Of a DNA stretch of 64,000 bases, positions 1 to 64,000 are shown in pieces. The notes beneath the pieces are model-generated. The model did no database searches and was not told the origin of the DNA. It saw only the letters and a list, made by a program, of their open reading frames with translations. Numbering within the stretch: position 1 is the stretch's first letter; the number at the start of each line of letters is the position of its first letter. Both the position numbers and the translations under genes were made by a program. The stretch is from Candidatus Kapaibacterium sp. GTDB taxonomy: Bacteria > Bacteroidota > Ignavibacteria > Kapaibacteriales > UBA7675. The stretch covers positions 1 through 64,000 of the forward strand of contig JANQRB010000153.1 in the NCBI GenBank assembly GCA_028284775.1. The letters are read 5' to 3'.

Positions 1-1355
1 AGTGCCGCATCCCGCTTCCGGCCCAGCAACAAGTCGAGATCGCCGTCATTATCGAAATCTCCCCAGTCGCCGCCAATCGAGATCCCCGCTGCCCGGTCGA
101 TGTTGGCGATGTCCCGTCGCTGCATCCGCCAGCGATCACCTACCGTTCCTTCGTTGGCCCAGAGGCGGTAATCGTCGCCTCCGCCGGCAGCCGTAAACAG
201 GTCGGGATCGCCATCCATGTCATGGTCGACGAAGATGGCGCCTGCCGGACCTGGCCCCGTCAAAGCATTCGGCAAGCCGAGCGAGTCACTGCAGTCGATG
301 AAGCCGTTTTGAGCGTCATTGAGCAGCAACAAATGGGTTCGAATATTCCCATCCTCACGCCCGTACTGACCGATGAACAAATCCGGCAAGAAATCGCCGT
401 TAACATCGGCGATGCTGAAGCTAGTCGCAATGCCGACGCGCGGCAGGGCGATTGTCTGCCTATGAAAAGCGAAGCCGCCCTTGTTGAGATACAGCGAAGC
501 ACTGTCTACCGGATCTGCAGAAGCCCCGAGGCCCAGAATGTCGCTCAGGCCGTCATTGTTAATGTCGATAAAACAATACAAGGGTGATTGTTCGTCAAGA
601 CCGACGGATTCGCTCATGTCCTCAAAATGACCGCCGACATTACGATAAAGCCGCCCACCCGTCAACAGGTCGGGCCAGCGATCACGATTGAGATCCTGCA
701 TGAGAACGTAGGTGCCTGCAAGTGAATCGTGGATGCCGGCAGCAAGAGTCACGTCGCGCAAGTAGCCTTGGTCTTCAGGCGCATCGAAGCTGACAAGGGC
801 ATCGATGAGAAATGCATGACCGTAGTAGTGCCATTCATTATCAACGCTTCGCAGATACTGCGCGTGAAAGCGACGTCCATGCCGGTCCTCGCAGGCCGGC
901 CGGTGTTCTTCGCTGTCCGATAGCAGAAACATCCCGGCGCTGCAGTCGGTCACCGCCACGAAAAATTGATTATTCGTAATGGCCGGCGGCTTACTGAAAC
1001 GGATATGAATCCATTCCTCGCCCTGTTGCGACTTGTGTATCCGGATCGGCTCAACGAGATTCTGCTGCAATATTGGATACGGGGCGCCGCCTTCGTGACC
1101 GAATACCCTGACTGTAGCCTGCCCCCGATCAATCGCTCCGCCGAAACAGAGGATGAGTTCGTTCAGCGTTGCCGGAGCCGGCAGGTCGATGCGCATCACC
1201 TGCATATCGATCGCCGGGTCGTTAAAATACACACGCGGGCTGATCGAGTTGTATGGCCGAAGTGTATCGAGTTCGCCTGCCTCCATCGAGCCGAGGGACA
1301 AGACGAGTGCGAGCAACACGGTCGCGAAAGTCAATAGCTTAACAGAGAAATTCAT
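1..1355 (-). CDS. FG-GAP/VCBS-repeat secreted protein, partial (3' end beyond window)
   Basis: On the minus strand an open frame runs from ATG 1355 to the left edge without a stop (451 complete codons seen). It begins with a signal peptide (MNFSVKLLTFATVLLALVLS). A domain of about 170 residues without clear family follows. From about residue 205 there are repeated Ca-binding-loop-like motifs of FG-GAP/VCBS beta-propellers: DLNRDRWPDLLTGG, DINNDGLSDILGLG, DVNGDFLPDLFIG, DHDMDGDPDLFTA and DFDNDGDLDLLLG. Proteins of this family are extracellular integrin-alpha-like propellers, often followed by an ASPIC/UnbV domain and a sorting tail; neither can be checked here. The start lies 28 bp downstream of the SBBP gene stop, so the two are probably co-transcribed. 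The partner or ligand is unknown. Confidence 0.88.
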   Translation of the reverse strand, partial: MNFSVKLLTFATVLLALVLSLGSMEAGELDTLRPYNSISPRVYFNDPAIDMQVMRIDLPAPATLNELILCFGGAIDRGQATVRVFGHEGGAPYPILQQNLVEPIRIHKSQQGEEWIHIRFSKPPAITNNQFFVAVTDCSAGMFLLSDSEEHRPACEDRHGRRFHAQYLRSVDNEWHYYGHAFLIDALVSFDAPEDQGYLRDVTLAAGIHDSLAGTYVLMQDLNRDRWPDLLTGGRLYRNVGGHFEDMSESVGLDEQSPLYCFIDINNDGLSDILGLGASADPVDSASLYLNKGGFAFHRQTIALPRVGIATSFSIADVNGDFLPDLFIGQYGREDGNIRTHLLLLNDAQNGFIDCSDSLGLPNALTGPGPAGAIFVDHDMDGDPDLFTAAGGGDDYRLWANEGTVGDRWRMQRRDIANIDRAAGISIGGDWGDFDNDGDLDLLLGRKRDAA

Positions 1356-1383
1356 AGTCTGGCCTGGCATCGGAGATTAAGAA

Positions 1384-3546
1384 TTAATTCAACTGTCGAT
1401 CGTAAGCGCCCTGTGTCGTCGGATAATCCGACGATTCCGTTGTTCCGGCGACGATCAATTTGCCGAAGTAGATGTCCAGTATCACGCCGTTGCCGGTATC
1501 GTCGTTGGCGCCGCCAATAAAACTGGAGTACAGCATCGTACTGCCCAGAGAATTGGTCTTAAACAGAAAAGCGTCGGAGTTACCATTGTGCGTGTCATCG
1601 AAGGCATTGACCGAAGTCGGGAAATTTCCGGAAAAGGTATAGCCGGTAATGGTTGCCTGCCCGTCGCTGTTAACAGCTATATCCCAGCCGGATTCCTCAG
1701 CGCTGTCGCCGACATAGGTGGCATAGTTGGCCGTCGTACCGTGAAAGTCAAAACTTATGATATGTGCATCGCCGTTGCCCTGATTGGTGGTGATCAGCGC
1801 ATTCGTACTTACCGGGAAATCCACCGATGAAGTGTAGCCGGTAATGAAGGGCGCCGAGCCCGTTCCGAAAGAAATGCCATATCCCCTGTCATCGCCGCTG
1901 CCGCCAAAAAATGTTGAGTAGACAAGCCCGTTACCCAAAAAGTTTAGTTTGCTGGCAAAGCCGTCCTTGCCGCCATTATGGGACTCGTCATAGGCGCCCG
2001 TCGTTGTCGGGTAGTCATTGGACTCCGTAAAGCCGGTGATCGTGACTTCAGAGCTTGCATCGATTTGTAATTGATACCCACGATCTTTGCCGCTGCCGCC
2101 GATAAACGTGGAATAAACCAGAGCGCTTCCCTGCGGATTGACTTTAGTGACAAAGACTTCGTTATCGCCGTTATAGGATTCATCAAATGCGCCCGTGGTC
2201 GTTGGGTAGGCCGACGACGCGGTGACCCCGCCTATGTAAGCATTTTCAGCGTTGTCGACCACAACTTCCCAGCCCAGCTCGTGAGCGGCACCGCCCAGCA
2301 GCGTCGAATAAATCAAACTGCTGCCGTCGGCACTCAGTTTGAGCGCAAAAGCATCGTAAGCGCCGCCATTGTAAGATCGGTCGAAAGCACTGACCGTTGT
2401 TGGAAAGTCGCTGGACTTGGTATAGCCGGTCAGGTAAACATCGCTGTCGAAGTCCACCGCCAGACCATAAGCCCGATCGTCATCGCCGCCGCCGATATAG
2501 CTTGCAAACAGGAGATCGTCACCGGTGGGCGACAGCTTGCCGACAAACAGGTCACTGCTGCCCGAAAGGCTTTGATCGTAGGCGCCGATCGTGGCCGGGA
2601 AGTTACTCGATGTCGTATAGCCGCAAATAAAGGGATGCCCTGAGTAATCAACTTCGATGTCGTTGTGGCTGTCGGCATTCGAGCCGCCGACAAAGGTCGA
2701 GAAAAAGAGCGGATCGATAATGAGTGTTTTGCTGCTGTCATAGGCCGCAATATCGAATCGAATCGTGTTCGCGCTGTCCAGGTAAAAACGTGAAACTACT
2801 TCTTCCCGCTTGCCGTTGCGCTTCTGAAAAGCAAAGAGTTTCCGCTGATAGATTTTCCCGAGACGCGTTTCAATTTCGATTTCACCTTTTTTGTTAAGCT
2901 TCAGTCCTTCGGCAGCGTCGAGTTTTATCTTTATGTCCCGTGGATTCGCACCGGGATGCACTATCAGATCGTAGCGAATGTTCGCCTGGTCGAAATAGAG
3001 CCGTGCATCGATGCCCGCATAAACATTTTCCAATATCGCTTCCTGATAGAGAGGAACATGACTATACCTGGCATTCCGCTTGCCTGCGCGGATATAGTTA
3101 TGGTAACAATGCGCGCGATAGCGACCACTGGCGCGCGTAACTTTCTTCTGCCGTTTCTTGTGCATGCGGTCGCGGCCCGAATTTTCGAAACGCATCCGCA
3201 GGACATGGCCGGAGCGCCGCAGTGAGTCCGGGTTTGTCAATTCATTCGGATCTTCGACTGCTATCAGATCCTTCGCCCTATCGTCATTCAATGATTCAAC
3301 GCGATAAAAATCGTAGACAAGCTCGCTGTCACTTATCCACACATCCACACCCGGCCCTTTCGCCATAAAACGCACTGCCGATGTCCATTGCCCTTTATTC
3401 TCAATAAACTTAAGTGCATTAGTCGAGAGCGATGAACTATCGGCAGCCAGTCCCGGTAGGATTACTATTATACTATTGACTATTATGCTAATAACTATCA
3501 GCAAGGCAGATCTTTGCCATCCGGAATCAGAACAAAGATTGTTCAT
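1384..3546 (-). CDS. SBBP-repeat beta-propeller secreted protein
   Basis: 720 aa. A hydrophobic N-terminal export segment (about residues 12-35) precedes a beta-rich domain of about 245 residues beginning FIENKGQW, which resembles the DUF7948-type domain that usually precedes SBBP repeats. From about residue 280 there are seven tandem repeats of about 57 residues with the pattern ..STFIGGSG.DRGY.....ITGYT.S.DYPTT.GAYD.S.NGG.DAF..KL. These are SBBP (seven-bladed beta-propeller-like) units. The protein stops at AYDRQLN, part-way into an eighth repeat, and has no C-terminal sorting domain, which is odd for this family. The start ATG at 3546 gives the signal sequence directly. It is probably exported to the periplasm or surface; the function is unknown. 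Confidence 0.9.
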   Translation of the reverse strand: MNNLCSDSGWQRSALLIVISIIVNSIIVILPGLAADSSSLSTNALKFIENKGQWTSAVRFMAKGPGVDVWISDSELVYDFYRVESLNDDRAKDLIAVEDPNELTNPDSLRRSGHVLRMRFENSGRDRMHKKRQKKVTRASGRYRAHCYHNYIRAGKRNARYSHVPLYQEAILENVYAGIDARLYFDQANIRYDLIVHPGANPRDIKIKLDAAEGLKLNKKGEIEIETRLGKIYQRKLFAFQKRNGKREEVVSRFYLDSANTIRFDIAAYDSSKTLIIDPLFFSTFVGGSNADSHNDIEVDYSGHPFICGYTTSSNFPATIGAYDQSLSGSSDLFVGKLSPTGDDLLFASYIGGGDDDRAYGLAVDFDSDVYLTGYTKSSDFPTTVSAFDRSYNGGAYDAFALKLSADGSSLIYSTLLGGAAHELGWEVVVDNAENAYIGGVTASSAYPTTTGAFDESYNGDNEVFVTKVNPQGSALVYSTFIGGSGKDRGYQLQIDASSEVTITGFTESNDYPTTTGAYDESHNGGKDGFASKLNFLGNGLVYSTFFGGSGDDRGYGISFGTGSAPFITGYTSSVDFPVSTNALITTNQGNGDAHIISFDFHGTTANYATYVGDSAEESGWDIAVNSDGQATITGYTFSGNFPTSVNAFDDTHNGNSDAFLFKTNSLGSTMLYSSFIGGANDDTGNGVILDIYFGKLIVAGTTESSDYPTTQGAYDRQLN

Positions 3547-4823
3547 TGCATGATCCTGGTTTCAGTTTGATTCGATTACAACACGGATTATCGCGATCAT
3601 GCCCTGGCCCATCAGCCTGAGAGCTGCGGGAAGCACAAACGGATTTCGGTCGGGACTGTTTAGGCAAACGCTATAACGCCGGGGAACCCGTGGTTATCAG
3701 CTCACCTGTATTAAACGATTGTGATAAGTAATTGAAATACACTACACGACAATTCTGTCGTGCGACCAAAGCAAGTATAAATGGGTAGGAATTGCTTTTT
3801 TGTCGGTCGTCAGTGTCCGAAGCAAGATCTAAGCTTGCGATCTCTTTGCTTCCGGAACACAGCTTCATCAGTTGTAAGCGAATGCTCAGCGTTAATACAA
3901 CTAAGCGATTCAACGAGTGCAAATATAATCGATATCCAGCGTAATGCAAGTACCTTTATCGGCACCCTAAATATTTTTTTCGCGGCTCTATTCATGCAAA
4001 TACTCACAATTAAACTACAGCTCTTATCCTACAGTATTTTACTTTTCCACACACTACGTCAGCATATTACTTCCATTAACCTTAATTCAAATCAGCGATT
4101 TTTCGACAATTTCGCACAAATGCTCGACAACTCCAAGTAATTCAGCTAAATTTCCCACGCCTCAACCACAAATATCACCAACTAATTTGCACATTTTTCA
4201 GCTCAACGGACACACTTGCCTGAATGCAGAAACTTACATCAGCATCACTGCCGATAGAGTCTCAATTCAATAGTTCACCCGTCAAATACGATTTCATTTT
4301 AAAAACAGATTTTTGCAGCAGCAAGGTATGGTTCCGAGGTTAAAGAATTGATTCGGCGGGCATAGGGAAAAGTTCTTATGAGCCTAATCCACTTCCTGGC
4401 CTCAGTCAGGTTCTCAGTATCCGAACAGATGATTAGCGACGCTAATTGAAGCATCACTTGAACTGGCTGCCGAACAGTTTGGCTTATCGCCGTCACTTAA
4501 ACAGTAGAAACACCCAACAATCCGACCTTCCTGAATTGAACTCATCAGGCGGACGCACTGTCATTAACAAAACCCGATTGAACTTATTCGTTCTGCTGAG
4601 CCGGTCGTGTCTCCAGATAATCAACGGCAGGTTTCTTTCGTGGATTCTCGCTTTGGCGTCCAATTCAATGCTCGCTCAGCACATGAGAGCCGTCTGTTAT
4701 TGGTTTGCGACGTACAAAGGGCACACATCACAGGCCTGCAAAACAGAATAGTCAGGTAGCGAATGTCGAATCAGCGCAGTATCTTAGAAGTTCGACTGTT
4801 GAACTAAACAAGAATCCCCTGCT
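3547..4823. other. AT-rich intergenic stretch, no gene seen
   Basis: About 1.3 kb between divergent genes, clearly more AT-rich than its surroundings. The open frames here (for example 3781-4140 plus and 4446-4751 plus) have no recognisable domain, signal peptide or ribosome site, and the amino-acid mix is that of random sequence. It presumably holds the promoters of the flanking genes; I could not identify them with confidence. Confidence 0.6.
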
Positions 4824-5939
4824 ATGAATAATGAATTGCATACACTGGCCGATTACGATGCCGAAGCCCGCGCCAGGCTCTCGACGATGGTATACGACTA
4901 TTTCAGCGGCGGCGCGGCGGACGAGTTCACGCTGAGCCGCAACCGGGAATCATTCAAGCGCCTTGCGCTGCTGCCGCGGGTCCTGGTGGACGTCAGCCGG
5001 CGCAGCGCTGCTACTTCAGTGCTCGGCACCCCGGTATCGATGCCGCTGCTTATTGCCCCCACCGCATTCCAGAGTCTGGCGCACCCGGAAGGCGAAATTG
5101 CTACCGCGCGCGCGGCGCAGGCACTCGAAACATTGATGATCCTTTCAACTTTTTCAACAAGCGAAATCGAATACGTTGCCTCCCGGCTCGAAGGAAGGTT
5201 CTGGTTTCAGCTCTATGTGTATCGCGATCGGGAAATAACCAAGTCGATAGTGGAACGCGCTGTCGCCGCGGGAGCCAGGGCCCTTGTTCTGACGGTTGAC
5301 GCGCCGGTTATCGGCCGACGCGAGCGCGACATACGCAACCGCTTTCATCTGCCGGATTCTATGATGGTGAAGTCGCCTGTGTCTGCACAGGGCAGCGAGA
5401 TCAGCGGTTCCGAGCTGGAAGCATACGTAGCGCAGATGCTTGACCCCGCATTGAGCTGGCGTGACCTGGAATGGCTGCAGAGTATTGCCGGCATTCCGGT
5501 GGTGCTTAAGGGAGTTCTGCGAGCCGACGATGCCAAACGAGCGATTCGCGCCGGCGTGCAGGCCATTGTAGTTTCCAATCACGGCGGCCGCCAGCTTGAT
5601 ACGGCGGCGACGGCCCTGGATGCCCTCCCGGCGATTGTCGACGCCGTGGCGGACAGCGCCGAAATCTATGTCGACGGCGGCATACGACGCGGTACGGACG
5701 TCATCAAAGCGCTGGCGCTCGGCGCTCGGGCGGTCTTGCTGGGACGCCCGATTCTCTGGGGGCTCGCCGCCGACGGCGCCGACGGCGTTCAGAATGTGCT
5801 CAGGATTCTCCGGGGAGAGCTGGATCAGGCCATGGCCCTCTGCGGCTGCAGCTCCCTTAAAGACATTACACGGGATCTTTTAACCGAAGCTTCGCCGGCA
5901 GCCAATCGAGCAGATGCACAATCAATCATCATTCGTTAA
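4824..5939 (+). CDS. FMN-dependent alpha-hydroxy-acid oxidase/dehydrogenase
   Basis: 371 aa, the normal length for the glycolate oxidase / lactate dehydrogenase (LldD) / lactate oxidase family. The fold is a TIM barrel binding FMN, oxidising an alpha-hydroxy acid to the 2-oxo acid. Family marks: N-terminal YDYFSGGAADEFTL, FMN-site segment LIAPTAFQSLAHPEGE, LYVYRDREI with the active-site Tyr, LTVDAPVIGRRERDIRN, the lysine in VLKGVL, the catalytic His in SNHGGRQLD (about residue 253), then YVDGGIRRGTDVIKALALGARAV and LLGRPILWG. No signal peptide, so it is cytoplasmic. Length and motifs do not decide between lactate, glycolate or other substrates, nor between oxidase and dehydrogenase. Its stop overlaps the 3' end of the convergent cytochrome gene by 11 bp. 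The ribosome site before ATG 4824 is weak. Confidence 0.93.
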   Translation: MNNELHTLADYDAEARARLSTMVYDYFSGGAADEFTLSRNRESFKRLALLPRVLVDVSRRSAATSVLGTPVSMPLLIAPTAFQSLAHPEGEIATARAAQALETLMILSTFSTSEIEYVASRLEGRFWFQLYVYRDREITKSIVERAVAAGARALVLTVDAPVIGRRERDIRNRFHLPDSMMVKSPVSAQGSEISGSELEAYVAQMLDPALSWRDLEWLQSIAGIPVVLKGVLRADDAKRAIRAGVQAIVVSNHGGRQLDTAATALDALPAIVDAVADSAEIYVDGGIRRGTDVIKALALGARAVLLGRPILWGLAADGADGVQNVLRILRGELDQAMALCGCSSLKDITRDLLTEASPAANRADAQSIIIR

Positions 5940-7191
5940 CGGTGTGGCCGTGCGCCTTCAGAAAGGCGGCACTCTCTTCGGGATAAACTTTGATAAGGTG
6001 CGAGCGGACCACCAGTGGTTCCAGATCCTTCCCGACCTGCATCAGCAGAACCTGCGATTTGCGGTTGGGCATATGACAGTCGATACAATTATCAGCGATA
6101 GCCGCACCCATCGTGGGCGCCATGTTACACACTTCCTGGGAATGGCAGCTCATGCAGCGCTGTGAAAACAGCTTCGTCTGGCCGACCTCGTCACGGTGCA
6201 TATCGTGACAGGCCGCACAGGTCATGTTATCGCTCTGCTGAAAGCACTGGCTTTGTTTGAACAAACCGACCTGGTTGCCGTGAACGTCAAGTTCGGCATC
6301 AGGATCAAATGGCTCCACCTTGTGTGTGGAATCCAGCACATCGCCGGCCTGATAGGTGAAGTAGGGTTTAATACGCGAATGGTGACCGGCGTGACAAAGA
6401 GCGCAGATATCGAGGCTGCGATCAATGTGGAGAGAGGACGGGTTAACAATATGCTGTCCTTCGGTTTTGCCGGGATTCAAGCGGTGAAAGGCTACGTGCT
6501 CCGCTCCCGGACCATGACAGCGTTCACAGGTAATGCCCAACTCGACATTGTCGCGATTAAAAAAGTTATTCATCTGGTATTTGTTCTCTACCTGCTCGAT
6601 GTAACTGCCATGACATTCGATACAGCGCGGTCCTACCTGCCGGTTGAAGTTAAGGTTTTGATCTGTGTAACCGGGGCTTTTGATCCAGTCGTCCGCCGCG
6701 ACGTTGTAGGAAATCGGTAACTGAAAGAGCGCCGGCCCATCCCAGTACAGGTAAGTCTGCCCCTTTTTTCCCGAGCCGATTACGATGCCGAATGAATGTG
6801 ACTCCTGGTTAAGCCAATAATCGCGTTGTTTAACTTTGAGCGTCTGAAAATATCTGCCGTCGTGGGCGCGTTCCATCACGAACTTGCGTTTTTCGCCGGC
6901 GGGAAACTCATTGCGTCCTTCGTCGAAGTGTCCTTTAACGTGTATCGAGTCGGCGAGCGCCGAGCTCAGAAAATGCGAGGTATGCCGGTAATCGTTAACC
7001 ATGTCGTGGTGGCATTCGGCGCAGGTCTGCATTCCGACAAACTGAGCCCGCGGAATCATTGTCGTATCTTCGGCAGCGGGAACATCATCTGAGGCACGGT
7101 CGCCGTCGGAGTCACAGGCGGCGCAAAGAGCAGCGACAAAGATCAATGCCACGAATAAAAGGCTTGTTGTATATTCGCCGTTTTTCATCAT
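5929..7191 (-). CDS. Seven-haem c-type cytochrome, probable lipoprotein
   Basis: About 420 aa from ATG 7191; the same frame opens at TTG 7230, but the ATGATG pair gives the better signal peptide. The N-terminus (SLLFVALIFVAALCAAC followed by DSDGD) looks like a lipoprotein signal with an imperfect lipobox. An acidic stretch follows the Cys, resembling surface-lipoprotein export signals of Bacteroidota (inference). Seven CXXCH haem-binding motifs are visible: CAECH, CIECH, CERCH, CALCH, CAACH, CMSCH and CIDCH. Such proteins carry electrons in or across the envelope; the donor and acceptor are unknown. Several extra His residues (HHDM, HAGHHSR) could be distal haem ligands. The gene is convergent with the hydroxy-acid oxidase and is followed by no other respiratory gene. 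Confidence 0.92.
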   Translation of the reverse strand: MMKNGEYTTSLLFVALIFVAALCAACDSDGDRASDDVPAAEDTTMIPRAQFVGMQTCAECHHDMVNDYRHTSHFLSSALADSIHVKGHFDEGRNEFPAGEKRKFVMERAHDGRYFQTLKVKQRDYWLNQESHSFGIVIGSGKKGQTYLYWDGPALFQLPISYNVAADDWIKSPGYTDQNLNFNRQVGPRCIECHGSYIEQVENKYQMNNFFNRDNVELGITCERCHGPGAEHVAFHRLNPGKTEGQHIVNPSSLHIDRSLDICALCHAGHHSRIKPYFTYQAGDVLDSTHKVEPFDPDAELDVHGNQVGLFKQSQCFQQSDNMTCAACHDMHRDEVGQTKLFSQRCMSCHSQEVCNMAPTMGAAIADNCIDCHMPNRKSQVLLMQVGKDLEPLVVRSHLIKVYPEESAAFLKAHGHTVNE

Positions 7192-7328
7192 TAATGCCTG
7201 AATCGTTTTGAGTTTGTAAACTCTCCGCAATAGCGCCGTCGCAATGCGCCTGCCGCCCCCGGCTCAATCGAAGCGCAGAGCAGAACCACGAATAATGAAG
7301 CCGTGAAGATACTAAAAATTGCAGAACA

Positions 7329-8645
7329 TCAGGCAAAGCGCAGCTCGCGCTCTACGGGGCGCAAAGCATAGGCGAGCCATACGCTGCGTGCCGCGAGGAT
7401 CAGAATGACGGCAACCGATGCTGCGTGAAAATTTTGCGGCAGCAGGGGCAACGCCGCCAACAGCAGCAGCATCGTAACAGCGCAACAGAGAAAGTAGCGC
7501 GACCAGAAGAGAGAACGCTTTTTGCGTAGCAGGACAATGGAAGCAAGCAGGTGACTTGGCCAGGTCCACAGAATATTCAGGTTGTGGTGGGCAACGCTGT
7601 GCTCCGTAGCAAACCAGAGAAAAAAGACGAGCGCTCCAAGCAGGCCGATAAAGGCAAACAAGATAGCATCGAGAATGCGCCGGCGCTCGCCTTCAGGCGG
7701 ACCCATTCGAATCTGACGGATGCTGACAAAGGTCAGGAGAGCCGCCAGCAGCCAGGCAATCCACACATGCAGATCTCGGTCGGCCGGAGCTGAAGGCTCC
7801 TGCGCATACCAGAACAGGCGCTCCTTGTGAAGTACGAGTGGTATTGTGTCCCCTGCGGTCACCATGGATGCATGATCGAAGCCTTCCATCAGATAAATCG
7901 GCAGAAACATGATTTCGCGGTGGGTCATCATTCTGTCGGTCGTCAGGCCGAGCGTCACATCGAAGCCCATATCGATGAAAGGCCGTTCAATTACATGCTG
8001 ATCCAGAATCTCGCGAAATGACTTCGCAGGCGCCACGCTCGGATCAAATGACAGACGCGAGCCGAGCGTCCGCTCCAGGACATCACGCAAGCGCGTTGAG
8101 CAATTGTCGAAAAAAAAGTCGTAGCGATACGAGCGATTTTCAGGCAGGTAATTCTCTTCCAGCAAGAGATAGAGTTTTTCTTTTTCTTCCGCACTCAGAT
8201 TGAGCACCTGCTCGATAACGGGCCGGCCGACTCGTCGGTAGTGATTGACCATGCCGGCTTTCGTCGAGACGGACAACATATAATCAAGCTCGCGGCGCAC
8301 GAACTTGGTATAAAATCCCGGCTGGTCGAAGTCGAAGGTGCCGAAGTTGTACACGCGGTCGATATTGCGGGCAGGATCCTGCACTGCCAGGGCGCTATGA
8401 CCGAAAACAGCATACAATTCGTCGCCCGGCATAACTGTTAACAAAGAGATGTTGGCCTGCGAGGAGAGCAGGGTTTCTGCGCCGGCCGCGGGTCCCTCTG
8501 CCAGCGCGAGGCAGCAGAATAAACAACAGCGCAGCAGGAGAGCTGTGCTGCCTGAGAGCGCGATCTCTGCTTCTGTGCCGAAATGGCGAACACGGCGAGG
8601 CCATGCTGCAGCCGGGATCAGAAATGCGAAGTTCGTGGCGGTCAA
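7329..8645 (-). CDS. DUF4105 domain membrane protein
   Basis: About 438 aa from TTG 8645. The frame is open upstream to ATG 8759, but that start lies 88 bp inside the upstream nucleotidase gene and yields a non-membrane leader, so the start is uncertain. After an N-terminal hydrophobic segment comes a DUF4105 domain: SLLTVMPGDELYAVFGHSAL, VYNFGTFDFDQPGFYTKFVRREL and YRYDFFFDNCSTRLRD, with the conserved GHS and DNC residues typical of this family. Four hydrophobic helices make up the C-terminal third (WIAWLLAALLTFVSI and following). The family is found in the envelope of Bacteroidota and Gammaproteobacteria; its activity is not established, and the His/Cys pattern suggests a papain-like fold (inference). 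Last gene of a minus-strand run. Confidence 0.85.
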   Translation of the reverse strand: MTATNFAFLIPAAAWPRRVRHFGTEAEIALSGSTALLLRCCLFCCLALAEGPAAGAETLLSSQANISLLTVMPGDELYAVFGHSALAVQDPARNIDRVYNFGTFDFDQPGFYTKFVRRELDYMLSVSTKAGMVNHYRRVGRPVIEQVLNLSAEEKEKLYLLLEENYLPENRSYRYDFFFDNCSTRLRDVLERTLGSRLSFDPSVAPAKSFREILDQHVIERPFIDMGFDVTLGLTTDRMMTHREIMFLPIYLMEGFDHASMVTAGDTIPLVLHKERLFWYAQEPSAPADRDLHVWIAWLLAALLTFVSIRQIRMGPPEGERRRILDAILFAFIGLLGALVFFLWFATEHSVAHHNLNILWTWPSHLLASIVLLRKKRSLFWSRYFLCCAVTMLLLLAALPLLPQNFHAASVAVILILAARSVWLAYALRPVERELRFA

Positions 8646-8671
8646 TTTGTATTCCAGCGGATTGTAGTCGA

Positions 8672-9631
8672 TTATGTTGATTCGGAGGCCGAAGCCGGCG
8701 GTGATTCCGTTTTGAGCGGAACCCGCGCTGTCGGCACGGCGCGCGCGGCGGCGCGACAATGAAATTCCTGGTCATCGAAAAAGATATGCGGGCTGAAGGC
8801 ATCCAGCACGCGGTCTTTGGCCAGTCCGCCCAGGAAAAACACTTCATCGATCCGAACATTCCAGGTCCGCAGCGTTCGAATCACACGTTCATGCGCCGGA
8901 CTGTTGCGCGCAGTGACCAATGCCGTTCGGATCGGCGAGGGTATCTGAGCTACGCCGCGCTGCAGATAAGAAATCGTCTTGAGAAACTTGGCGAAGGGGC
9001 CTTCGGGCAACGGTTCGCTGGCGTGGGCCTTCTCGTGCTCCTGAAATGCGTCCAGGCCGTGCTGTCGGTAGATAAGATCCGATTCCTCCGAAAACAAGAC
9101 CGAGTCGCCGTCGAATGCGATTCGTATCTGGTCGAGCGATTGATTGGGGTCGGCGGTCGAATCGTAGACCAGTCCGGCGGCGATGCCCGATTCCACGGCT
9201 TTCTGCACATCTTCCTCGTAGGCCGAGAGGAAAAGATCAACATGGTAGGCCTGCAGATACTTGGCGATCGACTCGCCGCTGGTAAAGGCCGCGCGTGTAA
9301 TATCCAGACCATAATGGTCGATGGAATTGAAGATTCTGATACCGGCATCGGCGTTGTTGCGCGAGACGATGATGACTTCGGCTTTGCGGGCTCCGGCCAG
9401 CTCATTCAAACGCAGAATCGACTTGATAAGCGGCAGGCCCACGCCGGGCATGAGTACTTCCTCTTCGTGCGCCGCCTGGTACTCGGCATAGGCGTCTTCG
9501 CCGCGCTCTTCAAAAATCCGGTTCTCTTCCGAGAGGTCGAACAATGCGCGTGACGAAACGGCAAGCACGAGTATCTCGGAGAGGTTGAGATTGGCGCCGC
9601 TTGTCGATTCGTTAAACCACTGGCTGCTCAT
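8672..9631 (-). CDS. Cytosolic 5'-nucleotidase (PF06189-like)
   Basis: 319 aa, no signal peptide. It matches what I know of the cytosolic 5'-nucleotidase I (NT5C1) family: ILVLAVSSRALFDLSEENRIFEERG near the N-terminus, GVGLPLIKSILRLNEL, EVIIVSRNNADAGIRIFNSI, AFTSGESIAKYLQAYHVDLFLSA, IAFDGDSVLFSEESDLIY and the acidic FFDDQEFHCR near the end. The family dephosphorylates nucleoside monophosphates with Mg2+ through a HAD-like fold; nucleophile and acid/base are normally a DxD-like pair, here best matched by AFDGDSV. ATG 9631 overlaps the stop of the alpha/beta hydrolase gene by 4 bp (ATGA), a sign of translational coupling. Confidence 0.88.
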   Translation of the reverse strand: MSSQWFNESTSGANLNLSEILVLAVSSRALFDLSEENRIFEERGEDAYAEYQAAHEEEVLMPGVGLPLIKSILRLNELAGARKAEVIIVSRNNADAGIRIFNSIDHYGLDITRAAFTSGESIAKYLQAYHVDLFLSAYEEDVQKAVESGIAAGLVYDSTADPNQSLDQIRIAFDGDSVLFSEESDLIYRQHGLDAFQEHEKAHASEPLPEGPFAKFLKTISYLQRGVAQIPSPIRTALVTARNSPAHERVIRTLRTWNVRIDEVFFLGGLAKDRVLDAFSPHIFFDDQEFHCRAAARAVPTARVPLKTESPPASASEST

Positions 9632-10332
9632 ACGTTCTCGTGCAGGAAAAAATCGCGTAAAGCGAAACTCAGTCGCGCGGGCGCCAGGCCCTCCAGCGGA
9701 TGCGGCGTAGCCGGGAACACCTGCATTTCGGCCCCGGGGACCGCCCGGTAGACGGCGAGTGTTTCTTCCATCGTCACCATCGTATCCCGATCGCCCAATC
9801 CAAGGCGCAGCGGCTGGCCGATCGAGCTGCAGCGGTCGGGATGAAGACGGTCGTCCCGCCCGAGATCTGTCATCAGGGCCGCGGTGCCCGAGAGTACATT
9901 GCGCCAGCCATGCGCGGTGTGGCGGGACTGGAGCTGTTCGGCGAAACGCGGCACCTTGGCCTGTATTTTATCCGGGTCGAGGCCGCGGATTTCACGCGCC
10001 GCAATCTCGGGCGACCACTGCAATTTCGTACCCAGGGTACAAATACGCCTTACCCTTTCGGCTTCCAGCAGGGCCAACACCATCGCCACGTAACCGCCCA
10101 TGCTGTAGCCGAATATGTTCAGGGGGCCAAGCTGTCGTTCATCCTGCAATTCGCAGACATTCTGCACGAAAGTGTCGAGCCGAAATCCTTCGGGTCCCAG
10201 GCTCCGCTCCCCATGCCCTTCGAAATCAAGCAGGTGCAGACTGAAATGTTCCCGGAGCAGCGGCTCGAAGGGCTGCCATTGCTCCTGAGATCCAAGAGCG
10301 CCATGGAGTAAAAGCAGATCAGGTTTTTTCAT
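9628..10332 (-). CDS. Alpha/beta-fold hydrolase
   Basis: About 234 aa from ATG 10332, chosen because MKKPDLLLLHG puts the first beta strand and HG oxyanion motif in the usual place; the frame is open to 10374. The nucleophile elbow is GYSMGG (Ser at about residue 80), the acid is probably the Asp in GLGDRDTMV, and the His is in TPHPLEG. The pattern HG-GxSxGG-H is that of small esterases, MenH-like or carboxylesterase-type hydrolases. The substrate cannot be read from sequence. The start overlaps the end of the SpoIIE phosphatase gene by 14 bp, and its stop overlaps the nucleotidase start, so all three are likely translated from one message. Confidence 0.88.
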   Translation of the reverse strand: MKKPDLLLLHGALGSQEQWQPFEPLLREHFSLHLLDFEGHGERSLGPEGFRLDTFVQNVCELQDERQLGPLNIFGYSMGGYVAMVLALLEAERVRRICTLGTKLQWSPEIAAREIRGLDPDKIQAKVPRFAEQLQSRHTAHGWRNVLSGTAALMTDLGRDDRLHPDRCSSIGQPLRLGLGDRDTMVTMEETLAVYRAVPGAEMQVFPATPHPLEGLAPARLSFALRDFFLHENV

Positions 10333-13213
10333 CGGGGTTCTCGACTTCCTCTTGTCGTTGCTCGGAAAGGACATCCGTTATTTTCACCACTACCAGGGTT
10401 TGATCGTCATGTTGCTCGAAATCTTCAGCGTACTTTTGCACGGTAGTAATAATTTTGTCCCTGATATAGTGCGCATTACTCTCGGCGACCGATTCGAGCA
10501 GGCGATGCAAATCCTCTTCGCCGAACTCCGGTCCGTTCCCGCCCTTGGCTTCAGTAATGCCGTCCGTAAAAAATACGAAAATGTCGCCACTCTGATAGTC
10601 GACTTTCAATTCTTCCGTCCGCGCGCCGAAAATATCCGAGGCGACCAGGCCCAGACCGATACCGCGCGGAATGTAGGACTGTAAAGTGTCCGAAGATGGA
10701 ATGTAATGCAGCATCGGCCCGTGTCCCGCCCGCGCAATGGTCGCTCTGGCCGCCCCGGTATCGAAGGACACGGCCAGGGCGGTCACGAAGGACTCTTTCG
10801 ACAGGTCTTTGGCCAGCAGACCATTGGTCCGCGTTAAGATATCTTTGGGCCCCTGACAGAAGGGATGCAAAGAACGCAAGATACCCTGCACCTTGGACAT
10901 ATAAAGGGCGGCCGATGTGCCTTTGCCGCTCACGTCGCCGATTACGACCGTCAGCTCTTCCTGACTGTCGCCCGGGTCGAGATACTCGAAAAAATCGCCG
11001 CCGACTTCGAGGGCCGGAATCGAGATACCGGCAATATCCAGGCCCGGCAGCAAGGGTGTCTTTTGCGGCAGCGACTCAAGCTGAATCCGGCGTGCGATGG
11101 ACAGCTCGTGTTTCATGCGCTCCTGCTCGGCCAGATCTTCGTAGAGAAAGGCATTTTCGATGGTCACGGAAGCCTGAGCCGCCGCCGTCGTCAGAAAGGA
11201 AAGGTCCTCCCAACTCAGGGCGGTTTCAGACAGCTTTTCGCCGACGAACAAAGCTCCCACGGTCAATTCGTCGGAGCGCATTGGTATGATGTATTGGAAG
11301 TCGTAGTGGCGAAGGGCATTCTTCACCCCGTCCGGCAGATAGTCGACATTGAACTCCGACTTGAATTTCGGTATCGCCTCGACGATGGCAGCGGCATGCG
11401 TCAGGCAAATACTCTCCCATTCTTGCATATCCAGACCGGTGGCGCTTTGGCCGTGGATACGCCGGTCGCGCAGCAGCATGACCGCCATACGTTTGATGTG
11501 AAGAATCTGGGCCAGACGAATGACAAGCTCACGCGCCAGGTCGGAGGTGCTGACTTTGCTAAACAGCAGTTCGGTCAGCTCCGTGCTCGCGCTGCTGAAA
11601 TCGCGCCGGCTGCGATGGAACTTCTGATCGATCACCTGCTGGACGCCGCGCCGCAGATACCAGACAATCGCCAACAGAATGAGCGCCAGGGACATTTTAC
11701 AGATTGTTTCCAGGTACACGCGCTCTTCCAGTCCGAGCGGCTCACGGACGACTTCCACCGATACGCCGGTAAAGCGCAGGTTGGGCAGGTCCAGGTTGAA
11801 GGATGCGATATAGGCAATGCCGGCGATGATGAGCAGCGCGACGCTCAGTCCCCACAGCCAGGTAACCAGGGTATACTGAGTGTTGCGTCGCAGACGAAAC
11901 CTGAAGCCGAGCAGACGAAAACGGCTTATCAGATAAAAATAGATAATCGGTATAGCGGCCAGGAGCGCAATTGTATAACCGAAGAGATCGCCGCGATCGT
12001 TGCTGATGACGAAGACCGAGCTGATGGCGGTCAGCAAAACGGCGCCATAAACGAAATTGCGCAGCAGCCGTTCTTCGACGCTGAAACTTTCCTTACGCCG
12101 AAAGAAATCGGCGCATTCATTGGCAAAATGAAACAGAAAGAGCAGAACGATAACCGCCGGGAATGCGACCGGCGCAATCGTTTCGCTGAAATAGTTTTCG
12201 AAGAAGATCGCGGCAACCAGGGTGACCGCGCCCAGCAGGTACGGTATCAGGATCCGCCAGCGCAGGGTCGGCAGCCGAAAATGCTCGCGCGGAAAATACA
12301 GCAGACTGTGAAACCACAGGGGCAGCCCCAGCATGATGGCGGCGGTAAAGCCAAAATCACGCAGCACGCCGAAGGAGGACGAGGTGATAAAAGGCGAGCG
12401 ATTAAAAAAGGTGGCGATGAAGAAGCCGAGCAGCAGCAAAGCCGGCCCCGTCAGACGCGCGCTGTGGATATGGGCGCGCATCAGGGCAATGAAAATACCC
12501 AGGGCCATCCACAGGCTGCCCGTCAGAAATATGCTCAACATCGTGAAGCTGAGGCCGAAAGAGGCGACCTCGACCTGCAGGGTCATCACTCGGTTGGCGC
12601 GCAATATGTCGTAGGTAATAACGCTGCCGACCTTGGCTTGACGCAAAATCTTGTCGGCTTCGTTGACATCGTTGAAATTGAGTTTATTGATGCGAATGAT
12701 AAGGTCGCCGCGGCGCATCCCGGCCCGGTCGGAAGCGCCGCCCTCCAGCACATCGATTACATTGGCCACCGGCGGCAGCGTGTACACGAAATCTTCGGTC
12801 AGGTGCGCTTTATGAACCCGGAAGACGGCCCCACGCTGCTCTCCGCTGCGATAAAAGCCGATATCCACCGAGTCCGACTGCGATGCGCGAATGAAGTCAT
12901 GAACGCCGCGGACGCTGTCCGGACGGTTGCCGTTGACCGTCAGCAAAAGATCGCCTACGCGGGGCGAGCTGCGGACTTCTTCGCCGTCCTGGCCGCCCCA
13001 TTGCTCTCTGGGCAGGTCGGCGATTTTGACGCCGGGAATGTTTTCGACGATGTAAATCAGCGAAGGCGGATTGGCGTAGAAGTTTTCATCGGTGACCAGC
13101 GCGGCGTTTTGGTAGAGGTTGAGCACGGCAAGGGTCAGCAGCAGCACAGCAGGCACGCTGAACAGGCCGCGAAATAGATTCGGATGACGGTCGAAATAGG
13201 CCAGATCCGGCAC
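10319..13213 (-). CDS. Membrane PDZ-GAF-SpoIIE (PP2C-type) serine phosphatase
   Basis: 964 aa from GTG 13213, with AGGAG 8 bases upstream. Order: a membrane helix (about 14-35); two PDZ-like domains (about 75-140, with SPRVGDLLLTVNG, and 150-215, with GGASDRAGMRRGDLIIRIN); about eight membrane helices (220-470); a GAF-like domain (about 535-690); a short helix ELSIARRIQLESLP; and a SpoIIE/PP2C domain (about 705-945). Metal-site acids are visible in GGDFFEYL, VIGDVSGKG and FVFFTDGITEA. Such phosphatases act in partner-switching cascades on anti-anti-sigma (STAS) proteins. No STAS or anti-sigma gene is in the window, so the partner is elsewhere. PDZ domains at the N-terminus suggest a sensor of misfolded or proteolysed envelope peptides (inference). 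Confidence 0.9.
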   Translation of the reverse strand: MPDLAYFDRHPNLFRGLFSVPAVLLLTLAVLNLYQNAALVTDENFYANPPSLIYIVENIPGVKIADLPREQWGGQDGEEVRSSPRVGDLLLTVNGNRPDSVRGVHDFIRASQSDSVDIGFYRSGEQRGAVFRVHKAHLTEDFVYTLPPVANVIDVLEGGASDRAGMRRGDLIIRINKLNFNDVNEADKILRQAKVGSVITYDILRANRVMTLQVEVASFGLSFTMLSIFLTGSLWMALGIFIALMRAHIHSARLTGPALLLLGFFIATFFNRSPFITSSSFGVLRDFGFTAAIMLGLPLWFHSLLYFPREHFRLPTLRWRILIPYLLGAVTLVAAIFFENYFSETIAPVAFPAVIVLLFLFHFANECADFFRRKESFSVEERLLRNFVYGAVLLTAISSVFVISNDRGDLFGYTIALLAAIPIIYFYLISRFRLLGFRFRLRRNTQYTLVTWLWGLSVALLIIAGIAYIASFNLDLPNLRFTGVSVEVVREPLGLEERVYLETICKMSLALILLAIVWYLRRGVQQVIDQKFHRSRRDFSSASTELTELLFSKVSTSDLARELVIRLAQILHIKRMAVMLLRDRRIHGQSATGLDMQEWESICLTHAAAIVEAIPKFKSEFNVDYLPDGVKNALRHYDFQYIIPMRSDELTVGALFVGEKLSETALSWEDLSFLTTAAAQASVTIENAFLYEDLAEQERMKHELSIARRIQLESLPQKTPLLPGLDIAGISIPALEVGGDFFEYLDPGDSQEELTVVIGDVSGKGTSAALYMSKVQGILRSLHPFCQGPKDILTRTNGLLAKDLSKESFVTALAVSFDTGAARATIARAGHGPMLHYIPSSDTLQSYIPRGIGLGLVASDIFGARTEELKVDYQSGDIFVFFTDGITEAKGGNGPEFGEEDLHRLLESVAESNAHYIRDKIITTVQKYAEDFEQHDDQTLVVVKITDVLSEQRQEEVENPDEKT

Positions 13214-13388
13214 TGAAAGGCTCCTCTTTGCCGCCTGTGGGTGTCATCGCTCTCTCAAACCCCGGCACAGGCAATTTCCGTGCGTTTAAACTTTCAAACT
13301 TATACCGAAGCCGCGAGGGACGCAAACGAAGGCAGGTACGTAGGAAAGCGGGATTTGTTCATTCTTTCCTCTCTGCGTGGCGCCGCAC

Positions 13389-14744
13389 TCAAAAGCGCAG
13401 CGTAAAGCTCGTCTCCCTGCCCGCTTCGCTCGCCGCAGTTATGGTCCCGCCATGAGCGCGCATAATCTGACGCGACAGGCTGAGGCCGATGCCCGAGCCG
13501 TCGTCCTTGGTCGTATAAAATGGGATGAAAATGCGGTCGAGCGCCTCCTTCACAATTCCCGGCCCATTGTCCCTCACCTGGATAACCGGCCGTCCCCGAC
13601 TGTCGAGCCAGGCATGCAACCATAGTTGACCGGGATGCTGCCCGCGGATAGCATCGACGGCGTTCAGGATCAGATTGATCAGGACCTGTTCAATCAGGTC
13701 GCGGTCCGCAGTGAGCTCCAGGCTGAGCGGATCAATCTCGATGCTCATTTCGACTTCGTGTTTATCGATGTGGGCCTGCAGCAGATTCTGCAGGTGATCG
13801 AACAACTCAGCCACGGGAAACAGGCGAAACTCGGGCTGCGGCACGCGCATGATGTTGCGATAGGCGTCCACAAAGCCGATCAGTGCCTGACTGCGCTTCT
13901 CGATGGTTCGCAATGCGCTCATCGTATCCTGAATCCGTTCGTCCGTCGGCAGGCTGCGGTCGCTCTCTGCCGCCGTCGCGTCGGACAGCAGAGATGTGGC
14001 GGTGGCGGCCAGCGAAGAAATCGGTGTCACGGAGTTCATTATCTCGTGCGTCAGCACGCGGATCAGGTTCTGCCAGGCTTCGAGTTCTTTTTCTTCCAGC
14101 TCGCTCTGGATGTTCTGGATCGATACAAGCGTATAATGACTGCCGCGCATCTTGAATTCAACGGCATACATCACCAGCTGAAAAACATTGCCCTCCGCCT
14201 CCACCTTGATCAAGGCTCTTTCCCCCGAGCGCAGGGCCTGCATCCGTTCGACCATCGTAACGCTGAAGGAGGACAGGGCTTCAAGATGGCCGGCACGCGG
14301 CAGCTTAAACAGCTTCTTGGCCGCGTTATTGATCAACTGTATGGCGCCGTCGCCGTCAAAGGCGATCAGGCCGATCCCTACGTGACGCACGACGGTTTGC
14401 AGATAATTGACGTGCTCTTCTTTTTCAGCGCGCTGGCGCTTGAATTCATCCATCACTTCGGCAAAGGCGCTGCTCAGCTCGGTATAGGAGCCGCCGCGCG
14501 GCGCCAGAGAAAACGACTGCGAAAAATCCGAATGGCGAATGGCGAGCAGGAATCGCGTCAGATCGCGGTTGGTCTTCTCTACGAAGTTGATAAGATCCAC
14601 AATCTGATAGACAAGCAGGCCGCCGAGGATCAGAATCGTGGCATATTTGACCGTATTGAAATAAAGATAAAACAGAACGAGCAGCGTAGCGGCGATCAAC
14701 AGTACGCGCGTGATGCAGGCCAGGCGAAAACGCTTAAAGACCAT
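13389..14744 (-). CDS. Sensor histidine kinase (NtrB/NtrY-like)
   Basis: 451 aa from ATG 14744, which overlaps the response-regulator stop by 11 bp and is preceded by GGAAAAG; an open frame to 14801 is not needed. Two N-terminal membrane helices (about 8-45), a short linker, a PAS-like domain (VGIGLIAFDGDGAIQLINNAAKKLF), an H-box with phospho-acceptor His in LTHEIMNSVTPI, N-box LINLILNAVDAI, G1 IQVRDNGPGI and G2 DGSGIGLSLSRQIMRAHGG. The domain order and the coupled sigma-54 regulator point to the NtrY/AtoS type of kinase. There is almost no periplasmic loop between the helices, so the signal is probably sensed in the membrane or through the PAS domain. Confidence 0.93.
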   Translation of the reverse strand: MVFKRFRLACITRVLLIAATLLVLFYLYFNTVKYATILILGGLLVYQIVDLINFVEKTNRDLTRFLLAIRHSDFSQSFSLAPRGGSYTELSSAFAEVMDEFKRQRAEKEEHVNYLQTVVRHVGIGLIAFDGDGAIQLINNAAKKLFKLPRAGHLEALSSFSVTMVERMQALRSGERALIKVEAEGNVFQLVMYAVEFKMRGSHYTLVSIQNIQSELEEKELEAWQNLIRVLTHEIMNSVTPISSLAATATSLLSDATAAESDRSLPTDERIQDTMSALRTIEKRSQALIGFVDAYRNIMRVPQPEFRLFPVAELFDHLQNLLQAHIDKHEVEMSIEIDPLSLELTADRDLIEQVLINLILNAVDAIRGQHPGQLWLHAWLDSRGRPVIQVRDNGPGIVKEALDRIFIPFYTTKDDGSGIGLSLSRQIMRAHGGTITAASEAGRETSFTLRF

Positions 14745-16110
14745 ACTTTTCCAGTCTCCGGTAGAGCGACGTGCGGGTGAGCCCAAGCTCTTTGGCGGCA
14801 TGGGAGATATTGCCGCCGTTTTTACTGATCGCCCGGCGAATGACGGTTTTTTCCACCTCTTCGAGATTGAAGGAGTCGAATACTAGTCCGTCATCCCGGA
14901 CATCGGGCGCGCTGAGAAAGAAATCCGAGGGCTGCAGCACCAGCGATTCGCTCATTATTACGGCGCGTTCGACGGCGTGCATCAGTTCGCGCACATTGCC
15001 CGGCCAGGCGTATTGCTGAAGTTTTTTCAGCGCCCCCAGGCCCAGCCGCAATCCGACTTTGGCATACTTCCGGCTGAAGATCGCCAGAAAGTGGTTAACC
15101 AGCAGCTCGGTATCGTCCGCGCGTTCTCGCAGCGGCGGCAGATTGATCTCCACCGTATTGATCCGGTACAACAGATCCTGCCGAAAGGTTTTTTCCGCCA
15201 CCATTTCATAGATAGGCATGTTGGTGGCGCAGATCAGACGAATATCTATGTCGCGCGCCTTATGCGAGCCTAGACGCGTTACGACGCGATTTTGCAGCAC
15301 GGTAAGCAGCTTCGCCTGCAGGGCCAGCGGTAGGTTGCCGATTTCATCCAGGAAAATGGTACCGCCGTCGGCCAGCTCGAAACGTCCGGCCCGATCTTCA
15401 CGCGCGTCGGTGAAGGCCCCTTTCACATGTCCGAACAGCTCGCTCTCGAACAGGGTCTCGCTGATAGCGCCCATATCGACCGACAAAAAAACTTTGTCGG
15501 CGCGGGACGACTGGCGGTGCAGGGCTCGGGCAGCCATTTCTTTGCCCGTTCCGTTTTCACCCAGCAGCAATATACTCGCGTCGGTAGCGGCAACTTTGGC
15601 AATCGAGCTGAAGACGCGCTGCATCGCCGGGCTTGCGCCGATGATATCCTGGAAGTCCTGATCGAGGTCCGCGCTGAGCTGCTGTTGCTGCGAACGCAGC
15701 CGGTCCACTTCCAGTTGCGAACGCCGCAGTTTCATAGCCGCCGCCAGGGTGGCTAGCAGCTTTTCATTGTGCCAGGGCTTGACGACAAAATCCGTCGCAC
15801 CCTCCTTGATAGAGCGCACCGCCATCGAGATGTCGCCATAGGCCGTAATCAATACCACTACTGCCGCGGGATCGAGACGCAATATCTCGTTGAGCCAGTA
15901 GAATCCTTCGGTTCCGGTGCTGACATCCTTGGTGAAATTCATGTCCAGCAGAATCAGATCGTAGTTTTCATTCTTGAGCAGCGTCGGAATTGATTCCGGA
16001 TTTTGCTCGCAGTGCACGAGGGCGGCGTGCGGTTTCAACAACAAACGCGCTGCCAGCAGGACGTCTTCATCGTCGTCGATAACCAGTATGTTGCCAAATC
16101 GTTTTGTCAT
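14734..16110 (-). CDS. Sigma-54-dependent response regulator (NtrC family)
   Basis: 458 aa from ATG 16110 (MTKRFGNILVIDDDEDV); ATG 16125 and an open frame to 16323 are alternatives, but receiver domains normally begin at the chosen Met. Receiver: acidic pair DDDE, phospho-acceptor Asp in LILLDMNF, Thr in LITAYGD, Lys in VVKPW. AAA+ domain: Walker A GENGTGKE, sigma-54 contact loop GAFTDA (canonical GAFTGA), Walker B GGTIFLDEI, sensor region ICATNMPI, arginine finger region FRQDLLYRINTVEI. A Fis-type helix-turn-helix is at the C-terminus (NISHAAKELGLTRTSLYRRLEKYGL region). It would activate RNA polymerase with sigma-54. Two copies of a palindrome lie upstream at 16285-16300 and 16348-16363, suggesting self-binding. 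Confidence 0.95.
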   Translation of the reverse strand: MTKRFGNILVIDDDEDVLLAARLLLKPHAALVHCEQNPESIPTLLKNENYDLILLDMNFTKDVSTGTEGFYWLNEILRLDPAAVVVLITAYGDISMAVRSIKEGATDFVVKPWHNEKLLATLAAAMKLRRSQLEVDRLRSQQQQLSADLDQDFQDIIGASPAMQRVFSSIAKVAATDASILLLGENGTGKEMAARALHRQSSRADKVFLSVDMGAISETLFESELFGHVKGAFTDAREDRAGRFELADGGTIFLDEIGNLPLALQAKLLTVLQNRVVTRLGSHKARDIDIRLICATNMPIYEMVAEKTFRQDLLYRINTVEINLPPLRERADDTELLVNHFLAIFSRKYAKVGLRLGLGALKKLQQYAWPGNVRELMHAVERAVIMSESLVLQPSDFFLSAPDVRDDGLVFDSFNLEEVEKTVIRRAISKNGGNISHAAKELGLTRTSLYRRLEKYGL

Positions 16111-16284
16111 GGTTTTCCGAGGCATTTTTTCGGCGAAAGGCTCTTGTTGCAGCCCATTGGGCGCTATGGCCCTCATCTCAAATTCCGCGCCAAAATTGCG
16201 CTCCGCTGCCGGCTCGGGTCGTGCTCTGCTCTTATCTACATGCTTAGACTCCGGTGAGACCACAAAGGCTGCAAAAAAATGCAA

Positions 16285-16300
16285 TGTACGATAGCGTACA
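16285..16300. promoter_or_regulatory. Perfect palindrome, candidate operator A
   Basis: TGTACGATAGCGTACA: 6-bp arms TGTACG and CGTACA around 4 bases. It sits 175 bp upstream of the ATG of the NtrC-type regulator, outside any real gene. The same element plus its right flank (CGGCTGT) recurs at 20018 before the export operon; 20 of 23 positions agree. This is the expected shape and distance of an activator-binding enhancer site. Binding by the neighbouring regulator is inferred. Confidence 0.6.
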
Positions 16301-16347
16301 TCGGCTGTCACAAAAGCGTTCACCTTGCCTTACTTTTGACGCGGGAC

Positions 16348-16363
16348 TGTCCGAAAGTGTACA
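16348..16363. promoter_or_regulatory. Degenerate copy of the palindrome, candidate operator B
   Basis: TGTCCGAAAGTGTACA, 13 of 16 positions as in operator A, starting exactly 63 bp from it, close to six helical turns. The LysR-type gene ends 33 bp beyond it. Confidence 0.45.
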
Positions 16364-16395
16364 AGGTCGGCAGAGACACGGAACAGAGCCTGATT

Positions 16396-17292
16396 TCAGG
16401 TATTGCCCGCCGGCCAGCATTCCCGGCAAAGTCTGATCATAGTATTGCCGGCGTCCGAAAGATAGCGTCCTTTTTTATGATACACTCCAATGCGGCGTTC
16501 AATGCGTCCGAAGCTGAATTCGGTCAGGCGCCTGAATGTACGGCAAAGCGGATTATCGTCAAGCTCTTCTTCCTCTACGTATGCGGCGCCTAATCCCGCG
16601 GCTACCAGGGCCAGGCGCAGCGGCGTATGATTGATCTCCCACACCGCGCGAAAGCGGTCACGCAACTTGCGATGCGCGGGCCGCAGCTCCGCCCGGTCGA
16701 GATACGACGTAATAAGTGTCAATTGCCGGAGAAACTCCTGTGGACGCTCCACCAGCAATGCGATGGACGGATGCTCGCCAGCGACAACAAGGATGCGCCG
16801 CTCTTCAAACAGTGGCAGGGTTTCGAAATGGACCATGCTCGATTGAAAGGGGCCGAAGCCCAGCTCGAAACGTTCGGACTCGACGGCATAGATTATTTCG
16901 CGGCTCGGCAGTACATCCAGGGCAACCCGGCTCATCGGCATGCGCCGGGTAAACTCACGCAACAGATCGACACTATAATGTGATGCAATGAACGAGTTGA
17001 TGGCGATAGAGAGAGTGCTGAACATTCCCCGCCGCATGTTATCGATTTCCTCAAGCAGCGTCGTCTCTTCCCGTTCCAGCAAGCGGGCGTAGCGCAAAAC
17101 CCGCCTTCCGGCTTCGGTCAGCTCGGGCGGTACCGCCCGAATGATCAGCTTTGTGCCCAGCTTGCGTTCCAGGTTCGCCACCGACTGGCTGACCGCCGAT
17201 TGTGTCAGAAAGAGACGCTCGGCGGCTTTAGCGAATCCGCGTTCAGCGGCAACCGCCGCAAATATTCGTAGTTCGCGCGCTTCCATAGCCAT
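16396..17292 (-). CDS. LysR-family transcriptional regulator
   Basis: 298 aa from ATG 17292 (ATG 17286 is also possible; the frame opens at TTG 17295). N-terminal winged helix-turn-helix of the LysR type: LRIFAAVAAERGFAKAAERL then LTQSAVSQSVANLERKLG. The usual linker helix is present (RRVLRYARLLEREETTLLEEI), then a two-lobed periplasmic-binding-protein-like effector domain (about 90-290). It is divergent from the citrate synthase gene, which makes that gene its likely target; a T-N11-A box lies between them. The effector is unknown, perhaps a citrate-cycle metabolite. Confidence 0.93.
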   Translation of the reverse strand: MAMEARELRIFAAVAAERGFAKAAERLFLTQSAVSQSVANLERKLGTKLIIRAVPPELTEAGRRVLRYARLLEREETTLLEEIDNMRRGMFSTLSIAINSFIASHYSVDLLREFTRRMPMSRVALDVLPSREIIYAVESERFELGFGPFQSSMVHFETLPLFEERRILVVAGEHPSIALLVERPQEFLRQLTLITSYLDRAELRPAHRKLRDRFRAVWEINHTPLRLALVAAGLGAAYVEEEELDDNPLCRTFRRLTEFSFGRIERRIGVYHKKGRYLSDAGNTMIRLCRECWPAGNT

Positions 17293-17311
17293 CAATTCTA
17301 CTTATAAAAAG

Positions 17312-17326
17312 ATCAATATTATTAAT
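17312..17326. promoter_or_regulatory. Candidate LysR-type (T-N11-A) operator
   Basis: ATCAATATTATTAAT is a near-perfect palindrome with one mismatched arm pair and the T-N11-A form typical of LysR-type binding sites. It is 20 bp upstream of the LysR start and about 100 bp upstream of the citrate synthase start, inside a very AT-rich patch. Confidence 0.5.
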
Positions 17327-17429
17327 TTTCCTTATGCAATCCCAAACTGTATTTTTACCGGCACAAAGCTAAGCCCGGAAGCTTCGTTCAGAAAACAGTC
17401 TTTTCCATCCAGAGTCAAGGGGATTTGCT

Positions 17430-18575
17430 ATGAACGCGCAGCAGACAACAATTCACAAGGGTCTTGAGGGTATTATCGTCGATCGGACGGCAATCGCCAA
17501 GGTCGAAGGCGCCATCGGCCGCCTGAGTTATCGCGGTATCGATATCAAAGAGTTGACGGCCGCTCACAGCTTTGTTGACTGCGTCTGGCTGGTCCTCTTC
17601 GGCAGCCTGCCGTCGACGGAGCAGGCACGGGCGCTGGACGACTTTCTCGTGCGTTCTATGGCCCCCACCGACAGCGAGCAGCGGATACTCGCAGCACTGC
17701 CACGGAGCAAACATCCGATGGAAATTCTGCAGGGCCTGACACCCCTCATCGACCGCCGCTTTGCCGATGCGCCGGCCTTGCCCGTGGAATCGACGGAGCT
17801 TGCGGAGGGGCTCGTCATTGCGGCGCGCCTGGCCGGAATCCTGGCGGCCTGGCAACACCTGCGTCATGGCGAATCTCTGCCGGTTCCCGACAGGACTCTC
17901 GGCTTTCAGGCGAATTTTCTGCTGCTCTTTAGCGGCCGTCGGCCCACCGTGCAGGCTCTTGCCACGCTGCAGGTAACACAGATTCTTCAGATGGAACACG
18001 GTTTCAATGCCTCGACCTTTGCCGCTCGCGTTGCGACAAGTACGCTGGCTCCCGTGCAGGCCGTGCTCTCCGCGGCAATCGGCACATTGTCCGGTCCGCT
18101 GCACGGCGGAGCCGACGAGGCAGCGTTGCAAATGGCACTGGAGATCGGCGCGCCCGCCAACGCCGCGGACTATGTCCGGCAGTGTCTGGCGCAAAAACGG
18201 CGGATTATGGGAATGGGACATCGCGAGTACAAAACGGTCGATCCGCGTGCCCGGATCCTCAAGCCGATGGCGGAGCGACTGTGCAGCGGCAGTACGCACG
18301 AGACGCTTTTCAAAACGCTCGTGGCTGTCGAAGAGGCGGTACAGCAGGCAATGGCGCAGCGCGGCAGAAAAATTCACGCCAATGTCGAATTCTACAAGGG
18401 AGCTGTTATGAACGCGCTCGGTATTCCGAGCGACTTCTTTACCTCGATGTTCGCTATCGGGCGCGTCTACGGTTATCTGGCCCATTTTCTGGAACAACGC
18501 GCGGATAACCGCCTGATTCGTCCCCAGGCGCAGTACGTCGGCCCCGATCCCGCAAGCGCCGCGCAGCCGGAATAA
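17430..18575 (+). CDS. Citrate synthase / 2-methylcitrate synthase family protein
   Basis: 381 aa, the length of the short bacterial citrate synthases. It condenses an acyl-CoA (acetyl- or propionyl-CoA) with oxaloacetate. Family marks: GLEGIIVDRTAIAKVEG and GRLSYRGIDIKEL at the N-terminus, His in MEHGFNAST, catalytic His in GPLHGGADEA, MGMGHREYKTVDPRA with oxaloacetate-binding residues, and NVEFYKGAVM. In the last motif the usual catalytic Asp (NVDFYSG in well-studied enzymes) is Glu. AAGGGG 7 bases before ATG 17430 supports the start. No aconitase or methylcitrate-cycle gene adjoins it, so sequence does not separate citrate from methylcitrate synthase. Probably controlled by the divergent LysR gene. 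Confidence 0.92.
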   Translation: MNAQQTTIHKGLEGIIVDRTAIAKVEGAIGRLSYRGIDIKELTAAHSFVDCVWLVLFGSLPSTEQARALDDFLVRSMAPTDSEQRILAALPRSKHPMEILQGLTPLIDRRFADAPALPVESTELAEGLVIAARLAGILAAWQHLRHGESLPVPDRTLGFQANFLLLFSGRRPTVQALATLQVTQILQMEHGFNASTFAARVATSTLAPVQAVLSAAIGTLSGPLHGGADEAALQMALEIGAPANAADYVRQCLAQKRRIMGMGHREYKTVDPRARILKPMAERLCSGSTHETLFKTLVAVEEAVQQAMAQRGRKIHANVEFYKGAVMNALGIPSDFFTSMFAIGRVYGYLAHFLEQRADNRLIRPQAQYVGPDPASAAQPE

Positions 18576-18605
18576 GAACACTCAGCGCTGCTCTCACGGA
18601 GGCGT

Positions 18606-19769
18606 TCAGCGCGTCGGATCCCAGACAAAATCACCGTAGGTATTGATGTAGCCGAGGTCTTTGCCATCGCGCACCTGTGCGATGCCGTTGCGAAACTTGT
18701 GAGCATGACTGAAGCGCGTTGAAATGACAAGCAGTCCTTTCGTGTTGACGAAACCCCATTCATAATCCAGGCGCACGGGCGCCAGACCTTCGGAAAAGGA
18801 GCCGGCATCCGCATAAATGGGATCGATAACGACGCGGCCTTCGCGATCGATAAAACCAAAGCCGGCGTTAATGCCGACACGAGCGAGGCCCTCGGCGAAC
18901 TGACCGGCATTGCGGTAACGGTTGGGGATGACCAGCTCTCCCGAGCGGTCGATATAGCCGTAAAGGCTGTCGACCATCACTCGCGCCAGGCCTTCGGTGA
19001 AAGGAAAAGCATGATCGAAACGCGGTTCGATGACCCAGGCGCCGCTGCGGTCGATATAACCGAAGCGACGGCCGTCTTCACTGGCGGGTGCCAGATCGCC
19101 GGCGAAATTGTAGGCCACCCGAAAGCGCGGCGCTATCTTCCATACCGTCGGGTTTAAGGGAGCGACGCTTTCAAAACTGACCTGGCGGCTGCGTTGGGCG
19201 TCGGGGCCGAAATTGCGGTGCAGGTAGCCGAACAATTCACCTTCACGCGCAAGGGCCAGGCCTTCGACAAAGCGACCGCACCATTCGAATTTGGGGCCGA
19301 CAACGACTGCGCCCTCCCGGTCGAGATAGCCGAAGAAATTGCGTTTTTCGATTGTCTTTTCGCCGACGGTAGCCTCGAAGGCGGCGAGGCCTTCGGAAAA
19401 GTCGCCGACCCATTCATAGTCGGCCTGGAAGACAAGCTGACCCTGGCGATCGATGTAACCCAGATCGTAGCCGGTAGTGAAGACAAACCACACGCGTGGT
19501 ATCAGGACCCTGGCCAGGCCGTCGCTGTAGTAGCTGCTGGCGCTGAGCTCGCTGAAGGTAAGGCTGTGGCTCGCACTGACGGGCATTCTGATTTTTTCGG
19601 TTTCCGCCAGATAGGCGGGCTCGACCTGAAGACGTCCTTCGCTATCGATAAAACCCAGCTTGTCATTGTCAAGAACCGGATGCAGCGCGAGAGCTTCATC
19701 GGAATTGCCATGCGCTCCACTGCTGCAGACGAGAAAGATGCCGAGTATCCACCAGACGAGGTTTTTCAT
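18606..19769 (-). CDS. WG-repeat secreted protein
   Basis: 387 aa. Signal peptide at residues 1-22 (MKNLVWWILGIFLVCSSGAHG). The rest is a series of about eight WG-type repeats with the pattern FGYIDRSGAWVIEPRFDHA..F.EGLARV, 28-45 residues apart. The WG repeat is a beta-rich module common in bacterial envelope proteins; no enzymatic function is known. Convergent with citrate synthase (30 bp between stops), so it does not belong to that transcription unit. The upstream 450 bp contains the export-operon promoter in the opposite direction. Confidence 0.92.
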   Translation of the reverse strand: MKNLVWWILGIFLVCSSGAHGNSDEALALHPVLDNDKLGFIDSEGRLQVEPAYLAETEKIRMPVSASHSLTFSELSASSYYSDGLARVLIPRVWFVFTTGYDLGYIDRQGQLVFQADYEWVGDFSEGLAAFEATVGEKTIEKRNFFGYLDREGAVVVGPKFEWCGRFVEGLALAREGELFGYLHRNFGPDAQRSRQVSFESVAPLNPTVWKIAPRFRVAYNFAGDLAPASEDGRRFGYIDRSGAWVIEPRFDHAFPFTEGLARVMVDSLYGYIDRSGELVIPNRYRNAGQFAEGLARVGINAGFGFIDREGRVVIDPIYADAGSFSEGLAPVRLDYEWGFVNTKGLLVISTRFSHAHKFRNGIAQVRDGKDLGYINTYGDFVWDPTR

Positions 19770-20017
19770 TCTACTATCTCACCATTGCGTTGTACTTGCT
19801 GACCGAAAGGCAAAAAGTTAACAGGTGACTCGCGCGAGTCCTTGCTCTGTACGAGATTCGCGCCGAATTTACAAAGTGTCGCGTTCAGGCTCAAGTGCTT
19901 CATGACTCCCTGAGAGGACGACAGGCCATTGACCGACGCAGGCGACATTCAGTTACACGATTGGCGCGCGCAGGGTTCCCGACCGGGACTGAGCGGCGGA
20001 CAGATCCGCTTCAAAAC

Positions 20018-20033
20018 TGTTCGATATCGTACA
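20018..20033. promoter_or_regulatory. Palindrome copy, candidate operator C (enhancer of export operon)
   Basis: TGTTCGATATCGTACA, one arm mismatch from a perfect TGTACG-N4-CGTACA palindrome, followed by CCGGCTGT as at operator A (TCGGCTGT). It lies about 165 bp upstream of the -24/-12 element, a normal distance for an NtrC-type activator site. Confidence 0.6.
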
Positions 20034-20181
20034 CCGGCTGTATCCGGCACGAACACCGGGATTCCCCCCTCGATGCGATAAGCCAGCTCTCCTGCATTCC
20101 GATTATTCGCTCCAAAGAATGGTCACTACAGCTCCGAAGCAATGCTCATCAATTGACGGCGGATCAAACACGCCGCTCTTT

Positions 20182-20198
20182 TTGGCATACTTTTCGCG
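20182..20198 (+). promoter_or_regulatory. Candidate sigma-54 (-24/-12) promoter
   Basis: TTGGCATACTTTTCGCG matches the sigma-54 consensus TTGGCACGNNNNTTGCA at most fixed positions and has the obligatory GG (20184-20185), 10 bases, GC (20196-20197) arrangement. Transcription would start near 20208, just before the HlyD gene. The nearest sigma-54 activator gene is 4 kb to the left. Confidence 0.6.
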
Positions 20199-20221
20199 GC
20201 CCATCTGCGAGAACATACACA

Positions 20222-21499
20222 ATGGGTTTGCGAATGAGTGGAATGGACAAAATTGTCAAGAAGAAAACATGGACGGCCGGTCGGCTGACAGCGCTTGGTC
20301 TGGGGATCGTTTTCGTGAGCCTCGTCCTTTACAAGTTGTTGTGGGGCGACTTCAGCACTAAGCTCAACGTCGAAAGCGCGCGTATCAGCACAGCCAAAGT
20401 TATTCGCGATGATTTCCAGGAATTTATCCCGATTACCGGCAACGTTCTGCCGATCGAAACGGTTTTCCTCGATGCCGTGGAAGGCGGCGTGGTGGAACGG
20501 ATCTACGCCGAGGAAGGTCAGAATGTTGAAGCCGGCGACACGCTGCTGCGTCTGGGCAACACCGGTCTGCTTCTGAGTATCCTCCAGCAGGAAACCCAGC
20601 TCTTCGAGCAGGTCAATAACCTGCGCAATACCAAGCTGGCCATGGAAGAAAAGCGCATCAGCCTGGAAGAACAACTGCTGGAAATCGACTATCAACTGCA
20701 GGAGCAGCGCGACCTGTTCGACCGCAATCAGCAGCTCGCCGACCACAAGGTCATTGCCGAGGAAGAATTCGAAAGGATCCGTTACCGCCTCGATTATCTG
20801 ACGCGGCGCAAACACCTGGCCGTGCAGTCTTATCGGCAGGACTCGATCTTTCGCACCCAGCAGATACGCCAGCTGGAGGGTTCGCTGAGCCGGATGGAAG
20901 CGACGATGGAGGTGGTGCAGCAGCGACTGGAAGATCTTGTCGTGCGCGCGCCGATAGCCGGCCAGTTGACCTCGCTGACGATGGAAATCGGCGAGTTGAA
21001 AACACAGGGGCAGCGCCTCGGTCAGATCGACAAACTCGACCGTTATAAAGTACGCGCTTCGATTGACGAGCACTATATCCGGCGCGTCTTTCCCGGCCAG
21101 GAAGGCGAGTTCGAACTTTCCGGCGACTCCTTCCGCCTGGTCGTTCACAAAGTGTACCCCGAGGTTCTCAACGGCAGCTTCGAAGTCGATCTGATGTTCA
21201 GCGATCTGGTTCCCGAGGACATTCGGCGAGGACAGACTTTTCACATCAAGCTGGCCCTCGGTCGGCTGGTGGAGGCGCTGCTCATTCCCCGCGGCGGCTT
21301 TTTTCAACAAACCGGCGGCAAATGGATCTTTGTGCTGCAGGCCGGCGGCGAAGTCGCGGTGAAACGCCCGATCCGCCTGGGGCGCCAGAATACGCAGCAC
21401 TACGAAGTACTGGAAGGACTTGAGCCCGGTGAAACCGTCATCGTCTCGTCCTATGAAAACTATGGCGACATCGACAAACTGGTTCTTAAACAACAATAA
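20222..21499 (+). CDS. HlyD/RND-type periplasmic adaptor protein
   Basis: 425 aa from ATG 20222 (GAGAA upstream); ATG 20234 and 20243 are alternatives. One N-terminal membrane helix (LTALGLGIVFVSLVLYKLL), a lipoyl/barrel-sandwich half motif (VEGGVVERIYAEEGQNVEAGDTLLRL), a long coiled-coil hairpin (about 100-225, rich in Glu/Gln/Leu), the second lipoyl half (DLVVRAPIAGQLTSL), and beta-barrel and membrane-proximal domains to the end (LEGLEPGETVIVSSYENYGDI). Such adaptors join an inner-membrane MacB-type ABC transporter to an outer-membrane channel; no TolC gene is in the window. First gene of the export operon, 26 bp before the ATPase. Confidence 0.93.
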   Translation: MGLRMSGMDKIVKKKTWTAGRLTALGLGIVFVSLVLYKLLWGDFSTKLNVESARISTAKVIRDDFQEFIPITGNVLPIETVFLDAVEGGVVERIYAEEGQNVEAGDTLLRLGNTGLLLSILQQETQLFEQVNNLRNTKLAMEEKRISLEEQLLEIDYQLQEQRDLFDRNQQLADHKVIAEEEFERIRYRLDYLTRRKHLAVQSYRQDSIFRTQQIRQLEGSLSRMEATMEVVQQRLEDLVVRAPIAGQLTSLTMEIGELKTQGQRLGQIDKLDRYKVRASIDEHYIRRVFPGQEGEFELSGDSFRLVVHKVYPEVLNGSFEVDLMFSDLVPEDIRRGQTFHIKLALGRLVEALLIPRGGFFQQTGGKWIFVLQAGGEVAVKRPIRLGRQNTQHYEVLEGLEPGETVIVSSYENYGDIDKLVLKQQ

Positions 21500-21525
21500 T
21501 CAATGCGGATACAGGAACGCTTCTC

Positions 21526-22207
<682 letters not shown>

Positions 22208-22215
<8 letters not shown>

Positions 22216-24619
22216 GAATTATCTCAAGTCGGCGCTGCGCAACCTGCTTCGTTTTAAGATTTATTCGGTGATCAACATTCTCGGGCTGGCAATCGGGATG
22301 GCCTGCGCAATCCTGCTGATGCTCTATATCGATGGTGAAACGAGCTATGACTCGCACTATGCGAACGCCGACAGAACCTATCGCATTACAAACGAGATTA
22401 CGATTTCCGGCAAAGTCGATCGCGCAGCGCTGGTGCCCTTTCCGGTGGCCAAGACCTTGCTGAAGGACTTTCCCGAAGTGGAGCAGGCGGGACGCTTCAT
22501 GAAACAGGCCGACCGCGCCTCGGTGAAACATGAAGACCAGCAATACATCATTGAACAGAGTTTCTTCGCCGACTCCACCATTCTGGATCTGTTCAACTAT
22601 GATTTTGTGTTCGGCGACTCCAGGACGGCGCTGCAGGAGCCCAATTCCATTGTCATTACCGCCAGCGTTGCCGACAAAATATTCGGTTCGGACGATCCGA
22701 TCGGCAAATTGCTGATGTTCGACAATGCAAGCCCCGGTCAAGTCACGGGCGTGGTGCGCGATCATCCCGACAACACGCACCTGAAGTGGAACTCGCTGGT
22801 TTCGATGTCGACCCTGGACACCATCATTTCCAAGCGCTCCCGGGAGAACTGGCTGGCTGTTACCAACTACACCTACTTCAGGCTGCGCGACGGCGCCGAT
22901 CCCGATCAACTGCGCAGCAAGCTACCCGATCTTTACACGAATTACATCGAGGAAATCGCGCGTCAGTTCAACACCGATTGGCAATTCGAGATCATGCCGA
23001 TCAATGATATCCATCTCAACTCGGATTTTGTCTGGGAGCCATCGCCGGTCGGCAATGTGATGAATGTTTACATATTCCTGGCCGTCGCCGTTTTCATCCT
23101 GCTGATCGCCAGCATCAATTACATGAACCTGGCAACGGCGCGTTCCGCCGGTCGCGCCCGCGAAATCGGCATCCGCAAAGTTCTCGGCGCCGTCCGCGGA
23201 CAACTCATGAAACAATTTCTGCTCGAATCGCTGTTTGTGACGGCCGTGGCGCTGGTGCTGGCCTTTATGCTGGCCGAGGCGGCATTGCCGCTGTTTAACC
23301 ATCTGGCGGACAAAGCCTATGTGATCGAGTATACCTCCGATCCCGAATTTATGCTGAGTGTTCTCGGCATGGCGCTGCTCGTGGGCCTGCTGGCCGGCAT
23401 TTATCCCGCGCTCTTTTTGTCGTCCTTTCGACCCATCGCCGTGCTGAAAGGCATCCTGGCGCAGCGCTCGGGCGGCTCGCTCCTTCGCAAAGGGCTGGTG
23501 ATCCTGCAGTTTACCATTTCGATCGCAATGATCATCGGTGCGATAATTGTTAACAGTCAATTAAATTATCTTAAACAGAAAGAGCTCGGTTTCAAGGCGG
23601 ATCAACTGCTGGTCGTAGAGATTCCGTCCGATACGACGCTGCGCAATCAGATGGATGCGGTCCACAGCACCATGCGCAGCCACAACGGTATTCTGAACAC
23701 GTCCGTCAGTACCAGTATTCCGGGGCGCGACCCCATTAAACAGCTGTGCAAAATCGAGAAAGACAGCAACCTGATCGAATCGGTAATGAATCTCTTTTTC
23801 GTGGATTACGATTATCTCGACGTTATGGGCCTGGAGCTGGCGCAGGGACGCAATTTCGATCGCGAGATCAGAACTGACTCGCGGGAGTCTTTCCTCGTGA
23901 ACGAGGCCCTGGTGCGCCACTACGGCTGGGACGAAGCGCTCGGCAAGCGAATTCAGTGGGGTCTGGATGTGGACGGCAGCGCCGCCCGCGATGGTAAAGT
24001 AATCGGCGTCGTGAAAGATTTCAATGTTCTTTCGCTGCACAATCCCGTGGAGCCGCTTGCCATAATCCTGCGCCCATTTCCTACCGGCTATTTTTTCGTT
24101 CGCATCGAAACGGATGATATCCAGGCCGCAGTGGGACATGTGGAAGACACATGGAAGCAATTCGACCAGGGACGGCCACCGGATTACTTCTTTATGGATG
24201 AATATTTTAACCGTCAATACCAGGCCGAAGAGCAGCGGGCGACGATATTTCTCTCATTTACGATATTGACGATTCTCATCGCCTGTCTGGGTCTATTCGG
24301 TCTGTCGTCCTTTACCTCCGAGCAGCGAACCAAAGAGATCGGCATTCGCAAGGTGATCGGCGCTTCCATCGGCGACATCGTGTTGTTGCTCTCACGCGAC
24401 TTTCTGCGACTGGTTCTGATCGCCATCGGTCCCGCCTGGCTGCTGGCCTACTTCTATATGAATACCTGGCTGCAGAATTTCGCCTATCGCGTGGACGTCA
24501 ACGCGCTGCCCTTTGTGGTGGCCGGCATCATCGCTGTTGCAATAGCTCTGACGACCGTTGCCTATCAGGCGGTCAAAGCAGCCGTCGCAAACCCGGTCGA
24601 GTCGTTGAAATATGAGTGA
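22208..24619 (+). CDS. ABC transporter permease, double FtsX/MacB type
   Basis: 803 aa with a duplicated architecture. First half: membrane helix (SVINILGLAIGMACAILLML), MacB-like periplasmic domain (about 45-280), then three helices of an FtsX domain including the motif ATARSAGRAREIGIRKVLGA. Second half: helix GLVILQFTISIAMIIGAIIV (about 425), a second periplasmic domain (about 450-670), and a second FtsX domain with SSFTSEQRTKEIGIRKVIGA. It ends NPVESLKYE, as usual. It probably forms the inner-membrane part of a tripartite exporter with the ATPase and HlyD protein. Paralogous to the permease at 26689. Confidence 0.95.
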
Positions 24620-24773
24620 GGTTCGTCCATGGCTCCGCTGATGGACTCGTCGAGCAAGTGGAATGAAAAATTTTCGTCATTTTTTTGAATCCTTAAGCCC
24701 ATATCGGAGTATGCAGGCGTATTTGTAGCGTAGACTGCGACTGTACCATATCCCAATTCCGAAAGAGGCCATT

Positions 24774-26573
24774 ATGGATTCCCTCCCTTGTTCCCGGCTG
24801 TCGACCTTCCGCACGATCATCCGCGGCAAGTATCTGAGCGCCGTACTTTTAGTAGCCTTTGTGGCGGGCAGCGGGATGCTGGAGGCGCAGAATGTGCTGG
24901 TTGAATTCAACGGCATCGACCAGCGCCGTATCAAGGCTCGCGCCTTTACCACCGACGCCGATCAGACGATGGTCATTGAAGCGACAGGCGCTCCGATTCA
25001 AAAGAGTTTCATGAAAAAGATCGGTGAAGCGATTATCAAGCGTGACTATTCCGTGACCCTCTCGGCCTGGATCCTCAACTCGGATACCCGCGAGCTGGTC
25101 TGGGAACTTGAAAACGGGACGGTCAAAGTACTGGAAGATGAAAACACGGTAGTGTTGCGCGATGAAATTGCGCTGGGCGCCGGAAAATTCGAAGTGTATG
25201 TTTATCCTCGCTACTTCACCAAAAATGTCTCGGTCATGGGGATTTTCGATTACGACTCCCATGAAGACGTGGCCGATTTCGCCGATGAAGTCAGCGATTT
25301 CTTTCGCGATATCAAAATCGAACTGCGCGGCAATGGCACGCTCCTCAGTCCCGACGTAGTCAATACGATCCATAAATCGCTGATCGCCAATGCCATTGTG
25401 GCTATTGAAGGCGATCAGCCGAATCAACTCGAACGGCGCGGCTTTACGCTTGCCGAGGATATGGAGCTGCGTGTGTACTCGATCGGCGAGCTGTATCATA
25501 AAGATGAATTCGACTACGGCTGGATCCAGAATGCCGAGACCGGCGTAAAAGTTTGGGATATGAGCCATCAGAATTCCCGCCATGCCGGCGGCGCAGCCAA
25601 GAATCGGATGGTAGACGATATAATCTCTCTGCCCAAAGGTTCGTATGTAGCGCACTTTGCCAGTGACGACTCGCATTACAAACGCAGCTGGAACGCCACG
25701 CCCCCGCATGATCCTCTTTTTTGGGGTCTGGCCGTCTTTGCGGCCAACCCGGCGCAGCGTTCATTGGCCAGCACTTTCAACTACAAGGACATGTGGTCGC
25801 AAAATGTCATTGTCGACCTGAGCAGGTTGCGGGACGACAGCTTCGAGGAAAAAGGCTTCACGCTCAAAAAGCCTATGCAGGTCCGCATCTTTGCTCTCGG
25901 CGAAGGACTCTGGGGTCATCTGGCGGATTACGGCTGGCTCGTGAACTCGCGGACCGGCGAACGTGTATGGGAAATGAAGTACAGCCGGACGGAACACGCC
26001 GGTGGCAATGACAAGAACCGGATGGTGCAGAAAACGATCGATTTGCCCGCCGGCAGCTATATGGCCTACTTCGTTACCGACGATTCGCATGCCTACGACG
26101 ACTGGAATGCCGCGCAGCCCTTCGAGCCGGAGCGCTGGGGCCTGACAATCATTGGCGGCGAAAATTATGACGCCGGCGCCGTAAAAGACTACAACCCCGA
26201 GGAAGATCGCTCGGTGCTGGCTCAGCTGATTCGCGTCACGGACGACGGCCACTTTGAAAAACGCTTCACACTCGATCAGGCGCGTGAGGTGCATATCTAT
26301 GCGCTGGGCGAGGGTTTTAACGGCGATATGTACGACTATGCCTGGATTGAAGAGGTCGGCTCCGGTACCGTGGTTTGGGAGATGACCTACCGCATGACCC
26401 GGCACGCCGGCGGCGCCCGCAAGAATCGTTCTTATAGCGGCAGCATCATGCTCAAAGCCGGCCAGTATGAAGTGTTTTACAAATCCGATGATTCACACTC
26501 CTTTTCCGATTGGAACGATGCACCGCCCTTTGATCCCGCACACTGGGGCATTACGGTCTCGCAGTTGAAGTAA
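24774..26573 (+). CDS. Secreted protein with three copies of an unrecognised ~105-residue repeat
   Basis: 599 aa; AGAGG before ATG 24774 supports the start. Signal peptide to about residue 39 (GSGMLEAQ). Residues 40-150 look like a degenerate copy of the repeat, 150-215 are partly helical, then three clear copies follow at about 220-325, 357-462 and 492-599. The shared pattern is GFTL....VRIYALGEG....DYGWI....TG..VWEM...T.HAGG..KNR, then LPAGSY.A.F..DDSH...DWN...PF.P..WG. HAGG, KNR, DDSH and WN are invariant or nearly so and could form a ligand or metal site. I do not recognise the family. It lies between two permeases of the same exporter operon, so it is likely a periplasmic or surface partner or cargo. 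Confidence 0.88.
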   Translation: MDSLPCSRLSTFRTIIRGKYLSAVLLVAFVAGSGMLEAQNVLVEFNGIDQRRIKARAFTTDADQTMVIEATGAPIQKSFMKKIGEAIIKRDYSVTLSAWILNSDTRELVWELENGTVKVLEDENTVVLRDEIALGAGKFEVYVYPRYFTKNVSVMGIFDYDSHEDVADFADEVSDFFRDIKIELRGNGTLLSPDVVNTIHKSLIANAIVAIEGDQPNQLERRGFTLAEDMELRVYSIGELYHKDEFDYGWIQNAETGVKVWDMSHQNSRHAGGAAKNRMVDDIISLPKGSYVAHFASDDSHYKRSWNATPPHDPLFWGLAVFAANPAQRSLASTFNYKDMWSQNVIVDLSRLRDDSFEEKGFTLKKPMQVRIFALGEGLWGHLADYGWLVNSRTGERVWEMKYSRTEHAGGNDKNRMVQKTIDLPAGSYMAYFVTDDSHAYDDWNAAQPFEPERWGLTIIGGENYDAGAVKDYNPEEDRSVLAQLIRVTDDGHFEKRFTLDQAREVHIYALGEGFNGDMYDYAWIEEVGSGTVVWEMTYRMTRHAGGARKNRSYSGSIMLKAGQYEVFYKSDDSHSFSDWNDAPPFDPAHWGITVSQLK

Positions 26574-26688
26574 ACAGCATGCGACCGTGATTGCGAGGAT
26601 GGGCCGAGCACGGGAGTGTGTATTGGTCGCGTTGTACGCAATCAGCGGATCGAAGCCAAAACTTCAATATCAGAATGGGGCAGGAGTT

Positions 26689-29082
26689 TTGTTCAGCAAC
26701 TACCTTCTTGTAGCGCTTCGCAATTTCGCGCGTAATAAAGTATTTTCATCGATCAACGTGATTGGGCTGAGCGTCGGACTCTGTTCCTGTCTGTTGATCG
26801 TGTTGTTTATTAACGATGAGCTCAGCTACGATCGGCAGAACGAGCACGCCGAATCGATCTACCGACTTGAAAGCAGGTACGTAGCCGACGGGCAGGAGCG
26901 GCGTTGGGCAGCAGTACAGTCGGCGATGCTGCCCTATGTGCAGGAGCAATCGCCTGAAGTAGTCGCCGGCGTTCGCATTCAACGCAATCTCAACCCCGTC
27001 ATCCTGCGCTATGAAGATCAGAGTTTCACCGAAACGGGGCTGGTCTTTGCCGATTCCAGCATCTTCGATGTCTTCACTCTCCCCCTGATTCACGGCGATC
27101 CGGCCACAGCGCTTAACGATCCCGCGGCATTGGTTGTCGACGAGACGACGGCTCGTAAGTTTTTCGGCGGCGTCGATGTGCTTGGCAAAACGCTGACCTC
27201 CGTCAACGGCGCGTCCTTCAAAATTACCGGCGTGATGCGGGACCTGCCCCGCCAGTCGCATTTTCACTTCACATGCCTCGGTTCAACGCAACTGCTGCCG
27301 GAAGGATGGATCAACTGGTCGATCAGCGACTACTACACTTATATTCGCTTGCAGGCGCCCGAGCAGGTTACGGCCATCGAGGAACGCATCCCGGCGCTGG
27401 TCGAAGGATTGTTTGAAGGTCAGGCCAACAGAAGTGAATACAGTATCAGGCTGCGGCCTCTTCTGGACATTCACCTGTACAGCCATATCGAGAAAGAATT
27501 CCGTCCGAACGGCAATGTGGCCTATATCTATATTCTGGGCGTGATCGCCGCTTTTCTGTTAATCATCGCCTGCTTCAACTATATGAATCTCTCCACGGCC
27601 CGGGCGGTGCGGCGCGCCCGCGAGGTAGGCATACGCAAGGTGATGGGCGCACGCCGTACGCAGCTCATCCAGCAGTTTCTCGGTGAGTCGCTGCTGCTTG
27701 CTCTCATGGCCGCGCTGCTGGCTCTGCTGATCCTGAGCCTTGTGTTGCCGGAGTTTAACGAACTGGCCGGTACGAGCTTCAGCTTTGCCGATATGCTGCA
27801 GATCGAGCAATTGGCTCTTCTGTTCGGCATTGCGCTCGGGACGGGATTGCTGGCGGGCAGTTATCCGGCGTTTTTTCTTTCGGTGTTCAGGCCTGCGGCC
27901 GTGTTAAAGGGTTCTTCAGTTAGACTTAACAACAGTTCACGATTTTCACTGCTTTTGCGTCGTTCGCTGGTCGTCGGACAATTCGTCATCTCGATCGTGT
28001 TGATTATCGGCACGGCGGTGTTGCTGCGACAGCTTAATTTCATGCAAAGCAAAAACCTGGGATACAATAAGGAACAGGTTCTCGTCTTGCCTCTGTCATC
28101 CATCGAGAGTCGGCAAAAGCTGCCGCTGCTGAAGGAGCGACTGTTGCAGCACAGCGCCGTGAATGCAGCCACGGCATCCTTTGAAGTGCCGGGCAAGCGC
28201 CTGCCCTACCTTGGCGGACGCTTCGAAGGACAGTCCGAAGAGACTTCTATCTCATGGCGGACGCTTGCCGTCGATGCGGACTTCCTCCCGGCGATGGGCC
28301 TGCAGCTCGTCGCCGGACGAAACTTCGACGCTGCCGTCGGCAGCGATTCGAGCGCCGCCTTTATCGTTAACGAAGCTTTCGCGCGCGCTGTCGGCTGGGA
28401 GGAGCCGCTCGGCAAAAGCTACGAATACGACTTTCGCCTCGACAGCCCGAAATCAGGCAGTGTCATCGGCGTGGTGAAGGATTTCCATTATGCCTCGCTG
28501 CATCAGGCGGTTGAACCGCTGGTAATGCATATCTGGCCGGCCCATTATCGCGTGCTCTCGCTGCGCCTGGCAAGAGGCGATATTCAATCGACTCTGGCGC
28601 AGCTCGATGACATCTGGCAGGACTTGCTGCCCGGCCTTCCCTTCGAGCACTTCTTTCTCGACGAGACCTATGAGCGCCTCTACCAGAAAGAACGCAGCCT
28701 GGGCCAGATCTTCAGTGTTTTCACTTTGTTGGCGATCGGCATCGCCTGTCTGGGCCTGTTCGGACTCTCGGCCTTTGCGGCCGAACAACGGACCCGTGAA
28801 ATCGGCATCCGCAAAATTCTCGGCGCCAGCACCGGTAGCCTCTCCTATTTGCTATCCAGGGAATTCATCATCCTCGTGGTCGTCGCCAACCTACTGGCCT
28901 GGCCGATCGCCTGGTACGGCGCCGACGCCTGGCTGCAAAACTTCGCCTATCGCAGCGCGATCGACTGGTATCTCTTTCCGCTCGCAGCCTTTGGCGCGCT
29001 GCTGATCGCGCTGGCGACGGTCAGTGTCCGGGCAATAAAGATAGCCATGGCGAATCCTGTTAAAGCTTTGCGGCACGAGTAA
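26689..29082 (+). CDS. ABC transporter permease, double FtsX/MacB type (second)
   Basis: 797 aa from TTG 26689, chosen because the protein then starts (M)FSNYLLVALRNFARNKVFSSIN and aligns residue for residue with the first permease; the frame is open to GTG 26587 but the 34 extra residues are unlike the family. The same duplicated plan: helix, periplasmic domain, FtsX motif STARAVRRAREVGIRKVMGA, helix, second periplasmic domain, second FtsX motif SAFAAEQRTREIGIRKILGA, end ANPVKALRHE. It has no ATPase of its own nearby, so it probably uses the one at 21526, alone or as a heterodimer with the first permease. Confidence 0.93.
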   Translation: MFSNYLLVALRNFARNKVFSSINVIGLSVGLCSCLLIVLFINDELSYDRQNEHAESIYRLESRYVADGQERRWAAVQSAMLPYVQEQSPEVVAGVRIQRNLNPVILRYEDQSFTETGLVFADSSIFDVFTLPLIHGDPATALNDPAALVVDETTARKFFGGVDVLGKTLTSVNGASFKITGVMRDLPRQSHFHFTCLGSTQLLPEGWINWSISDYYTYIRLQAPEQVTAIEERIPALVEGLFEGQANRSEYSIRLRPLLDIHLYSHIEKEFRPNGNVAYIYILGVIAAFLLIIACFNYMNLSTARAVRRAREVGIRKVMGARRTQLIQQFLGESLLLALMAALLALLILSLVLPEFNELAGTSFSFADMLQIEQLALLFGIALGTGLLAGSYPAFFLSVFRPAAVLKGSSVRLNNSSRFSLLLRRSLVVGQFVISIVLIIGTAVLLRQLNFMQSKNLGYNKEQVLVLPLSSIESRQKLPLLKERLLQHSAVNAATASFEVPGKRLPYLGGRFEGQSEETSISWRTLAVDADFLPAMGLQLVAGRNFDAAVGSDSSAAFIVNEAFARAVGWEEPLGKSYEYDFRLDSPKSGSVIGVVKDFHYASLHQAVEPLVMHIWPAHYRVLSLRLARGDIQSTLAQLDDIWQDLLPGLPFEHFFLDETYERLYQKERSLGQIFSVFTLLAIGIACLGLFGLSAFAAEQRTREIGIRKILGASTGSLSYLLSREFIILVVVANLLAWPIAWYGADAWLQNFAYRSAIDWYLFPLAAFGALLIALATVSVRAIKIAMANPVKALRHE

Positions 29083-29235
29083 CGCCCGGGGCACAAAAAG
29101 TGAGTTAATTTTCCACGCCTTTCATCGATTACCGCGCTTGCCCGCCCATCGGAGCGCTTGCAAGGTAGTAGTGAAAAATCCGCCAATTGAACTTAAACAT
29201 CCGAATGGACGACTAGCGCCGTCTGCATGCTGAAC

Positions 29236-29889
29236 TTACAGCTTAAAACCCAAACTCAATGTGGGATTCCAGGCATAATTGCCAAACGTATCATGAAGAA
29301 ATTTGCGGACGCCGGCCGCGACCAGGAAATTGTCCTTTCGATAACGGAGCGAAGTCTTAAGGCCGTAACTAATGCCGCAATAATTGATGAAGTAGTAGTT
29401 CATCTCCTGACCGATAAACAAGGAAAGCCTCTCAGTATTCCGTCCCATAAAGCCGCTGTTGTCTTTCAGGGTAAAAGCGATGCCGGCATTCGGCAGCCAG
29501 TGCGGCGCCGTAAGCAGGCCGGCGACAAGCGCGAAGCCTAAACCGGTCATGTCGCTTGCCTGTTTGCCCGGTGGAAAAAATGCAAGAAATGTAAGCGCCA
29601 CCGTCGGGAGCACAATGGCATAGTTATCACTGTTGTTCACGCCTTCGCTGTACAGGCCGTTATGAATCTGCAGATCCACGACATTAAAGTACCATTGATG
29701 ACCCGGATGGGCATCCACATACTGAATGCTGATTTTGAAATCGTTAATGTCTTCGCCGTTGCCGTAAACCGATGTTTCGAAGATCGCAAAGGAATCGAAT
29801 TTCCTCGCCTGCATCGACTCGGTACTAAGCAAAAAAAGGCCAGCAACAAGGCCAAGTGCTGCTATCGCGAAATTGTCCGGCTTAGGCAT
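29236..29889 (-). CDS. Hypothetical exported protein, possible outer-membrane barrel
   Basis: 217 aa. N-terminal export signal (FAIAALGLVAGLFLLSTESMQA). The mature part is rich in alternating hydrophobic and aromatic residues, with strands such as FAIFETSVYG, FKISIQYVDAHPGHQWYFNVVDLQIH, YYFINYCGISYGLKTSLRYRK and a final LSLGFKL, which suits a small beta-barrel of the outer membrane. I do not recognise a family. Convergent with the export operon and separated from it by about 150 bp. Confidence 0.72.
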   Translation of the reverse strand: MPKPDNFAIAALGLVAGLFLLSTESMQARKFDSFAIFETSVYGNGEDINDFKISIQYVDAHPGHQWYFNVVDLQIHNGLYSEGVNNSDNYAIVLPTVALTFLAFFPPGKQASDMTGLGFALVAGLLTAPHWLPNAGIAFTLKDNSGFMGRNTERLSLFIGQEMNYYFINYCGISYGLKTSLRYRKDNFLVAAGVRKFLHDTFGNYAWNPTLSLGFKL

Positions 29890-30241
29890 AAGAAATTTTT
29901 GAACAGTTCATCGATAAGACCGGGGCAGGTAAAAAGGTAAAACAACAGCTGCAATCTATCCTCTCCTGCTGCGCACGGTCCGTTTCGGACAGAATGCAGA
30001 CTCAGCTGCAATCGCAGTTAACCTGGCTCTGCTAATGTACCCTAAAAAAAGCTAAAAGCCCAGTCGACGTTTTGATAGCAATCATGGCCAAAAGGTAACG
30101 CTTCCTCAGGCTCGACTCTCCGCGAAATAGCCGATCTTCAAAAGGCCGGCCGCCGTCTTATCAAATGGCAATTAGGCGCGAAGGCCGATCGCAGGGTTGT
30201 GCGAAAGCCACAGAACGGACATCCAGAATGAATGTCACAAA
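29890..30241. other. Intergenic, nothing recognised
   Basis: About 350 bp without a convincing frame, repeat or hairpin. It presumably carries the promoter of the exported protein on the minus strand. Confidence 0.5.
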
Positions 30242-30700
30242 TCATCCTTCGGTCAAGCGGATGGAATTCTCCGGCATTCGCTGCCGAAACTGTCGAAACG
30301 TCACAATGAGTCCGACCAGCTGAGGTAGAGTGTTCGAGAAAATGAACAAGCTGTTTGCGTCGGGGCTCTTGTGATCAGATACAAGATGAAAGAGATGCGA
30401 GAACCACAAGTAAGCAATCCAGAGCATCGGCAGGAAAAACCAGGCAAGGGAACTCAGAATGATGTTGTTTTTCACACCCTGCCTTGCATTGCAGAAGAGC
30501 GCCGTGGCAAGTATGCAAATGAAAAGCGAGTTCAGGAAAACAATACCTAGCAGTGTAAGGTTGATACCTGCTTTTGTCATCCATTCGCTTTCGTATTCTT
30601 CAGCAAAAATGCCGTCGGCTGCAATGTAGAGGAGATAAAAAGCAACGATGAAGATTGCCGGGAGTACAACCGCATTGCGATAGTATTTCATCAAGTGCAT
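30242..30700 (-). CDS. Hypothetical four-helix membrane protein
   Basis: 152 aa with four evident membrane helices: AVVLPAIFIVAFYLLYIAA, LTLLGIVFLNSLFICILATAL, IILSSLAWFFLPMLWIAYLW and SLFIFSNTLPQLVGLIVTF. No family recognised. The fit to a membrane topology is too good for a random frame. It stands alone on the minus strand, 346 bp downstream of the SnoaL-like gene. Confidence 0.7.
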   Translation of the reverse strand: MHLMKYYRNAVVLPAIFIVAFYLLYIAADGIFAEEYESEWMTKAGINLTLLGIVFLNSLFICILATALFCNARQGVKNNIILSSLAWFFLPMLWIAYLWFSHLFHLVSDHKSPDANSLFIFSNTLPQLVGLIVTFRQFRQRMPENSIRLTEG

Positions 30701-31045
30701 TTTGTCCAGCTCGCATCAGTTCGGCACATAAATCCGGTCGCATATTCACTGACCGGACTACTGCACTCGAACAGTATGCCGCAGCTGCGCCGGGGTTCAC
30801 GGAGTTTAGCCGCGACATCGCGACTATTCGAATCATGGCCGAAGGAATCCTGGAAACTGTTCCGGCCGGAATTCAGCGCAAGGACATGTGATTCAGCAAA
30901 TCATGCAAGCTATGCGAGGACCGGCGGCTTTCCTTTTTGCCTCTCTTCGCCTACTTGTAGCTGCCCGGCAATCGGCCCTGGTTCGTAGGCTATGCTTTTC
31001 TCGGCCTGTATAGCTAGGAATTGACCGGGCCCGATTTCAGCCGGC
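30701..31045. other. Intergenic, nothing recognised
   Basis: 345 bp between two minus-strand genes. Overlapping short frames on both strands have no protein-like features. Confidence 0.5.
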
Positions 31046-31384
31046 TCAAGCATTCCCCACAATTGCGGCCACCGCCTTCACTATTTTTCCATTCGCAACA
31101 CTGACAATTTCACCTACTCTGACCTTTTCACCCTTTGCCGTCAGGCCATCGTAAATCAGGGCGGACTTGTCGTCCGTGAATATCGAATCCAGCAGATCGA
31201 CTTTTTCCCAGTTGATGCCGTTCTTACAAATTTCGACAAACATATCAGCGCCCTTGATGATACTGCCGTTCATATCGAACTCGACATTGTCATCGAGTGA
31301 TTCCCGCAGCGCTGCGAAGTCTTGTACCTGCCAGGAATTAAAGTATTTGAGCACCAGTGCTTTGTTAGAATTCGCTGTATCCAT
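31046..31384 (-). CDS. SnoaL/NTF2-like protein
   Basis: 112 aa. The sequence follows the cone-shaped alpha+beta barrel of SnoaL-like and ketosteroid-isomerase-like proteins: an N-terminal helix ALVLKYFNSWQVQDFAALRESL, then DDNVEFDMNGSIIKGADMF and a beta-rich end (ALIYDGLTAKGEKVRVGEIVSVANGKIVKAVA). The family includes enzymes and small ligand binders of many kinds; the function cannot be assigned. Cytoplasmic, single gene. Confidence 0.8.
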   Translation of the reverse strand: MDTANSNKALVLKYFNSWQVQDFAALRESLDDNVEFDMNGSIIKGADMFVEICKNGINWEKVDLLDSIFTDDKSALIYDGLTAKGEKVRVGEIVSVANGKIVKAVAAIVGNA

Positions 31385-32778
31385 TACTGTCTGCCTCTGG
31401 CAAATATTGAATTCGAAGGTAGTTGTTTAGGCCGCAGGGCTTCCGGACCTGCGATTGCAAATCAGTTTGAAGCAGGAAGTCTACCACAGTTTACACTGTC
31501 AAAAGCGACGAAGTCTTCAGTTCGCGCGCGAAGAAGCAATTCGCTTTTTGCGGCGTTTTAGCGCAGCAACTCTATAGACTTCAAGCGAACAAATTTACAC
31601 TTTTGCCCTTTATTCACAATTGCCGGGCAGTACTCTCCTGGCAGTAATCACGCAAACAACTGATTTTCAAGTAATTTCCGCTGAGTTCAGCAGGAAGCGC
31701 AATCTGACACTCGTGGGCAGAAGAATATTCCGTCCACATCTTCTATCCCCGGACGATGAGGATTCCGTTACATACGAATTGATTCGATTGTGATGAGTAC
31801 AAGCATTTGATACCGTCGCACAGCTCGATCGCTTAACTCGGATCAACTTAAACGCTTGTCGCCGTTCAATCTTCCCGTTAGAGTGTTGCTTTGAATACCC
31901 TGCATGGTTTGTCAAGCGGAAATGAAATTGCTGGCAGCTCTACTCAACAGCAGGCTCCTGATCACCCTCATCTAGACACTGTATCCCTGGCTTGTTGGGA
32001 ATATCACAAACAGGAATCGCGATTCTTAACACACTCTGATAGTCTCAACCGACATTCCCTATCATACGATCAGGTCGGATCTCCACTGAATGCAGCGATT
32101 CTCATAGCCGTGCGAATGCCGCTGCATTCTTCCAAAGTATTAACAGCTTCCGGTCATGAAACTGAATCCCTCGTCGAGCTTCCGCCCTGCGCCCAAGCAT
32201 GTTAATTGTTAAATCACTCTGCACGAAACGCTGGACCAGAGCGGATGCCTCTGCAGCGCCTCGATTGGAGGATCGGCCGCGCAGCCGGGCCCGTTTACAA
32301 AGCCCGTCAGAGGCTCATAATCTTTTCCACTAGTGACAGCGGTTGAATCGCAGCATGCTCCATCCATACTGCATTGGCCGGGTAACTCACAAATGCTGCC
32401 CCCTTGTGCCGAAAGCAAAGAGCCACACATAGCGAATTTTGGCAAAGTGCTGAACTGGACGCCAGTTCCCACCGGTAGAATAAGGAACTCAAATTGGCAA
32501 GAACGAATGCAGGGCCGGTATGCCTCCGGAGCTCTTGCACAGACAAGAGTTTCGATGTTTCCTGATAACAGCAAGAGCGGCTATTCTACTTCCGGCCGAG
32601 TTACATCCTTTGGATAATCGTAAAGAATACCGCGAATATGACTGACTAAGTCATCCCTCGCATATGAATTTGCATCAATGGTAACCAAAAGTTATCTGAC
32701 GTGTTGCAGACACTTCCGCACTCAGTTTCCAATTCCATCGTGAATCATTGTCATCGCACAGGGAAATTGGAGTTAGTT
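31385..32778. other. AT-rich intergenic stretch, no gene seen
   Basis: About 1.4 kb. The frames present (31667-31915 minus, 31891-32205 plus, 32209-32574 minus) overlap one another, lack ribosome sites and show no recognisable fold. The last 80 bp includes an in-frame extension of the next gene. No tRNA or repeat was found. Confidence 0.5.
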
Positions 32779-34875
32779 ATGCGCTTCCTCATTGGTCTTG
32801 TCGTTGCCGCCAGTCTGTTTACTGTTTCCAGCAGCTTTGCCGAACACTCACTCCATCCGACCAATGGGCCGGGCGGGATCATCAATGACTTTGCCTTTGG
32901 GCCGGCCGGCGATATCCTGGCCGCTATGCAGCGTGGTCTGTGGCGGTCCACGGACAAGGGGCGTAGCTGGCGGTCAGTGAGTGACGTTTTGGAGCGGCGC
33001 AGGTTCTCGAGCGTGGCCATCAGCGATAATGGTACGATCCTTATCGGGGGATCCTATGGACTCGCCCGCTCCACAGACAAGGGCGCAAGCTGGGAAAACA
33101 ATTTCGAGGGGTGGGATATCGAAGCGATTGCCCTCGGTCAGGGCGACACGGTTTACGCCATTCCCGAGGGCCGCTCCTGTGGTTGTTTCTTTCGGAGTGC
33201 AGACGACGGCGCCACCTGGGAGCAAAGCAACCAGCTGCCCCAGAGTTTGTTGTTTAAATCGCTCGTAGTTTCGGCGGATGGTACAATTTATGTGCTGCGC
33301 TACAACAAATTGCAGCGTTCCAGCGATGGCGGTGATAGCTGGAACAGAGTTGTGGGTCCGAACGCGGATTCTACAATGGTAATGGTGGCAATCACATCGC
33401 AGGGTCACATTTTTGCCTATCCGGCTCTTAACAGAAGATCAAGCTTCCTCTCAACAGACTTTGGCATCACCTGGACTCAATTTTATCCCGAAGGTTGGAA
33501 TCCGAATTCGATATGGGCAATTGACGCCTCGCCTGACGGCGACATTTATCTGGCTACCAACGATTCGCTTATGTACTCAAATGACGAAGGCAGAACCTGG
33601 AAGAGTTCACTTCGCCGGCACGTGAAAACGATTGCGGTGGATAAGGCGGGCGATCCGATCCTCTGGGGACACGAAGGAGTCTTTCGATCCGACGATCGCG
33701 GCGAGTCCTGGCGTAAAACCGGCAATGGTCCCGTCAACATAATGGTCAACGACGTCGCGGTGGGACGGCACGGCGATCTATGGACGGCAACGGAATGGGG
33801 CGCCTACCTCTCCACGGACAAAGGCCAGACCTGGATGCATCGCGACCCGGATCGGCTCCCCGTTGGCCTTGAAACAGTGTTTATAACACGGGCCGGCAGT
33901 GTAATTGGCGCACGGAGCTTCGGCAGCGTCAAACGCTCGACCGACAGGGGTAGTACCTGGCAAAGGGTTGAGCGCAGTAGAGACATCGAGCACGAGTTTG
34001 TTGAAATGATTCAGTCTGCAGATGGGCCGATCTATGCCAGGATGTTGTTTCGCGGACTGGCCACATCAAGCGACGACGGCGCAAGCTGGACGCTCATCGA
34101 CAGTTTGCGCCGCACTGAAGTTTATGCGATCGCCGTCAGCGCCGAGGGTACCTTGTATGCCAGCACGGAAAACGGCATGCTTCGATCAAGCGATGAAGGC
34201 CAGACATGGAGCGCTGCCGAAAGCGGATTGCCCCTGGAGTACAAAGTTCATTCATTGGCTGCCGACCGCAGCTTTGTCTATGCCGGCACACTTGGCGGAG
34301 CCGTCTACCGCGTGGCTGATTTCGGATCGGGCTGGGAACTTGCCGGACGCGTTTTCGATGATCGAGAAAAATCCGTCATTGACTTAAGCATCGCTGCGGA
34401 CGGCGGCATCTTCGCCGCCAGTGATTTCGGTGTATCTTATTCATCGGATCAGGGCCAGGGCTGGATCTCACTGCCGAGCGACCTTGAGAATCCAAAGATT
34501 GAATCGATTGCCGTCGATGACGAAGGCACTCTGTTCGCCGGATCCTGGTTTCGCGGCGTATACCGATCGAACAAAATCATAACATCGCTGAAGACCGAAC
34601 CGCGCGATCCGGGCACAACAGCCATCCTGGAGGCCATCGCACCCAATCCCCTGCAATCGAACACCCGTATCCGATTCCAGCTATCCCAGGCGGCTGACCT
34701 TAAGCTCACGATCTACGCCGCTCCCGGTACCGAAATTGAGGTCCTTTTGTCGGATTGGCGGGCGGCGGGCAGCTACAGCATCGACTGGTCGGCAGACGGC
34801 TTGCCGCGCGGGCTGTACTTCTGCGTTCTGGAGGTCGGTAACGATGTACAATCCCTGCCAATGCTGCTGCGGTAA
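32779..34875 (+). CDS. BNR/sortilin-like propeller protein with T9SS-type sorting domain
   Basis: 698 aa from ATG 32779, which has GGAG 6 bases upstream and begins a signal peptide (MRFLIGLVVAASLFTVSSSFA). The body has about 13 repeats of the sialidase/Vps10 type with the Asp-box pattern S.D.G.SW, for example RSTDKGRSWRSV, RSTDKGASWENN and RSSDEGQTWSAA, so it is one or two beta-propellers. The C-terminal 80 residues are a T9SS type A sorting domain: APNPLQSNTRIRFQLSQA, then LKLTIYAAPG, YSIDWSADGLPRGLYF and the end MLLR. Expected on the cell surface or secreted. No catalytic sialidase residues are evident; binding role unknown. Confidence 0.92.
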   Translation: MRFLIGLVVAASLFTVSSSFAEHSLHPTNGPGGIINDFAFGPAGDILAAMQRGLWRSTDKGRSWRSVSDVLERRRFSSVAISDNGTILIGGSYGLARSTDKGASWENNFEGWDIEAIALGQGDTVYAIPEGRSCGCFFRSADDGATWEQSNQLPQSLLFKSLVVSADGTIYVLRYNKLQRSSDGGDSWNRVVGPNADSTMVMVAITSQGHIFAYPALNRRSSFLSTDFGITWTQFYPEGWNPNSIWAIDASPDGDIYLATNDSLMYSNDEGRTWKSSLRRHVKTIAVDKAGDPILWGHEGVFRSDDRGESWRKTGNGPVNIMVNDVAVGRHGDLWTATEWGAYLSTDKGQTWMHRDPDRLPVGLETVFITRAGSVIGARSFGSVKRSTDRGSTWQRVERSRDIEHEFVEMIQSADGPIYARMLFRGLATSSDDGASWTLIDSLRRTEVYAIAVSAEGTLYASTENGMLRSSDEGQTWSAAESGLPLEYKVHSLAADRSFVYAGTLGGAVYRVADFGSGWELAGRVFDDREKSVIDLSIAADGGIFAASDFGVSYSSDQGQGWISLPSDLENPKIESIAVDDEGTLFAGSWFRGVYRSNKIITSLKTEPRDPGTTAILEAIAPNPLQSNTRIRFQLSQAADLKLTIYAAPGTEIEVLLSDWRAAGSYSIDWSADGLPRGLYFCVLEVGNDVQSLPMLLR

Positions 34876-35375
34876 GAACGGGATGGCAGAACATTCAACT
34901 TTTTCGGGGAGCGACTGATTGAATGACTGACCGGCACGCTCAAGCAGCTCTGCCGACCGGATTAAAGCTTCGAAAAACGAGGATTAACTTTTCGACGATT
35001 GCACATCTTGCTTTGATCAACAACTGATTCAGCTTATATTAGTCAACCGGTATCAAGCCATCCATTTATCACTTTCCATTTTCCACGACCCGCGGAAACA
35101 GTCTTTTGTTTCCCACAGAATCAATGCGGTTAACTACCTGCCAGATGAAGGTGCAGGTTGTAAAGAGATCCTGACGTCTTGTTCGAATCTCAGTGAACAC
35201 TGCTTTCAATCCTGAAAGGAGCGCCAACGATTTACCGAACACGTCGGCTATCCGAGTGATCTTCTTGCACTTGTCAGTAAGGCCAATGGTAGCGAACCGG
35301 AAGCTCAGGCGGAAGTTTCTGCCTGACGCTGTCTTGATTCTGATTTTTTATCAAATTTGGATCAGGAAAATTCCT
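34876..35375. other. Intergenic, nothing recognised
   Basis: About 500 bp, AT-rich in the first half. The in-frame upstream extension of the next gene from 35193 has no export signal and is judged non-coding. A string at 35170 (GTTCGAATCT) recalls a T-loop, but no cloverleaf can be built. Confidence 0.5.
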
Positions 35376-38300
35376 ATGAAAGTGAAATTTCGTTTCGCTG
35401 TATTAGCCTTGCTGTGCCTCGCTGTGTGTTTACCTGCAGTCGCGCAGCTTAAGTATGATCCGGGGATGCAACCCGGTATGTCATTGATTGACATCCCGGA
35501 AACAGCAGACAGGCTTGCGAATCACGAGAATGCCCTTCGCGATGATTACTATCGGCTTGGCTGGCAGTATTTTCTTTTCGAGCAAAATGTGCCGATGGCC
35601 TGGAGCATTACACAGGGTATTCCGTCGATCATTGTCGACATCGATGACGACTTCAGTCAAGTTAACTACGAGGCACATTGGCAGGAAGCGGACATTATAT
35701 ATCAAATGTCCCAAATATTCGAGGACTATGACAACCCTGACACCCCCTGGCGACTTAAGGGTAGCTCAGTCGGAAATTTCATCTGGATTGCCAACGACAA
35801 GTTTTATGAATTCACTGATGTTGCGACGCAGCCCTATGGCGAGTATCCTCTTCCCTCCAAATTCACCAGTGATGGAGGCACGAGCTTGCTTTATGGTGGT
35901 AATGGTCATGGATATGGCATCTTTTCTGTGGCGCTGGCGCAAAGAGACGATGTCGGGATAGTTGGTGTCGCGCCCGATTGCAGCGGTATCGCAACCCCGG
36001 TGCTGTTGTACGATTACACCAATATCGATGTAGATCCTGTAACACCGGGCTATCAGTTGGTGGATGTCCTTAGTCTGTCCGTCGTCGTTTCCGAATCCGC
36101 TGGCTCGGCGGCACTGCGCGAGTCTATCAGAAAGGGAGTTGTCATTGTTGCCGCCATAGGCAATTCGTTACAAGAATTTGGACATCGTTCCGAACAGTTT
36201 CCAGCAGTTGCGTGCTCCGCCGCGCCCCAAGATTTGGAACACCTTTACGTGGCGCCCAAGGTATCTTATCCGGCAGCGCATGCCTGGGATATCGACAACG
36301 GAGGTGTGGTTGATGTAACGAAAGATATCAAAGTCATTGCCGTTGCTTCTGTTAATCCGGGCAGCGTTGTCAATCCGAATTCACCTTGCGCCTATTGGAG
36401 TGATGAAGATCCCGTGTATCCGAAAAATCATCAATATTCCCCCGGGAAGGACAAATTTCCTGCAGCCTCGGTACAGGATCGCGAAGCGCTGCGTGAATAC
36501 GCCTGTGTGGATATCGTAACCTATGGCAATCAGGTGACTGCGACCTATGAGCCGGGCGTCGAGCCGGCAATCTCGGATCAGTATGGATTCGGCAGGGGCG
36601 GCAACTCGCATGCGGCGCCGCAGGTGAGCGGTACGGTAGCGCTGATGCGTTCGGTCAACAAATGGCTCAGCAGCGACGGCAGCGAACCGAGCGACAAGGA
36701 CGACGTACACCGCCGTGCCTACAACATTTTGACATTTACCGCACAAAAAATCGTCGATGCGGGAATAAGCGGCATGCACCAATACACCAACTACGAGACC
36801 AGTCCGCCGACCTATGCACTTCTGCCCGGCCATTCCTGCTGGGATGCCGGCAAATTCACCGATTTACCGTCCGACTATCCTCTTGCAGATGTCATTGCCA
36901 CCCAACCCGCTGATTTCGCATACAGCATCTCTCCTCATGACCCGCTCCAGCGCGCCTGGTCGAAACGCTTTGGCTATGGTCTGCTCGATAGCTATCGGGC
37001 TGTGGCGCACGCTATTATCAAAAAAGCGGAGTGGCAATATCAGACCAGTCAAATTCTGGCAACCGATGCTAATTCCCTTAACGAAAACGGCAATTATCTT
37101 GTTCACGCTGGCGCATTTCGCAATGTTAACGGCTCTGCGGGCAGTGTGCTTGAACACGGCGGTACAACGCTGCCTGGCGGTCCCGCGTACGCTAACAACC
37201 ACGGCGAAACCGTTATTAACGGATCGTCGACCGTTTTAACAGTGCCGACGAATACGATACTAACTATCGATGGCATTGTTCGGCAAAGCGGCCCCAGTCT
37301 TGGCAGCAACAAGATCGAAACGCAGGGCAGCGGGAAAATCCTCATGGCCGGTTATCTTGAGAATGTTGAGCTGAAAGGCAACACCGAGATCGGCGACCTG
37401 AGGATTCATGCGGACCTGAGCGCCGGAACTCCTAAAGGACGCCTTAGTCTGGGCGGCGGATCTTCGAATGTATTCGGCAGCATCAGCCTTGAGGAAGATG
37501 GTGAGGTTAAGCTTGACAATGGAACTATGACATTGGAAGCCGGCGGAGCTATTCACATGGGCGGCAATAAAGACCTCATCGTGCAGAACGGTGCGACTCT
37601 CTTAATGGAGTATCCTTCGCGTATTAGTGCCGAGAGCGGCCGCAAGGTCCTTATCGAAAGCGGCGGCAAAATCGTGATTCGGCGCAAGCCTTCGAGCGAC
37701 GATGTCTGGCAAAGTGAAATATTGTGCGAACTTGAGATTCAAAGCGGCGGCGAGCTTCAGATCGACGATTACGCCTTTGTGCGCTTCGACGGCATCACAA
37801 AGCAGCCCGGCGCTACTATCAGCTTTGATCCAGCCAAACTCGCAAGGGTCGATATCGACGATGCTTCGGTTTTTAACAACGCTTCTGAGTTCTTCGGCAC
37901 AACAGAGCTAAGCCAGGATTTGGTGATTAGCTCCGGAACAAGCATCGTAAAGCCCGGGGCGTCGATCGAATGCAATTCATTCGACATCATTATAAAGAAT
38001 GGCGCAACACTGCAAATAGAGTTCAACGCCGCCATCAGCGGCGATCCCGGAAGCAGTATTGAAATAGAGAGCGGCGGCACCTTAATGATTAATGGGCCGG
38101 GCTCCATTCTCGCCCAGGGACGATACAGCAGTACCGACATTCTTGTTCCAGAGCTGCGTGTTGAAGGTGATCTTGTACTGGAAGACAATGCCATAGCGCG
38201 CTTCAATCATTTTTTTGTCGATCAAAGCGCCGATTTCATCTGCAAGCCGGGGTCGCATCTGATTCTCAACGAACGCAAAAGCTATCACTGCCTCGGGCGC

Positions 38301-40397
38301 CTCATAACTGACGTGCCCGACCAGAATGCCGACAGAGTGACTATAAGCGGGGCGACAGCCTGCGGGTCTGCTGTTGATTTTGCCCGCTTGTTCGTAGGAC
38401 AGCCAAAAACCGTGTTTAATGATCCGCTCATCAATCTGCTTGACATTCGCTATACCGATTTTCGCAACGTCGTAGTCGAAGCTGTCAATGTTCCCATCGA
38501 GCCGATTTCAAATTGCAGCTTTCAGCTCAATGGCGATAAGGCGGAAAACAAGGGCTTTCTCGTGCCCGCTTTACTGCGCGTTTGGTTCAACGATAGACTG
38601 GATAAGATTCTCGTCATTCAGCCGCAGGGTGTTCACGTAGGGAATGTCGATATCACAGGCTGTACTTTCAGCGACAGCTTTGGCGATCGCGACGAAAACT
38701 CCATGCGTGAAGACGATCAATACAAGATTGGCGGCGTCTTGATAGTGAGAATGCTCTGGGTGAATATCAAGTCCAACATCTTCGAGTATCTGAATACGAG
38801 TATTTCTTCTGACAGAGTAATGTCGCTCGATGTCAATTCAAACTTTTTCAACACTTGTAGCTTTGGTCTTTTTGATCATTCTTCAGCCGTCAATTTCTGC
38901 CAGAATCAACTGGAGCGCGTACAATTCGGCAGTGCGTTTCAAACTTCGCGACCCAGTTCGATCCATGAAAACAACTACAACATCTGCGGCCGCGGCGGCC
39001 TTTACAACCTCGATTCGCCGCTGCTGAATGTGCGGCAAAACAATTTCAGTGAATTCGCCGCCGCAATTTATGCCAAATCAGGTGTCGTAAGCATGACCAA
39101 AAACGCCGACCCGGACGGCAAAATCATCAACGGTTTCAACAATTTCTTCTTTTCCTCCGATGATGCCGTTAACGCTGAATTTCTAACCGTCACAGAAGAA
39201 TCAAATGGCGTGGTGACGCAGCGGGAAAATATGGCTTATGACTTTCAATTCGAACAAGGCGCTTCGACCGAGAATATCTTCGAGTGCGGCTACAATATGA
39301 TGTCGCTATACAGCCGTTTTCATTTGTTTAATCAAAGCGCCCTCGACGATCCCGTCAATACACCGATTGCTCTGTTCAATGTCAGAAACAATCTATGGAG
39401 TCATCCCGGATCTCCGTTTATTCGTTTCGACGCCAATAACAAGGTACAACACGACGGTCTGCCGATTAACACCGAAGAATCAGTTACGCCCTCCTGCGAT
39501 CTCAAACCTGACGATCCCAATATTGCCAATCTCCTCTGCGAAAATACCGGTTCCGCCCATCACGGCGGTTGCGATGAGGACGAATTTGTCAATATCGGTG
39601 AATGGCCGCATCTCGGTTCGGCCGGTGTTAGACATCTCGCCTTCGCTTATGCCAACGCGCGCACGAAAATGTTTGATACGCAAGAGGCAGCCAGTTGCCG
39701 CAAGACCAAAATGTACGATGCCTTTCAAGCCGCTTCGCTGCTCGATGTCAATGGCGGAGCCTATGGCCCCCTCAAAACCGACTACACGAATGTTACGCTT
39801 TCAACCGGCGCAACGGTCGGCGAGAAAGCGCTGGCAATCTACCTGAAAGGGCAGGTTCATGAAGAGCTGAATGAAACAACGGCAGCCATCAGCGCTTATA
39901 ATGAGATTTTGACAAACTACACGAGGGCTGATGTTTTTCTGCCGGCCAAATGGCGCGTTCAGTACATCCAGGCCAGCACGGCCGATGTCGATCACGGGGA
40001 TACTTACGAACAACTGATGGTCGCCTATCAGACGCAGGTCTGGAACGATATGCGGATAGAATCAGGAAGCATTCCTACTAAGCGATCGCCTGCGCCGGAC
40101 GGTACAACAGAGCCTTTCATAGCGCTTACCGGCAGTCCCGCGGCACTGACAATGATCAGCCCAAACCCCTTCAACGACAAGACCCGCATCAGGTACATAC
40201 TGGCAGAATCCGGTCACGTGCGACTTGTCCTGACATCTGCCCTTGGCAATGTGATCAGAGTGTTGGAGCAGGGTCGGCGTTCGGCAGGCGCGCATGAAAT
40301 CGAACTCGATGCCGGGGCACTTCCAAGCGGCAGCTATTTTTGCCGGTTGGAAGTTAAGGGACAGGTTTTCAGTCGACAAATGCAACTGATTCGATAA
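35376..40397 (+). CDS. Subtilase (S8) with long beta-helix region and T9SS-type sorting domain
   Basis: 1673 aa from ATG 35376 (AGGA upstream; signal peptide FAVLALLCLAVCLPAVA). Residues about 75-560 form a divergent S8 peptidase domain: Asp in IIVDIDDDF (about 88-92), His178 in GNGHGYGIF, oxyanion Asn263 in AAIGNS, and Ser411 in GNSHAAPQVSG. All triad positions can be filled, although the Asp and Ser motifs differ from the usual D[ST]G and GTS.AAP. From about 580 to 1500 there are many short beta repeats (LTIDG, GGTL.I.G, GATLQIEF.AAISG), which suits a right-handed beta-helix. The end is a T9SS type A domain: ISPNPFNDKTRIRY, then VRLVLTSALGNVIRVLEQG, LPSGSYFCRL and QMQLIR. It could be a surface protease or adhesin. 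Confidence 0.92.
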   Translation: MKVKFRFAVLALLCLAVCLPAVAQLKYDPGMQPGMSLIDIPETADRLANHENALRDDYYRLGWQYFLFEQNVPMAWSITQGIPSIIVDIDDDFSQVNYEAHWQEADIIYQMSQIFEDYDNPDTPWRLKGSSVGNFIWIANDKFYEFTDVATQPYGEYPLPSKFTSDGGTSLLYGGNGHGYGIFSVALAQRDDVGIVGVAPDCSGIATPVLLYDYTNIDVDPVTPGYQLVDVLSLSVVVSESAGSAALRESIRKGVVIVAAIGNSLQEFGHRSEQFPAVACSAAPQDLEHLYVAPKVSYPAAHAWDIDNGGVVDVTKDIKVIAVASVNPGSVVNPNSPCAYWSDEDPVYPKNHQYSPGKDKFPAASVQDREALREYACVDIVTYGNQVTATYEPGVEPAISDQYGFGRGGNSHAAPQVSGTVALMRSVNKWLSSDGSEPSDKDDVHRRAYNILTFTAQKIVDAGISGMHQYTNYETSPPTYALLPGHSCWDAGKFTDLPSDYPLADVIATQPADFAYSISPHDPLQRAWSKRFGYGLLDSYRAVAHAIIKKAEWQYQTSQILATDANSLNENGNYLVHAGAFRNVNGSAGSVLEHGGTTLPGGPAYANNHGETVINGSSTVLTVPTNTILTIDGIVRQSGPSLGSNKIETQGSGKILMAGYLENVELKGNTEIGDLRIHADLSAGTPKGRLSLGGGSSNVFGSISLEEDGEVKLDNGTMTLEAGGAIHMGGNKDLIVQNGATLLMEYPSRISAESGRKVLIESGGKIVIRRKPSSDDVWQSEILCELEIQSGGELQIDDYAFVRFDGITKQPGATISFDPAKLARVDIDDASVFNNASEFFGTTELSQDLVISSGTSIVKPGASIECNSFDIIIKNGATLQIEFNAAISGDPGSSIEIESGGTLMINGPGSILAQGRYSSTDILVPELRVEGDLVLEDNAIARFNHFFVDQSADFICKPGSHLILNERKSYHCLGRLITDVPDQNADRVTISGATACGSAVDFARLFVGQPKTVFNDPLINLLDIRYTDFRNVVVEAVNVPIEPISNCSFQLNGDKAENKGFLVPALLRVWFNDRLDKILVIQPQGVHVGNVDITGCTFSDSFGDRDENSMREDDQYKIGGVLIVRMLWVNIKSNIFEYLNTSISSDRVMSLDVNSNFFNTCSFGLFDHSSAVNFCQNQLERVQFGSAFQTSRPSSIHENNYNICGRGGLYNLDSPLLNVRQNNFSEFAAAIYAKSGVVSMTKNADPDGKIINGFNNFFFSSDDAVNAEFLTVTEESNGVVTQRENMAYDFQFEQGASTENIFECGYNMMSLYSRFHLFNQSALDDPVNTPIALFNVRNNLWSHPGSPFIRFDANNKVQHDGLPINTEESVTPSCDLKPDDPNIANLLCENTGSAHHGGCDEDEFVNIGEWPHLGSAGVRHLAFAYANARTKMFDTQEAASCRKTKMYDAFQAASLLDVNGGAYGPLKTDYTNVTLSTGATVGEKALAIYLKGQVHEELNETTAAISAYNEILTNYTRADVFLPAKWRVQYIQASTADVDHGDTYEQLMVAYQTQVWNDMRIESGSIPTKRSPAPDGTTEPFIALTGSPAALTMISPNPFNDKTRIRYILAESGHVRLVLTSALGNVIRVLEQGRRSAGAHEIELDAGALPSGSYFCRLEVKGQVFSRQMQLIR

Positions 40398-40410
40398 TTC
40401 GTCAGCTGGC

Positions 40411-40456
40411 GTCCTGCGCGCCGTGTTGCTCTTACGCGACGCGCAGGACTCTCTTT
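40411..40456 (+). terminator. Probable terminator hairpin after the subtilase gene
   Basis: A perfect 10-bp stem, GTCCTGCGCG (40411-40420) with CGCGCAGGAC (40440-40449), has a 19-base loop and is followed by TCTCTTTTA. It starts 14 bp after the stop. The T run is imperfect and the loop long, so strength is uncertain. Confidence 0.55.
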
Positions 40457-40654
40457 TAACTCGACGATTTCCGATTTTCAACACGGAAATTAGGCCACTT
40501 CAAAAAATCCGCCAACTATTGCAGTCGAGAACACAAGGGCCATATTGGCGACAAAGGCAGGATTAACTCCCCTGCCAGGCGTTATTATATGCGGATAATC
40601 AGGCCGACAGATTTCACAGCCGTCTAAGATCTTCGAAGCGGATGGCGCTCCGCT

Positions 40655-41674
40655 TTATTCCGCTCGGCCATCCTGCCCTCCCATGCTGCCGAAACCCTGC
40701 CAGAGAGTTTTACTGCTGACGAAGCTGCGATATCTTCCCGGCGACATCCCCGTCTTACTGCGAAACAGAGATCCGAAGGAACCGACGCTTTCAAATCCGA
40801 CGGCATAACAGATTTGCGCCGTACTCAGGCCGCTGTGCTCCAACAATTCACGTGCGCGGGCGATCCTTTTGTTGCTGATGTAGCGATAGGGCGTAACGCC
40901 AAATGTCTGCCTGAACATCCGCAGGAAGTGGTGAGGGTTGTAATAAGCGACATTGGCGATTTCCTGTAGTGACAAGCGACGCTCGAAATTGCTCTCCATG
41001 TAATCGCGCGCAATCGCCAGACGCCGACGCATCTCAGCCTTGACGGATTGCCCTACCTTATGTGAATGATCGCTTAATGCCGGATCCGCATTCCGGTGCC
41101 TGGCAATCACAGTTTCCAACAGGGTAAAAAACTGCTCCTGCAGGCCCAACACGCTGCGTGACCCATTCAGAACGGATTGACGCAGTGTCGTTAACAGGGG
41201 TGAAATCCGACTATCGTGACGATGCAAATGCTCCGCAAACTGCAGCGGCTGTTTGCAGTCATCGTGGGGATAATCGAGCTTGAGATCGGCCGATGTGGTT
41301 ACACATCGGTATACGGCATCAACAAGATCGGGAGCGAAAAACACAATGAAGGACTCGACGATATCTTCCGACTGAATGATGGAGTCGTATTCCTGTCCGT
41401 GATTGAGTATCAGATACGTTTGCCCGTCGACACGCAGTTTGCGCCCGTTGACTACATAGCTTTCCTGGCCGCGAACCGCGCACTTAATCGACAGCGCGCC
41501 CGCCAGACCCGAGTGACCGATGTTGTTTAACTTCGTGTTAATCGCCAGACTGGGGCGCGCTTCGGGAGGCAATCCGTCTGAGTGAAATGGTTTACAACTC
41601 CCGCGCTCAACGAGTTCTCCACTTCTGAATCCGCGCAAGTGCACGCCTTCATCAATCATCCTCAATTCCACCAA
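40655..41674 (-). CDS. AraC-family transcriptional regulator
   Basis: 339 aa. N-terminal half (about 1-200) is a cupin-like sensing domain (LRVDGQTYLILNHGQEYDSI). The C-terminal 100 residues have the two helix-turn-helix motifs of AraC/XylS proteins: RLSLQEIANVAYYNPHHFLRMF and LSTAQICYAVGFESVGSFGSLF, with the conserved FGVTPYRYI and TGMSPGRYR. Divergent from the LRR protein gene, with 271 bp between them, so it may regulate that gene. The effector is unknown. Confidence 0.93.
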   Translation of the reverse strand: MVELRMIDEGVHLRGFRSGELVERGSCKPFHSDGLPPEARPSLAINTKLNNIGHSGLAGALSIKCAVRGQESYVVNGRKLRVDGQTYLILNHGQEYDSIIQSEDIVESFIVFFAPDLVDAVYRCVTTSADLKLDYPHDDCKQPLQFAEHLHRHDSRISPLLTTLRQSVLNGSRSVLGLQEQFFTLLETVIARHRNADPALSDHSHKVGQSVKAEMRRRLAIARDYMESNFERRLSLQEIANVAYYNPHHFLRMFRQTFGVTPYRYISNKRIARARELLEHSGLSTAQICYAVGFESVGSFGSLFRSKTGMSPGRYRSFVSSKTLWQGFGSMGGQDGRAE

Positions 41675-41945
41675 TAGTGCCTGTGCCAGCTGTATGCCCG
41701 GAGCGGCTTACGCAAAGATCGATCCGGAGTTTCTTGCTGCGGACCGAATTTTTCCTGTTAGCTGCGGCGGACCGGAAATACGCCTCCAATAGCAATAAGT
41801 CAATATTGAAGTAGAATGTGGTCAAGGCGCCGCCTAGATTCGCGGTGTACAAAGATGGGAACAACGATACCTGGGGCTGAGAGCGGATCGGCAATACTTC
41901 CGTACACAAAGAAAAGAGTTACTAACATATCAAAATCCTTGCCGT

Positions 41946-44573
41946 ATGAAATCGCGATATTTATTGTTGATGCTGGCTTTTGCGAGCATTTCGGGCCATG
42001 CTCAGGAGAATGATTCCCTAGTCCTGGTTCAATTCTATGAAACGACGGGTGGAACGGAGTGGGCGGACAACACCAACTGGCTGAGTGAAGAGCCGCTCAA
42101 TACCTGGTTCGGAGTTAGTGTTGAAGACGACCGCGTCACCGAATTACAATTGACTTCCAATAATCTAACCGGATCGCTGCCGGCGGTACTGGGTCGCCTG
42201 ACCGCACTGCGGGAACTGGTGCTGGCGAACAACCAGCTCGTAGGCCCGATTCCGGCTGAGCTGGCCGAAATCTCAAGTCTTGAAAATCTCAACCTCGTCG
42301 TTAACCAACTAAGCGGCACTATTCCCCCGGGGCTCTTTGAGCTACAAAACTTGTGGCAGTTCGCGCTCGAGCAGAACCAATTGACCGGCTCCCTGCCCGA
42401 GACAATCAATCTGCCGAACTTGTCCAACCTCACGCTGAGATTTAATCAGCTCTCCGGTCCCATCCCGGCGGCCCTGTGGGACCTGGACCAACTGCGCGGC
42501 CTGACGCTGGCCACCAATAATTTCGTGGGCACGCTCCCGCCGGCCATAGCCAAGCTGCAAAATCTGGAAATACTGAGTTTTGCCAACAATCAACTCAGCG
42601 GTCCCATCCCGACGGAGATTACGTCCTTGACGAATCTTCGCTCGCTGGTGCTGGGCAACAATCAGTTTAACGGCACAATTCCTCAGGAAATCGGTCGTTT
42701 GAGTCAACTGAGCGAGCTTGTGCTTGCGAACAACGACCTGATCGGCGCCATTCCCGCCGGATTGATGGATCTCGATAAATTGACAGTTCTTGTGCTCAGC
42801 GACAACCGGCTGAGCGGCATGATTCCGCCCGGCCTTGGATCGCTCAGCTCACTTTCCATTCTCTTGCTCGACGACAATCAGTTTTTCGGCAGCATTCCGC
42901 CTGAGCTCGGACAGCTTGGCCAACTGGGCACCCTCCTGCTTTCCAACAACAATCTCAGCGGCTCTATCCCGCCTGAATTGGGTGCACTCGGCGCTCTGAC
43001 TAACCTGCGAGCCAATAACTGCGGGCTTAGCGGCGGCATTCCCGGCGAGCTCGGCAATTTGTCACAGCTTCAGTTTCTCTTTCTTGCCGACAACAGGCTG
43101 AGCGGCACGATTCCGCCGGCCCTGGGTCAGCTATCCGAACTAACGGTGCTGCATCTTCAGGGCAATGAATTGTCCGGAACGATTCCCGCCAAACTGGCTG
43201 AGTTGGAAAGTCTGCAGATTCTGGGCTTGCACCTTAATCAGCTCAGCGGCACGATTCCGGCCGCCATCGGCGGGTTGACGAGCCTGCAACAACTGGGATT
43301 GTATAGCAATCGTTTAAGCGGAACGATTCCCGTCGAACTTGGAAACATTGTACAACTTAGTCGCCTGTTTATGCACGATAATAATCTGTCGGGTTCCATA
43401 CCGCCCGAACTGGGATCGCTCGCCCAGCTGGAAATGTTAACATTGAACCAGAATCAGTTAAGCGGCTCTATTCCCGCGTCCCTGGGGAATCTGGCGCAAC
43501 TCGTGCAGCTGGATTTGTTTGAGAATCAGTTAAGCGGTTCGATACCCTCTGAGCTGGGGCAGCTGGGCAACATCGTCCGCCTGGATTTGGAACACAACCT
43601 GCTGAGCGGCGAAATCCCCCCGACACTGGGCAATCTGGCAAATGCGCAGCTTCTCTTGCTGGCGGACAACCAATTGAACGGTGCCATACCCGCCGAGTTG
43701 GGCAGGCTGAGCAATGCCATTGCCATCTCCCTCAGTCAGAATCAACTCGAGGGTCGGATTCCGCCCGAGATGGGATCGCTTGGCGGCTTACAGGCTCTGA
43801 CCCTATGGCAAAACAAGCTGTCGGGACCGATCCCGACTCAATTTGGCAATCTGCAGAATCTGGAGATTCTGGATATCAGCCGCAACAGCCTGCACGGTAT
43901 CGGTGACATTCAACGCCTGTCAAGACTTACTACACTGAACATCAGTAACAATCGCATGGATTTTGGCGATGTGGAGCCCTACCTCAACGTTGCTAATTTC
44001 AGCTACGACGAACAGGACAGCATCGGACAGGAACTACATCTTACACCGACTGTCGGCGAATTCTTAAGCCTGTCGGTTGATGTCGGCGGTGAGAACAATC
44101 TTTACCAATGGTTTAAGGATGGCAGCGCCGTTCCCGGAGCAATGGCGACAGAGCTCATTCTCCCGTCATCCACCGCTGCAGATCTGGGGACATATCACTG
44201 CCGCATCATCAACACCCTGGTTCCGCAGCAAGTCCTGACTCTTTACAGCCGCGAGATGCACGTTAGCCTGGCTACATCCGTGGACGCGCAAATCGACAAA
44301 TCGCAATGGTTCTCACTCAACTACATCGGGCCGGTCCCGGTTCGGCACAGGACACAGCTTAGCTACACTTTACGCAAGGCTGGTCATGTACGAATTCAGA
44401 TATTCGATAACCAGGGACATCTCGTCCGGACACTCGTGAACGGCCAGCAGGCATCGGATACCTACCATGTCGACTTTATTCCGAAGGTGACTGCATCCGG
44501 CGTCTATCACTGTCGTATCAGCCTCGACGGCATTCCGATACTTGTCGAAAAACTCCTGATAGTCGGTAAATGA
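41946..44573 (+). CDS. Plant-type leucine-rich-repeat surface protein with Ig-like and sorting-like domains
   Basis: 875 aa. Signal peptide (MKSRYLLLMLAFASISGHA). Residues about 25-65 match the N-terminal cap of bacterial and plant LRRs (FYETTGGTEWADNTNW). Then about 24 tandem 24-residue repeats of the plant-specific form LxxLxLxxNxLSGxIPxxLGxL and two degenerate ones, to about residue 680. An Ig-like domain follows (YQWFKDGSAVPG, then GTYHCRI). The last 85 residues resemble a T9SS type A domain (YTLRKAGHVRIQIFDNQGHLVRTLV, GVYHCRISLDG), but the usual PNPF is replaced by GPVPV. A superhelical binding protein for protein or glycan ligands is likely. No good ribosome site precedes ATG 41946. Confidence 0.93.
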   Translation: MKSRYLLLMLAFASISGHAQENDSLVLVQFYETTGGTEWADNTNWLSEEPLNTWFGVSVEDDRVTELQLTSNNLTGSLPAVLGRLTALRELVLANNQLVGPIPAELAEISSLENLNLVVNQLSGTIPPGLFELQNLWQFALEQNQLTGSLPETINLPNLSNLTLRFNQLSGPIPAALWDLDQLRGLTLATNNFVGTLPPAIAKLQNLEILSFANNQLSGPIPTEITSLTNLRSLVLGNNQFNGTIPQEIGRLSQLSELVLANNDLIGAIPAGLMDLDKLTVLVLSDNRLSGMIPPGLGSLSSLSILLLDDNQFFGSIPPELGQLGQLGTLLLSNNNLSGSIPPELGALGALTNLRANNCGLSGGIPGELGNLSQLQFLFLADNRLSGTIPPALGQLSELTVLHLQGNELSGTIPAKLAELESLQILGLHLNQLSGTIPAAIGGLTSLQQLGLYSNRLSGTIPVELGNIVQLSRLFMHDNNLSGSIPPELGSLAQLEMLTLNQNQLSGSIPASLGNLAQLVQLDLFENQLSGSIPSELGQLGNIVRLDLEHNLLSGEIPPTLGNLANAQLLLLADNQLNGAIPAELGRLSNAIAISLSQNQLEGRIPPEMGSLGGLQALTLWQNKLSGPIPTQFGNLQNLEILDISRNSLHGIGDIQRLSRLTTLNISNNRMDFGDVEPYLNVANFSYDEQDSIGQELHLTPTVGEFLSLSVDVGGENNLYQWFKDGSAVPGAMATELILPSSTAADLGTYHCRIINTLVPQQVLTLYSREMHVSLATSVDAQIDKSQWFSLNYIGPVPVRHRTQLSYTLRKAGHVRIQIFDNQGHLVRTLVNGQQASDTYHVDFIPKVTASGVYHCRISLDGIPILVEKLLIVGK

Positions 44574-45059
44574 TTCAACAGTGCGCTGACACGGAGACAT
44601 TGGAACCAGGTTTGGCTCAGTTTATGCCTTAAGCATTTGAGTTAACCAGCCGATCAGGACGCTTTGCCGCCGGAAGGCAGTGAATGGTCATCGCTGCAAT
44701 TCTCAACTCTTTACCTTAGAAGAGACGACCAAGGGAAGCCCGGGAGGTGATGAAATCTCAGCCCCCTCCCGGCTTCCCTTTTTTTCCCGATTGAGGGCGG
44801 CGCGCTGAGGATGAGAATTGTTAATGCAAATCCGCCAGCGCGAACGAGTCTTTTGCTCTTCTTAGGTCAACCGCGAATCTCCCGTCACCAGCGGCATGGG
44901 GGATGCGCGATTTTTGTGCTCTCAAAAGGCTGTCGCAGATAATGATTCCGGATGTTGCAGCGACAGGAGCATTGATTCGAGCGGGCTTCCGCCTCTGTCG
45001 GCTTCGTTGCAAAGCGCATGACCCCGCCGGCTTGAGACTCCGGCGAGGTCTCACCCGGA
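44574..45059. other. Intergenic region between convergent genes
   Basis: 486 bp. Apart from the terminator at 44733-44785 and a weak 6-bp hairpin (TGAGAC/GTCTCA, about 45032) just beyond the 3' end of the minus-strand gene, nothing is recognised. Confidence 0.5.
44733..44785 (+). terminator. Rho-independent terminator after the LRR gene
   Basis: Strong GC-rich stem: GGGAAGCCCGGGAGG (44733-44747) pairs with CCTCCCGGCTTCCC (44765-44778) with a single bulged base, and is followed by seven T (44779-44785). 160 bp after the LRR gene stop. Confidence 0.85.
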
Positions 45060-48000
45060 TTACTTATATAAAACAACTGTCTGCGCCACGCGATAGAGCG
45101 CGCCGTTTGCCGTGCGAGCATCGATAATGATCTGATAACTGCCCGAGGACAGCGACGCGCAATTGGTAGATTGGCCGTCCCAGCCAATTGAATGCCGACC
45201 ACCTGCCAAGGGCATATCAATCAAATCGGCGATAAGCTGTCCCGTCGGGCTCAGCACGCGAATGCGCAGGTCGGAGTCCTGCTGCAGCGTGAATGTGATG
45301 CGGGTTTCTTTGTCGAAGGGATTCGGCGTAATGTGAAGGTCGCATATTGCGCAGCCCCCGGGTACGTCTCCCTGATCGCCCTGATACAGGAAATCGCCCG
45401 CTCCCGCTTTCAGGTTAACAATATTAACATCCACCGTAGCCGTTGAGCTGCCGCCGTGTCCATCGTCGATCGTGTAGCTAAAACTGTCTTGTCCGTCGGG
45501 TGCGGGGCCCAGGCTGTAGGTGACCGTCGTTCCGCCGCCTGTAATCGACACCGTTCCCTGGGTGCCGTCGGTTTTGCCGATGATCGTAAAGCTGTGACCG
45601 TCGGGATCGCTGTCATTGTCCAGAACAGTAAAGGCTGTACTGCTGTTGCTCGGCGTGGATTCAAGGTCGCCCAGTGCGCGCGGCGCGCGGTTGCGGAAAA
45701 AAACCGCGACGGCGTTGTCACCCACGCCGCCGGCATACAGGTGTTCGCTACCCGGACTGACAATGACGCTGCGGGCATTGCGAAGTCCGTCAACACCGTC
45801 GACTCCGTCGCGCTGACGTTCTTCAAACTTCAATTCGCCATCGGAAAGATTGCGCTTAAACAAAGCCAGGGCATGATCGCGATCGCCGGCCACATACACA
45901 TTGGCGCCATCCGGACTCACCGCGACATCGAACGCACCGTGTAAGCCATCGACGCCCGCAGTCCCGTCGCGATGGCGCTCAACAAAGCTCAGGCTGCCGG
46001 TGCTGGCGCTGCGGCTGAAGACGGCCAGAGCGCGGTCGCCCAGACCGGTAGCATAAAGGTGGGCGGCGTCCGGGCTGACGAAAACGGCTGTCGCTTTATT
46101 TAAACCGTCAACGCCGCCGACACCATCGCGCAATCGCTCCAAAAATGTTAAACGGCCGTCGACCAGACTGCGGGTGAACACCGCAACAGCATGGTCACCG
46201 TTGCCGGCGAGGTATACACTTGTACCGTCGGGACTCGCATGCACGCTATGCGCTCGCCGCAGACCGTCGACGCCATCGGCGCCGTCTTTGTGACATTCCA
46301 GGTAGCTCAGTCGCCCCGTCAGCTGATCGCGACGAAACACTGCGACGGCATTACTCGCGAAGCCGGCAACATACAGCGTTTGACCGTCGATACTCACGGC
46401 CAGGTCCTTCGGCCGCTTGATGCCATCGACACCGCCGACGCCCTGGCGCAATCGTTCGACAAAGGTCAGGCTGCCCGTGGTGCCGGCGCGCAGGAATACA
46501 ACGACGGAATTATCGCGATAGCCGGCGGCATAGAGATGTTTGCCGTCCGGACTGATTGCCAGCGCGCTGAGATTACGCAGGCCGGTAACGCCGCCCCGTC
46601 CGTGGCGAATACGCCCCAGGTAGGTCAGGCTGCCTGTCGTGCTTGCGCGGCTGAATATGGCAATCGAATGATCGAGTTGCCCTGCCGCATAGAGATGCCG
46701 GCCATCCGGGCTGACGACGACATCACTGGGACGCCGCAAACCGCGCACTGCGTCAACGCGATCTTTACGCCGCTCGATAAATTCCAGGTTGGCGGCATCC
46801 ATCACTCGCGGCTGCACCGCGATAACGACACTTCCGGTGACCTGACAGCCGGTCGAATTCCGAAGAGTGTAGTGGAAAACTTCCAGACCGACAAAGCCGG
46901 CATTCGGTGTGTAAGTCAGGCTTCCGGAACTGGCAAAACTCACGGCGCCATTTGTTGGTGTCGCAACTGTCGTAAGCTGCAGGCCGCTGCCCAAATCATT
47001 GCTCAGGACATTGAGCGTCACGGGCATTTGTTCTTCGGTGACGGCATGGTCCAATAATGGCAGGCCCAGAGAGGGTGAAATCGAGAGAGCCGTTACGGTG
47101 GGAGGGCCACCAAAGGCGATACTCACGGAAAGAGAAGCCGTCGTCCCCGTCCATACTACCGTTGCAATCGTCGTTCCCTGGCCGGCGCTTATTGTACCGC
47201 CGGAGGCCTGCCAGACATAACTTGCGCCCGGAAAAAAGCTTATGCTGTATACTTCAGGAACCTGAAGGCAGGGCGTTGTGGACCCGGCAATTGTCAAAAC
47301 GGGAACTAACTCAAAAGCGCCGATGTCCGGCACACCAAATCGCGCAACGCCGCGTTGATCCAGGACCGAGGTGCCGGCAGTCGTACTGGCATTGATTGCA
47401 GGGCTCTCTGCCAGCAGGCGATGTGTTTGACCGAAACCGCCATTGTCTGCCAGTACATCGAGCTTCGGATCGATGGCCGTTGCCGACTCCAAGGCGCCGG
47501 GATTGGGCGTCGTGGTGCCGTTGGGATCGCCGTACCGGTCGCCGGTAGTATTGGAGCTGAAATTATACTGCCCAACCGTACCGATGAGGTTAAAACCATC
47601 CGAACCTGTGACGGCGCCGACATCGGGACATTCGCCTCCGCGGTCGGTGTTACCGGCAATGAGGTTGGACAGGAAGACATCGGTCGCCGCCCAGACGCCG
47701 CCGCCGTCGCCGCTGCCGTTATTATCGGCGTCGGCGATATTGGCGCTTATCGTGTTGCCCGCCAGATCGAGGTTTGGCGCTGAGGAGTAGATTCCGCCGC
47801 CGCGGTTGTCGGCTTCATTGGCCGAAAAAGTGCTGTTGAATATGTCCGCGAAGCTGGCTGTGGCTGCGAAGCCGCCACCGTCGGTTCCGGAGATGTTAGC
47901 GGAAAAGGTACTGTTCGTGACAAGGATAACTCCACCCTGGTGCATAATGGCCCCGCCACGCGATGACAGCGCCCGGTTGCCGTCAAAAGAACAGGTGGCA

Positions 48001-49448
48001 ACCGTTATCGTACCGCCGTTCTGCATAATAGCACCGCCGTTCTCATTCGCCCTGTTGTTGGCAAAAGTTGTGCCGGCAATGGACATAAGCCCGCTGGAGA
48101 ATAAAATACCGCCGCCGTTGGTGCCGCTGGCGGCACGATTATTCGTAAAGGTACAGGAGCTTACATTGAGGATGCCGTCAGAAAAATGGACTGCGCCGCC
48201 TTCGCTGCCGGAGGCGTTATCTTCCAGTAGTGTACGCTCGAGCGTTAGTGATACCCCGCCACCGGAACCCACATTTAAAGCACCGCCCCTATCGGCGCTG
48301 CCGTTGGTAGTGATGATGCAGTCTGTAAAACTTACCGCAGCCGTATGGGAACCACTGATGTAGATACCGCCACCGGGACCAGAGGTACTGGCGTTGGACA
48401 TTATGATCGTATCGTCAAAGTCCAGCAGACCTACCGACATATAAATGCCGCCGCCGGCGGACCCGGAAGTATTCGAGTGAATACTGCAAAATGCTGCGGT
48501 CACCGCGCCATCGTTCATAAAGATCCCACCACCTGAGGAACTGGCGCTATTGTTGGCGACGGTCGAGTTTCGGAGTATCAGTTCGCCATTCCTGATATAC
48601 AGGCCGCCGCCCTCGGTGCCGAATGCCGCCCGATTGTTGCTAATCGTACTGGTGCTGATATCCAGCGTGCCGGTGAAAAGGTAGAGGCCGCCGCCGAAAT
48701 CGGCTTCGTTGTCGTCAAAACTACAATCTATGATCGCAACCGTACTTAAACTCTGATACAAAGCGCCGCCGCGAAATATAGCGTCATTGCTGATAAAACT
48801 ACATGAAGCAATAGTCGCCGTGCCGTTACTGATGTAAATACCACCGCCGTCATCATCTGCCTGATTATTGGCAAAAGTGCTGTTTTCAACGATAATGGTA
48901 CCACCGTTCAAATAGATGCCGCCGCCGAAATGGCCATTGCCGGCCAGATTGTGCTCGAAGAGACTGGCATTCACACGCAGGTCGCCGTCATTAACAAACA
49001 GGCCGCCGCCATCGCTGGCTTCCCCACGACGCAGGGTGCAACTGGTGATCGTCAGATCGGCGTTCAGGAGCAGGACCAAACCGCCCTGTGAATCAAGGCC
49101 CTCATCCAGAATCAGATCCGCCAGCGTTACGCTACCGCCCGAAACGACAAATATATTCGAGTTACTGGCGGCGCTGATCGTGGCTTTGCTGATACCCTGC
49201 ACGCTTATAGTTAGATTTTTGTCGAAAGAGATTTGGCCATTGGTTACCATTATCACGGCTGAGGTTGTGATCGCCACGATATCGCCCGGGGCGGCCAGCG
49301 CGATTTCCTGACGCAGCGTACCGGCGCTGCCGTCATCGACTGTTTTGGTGACCAGGCGTGTGGCAGCCAGGGAAGATTGGCCGCAGACCGAAAATATCAT
49401 CAAAAAAAGGAGTAACGGAAACAGACGCTTTGCTGTAGGCAAGGACAT
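45060..49448 (-). CDS. Beta-helix plus seven-bladed propeller giant protein with T9SS-type sorting domain
   Basis: 1462 aa from ATG 49448 (GGAG 7 bases upstream); an open frame to 49571 is not needed. Signal peptide (LFPLLLFLMIFSVCGQSSLA). Residues about 30-640 are a right-handed beta-helix with polymorphic-outer-membrane-protein-like repeats (GGGIYI..G...I..STF..N.A). Residues 640-720 match the usual end of this family (DNGGFGQTHRLL..SPAI, DQRG..R, DIGAFEL). An Ig/PKD-like and a cadherin-like domain follow. Then there are seven tandem 53-residue blades (LTFVERLRDGVGGVDGL......VSPDG..LYVAG..D.AVAVF.R) forming a lactonase-like propeller, another cadherin-like domain, and a sorting domain with ITPNPFDKETRITFTL. 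Expected on the cell surface; adhesin or polysaccharide-binding role is inferred. Confidence 0.92.
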   Translation of the reverse strand: MSLPTAKRLFPLLLFLMIFSVCGQSSLAATRLVTKTVDDGSAGTLRQEIALAAPGDIVAITTSAVIMVTNGQISFDKNLTISVQGISKATISAASNSNIFVVSGGSVTLADLILDEGLDSQGGLVLLLNADLTITSCTLRRGEASDGGGLFVNDGDLRVNASLFEHNLAGNGHFGGGIYLNGGTIIVENSTFANNQADDDGGGIYISNGTATIASCSFISNDAIFRGGALYQSLSTVAIIDCSFDDNEADFGGGLYLFTGTLDISTSTISNNRAAFGTEGGGLYIRNGELILRNSTVANNSASSSGGGIFMNDGAVTAAFCSIHSNTSGSAGGGIYMSVGLLDFDDTIIMSNASTSGPGGGIYISGSHTAAVSFTDCIITTNGSADRGGALNVGSGGGVSLTLERTLLEDNASGSEGGAVHFSDGILNVSSCTFTNNRAASGTNGGGILFSSGLMSIAGTTFANNRANENGGAIMQNGGTITVATCSFDGNRALSSRGGAIMHQGGVILVTNSTFSANISGTDGGGFAATASFADIFNSTFSANEADNRGGGIYSSAPNLDLAGNTISANIADADNNGSGDGGGVWAATDVFLSNLIAGNTDRGGECPDVGAVTGSDGFNLIGTVGQYNFSSNTTGDRYGDPNGTTTPNPGALESATAIDPKLDVLADNGGFGQTHRLLAESPAINASTTAGTSVLDQRGVARFGVPDIGAFELVPVLTIAGSTTPCLQVPEVYSISFFPGASYVWQASGGTISAGQGTTIATVVWTGTTASLSVSIAFGGPPTVTALSISPSLGLPLLDHAVTEEQMPVTLNVLSNDLGSGLQLTTVATPTNGAVSFASSGSLTYTPNAGFVGLEVFHYTLRNSTGCQVTGSVVIAVQPRVMDAANLEFIERRKDRVDAVRGLRRPSDVVVSPDGRHLYAAGQLDHSIAIFSRASTTGSLTYLGRIRHGRGGVTGLRNLSALAISPDGKHLYAAGYRDNSVVVFLRAGTTGSLTFVERLRQGVGGVDGIKRPKDLAVSIDGQTLYVAGFASNAVAVFRRDQLTGRLSYLECHKDGADGVDGLRRAHSVHASPDGTSVYLAGNGDHAVAVFTRSLVDGRLTFLERLRDGVGGVDGLNKATAVFVSPDAAHLYATGLGDRALAVFSRSASTGSLSFVERHRDGTAGVDGLHGAFDVAVSPDGANVYVAGDRDHALALFKRNLSDGELKFEERQRDGVDGVDGLRNARSVIVSPGSEHLYAGGVGDNAVAVFFRNRAPRALGDLESTPSNSSTAFTVLDNDSDPDGHSFTIIGKTDGTQGTVSITGGGTTVTYSLGPAPDGQDSFSYTIDDGHGGSSTATVDVNIVNLKAGAGDFLYQGDQGDVPGGCAICDLHITPNPFDKETRITFTLQQDSDLRIRVLSPTGQLIADLIDMPLAGGRHSIGWDGQSTNCASLSSGSYQIIIDARTANGALYRVAQTVVLYK

Positions 49449-50236
49449 AAGGGGACTCCGAATGTGATTGATTAACTTAGGTGCAGTATTCTTATGCTCA
49501 AACGGCGCTCGATTTCGGTCAGACGTGATTTGAGCTCCGGCACCTTGAGCTCTTCCGCAATACGATTGCAACTAGAATGTTACAATCAAACCGATACGTC
49601 GCATCGCGGGCTGCCAGTGCGGATCACGTGTGTTCACATTATCAAGACGTTAAGTGGAGACAACACTCTCAAAGACAAGATTGACCGCTTTGGAAACAAT
49701 CGGCTCTTCAATGATGAGTAAAAAAACTCGCGAATACCTTCAACCAATTCTTCGTGTTTCTGTCGACAAACCCAAAGCGTACATCAACAAGGTATTAAAG
49801 GTGTTCGCCACAGTGATGTCAGTGACGCAGGCACTCGGCCGATTGCGGGCTGCCTACGGCAGAAAGCATTTGAGAACCAGGGTCTCCGACTTCGCTGGTA
49901 GCGCGCTAAGATACACTAATTTGGACGCGAACACAAGTCGGTGAGTCGGCGGATGGTCAGCGTTTTTTGGCTGTCAGACCAAGCTATCGGAAGAGCGAGG
50001 CGACCGGATGGAGTACTATCGCTCGGCACGTCCCAAACGATAGCGGAACATTCACCCGTACCTGCCGTCAGGCAATTGCCGGGGCCGCAAAACATGAAAA
50101 AAATACTACATGCGAAGGCGGTAACGGCATCCTGCAATCAAATCATGATGAGACGAGACAATGGGAATCGACTGTCGATTGAAAACTGAGTCCCACGCAA
50201 TAGTTTGCCGTCGGCGATCCTGTCAGTTCATTCTTA
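49449..50236. other. Intergenic, no gene supported
   Basis: Nearly 800 bp. Frames at 49654-49944 and 49941-50189 (plus) and 49916-50137 (minus) overlap each other and have no protein-like features. The promoter of the giant protein should lie just right of 49448. Confidence 0.5.
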
Positions 50237-50626
50237 TCAGCCGACATCTGGAATGACAACTGAGGAAGTCTGACATTTACAACCGCAGTGTAGTTCTGAC
50301 TTCCTTAATTCAATCAACAATTCTTCGATCAAAACCGCAAAGAAGTCCAGCGCTCGTTCCGGCAAACAATCCCGTTCTTCCAAATAATCCTCCAGGGTTG
50401 ACACAACTTCCACATCGGGGAAAACGCAATTTCCATCATACAAGCGATCGACAGGCTGCAACGAAGCCATTTGCGATTGTTGATAAAGCAAACCGAAGAT
50501 ATTCAGATACTCCGGTTTCACAAAACCGCTGCCGTCACCGCCGGGAACGCCAAGCAGCCTGACCTTATCGGCTTCCCTGCATGCCGCCAGGAAAACTTCC
50601 GCGGCACTGAAATTGTCCTCTTTCAT
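50237..50626 (-). CDS. Small hypothetical acidic protein
   Basis: 129 aa from ATG 50626 (the frame opens at TTG 50632). Acidic, with Leu/Glu-rich helices (LDFFAVLIEELLIELRK) and a Cys-rich end (CGCKC). No signal peptide and no family recognised. The amino-acid composition and helix pattern look genuine, but there is no ribosome site or operon context to confirm it. Confidence 0.5.
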   Translation of the reverse strand: MKEDNFSAAEVFLAACREADKVRLLGVPGGDGSGFVKPEYLNIFGLLYQQSQMASLQPVDRLYDGNCVFPDVEVVSTLEDYLEERDCLPERALDFFAVLIEELLIELRKSELHCGCKCQTSSVVIPDVG

Positions 50627-51143
50627 TAACAATTATTTATGCAGCGCCGGGATACGGATGATAAGAGATTCGATGCAAGCATCGCGAAACAAGAAAATCA
50701 ACAAATCCTGTCTGCCAGTTCTGCATGCCGCACCTGATAATTCCGACCGAACAAACGTAATTCATCCGATGTTTTTCAACGCTTCTGAAGTATTGTTCAC
50801 CCCAGGTACGTGACTATTCTGCCGATCGGTGGTGATTAGCCAAGCCCATCCGCTCTCGATGAAGCAAATGTCCAATCCCCTGCTGCCTCTTGACTCACAG
50901 ACGCAAATGCTGTAAATTGTCGACCTTAGATACCCCCGACCACCCCACTGTTCAGTAGTCTGATGTGAAACATCATTTATTGAATGGTATTCATAAACAC
51001 CGTGTCGAGAATTAGTCCTGTTAGGAAACCTGCTTGCAATGTCGTTCACTTGGCGCGCATCCGAATGCGCGTCGCAACAATTACGAGCCAGTTTGCGACC
51101 TATGTTGTACTTGAAACGCTGCAATGTCTACGCTTAAAACTCC
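50627..51143. other. Intergenic, nothing recognised
   Basis: About 515 bp between divergent genes; short overlapping frames only. It presumably contains the promoter of the sensor-kinase gene. Confidence 0.5.
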
Positions 51144-54100
51144 TTGTTGAGAATTGCCCACATAGCGAGTCTCATGGTGATTGTCTTAACTGGGAGCTGT
51201 CAGTTTCCTGTCGTGCTGTCGGCGGCGCTCAAAGAATACAAGATTTCACACATAACCAGCGCCGACGGTCTCGGACATGGTTTTGTCTATACTATCCTCG
51301 AGGATTCAAAAGGCTGTATGTGGTTCGGAACGCACGACGGCCTCGGTAAATACGACGGTCTCCGGTTCCGCAGCTATCGCCGCCTGCCGCGTGACACAAA
51401 CTCACTCAGTCATCACACCGTCAAAGTCCTGGCGGAAGATCATGCCGGCTATATCTGGGTCGGCTGCGGCAACCACGGATTGAATCGCTTAAACCGTTTT
51501 ACGGGCAAGTCGCGGCGTTTCTTCCACGATCCCGATGATCCGCGAAGCATATCACACAACAGCATCCGCAGCCTGTATGTAGACGCGCAAGGTAAGCTTT
51601 GGGTTGGAACCGACCGGGGTCTTAACCGCTACGATCCCGCGACAGAAGAATTTGAAAGGGTCGGACATCGACCCGACGATCCTCAGGGTTTGCAGAAAGA
51701 CAGCATCGATTTCATAGGTCAGAGCAGCAGTGGAGACTTCTGGCTGACAAACGCCAGTGATGTGATAATTCGATTTTCGCCGGAAGACGGCTCGTTTGAG
51801 AAGTATTGTCTGCCCGGTACTTTTGGCGACTCTCCCGACATCATCTCGCTGCTCGCGGACTCACTCGAGCACAGGCGCCGTGATGCTCTTAGCTGCCTGG
51901 GCATTTTGAATACCATCCTCTGGTGCGAAGGCTATTTCGGATTCGAAATTGATCGACCTGAAATGCCCGGCGAAAAGTTCTTTCGCGAAAAAGGGCTGTT
52001 GTATCAGTATGCCGAAATGCCGCAGGGCGAGGAATACTGGATTATCGTTCTAATGCTTAACAGCCGAATGAACGGAATCTACTATGTTCGGGAGCAAAGC
52101 CAGGAACAGCCCGAGCTTGTAGCCCGCGACTATGTTCATACTTTTTTACGCGACAGTCATGGTATATGCTGGATTGGCGGTGAGCGCGGTGTTTATAAGG
52201 CGACGCCTGTTAATAAACACTTTACTACCTATACTCATGATCCGGACGACACAACGAGCCTGAGTCACCCGCGTATCCGCAGCATCCTTGCCGACAGCCG
52301 CGGTGAGCTGTGGGTCGGTGCAGATTATGGTCTTAATCGTCTTGTTGCCGGAACAAAAGAGTGGCGGCACTACGTTCACGATCCGCGTAATGTTCGCGGA
52401 ATTTCCAACAGCACGGTAAATGAGATATTTGAGGAAAAAGACGGCACATTGCTCTTCGGAAGCAATTACGGACTGAATGTTTACGATCGCGACAAGGACG
52501 CCTTTTCAATGGACTTCGGCCGGCCGTATGAAGGCGGCCCCTTGCTGGTGTGGTCGATCTGCCGTGACAGTTCCGGCAATCTTTGGGTGGGAAGCCACCA
52601 TAATGGAATCTGGCTCTACGACAGCAATAATGTACTCCGACGGCGCCTTCGCCAGATTCCCGGCGACAGCAGCAGCCTGAGTGACGACCACGTCTGGTGT
52701 CTGCACACCGACAGCGACGGAAGCGTGTGGGCCGGTACGGAGAATGGTCTGAGCCGCTGGCTGCCCGATGAGGAGCGATTCAAACGCTATGTGAGTCGCG
52801 CGGGCGATCCCGGCAGTCTGTGCGGCAATAATATCTGGGCGATCCATAAGAGCGCTGACGCGAGTCTATGGTTTGCGGCCGACGGATCCGGTGTCAGTCG
52901 GATGCTGTCGGGAAGCGACAGTTTCACCTCGCTTGTCTACGGTGACCCTCTGCCCAGCGAGGGGGTATACGCCGTGTTATCCGATAAGGCGGGCAACATG
53001 TGGATAGCATCCAATGCCGGCTTGAGTCTTTACGATCCGGGTATGGATAGTCTCCTGTATACTTATGACGGCGTGGACGGATTGCAGAAAGGCCAGTTTA
53101 GCTACAAGGCATATTTCAAAGCTCCAGACGGCGAGTTGTTTTTTGGGGGACACAATGGTCTTTCGCGATTTTTTCCGGAGCAAATCGGACGCAACCTAAA
53201 GCCTCCTGCTGTCTTACTCTCTTCATTTAGCATCAATGATTCCGTGGCGCTGCACGAAGTCGCTGATGGGTCCCATTTCAAATTGAACTATGATCAGAAC
53301 GATCTGGCATTTGAATTCGCTGCTCTTTCTTATACCAACTCTGCCAGGAACACATGCGAATTCATGTTGGAAGGCCAGGACGAGACCTGGCAAACCGGAC
53401 CGGGCAGGCGCTTCGCCTCCTACCCTAATCTGTCGCCGGGGGAATATGACTTTCGCGTGCGGGGCGCAAACAGCGACAATGTGTGGAGCGAGCACGACAG
53501 TTCGGTAAGAATCTCGATCGAACCGCCTTACTGGCAAGCGATATGGTTTCGTATGACCGCGTTCGCCATGGTCACCGGACTGCTGCTCGGCGGATATTGG
53601 TTCCGACTGCGAGAATTGCGGCGGCGGCATTCGCTGGAGCGTCAGGCCCTTGAAGCGCAGTTGCAGGCCTTGCGCGCACAAATGAATCCGCACTTTATCT
53701 TTAACTCTCTGACATCGATCCACAGTCTTTTGCTGGACGAGGAGCATGAAACGGCCTCCGACTACCTCACGAATTTCGCGCGTCTGACGAGAATGACTCT
53801 TGAGTATTCGCGACGCGCCTTCATCAGTTTGCGTGAAGAACTTCACTTTCTCGACTTGTATCTGAAGCTTGAGGCAACACGTTTTCAGGGGCGCATTCGG
53901 TACAGCGTGGATGTCGACGAAGCCATTCAAGCCGCTGATCTTTCTTTACCGCCGATGATGATTCAGCCTCTGGTTGAGAATGCAATTCATCACGGCCTGC
54001 TCCCTAAATCCGTTGGTGGGGAGTTGCGCCTTGCCTTTCGGCTGAGCGGTGCAAAGCTGATCTGTATCGTTGAAGATGACGGCATAGGTCGCAAGCGCGC

Positions 54101-54290
54101 GGACCAGCTACTCAGGCCAAAAGACCGCAAGCGGCCATTGGGATTGGCGGTCAATCACGAACGAATGCGGATTCTTAACAAGCAGCACATTGACGCCGAA
54201 CTCAAAATAGAAGATTTAAGCGATGTCCACGGCCTGGCCTGCGGCACACGCGTAAGGCTCAGCATTGCCGTCCAGGCCGCAGCCGATTAA
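51144..54290 (+). CDS. Reg_prop-Y_Y_Y sensor with LytS-type histidine kinase
   Basis: 1048 aa from TTG 51144; ATG 51174 is an alternative, but the earlier start gives the fuller signal peptide. Residues about 30-690 carry repeated two-component-regulator propeller (Reg_prop) motifs such as GYIWVGCGNHGLNRLNR, GKLWVGTDRGLNRYD and GNLWVGSHHNGIWLYD, forming two periplasmic propellers. A Y_Y_Y domain follows (about 690-775, ending in EYDFRVRGANSDNVWSE), then one membrane helix (about 790-812), a coiled coil, and a LytS-type kinase domain (phospho-His in QMNPHFIFNSL, about residue 848; N-box QPLVENAIHHGL; ATP lid DDGIGRKRA). It senses an extracytoplasmic ligand, by analogy with hybrid two-component systems of Bacteroidota often a glycan. 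It pairs with the LytTR regulator 39 bp downstream. Confidence 0.94.
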   Translation: MLRIAHIASLMVIVLTGSCQFPVVLSAALKEYKISHITSADGLGHGFVYTILEDSKGCMWFGTHDGLGKYDGLRFRSYRRLPRDTNSLSHHTVKVLAEDHAGYIWVGCGNHGLNRLNRFTGKSRRFFHDPDDPRSISHNSIRSLYVDAQGKLWVGTDRGLNRYDPATEEFERVGHRPDDPQGLQKDSIDFIGQSSSGDFWLTNASDVIIRFSPEDGSFEKYCLPGTFGDSPDIISLLADSLEHRRRDALSCLGILNTILWCEGYFGFEIDRPEMPGEKFFREKGLLYQYAEMPQGEEYWIIVLMLNSRMNGIYYVREQSQEQPELVARDYVHTFLRDSHGICWIGGERGVYKATPVNKHFTTYTHDPDDTTSLSHPRIRSILADSRGELWVGADYGLNRLVAGTKEWRHYVHDPRNVRGISNSTVNEIFEEKDGTLLFGSNYGLNVYDRDKDAFSMDFGRPYEGGPLLVWSICRDSSGNLWVGSHHNGIWLYDSNNVLRRRLRQIPGDSSSLSDDHVWCLHTDSDGSVWAGTENGLSRWLPDEERFKRYVSRAGDPGSLCGNNIWAIHKSADASLWFAADGSGVSRMLSGSDSFTSLVYGDPLPSEGVYAVLSDKAGNMWIASNAGLSLYDPGMDSLLYTYDGVDGLQKGQFSYKAYFKAPDGELFFGGHNGLSRFFPEQIGRNLKPPAVLLSSFSINDSVALHEVADGSHFKLNYDQNDLAFEFAALSYTNSARNTCEFMLEGQDETWQTGPGRRFASYPNLSPGEYDFRVRGANSDNVWSEHDSSVRISIEPPYWQAIWFRMTAFAMVTGLLLGGYWFRLRELRRRHSLERQALEAQLQALRAQMNPHFIFNSLTSIHSLLLDEEHETASDYLTNFARLTRMTLEYSRRAFISLREELHFLDLYLKLEATRFQGRIRYSVDVDEAIQAADLSLPPMMIQPLVENAIHHGLLPKSVGGELRLAFRLSGAKLICIVEDDGIGRKRADQLLRPKDRKRPLGLAVNHERMRILNKQHIDAELKIEDLSDVHGLACGTRVRLSIAVQAAAD

Positions 54291-54329
54291 TAATTTGCGC
54301 TTTACCAGCAGCAGAGGTGTCATTCAGTC

Positions 54330-55073
54330 ATGACTATCCATTGCCTTATAGTTGATGACGAAGCCAAAAGCGCTAACGCACTGGCCAAAACAATTCGCAA
54401 ACATATTCCTGAACTGAAAATTCTCGGAATTGCAGATTCGGCGTTTAACGCGCGCCGCGAGATTATCGCGCTGCAGCCCGACCTGGTATTCCTGGATGTG
54501 GAAATGCCGGGTGCCGACGGTTTTTCACTACTGGAGGACATCGAAGAAGTGAATTTTGAGCTGGTGTTTGTCACCGCGCACGAACAGTACGCATTGCGGG
54601 CCTTTCGCTGCGCCGCACTTGACTACTTGTTGAAACCGGTCTCCGCGGCGGACATCAGGGAAGCCGTGGGGCGTGCTATTCACCGCGCCACGGTTGCTCG
54701 CAATAGCCCACGTCGACTGCGCCTGCTCGGTGAGGAATTGCGCGGCGAGTCGCAGAGCCTGGCTTTGCCCACCATCGATGGCTTTGAGTTTGTGAAAATT
54801 CAGGACGTCCTGCGCTGCAAGGCTGAAAGCAATTACACCCGAATCTTCATGCGCGGCGGACGCGAGATACTGACTCCCCGCAGTCTGGGAGAATATGAGG
54901 AAATTCTCGAGGGACGCAGTTTTGCGCGAATCCACCATTCCTGTATTGTTAACCTTAATCACGTTCGAAAGTATCGAAAGGGCCGCGGAGGCGTCATCGT
55001 CATGAGCGACGGCGCTGAGATCGACGTCGCGCAGCGCCGCAAAGAAAGCTTCTTACAACAATTTACACATTGA
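54330..55073 (+). CDS. LytTR-family response regulator
   Basis: 247 aa. Receiver domain (about 1-120): acidic pair in LIVDDEAK, phospho-acceptor Asp in LVFLDVEMPG, Thr in VFVTAHEQYAL, Lys in YLLKPVS. LytTR DNA-binding domain (about 140-245): FVKIQDVLRCKAESNYTRIFM, then ARIHHSCIVNLNHVRKY. Directly follows its kinase gene and is the evident partner. LytTR proteins bind paired 9-bp sites; I looked upstream of 55380 and found no convincing pair. Confidence 0.95.
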   Translation: MTIHCLIVDDEAKSANALAKTIRKHIPELKILGIADSAFNARREIIALQPDLVFLDVEMPGADGFSLLEDIEEVNFELVFVTAHEQYALRAFRCAALDYLLKPVSAADIREAVGRAIHRATVARNSPRRLRLLGEELRGESQSLALPTIDGFEFVKIQDVLRCKAESNYTRIFMRGGREILTPRSLGEYEEILEGRSFARIHHSCIVNLNHVRKYRKGRGGVIVMSDGAEIDVAQRRKESFLQQFTH

Positions 55074-55379
55074 ATACGGTTCTCTGTGATTCCCCGCGCA
55101 CTTGTTCGCCGGCCGACGCACTTATACCAGTTACGTACGCGCCTGCTAAATACTGCTGGCGCGCAAGCGTGATTTGTCGTAGTATGGTTAAAACTCCGGC
55201 GCAGCAGAGATCATTCGCTTAACTGCGGCCACTGACGCCGCCTGCGTCCGGAAGCACTTGTCTCTGCAGAGGCTTGCTCTTAAGTCTGAATTCCCAAACT
55301 TCGTCGGCCGCGGCTGAGCCGCCATCCATCCCTGCGTGCTTATCTCGTCCGGCGCACAATTAGCATGTGGAGACTATTT
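55074..55379. other. Intergenic; weak hairpin
   Basis: 306 bp. CGCGCC (55138-55143) and GGCGCG (55158-55163) could form a 6-bp hairpin about 65 bp after the regulator stop, without a T run. It may be a weak terminator or nothing. Confidence 0.35.
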
Positions 55380-57950
55380 ATGGACACTTCATTTCATAGC
55401 TTGCAAAAAACATCTTACTTACAGGCAGTCCGGCATTCAATGGCCCTACTTGCCGGCCTTCTGCTTGCCGTTATTCCGGCCGCGGCACAATCCTGGAATA
55501 TCGAATTCGAAATCGGCAGGGAGCATTTTATCGAACGTGGTTACTCGATCGCCGGGACCTTTGACGGCGGTGCCGTCGCCATCGGCTCGGCCGATCACAG
55601 CCTGGGGCAGCAGATTTCGATTGTTCGTTTCGATCCACACGGCGCAATCGTCTGGACGCGAACCTATTCGGCCTGGGCAAATGACGCAGTTTTTGATCTG
55701 AACGAATTTTCAATTAAGGTCACCGAGGATCAGCAGTATATCTGGACAACAAGTGTTAATTATAACTCGATTTCGACGCGCGACATTATTGTCGGTCGCT
55801 GCGACCAACTGGGAAATCCCATCTGGACAACAAGCTACGGCGCGGCGGAGCGCGACGACTTCGGCTCCTCGGTGATCGAAGTTTCCGACGGCTTTGTTGT
55901 AAGCGGAACCAGTTGCAATCCGAGTGTTAACAACAATTGCGACTTCGTGCTCTTTAAACTCAATTCCGCCGGTATGCTGGTCTGGGGCTTCAGCTATGAC
56001 GATCTGACGACGGACATCGGCCGTTGTGTACGCCAGGACCCCGTCGGCAATCTTGTCCTTGCCGGCGAAACGCTGTGCGATCCAAGCGATCCAAATACCT
56101 GCCGTGCCGGTTTTGTGATGAAAACCAATGCCGGTGGTATCGAACAATGGGCCGGGCACTATGGCGCGGACGTACAAAGCGGCTTTGCCGGAGTTGAAAT
56201 CGCTGCGAACGGCGACTACTATGCCTGCGGATTGTCCATCGATCAGCCTGCCGCCGCTGATGCTTTCATAGCGCGGGTGAATCAGGCCGATGGCGGGCTC
56301 ATAAGCGCAACGACCTACGACTTCCACGGTGATACCGACGGCCTGTGGTCCATTACGCCGAGTTGGGTGGACGGCAACTTTGTCCTGACCGGCTCGGCTA
56401 GCGATTCAAATGCAATGCCCGGGACGCAACGAATCGTAGCGATGGAAGTCGATGCCGGGCTTGGCGCACCGCTTTGGGCACGTCTCTATGCTCCCCTTGA
56501 CCGGAAGACCATCGGACGATGCATAACCAGGGCCCGACGGCACGCCAGCCCCCCTACAAACAGCGAGGGTGGATACTGGATTTTCGGATTTAACGAAAGG
56601 GCGCCTGCGCCACAGATGTATGCAATGCGAACCGACAGCCTGAGCGGCGCTACTTCGTGCTCCGAATGCGTGACGCCCACGATCGGCACCAACACAAACG
56701 CCAGCCTGGTGGAAGTCGTACGCAGCCTGTACAAAACATCGACGTCAATCGTACTGACCTTCGAATCAATTTTGCAGGATTCCTCGATCTGCGCCGGCTC
56801 ATTCGTCATCCCCGACACCTGCGATACGAACGATCCCTGTCCCGACGATTGTTTCTGGAAGCTGAACGGCAATGCCGGAACAAATCCGATTGCGAATTAT
56901 CTCGGCACGTCCGACAACTCGCCACTCTCGATTCGCACGCAGGGAACGGAACGTTTGTATGTCGCCACGACGGGTAATATCGGCATCGGGACGCAAGCGC
57001 CGACGCGGAAGTTGCACATCGATACCGGTCCGGGCGTCTTTCAGCTCCGTCTCGAGGATCCGCTTGGCGCTTATGATCTCCTGGGCGGTTCCGACTTCCA
57101 CATCCGCGAAGCCGTCAGCGGCACAACGCGTCTCTTTATCCAGGGCGGCAGCGGTAATGTGGGCATCGGTACCACGGCTCCCACGCACACTCTGAGTGTG
57201 AATGGCACGGCCTGCAAACCCGGCGGCGGCCCCTTTGCTGCGTGCAGCGACGCGCGCCTTAAAACCGATATATCGCCCTACACCGACGGGCTGGATATGC
57301 TACGCCGGATCGAACCGGTCTGGTTCCGCTATAACGGACTGGGCGATCTGCCAACTGATGAGAGCTATGTGGGAATTATCGCTCAGGAAATGCGCGAGAT
57401 CGCTCCATATACCGTCGGAACTTCAACAATGAAACTGCGTGATTCGGACGCAAAGGCAAGCGAGATGTTAAGCTTTGACGGCAACGCGCTAACTTATATG
57501 ACGATTAACGCCGTTAAGGAACTCGACCTCCGTCTGGCCAATGCGGAAAGTCTGCGCCGGGAAAACGAAGAACTGCAGAGATCAATCGCGGAGCTGCGCA
57601 TGGTGGTGGCTGAAATTCAGTCCCGGTGCTGCGCAGCCGGCGGCGGCCTGAAACAGCCGGACCGGCCGGTTGACCAGGAAACAAGCGAACAACCGAGGCT
57701 CTTTCAAAATGCGCCGAATCCCTTTGATGAAGTTACATACATCGAATACTACCTCCCGCCGGGAATGTCAGCTGCCAAGATAATTTTCCATGATGAGATT
57801 GGTCGCGAAGTGCTGCGCCTGCCTTTACAGCAACGCGGCTCCGGCAAAGTGGAGCTTAATGCCGGGACCCTGTCCCCAGGCTCTTTTCAGTATAGTCTGG
57901 TTGTCGACGGCAATACCATCGAAACGCACAAAATGCTGCTTACACGCTAA
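55380..57950 (+). CDS. Surface propeller protein with S74 chaperone domain and T9SS-type sorting domain
   Basis: 856 aa from ATG 55380 (GGAG 7 bases upstream; the frame opens at 55365). Signal peptide (MALLAGLLLAVIPAAAQ, about 22-38). Residues 40-480 are propeller-like repeats (IWTTSYGAAERDDFGSSVI, LVWGFSYDDL). Residues 500-615 have the GNIGIGTQAPTRKLHI and GNVGIGTTAPTHTLSV motifs that precede tail-fibre chaperones. Residues about 621-750 are an S74-type intramolecular chaperone, with Ser623 and Lys628 in the SDARLK motif, then IEPVWFRYNGL, VGIIAQEMREIAPY and a Leu/Glu-rich coiled coil. The end is a T9SS type A domain (NAPNPFDEVTYIEYYLPPG, then KMLLTR). S74 domains trimerise and often cleave themselves before the Ser. 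Confidence 0.92.
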   Translation: MDTSFHSLQKTSYLQAVRHSMALLAGLLLAVIPAAAQSWNIEFEIGREHFIERGYSIAGTFDGGAVAIGSADHSLGQQISIVRFDPHGAIVWTRTYSAWANDAVFDLNEFSIKVTEDQQYIWTTSVNYNSISTRDIIVGRCDQLGNPIWTTSYGAAERDDFGSSVIEVSDGFVVSGTSCNPSVNNNCDFVLFKLNSAGMLVWGFSYDDLTTDIGRCVRQDPVGNLVLAGETLCDPSDPNTCRAGFVMKTNAGGIEQWAGHYGADVQSGFAGVEIAANGDYYACGLSIDQPAAADAFIARVNQADGGLISATTYDFHGDTDGLWSITPSWVDGNFVLTGSASDSNAMPGTQRIVAMEVDAGLGAPLWARLYAPLDRKTIGRCITRARRHASPPTNSEGGYWIFGFNERAPAPQMYAMRTDSLSGATSCSECVTPTIGTNTNASLVEVVRSLYKTSTSIVLTFESILQDSSICAGSFVIPDTCDTNDPCPDDCFWKLNGNAGTNPIANYLGTSDNSPLSIRTQGTERLYVATTGNIGIGTQAPTRKLHIDTGPGVFQLRLEDPLGAYDLLGGSDFHIREAVSGTTRLFIQGGSGNVGIGTTAPTHTLSVNGTACKPGGGPFAACSDARLKTDISPYTDGLDMLRRIEPVWFRYNGLGDLPTDESYVGIIAQEMREIAPYTVGTSTMKLRDSDAKASEMLSFDGNALTYMTINAVKELDLRLANAESLRRENEELQRSIAELRMVVAEIQSRCCAAGGGLKQPDRPVDQETSEQPRLFQNAPNPFDEVTYIEYYLPPGMSAAKIIFHDEIGREVLRLPLQQRGSGKVELNAGTLSPGSFQYSLVVDGNTIETHKMLLTR

Positions 57951-57979
57951 GATCTGATTTAGACAGTCAGTGCCGAACG

Positions 57980-58002
57980 CGTAGGCAAAGTTTGTGCCTA
58001 CG
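57980..58002. repeat. Inverted repeat (hairpin)
   Basis: CGTAGGCA (57980-57987) and TGCCTACG (57995-58002) form a perfect 8-bp stem with a 7-base loop, 30 bp after the S74-protein gene. No T run follows, so terminator function is unproven. Confidence 0.55.
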
Positions 58003-58031
58003 TACTCGCGGTCAATTGGCTCTGCTTAGCT

Positions 58032-58087
58032 CGACAGGGACCGCTATATACGGTCCCTGTCGACACAAAATGCGGTCCCCGTCGACA
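58032..58087. repeat. Palindrome plus extra direct half-copy
   Basis: CGACAGGGACCG (58032-58043) and CGGTCCCTGTCG (58051-58062) form a perfect 12-bp stem around CTATATA. A further direct copy, CGGTCCCCGTCGACA, is at 58073-58087, 22 bp from the equivalent CGGTCCCTGTCGACA (58051-58065). So there are one inverted and two direct copies of one unit. Confidence 0.7.
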
Positions 58088-58539
58088 GCTGACCCCATAG
58101 CTGCGGATGACGGCGGCCAAAACCCAGCTCGGAAAATTCGAACCACAGTTTCGACTAACGATGTGCAGTGAACTCGTCCACTTACGCAGACCCACGCAAT
58201 CAGGAAGTCAGCAGACGCAGGAGCCCACCATCATATCGATCGTCGCCGAAAAAACGCACGTCCCTTCTGAGAATCGGAGCAAAACTAAGCACGCTGAGCG
58301 TCGCTATACTTCCTAAATACTACCCTCTCCCACTGGGTATCGGGCGGAATTTTTTTTATTATCTCTCACCATTGTTTGAACAGGAATATCCAGGCACTAA
58401 TCCGACAATGAGGATTGTCGCAGACGAACGTGGCCAGGACCAGACGCTGCTGATTTAACGCGAATTTTAACCGTGCGTATCTGATTGTAATTCATCGACT
58501 AATTAGTTAATTCCACAAAATGTTTGGAGAGTATCCATC

Positions 58540-60327
58540 ATGTCTGTAACCGGCACGAAATTTTCTCAGTTGACCCGGATGTTGCTGCTCGCGGCCGCTC
58601 TGCTGCTATCGGACAGTTTGGCATCCCTCCCTGATGCTTCGGCCAAGGGTACGACCAAGGCCAAATCTAAATGGATCAAACTTGACTTTTCCGACCGCAA
58701 TCGTCCGAGGAGATTTCCCCGAGTGACGCTGCCCAAGATCAAGCTTAAACATATCCTGGAGGTAAAAGCCAAAAACGGCAAGGTTTCCCTGAAAGTGAAA
58801 TTCAAGAACCGCGAGGCTACGACGCAGGACTTTGTCTTTTGTTACATGATCGAGCTGAGCGGCTCTTCCGGCAACGGTCAGACCGGGCCGCGCTGCAATG
58901 TGATCTACAAATCGTCGAAGCAAAAAATCAAATGTGTGAACAAAGGAAGTTTTCCCGCCGGACAACAGGGATTTCACTTTGGCTGCAAGCGCGTCACGCT
59001 CCTGCCTTTTCAAGAGTTGAAAGTCGATTTCGGTTCGGGCAAAAACCCGGCCTTTATTGGCAGGCGGGCAAACGAATTCGAAGTATCCTACGCAGATTAT
59101 CTGAAGGTACCGAACGGCTGGACCTACGGCGCCGCTTCCTGCGATAACTGCGGCAAGGCAGCCAATGGCTATTACGTACCGGCGGGCGCAAGCCCGGCAC
59201 TGTCGGGTATCTGGGGCGTACAGCTCTTGCCCTTCGACGATCCCTACATCGCCTATCAGGCTCTCGGCGCAGCGGATTGGGCCGCGCCGCCGGAACATCG
59301 TCACTTTGATGACGGCCCCGGCGTTCCCAGCAACTTCCCCGTCAGTGTCAGCGAACTGCCGACAAATGTCCCCTCCCCCGTGCCCAATTCATACACGGTT
59401 CCGATCCCTCTCTGGGATATTCACACTATGTCGCCCTACACGAATTCCAATGTCGATGCGCAGACGAGCCTGGTAGTCGAGGGACCTGCCCACGCCGCGG
59501 CTCTCTTTGACGTAGCACCCGCTACCTCATCGACCTTCGTTATTGAAGCGGGCATGGAAAACCCCCAGTATGGCAGCTTGATTATCAGCAAAGGCTCGGG
59601 CATCCTGATGGAGGGCGAGCACGCCACGGCGGCCGTGATTGTCCATGAGCCGGACATCGGCTCGGTTACCGGCGCATCGATTTTCGAATACTTTGCGCCG
59701 ATCATTCACGACACCAAACCGCCCGTCGTGAAGACCTATGAAATTATCAAAAACATTACGGCGGGAACGCTGGATATCGCTGTCACGGCAACTGATGCGA
59801 CAACAACGCCTCTGGGAGCAAACTTCTGGTATTCGCTTGACTACGGTACATCCTGGGATGTTCTCGGCCTTGAGCGGCAATCGGACGAGTTCGATGAAGA
59901 CAAATGCCAGTTGTTTATCGGCTCCACCACCAATTCCGGCAGCGCACCGATGATTATGTATTTCTTCGAGATTCAGGATGCGGTGCACAACCGGGTGTAC
60001 TACGGCGTTGGACAGATGCCGCTTCAGATTGCAGCCGATGTCGGTGACTTTATCAAGGAAAGCTCGATTACGTTGGGCGACATTTTCCCCAACCCGGCAA
60101 ACGACAAAGCGAGGTTTACACTCTCGATGCAACAGGCCGAGACGCTCAGCTTAACACTCTATGATATCATCGGCACGCGGGTACTGTTGATTGCCGACAA
60201 GCAAGGGTACAATACCGGTGAACACAGCTTCGAGATTAATCTCAAAAGTCTCGCCAACGGAGTTTACATCCTGCGTATGGACGCCGGGAGTACATCGCAA
60301 TCTCGACGATTGACGATAGCGCGCTAG
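58540..60327 (+). CDS. Hypothetical secreted protein with T9SS-type sorting domain
   Basis: 595 aa; GGAGAG lies before ATG 58540. Signal peptide (LLLAAALLLSDSLASLPDASA). A basic stretch follows (KGTTKAKSKW). Residues 65-200 form a beta-rich domain with several Cys (FCYMIELSG, RCNVIYKSSKQKIKCV, FGCKRVTLLP, SCDNCGK) that could be disulphide-bonded. Residues 200-510 are of no family known to me. The last 80 residues are a T9SS type A domain: LGDIFPNPANDKARFTLSM, LSLTLYDIIGTRVLLIA, LANGVYILRM and RLTIAR. Likely surface-exposed; function unknown. It is followed by a 10-bp hairpin. Confidence 0.88.
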   Translation: MSVTGTKFSQLTRMLLLAAALLLSDSLASLPDASAKGTTKAKSKWIKLDFSDRNRPRRFPRVTLPKIKLKHILEVKAKNGKVSLKVKFKNREATTQDFVFCYMIELSGSSGNGQTGPRCNVIYKSSKQKIKCVNKGSFPAGQQGFHFGCKRVTLLPFQELKVDFGSGKNPAFIGRRANEFEVSYADYLKVPNGWTYGAASCDNCGKAANGYYVPAGASPALSGIWGVQLLPFDDPYIAYQALGAADWAAPPEHRHFDDGPGVPSNFPVSVSELPTNVPSPVPNSYTVPIPLWDIHTMSPYTNSNVDAQTSLVVEGPAHAAALFDVAPATSSTFVIEAGMENPQYGSLIISKGSGILMEGEHATAAVIVHEPDIGSVTGASIFEYFAPIIHDTKPPVVKTYEIIKNITAGTLDIAVTATDATTTPLGANFWYSLDYGTSWDVLGLERQSDEFDEDKCQLFIGSTTNSGSAPMIMYFFEIQDAVHNRVYYGVGQMPLQIAADVGDFIKESSITLGDIFPNPANDKARFTLSMQQAETLSLTLYDIIGTRVLLIADKQGYNTGEHSFEINLKSLANGVYILRMDAGSTSQSRRLTIAR

Positions 60328-60366
60328 CCCACCGGTCTGCCATCGGTTTCACAGTAATCGCCAGAC

Positions 60367-60392
60367 GGGAACGGTCCTCTGCGACCGTTCCC
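60367..60392. terminator. Hairpin after the hypothetical surface-protein gene
   Basis: Perfect 10-bp stem, GGGAACGGTC (60367-60376) with GACCGTTCCC (60383-60392), and a 6-base loop, 40 bp after the stop. No T run follows, so it could be a Rho-dependent or processing stem rather than a classical terminator. Confidence 0.45.
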
Positions 60393-60524
60393 CTCCCTGA
60401 ATTCAAATGACTGTTTCCAGCGGAAGGCCACTGTGAGGGCACACCCCGCGCTACCAGCGAAGAGAATGGGCTGGAGCCAGACCCGGTCTCGTCACAGACA
60501 GAACCAAGATTGAGTGGTTTACTA

Positions 60525-60908
60525 TCAGACAGGGACGTCTAGGTTTTGTCCGAAAATCAAACTGTTCCCGTTTAAGTCTCTAATTTCGAAATCTCGCATG
60601 CCATAGAATTGACTCGACGGTTCATACAAAACTTCAACCCTGTCCTTGAGATAGTCGAAGAATTTATCGCAATCTTCTACGTTGAAGTAAAGTGTCACCG
60701 CCGAGTTGGCTACGGCGTCCGATGCGCGAGCATTCAACATCAGCTCGGCATTTCCGCAGCTGATAAAGGCCCAGTTAATTTCATCGTCGGGCTCCCACTG
60801 TTGATTAGTGCGCTGCGTTTCGAAGCCAATGTTTTCATACCAGGCTACCGCCTCAGGAACATCAGGTACATTCAACATGACAAGCGGACCACTTATTTTC
60901 AAGTTCAT
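60525..60908 (-). CDS. VOC-family (glyoxalase/bleomycin-resistance-like) protein
   Basis: 127 aa, standard for a two-module vicinal-oxygen-chelate protein. N-terminal strand and helix GPLVMLNVPDVPEAVAWYENIGFE, and the second module with ALSFNVED-like VTLYFNVEDCDKFFDYL and the closing FEIRDLNGNSLIFGQ. Family members include glyoxalases, dioxygenases and drug-binding proteins; no substrate can be deduced. Stand-alone minus-strand gene. Confidence 0.9.
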   Translation of the reverse strand: MNLKISGPLVMLNVPDVPEAVAWYENIGFETQRTNQQWEPDDEINWAFISCGNAELMLNARASDAVANSAVTLYFNVEDCDKFFDYLKDRVEVLYEPSSQFYGMRDFEIRDLNGNSLIFGQNLDVPV

Positions 60909-61102
60909 AGTATTACTCGCATTTCAATAAGATCACGTTTATCGGCCGCCATACGAGGCGATCCGGGCGCCAGGAAGGAACGACAAATGCTTCATGTCGG
61001 GCTGTTCAGATTCAATATCGACAATAAAATTTGATATACCCTCCGGCTCCAGACTTAATCAGAAACGCGGAAGCGACATAAAAGTGACTACGGCGGAGGG
61101 CA

Positions 61103-61993
61103 TTATGGAGCGAGCCTGTAGTCGGCAAGCACTTCATCAATTACGAGCTTGGCCTTCTGCGCTTCCAATGGATTTCTGTCTATGTGTTCGGCATAAGTAA
61201 TCAGGCCCTTCCAAAGCGCCCAGCCACGTCCGCGTGCCCAGCTTGCGTCATCGACTGGAAGAGTCGCGCGGAACGCTGCCCGACTTTCGCCGGAAAAGAG
61301 CGTCCAGGCAATCGTCAAATCGCATGCGGGATCGCCGATACCTGAACAGCCGAAGTCGATGACCGCACTTAAACGTCCTTTGTTTACAAGCAGGTTGTCT
61401 GCACTAAGGTCTCCGTGAAGCCAGACAGCCTGGTCGCAGCATGTTGCCTTGAGGGCTGTTTCCCATACTGCGGTCACAGCCCGGGAATCAAGCCTGCCCT
61501 GTAAAGCGGCAATCGCCTCGCGTGTCTCTGTGTTATAGGTCGTCAGCGGTCCGCCGCGGAAAAAGTTGTGCGGTCCGGGTGGCGGGCCGCCTTCAGGATC
61601 GACCTGTTGTAGTGCAGCGAGGAACCGGGCCAAATTCCTCGCAAATCGGGGCAAATCAGCTATGCATTCAACCCTTGCGTTCTCACCTTCGAGCCACTTG
61701 TAGATGGACCAGTGCCAGGGATATCCATCAGCGGGATTACCAAGTGCCAGCGGGATTGGTATGGCTAGTGGCAGGTACCCGGCCATCAATGGCAGCCACC
61801 GTTGCTCTTTCAAAACCTGCCCGGAATAAGCTTCAGCGCTGGGCAGTCTCACGGACATACTTTCACCAAGACGAAAGGTTCGGTTGTCCCACCCACCAAA
61901 CTTAACCGGCTCAATAGAGAGATCGACCCATTGAGGAAACTGCCCGGAGATCAGGCGGCTTACAAGAGAAACATCTATGTTCACTTGACGCAA
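61103..61993 (-). CDS. Aminoglycoside phosphotransferase-like kinase (APH family)
   Basis: 296 aa, starting at TTG 61993 with AAGG a few bases upstream; no earlier ATG is in frame. Protein-kinase-like fold: hinge region WHWSIYKWLEGENA, Brenner motif WLHGDLSADNLLV with catalytic Asp, and metal-binding DFG-like segment VIDFGCSGIGDPACDL. It phosphorylates a small molecule. APH-like proteins include antibiotic-modifying enzymes and many kinases of sugars or choline, so resistance should not be assumed. Single gene. Confidence 0.9.
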   Translation of the reverse strand: MRQVNIDVSLVSRLISGQFPQWVDLSIEPVKFGGWDNRTFRLGESMSVRLPSAEAYSGQVLKEQRWLPLMAGYLPLAIPIPLALGNPADGYPWHWSIYKWLEGENARVECIADLPRFARNLARFLAALQQVDPEGGPPPGPHNFFRGGPLTTYNTETREAIAALQGRLDSRAVTAVWETALKATCCDQAVWLHGDLSADNLLVNKGRLSAVIDFGCSGIGDPACDLTIAWTLFSGESRAAFRATLPVDDASWARGRGWALWKGLITYAEHIDRNPLEAQKAKLVIDEVLADYRLAP

Positions 61994-62137
61994 AGTACCT
62001 TTGTAATTTACTTACCCGGTAAACCGAGTGTTATCATTCAGAGAAGACCTTTACTTTATGGCAATCATGATTAAGCGTCGAACACTAAAGCAAGCTATTG
62101 TTCGAATGAATTGTTAAAGTGAGCGCCGGTCCGGTTA

Positions 62138-62491
62138 TCAAACTACATAGACCTGCCCGCCCGGCGCTTGAAAAAAGAAATTGTTTGCATCGGAAATCTC
62201 CGGCATTTCCGTCACGCCAAACTCTTTCATCTTGCTAATTAAGCTGTCTCGATCGTCAGACTTGATTGACATCCAGGTGCTCTTCGTAAATTCTTTGTCG
62301 TCCAGCCATTCATCGTCGGCATTCACATATTGGATGCCATAGGTTGATTTCTCGTCAAAGGAAAAGATGTCCATACCGGAATTAACTTCCTGCATTCTCC
62401 AGCCTAAGATATCGCCGTAAAACGTTCGGATTTCGGCTTTCCGCTTCTCGGAAGCTTTCTGAAAGTAATTGATACTAATGGAATTTGACAT
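62138..62491 (-). CDS. VOC-family protein
   Basis: 117 aa, more AT-rich than the neighbouring genes. Pattern of a vicinal-oxygen-chelate protein: SISINYFQKASEKRKAEIRTFYGDILGWRM at the N-terminus, DIFSFDEKSTYGIQYV and the closing NNFFFQAPGGQVYVV. The sequence differs strongly from the VOC gene at 60525, so it is not a recent duplicate. Function unknown. Confidence 0.85.
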   Translation of the reverse strand: MSNSISINYFQKASEKRKAEIRTFYGDILGWRMQEVNSGMDIFSFDEKSTYGIQYVNADDEWLDDKEFTKSTWMSIKSDDRDSLISKMKEFGVTEMPEISDANNFFFQAPGGQVYVV

Positions 62492-62744
62492 TGTAGCCCC
62501 ATATATTTGATTTTGGACAACTCAATTGGCCGGCGACGATGCCGGAGACATCTCGCCAGTAGCGAATGAGATCATGAATCGGCTCAACGACCCTTTCGGA
62601 GATTTTCTCCCGCACGCCAGGTCGTCGAATTTCAGCCATTACACTCACCATCGCCAGAGGGCGGCAAATTTCAAAGTTAGCCAAAAATCCCGAAGTTTCG
62701 GCCTTCAGGGTAGGATTATCAGCAGAAATTCTCCTTTCGCTCAT
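62475..62744 (-). CDS. Possible small hypothetical protein
   Basis: 89 aa from ATG 62744, overlapping the VOC gene start by 17 bp. Reads as a mildly basic helical protein (VREKISERVVEPIHDLIRYW) with no recognised domain and no ribosome site. A plus-strand frame of similar length covers the same bases. Weakly supported. Confidence 0.25.
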   Translation of the reverse strand: MSERRISADNPTLKAETSGFLANFEICRPLAMVSVMAEIRRPGVREKISERVVEPIHDLIRYWRDVSGIVAGQLSCPKSNIWGYNVKFH

Positions 62745-62936
62745 CTTTGTTAACTGATCGGAATGGAGTTCGAATTGGTTTCGGTATTGTCTCCTGCTGA
62801 TTTAGTTTCAGGCAGCTCGACAGATTTGTACATTTTCTGACGCAAACCAGCAATCTACATCTGAAACTGATGTATTGCTCCATAACAAATAAGATTAATG
62901 GCGTTCCTGATTTTGTGCATGAACGATCGGCAGCAA

Positions 62937-63374
62937 TTATGTCGGGTAGATTGTTTCCAGCAATCCTTCAGGATACAATAATGATCCTGGCTTAGCCAGC
63001 GATTCCATCGTTTGCCAGCGAAATCGTTGTTTACTGCCATTTGCCTCAACAACAAGGAATTCATCAATTTCATACACAGACTCATCCACGGGGGTGGCGA
63101 AATACATGAAAGATATTTCATGTTCTTCTATTCCATTGATAAGGTGAAAACTCTCGAATGAATTGATGAATCGGTGTTCTTTCGTTTCCCAACCCAACTC
63201 TTCTTGTATCTCTCTCTTTAAGGCGTCAATGCTCGATTCGCCATATTCGACGCCGCCTCCGGGGGGAATGAACCATAGCTCGCCGCTGCTTCGGTTTAGT
63301 ATTTTATGCACCAGCACTTTTCCCTTAAACAAAAAGAGTGCGGCAGCCCTGAATCGTATTGACTTTTCTTTCAT
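62937..63374 (-). CDS. NUDIX hydrolase
   Basis: 145 aa. A perfect Nudix box (GX5EX7REUXEEXGU) at about residues 41-63: GGVEYGE, then LKREIQEELGW. PPGGGVEYGE precedes it as in the MutT/ADP-ribose pyrophosphatase groups. These enzymes cleave nucleoside diphosphates linked to another moiety, using Mg2+ held by the box glutamates. Substrate not deducible. AT-rich and without operon partners. Confidence 0.93.
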   Translation of the reverse strand: MKEKSIRFRAAALFLFKGKVLVHKILNRSSGELWFIPPGGGVEYGESSIDALKREIQEELGWETKEHRFINSFESFHLINGIEEHEISFMYFATPVDESVYEIDEFLVVEANGSKQRFRWQTMESLAKPGSLLYPEGLLETIYPT

Positions 63375-63618
63375 AGTTCCTTGTCGATGCCGAGTTTAAA
63401 ATTCTAAGGCCTGGAACGCTGATTTGGCAGGACGCCAGGCTAAGTTTCTGCTTCAGCTCTGCCCAATCATTTCACAAATGTATTCTTCTTATACTGTCGT
63501 CAAGATGAGAAAAGGATACCTCAGCACTTTCGGCAACAGGCTGCATTCGATCTGCATATTTGCAGTTGCGCATCAACAAATTCGTGAAATGACACGTTTC
63601 GAATCGAACACACAATCT

Positions 63619-64000
63619 TTAAGGCTCTTGCGGGGCCGAGGCCTCGGCCTGTCGCCGGACCTGCCCGGGCGTTACTCCCATGAAGCGTTTAAACGCGCGA
63701 TTGAACGCCGCTTCGGATTGATAGCCCAGGCGGCCGGCCAGATCGCTCAGCGGCACATTTTCCTGCCTGAGCCACATCCGGGCAAGATGCATTCTCCATT
63801 TGGCAAGGTAGCGCATCGGGGACTCGCCGACGAGTTCCGCGAATCGAGCCGCGAAGGCCGCGCGCGACATCGCAACTTCGGCCGCCAGGGAAACCACCGT
63901 CCAGGTCCGCGCCGGATTGCGATGGATCAGCAGCAAGGCGCGGCCGATCTGCTTATCCCGCAGCGCGCCGAGCCAACCTGCCCGAGCTTCGGGAGCGTCG
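63619..64000 (-). CDS. AraC-family regulator, partial (5' end beyond window)
   Basis: The reading frame continues to the right edge, giving at least 126 residues; the Met at 63936 is internal. The visible part includes the end of a cupin_6-type sensing domain (AGWLGALRDKQIGRALLLIHRNPARTW) and both AraC helix-turn-helix motifs (WTVVSLAAEVAMSRAAFAARF and VPLSDLAGRLGYQSEAAFNRAF, then MGVTPGQVRR). Most similar in style to the AraC/cupin_6 regulators found beside oxidoreductase genes; the target must lie beyond the window. Confidence 0.92.
   Translation of the reverse strand, partial: DAPEARAGWLGALRDKQIGRALLLIHRNPARTWTVVSLAAEVAMSRAAFAARFAELVGESPMRYLAKWRMHLARMWLRQENVPLSDLAGRLGYQSEAAFNRAFKRFMGVTPGQVRRQAEASAPQEP

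Follow-up and report, generated by a model that had tools for sequence, protein, structure and literature searches.

The window, the whole 64-kb stretch of DNA that was analysed, carries a gene for a secreted protein built of four repeat units, which is embedded in a cluster resembling the MacAB/ADOP-type ABC exporters (Table 1). The initial annotation had placed this open reading frame exactly, and it had rightly recognized MacB-like permeases on both sides, each of which combines MacB_PCD and FtsX domains. An AAAGAGG stretch reminiscent of a ribosome-binding site can be read just 5' of the ATG of the repeat gene. Promoter and terminator scans yielded hits at chance level only, and no RNA families were found in the 64-kb window. 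The G+C content and third-position G+C content of the repeat gene equal those of the neighbouring genes and thus give no sign of a recent foreign origin. We also rejected an origin from phages or plasmids, as the searches gave no matches: viral contigs contained only a 15-residue match to the repeat protein and PHROGs only a 12-residue match, and a Foldseek search of viral structures gave no match with E below 1e-3.

Table 1. Repeat gene, its units, the exporter cluster and the block syntenic with G474 in the window.
Feature	Coordinates	Strand	Remarks
Membrane PDZ-GAF-SpoIIE phosphatase	10319..13213	-	block syntenic with G474
Histidine kinase	13389..14801	-	block syntenic with G474
Sigma-54 response regulator	14734..16323	-	block syntenic with G474
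Membrane-fusion (HlyD/RND-adaptor-like) protein	20234..21499	+	start inferred from L201 homologue
ABC ATPase, MacB/LolD/DarD type	21526..22215	+	neighbour in L201 76% identical
MacB_PCD/FtsX permease, first copy (ADOP-like, duplicated)	22208..24619	+	
Four-unit repeat protein gene	24774..26573	+	599 aa, secreted; profile and family searches
Probable signal peptide, residues 1-38	24774..24887	+	hydrophobic segment 20-38, then AQ
Unit 0, degenerate, about residues 52-150	24927..25223	+	scaffold kept, polar site lost
Unit 1, residues 217-327	25422..25754	+	
Unit 2, residues 355-465	25836..26168	+	modelled singly, pLDDT 93
Unit 3, residues 491-599	26244..26570	+	
MacB_PCD/FtsX permease, second copy	26689..29082	+	start inferred by alignment to first copy

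The three motif copies noticed earlier were recovered at fixed spacing, with HAGG at residues 270, 408 and 544 and KNR, DDSH and WN following at +6, +28 and +36 in each copy. A unit of roughly 105 residues had been proposed; the size of about 105-110 residues holds, whereas the pattern recurs every 136-138 residues, as the units are kept apart by linkers about 27 residues long. Units 1-3 share 43-46% pairwise identity and 33 invariant columns, and their local alignments score 250-278, whereas shuffled sequences average 28-30 and reach 66 at most. The degenerate first copy, also suspected from the beginning, is marginal inside the window protein (score 60 against unit 2, shuffled maximum 56; profile E 1.35) and secure in its homologues, where the profile E falls to 4e-15. 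The export signal is supported by inspection, since a hydrophobic N-terminal segment is followed by AQ in the manner of a signal peptide.

The initial annotation knew of no named family with this pattern, and indeed the window protein has no match in Pfam, NCBIfam or the PDB sequences: no curated family covers the repeat unit, and the PDB sequence search found no relative of it. The unit is an undescribed domain family that is numerous across many bacterial phyla. In a phylum-wide sample, relatives occurred in 67 of 395 genomes and 45 of 171 genera, and a profile search returned the same 67 genomes. A scan of contigs from named genomes with the unit-3 alignment as query gave 430 relatives, mostly from FCB-type phyla. 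The 80 that were kept come from records labelled Ignavibacteria, Bacteroidota, KSB1, Calditrichota, Zixibacteria, Latescibacterota, Marinimicrobia, Gemmatimonadota and Krumholzibacteria, and from a few labelled Acidobacteriota, Deltaproteobacteria or Actinomycetota, which may be binning errors. Within the window's order, the gene is present in 2 of 123 genomes, both of the window's family. Four units are the usual plan of stand-alone members: scoring found four strong units in 90 free-standing proteins, three strong ones behind a weak first unit in 17, and three units in six. The phyla concerned are little studied, and the repeat unit represents a widely conserved domain without a name in them. 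Literature searches on the repeat motifs, on Reg_prop with SpoIIE, on partner switching in Bacteroidetes and on duplicated orphan permeases found nothing useful.

A position-by-position comparison of 106 four-unit proteins revealed that E23, D31, G56-G57, K60-N61-R62, D82, S84, H85, N91 and P95 of units 1-3 are kept in most or all members. Unit 0 keeps W34, W45, L70, G73 and Y75 and has lost the polar set, most of which is retained in the single units that are inserted into sensors (see below). Judged from this sequence conservation, the polar set probably forms a functional site in three units and was lost in unit 0, which may be a structural cap; alternatively, the conserved polar residues could be structural.

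The model of the whole 599-aa protein reached a mean pLDDT of 85. Structure prediction of a single unit, which had been proposed as a check, produced a seven-stranded jelly-roll beta-sandwich of high confidence (unit 2, pLDDT 93) without a close solved relative, as the search of solved structures with this unit gave no match with E below 1e-3. Its weak fold neighbours are generic jelly-rolls, carbohydrate-binding modules (CBMs) and a collagen-binding domain; the CBM35-like and collagen-binding neighbours (1nqj, 7zvo, 2wz8) have a Foldseek E of at best 4e-3 overall and a TM of about 0.4-0.5. With CBM35-like, collagen-binding (PPC-type) and DUF5013 domains the unit has in common a beta-hairpin of the form N-...-I-x-L-x-A-G-x-Y, but no full-length match exceeds the cut-off. 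Membership in DUF5013 (PF16405), with which the unit has only the hairpin in common, was rejected: a single-unit protein of locus L079 scored 27.4 bits against a cut-off of 28.5, over 52 residues, and the similarity in hhalign spans 21 columns only. CUB domains (PF00431) are likewise extracellular-type jelly-rolls of about 110 residues; tandem CUBs of C1r/C1s and MAP-1 are among the Foldseek matches of the whole protein, and the spacing of the acidic motif is reminiscent of the Ca site E/D/D-x-S of Ca-binding CUBs. However, the 50 best matches of the single-unit search include no CUB, hhalign gave a probability of 1% against bacterial CUBs and Pfam searches found no match of PF00431 to the unit, and membership in this family was thus rejected as well.

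The unit is also found, as a single copy, in 13 further proteins, inside sensors of the Reg_prop/Y_Y_Y type at residues of about 530-685 (earlier in L073). Nine of these sensors have SpoIIE outputs, two have histidine kinase outputs as read from the sequence (L075, L077), and the remaining two are cut by the end of the locus. The unit occurs in periplasmic receptor parts with different outputs, which is a trait of an extracytoplasmic sensor input. Locus L072 encodes two adjacent sensors whose chief difference is the repeat-unit insert, which the paralogue lacks. The window protein has the unit in common with these sensors of the hybrid two-component type, but it is free-standing and contains neither propeller nor output domain.

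The neighbourhoods of the free-standing genes likewise point to signalling. Neighbours were counted by tblastn throughout in 125 loci, of which a few are duplicates, that is, one contig in two collections; tblastn also corrected neighbours that had been mis-called antisense among mechanically picked ORFs (L201). A SpoIIE gene lies within 2.5 kb of the repeat gene in 19/125 loci, always on the opposite strand, and in most of these loci HATPase_c_2 genes follow behind it; HATPase_c_2 genes are found in 20/125 loci, and L060 has a STAS gene nearby. SpoIIE density amounts to 3.4 per 100 kb near the repeat gene versus 0.4-0.7 further out, and the genomes checked contain only 4-17 SpoIIE genes each. 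Eighteen of the 19 SpoIIE neighbours probably represent one inherited arrangement, and independent events are therefore few: at least one, plus L127, which has another tree position and whose divergent 7TM-DISM SpoIIE is alike in the phosphatase domain only. The pairing of repeat gene and divergent SpoIIE gene is suggestive of a functional pair but no proof of it. At several loci of another clade, the divergent gene next door encodes a histidine kinase, and what lies beside the repeat gene at most loci outside the SpoIIE clade is unremarkable (transketolase, Bat genes, aconitase and others). In partner switching of the RsbU/RsbV/RsbW type, SpoIIE phosphatases act on STAS proteins and HATPase anti-sigma factors. 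Genes for all three adjoin the repeat gene in one clade, yet the repeat protein is none of these components: the window protein has no SpoIIE, STAS or HATPase domain, which occur only in neighbours and sensor relatives, and the SpoIIE gene of the window is 11.5 kb away.

Considering the observed architecture, predicted fold, conservation, fusions and neighbourhoods together, we lean towards the reading that the repeat protein is a periplasmic or surface binding protein that feeds envelope signalling, and that its unit is a ligand-binding sensor-input module of a new domain family. The exported protein would contain three ligand-binding jelly-roll units after one unit that keeps the fold without the binding residues. 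In each active unit, the polar site would comprise E23, D31, the GG-KNR loop 56-62, D82-x-S84-H85 and N91 and may bind an extracytoplasmic ligand or ion. Single units, spliced between propeller blades of Reg_prop/Y_Y_Y receptors, would serve as sensor input for SpoIIE-phosphatase or histidine-kinase outputs. The four-unit protein, whose gene in one large clade diverges from that of a membrane SpoIIE phosphatase accompanied by STAS and HATPase_c_2 partners, would be periplasmic or surface-exposed, and its ligand state could feed envelope signalling; free-standing proteins would present three such sites and sensors one. Only tentatively do we extend this to an extracytoplasmic sensor family of FCB-type bacteria, which might consist of a soluble receptor with three active sites and a degenerate cap, acting via SpoIIE partner switching, and of a plug-in site for propeller sensors. 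The family offers concrete genes and residues for asking which signal from the envelope is passed to SpoIIE-type partner switching and to Reg_prop sensors in these phyla.

The position of the window gene had led the initial annotation to propose a periplasmic or surface partner of the transporter, or its substrate. A dedicated accessory or sensor of the surrounding exporter of membrane-fusion protein, ATPase and permease, capturing for example substrate for the MacB-like pump, would explain why the gene sits between two permeases. It would also suit the permease neighbours in L032, L035 and L085 and the related genome G474 of the same family, where the repeat gene comes right after those for membrane-fusion protein and ATPase (L201:6581-10599) and the order SpoIIE-HK-RR-...-WG-MFP-ATPase-gene is kept; in L039, adaptor and ATPase genes lie just downstream. 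However, the G474 locus encodes no permease, and the sole similar one is on another contig. When we asked whether homologues always sit beside FtsX/MacB permeases, most proved to lie away from transporters: a MacB-type permease is found within 2.5 kb in 4/125 loci (the window and the three named above), and close to the gene the density of permeases, at 0.7 per 100 kb, hardly exceeds the 0.4-0.5 seen further out. Permease adjacency is in much part explained by permease-rich hosts, with 47 permeases in G340, at least 97 in G219, at least 97 in the genome of L085 and 23 in that of the window, compared with 7-13 in most other genomes checked; in the permease-rich genomes G224, G356 and G051, no permease adjoins the repeat gene. 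An exporter-linked clade was not found on a tree of 104 rows, on which the four permease-adjacent members are scattered (4 changes versus a shuffled mean of 4.0). Moreover, Pfam and NCBIfam searches detected no exporter-component domain in the repeat protein, which is thus embedded in a MacAB/ADOP-like cluster but differs from such exporters in its domains and in the mostly different location of its homologues. The proposed partnership is hence for the most part not supported. The adaptor and ATPase genes in G474 and L039 make a link at the level of the lineage possible; at most, the exporter link is lineage-level and the placement in the window lineage-specific. We consider a dedicated accessory unlikely, and the spread of the unit over many phyla, together with its reuse in membrane sensors, makes a sensing or binding module likelier than a component of the adjacent pump. 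A gene between transporter genes need not be part of the transporter.

Other roles at the cell surface also have to be weighed. The pump could export the protein as its substrate, or the protein could take no part in sensing and be a structural component of the surface or matrix, as its secretion, its repetitive beta-sandwich units and its N-terminal signal would allow. This seems very doubtful, because the protein brings a signal peptide or N-terminal anchor of its own, its units are reused inside receptors and its polar positions are conserved beyond the needs of a matrix repeat. A carbohydrate- or peptidoglycan-binding accessory of envelope remodelling, whose links to signalling would be incidental, would fit the CBMs and the collagen-binding domain among the weak fold neighbours as well as the fusion of a unit to a class C beta-lactamase-like domain in L076 and the neighbours of that kind at L079 and L035. 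Neither sequence nor structure gave a significant CBM match, however, and the occurrence of single units in sensors speaks for signal input; we regard such an accessory as rather improbable.

Several further observations concern the surroundings of the family. One unit is attached C-terminally to a class C beta-lactamase-like hydrolase (L076:7041-8600), a fusion that would be expected if the unit is a portable accessory module, and a similar hydrolase lies beside a single-unit ORF (L079:7913-9461). L085 and L035 (G340) feature arrays of MacB/FtsX permeases with glyoxalase, PD40 and repeat genes as passengers, plus a beta-lactamase-like gene in L035. At four loci (L043, L147, L152, L048) the repeat gene and an ABC ATPase gene are transcribed divergently, with an ABC-2 type permease in addition in L043, and three of the four have a SpoIIE gene 2.9-4 kb off on the opposite strand. 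The SpoIIE phosphatase of the window is one of only three such genes in the 7.9 Mb genome. The gene for a WG-repeat protein (18606-19769), kept in G474, has a citrate-synthase-like gene on one side and that of the exporter adaptor on the other. Finally, a BNR/sortilin-type repeat protein (32701-34875) has a weak match to a Por secretion tail, which suggests that the genome possesses type IX secretion.
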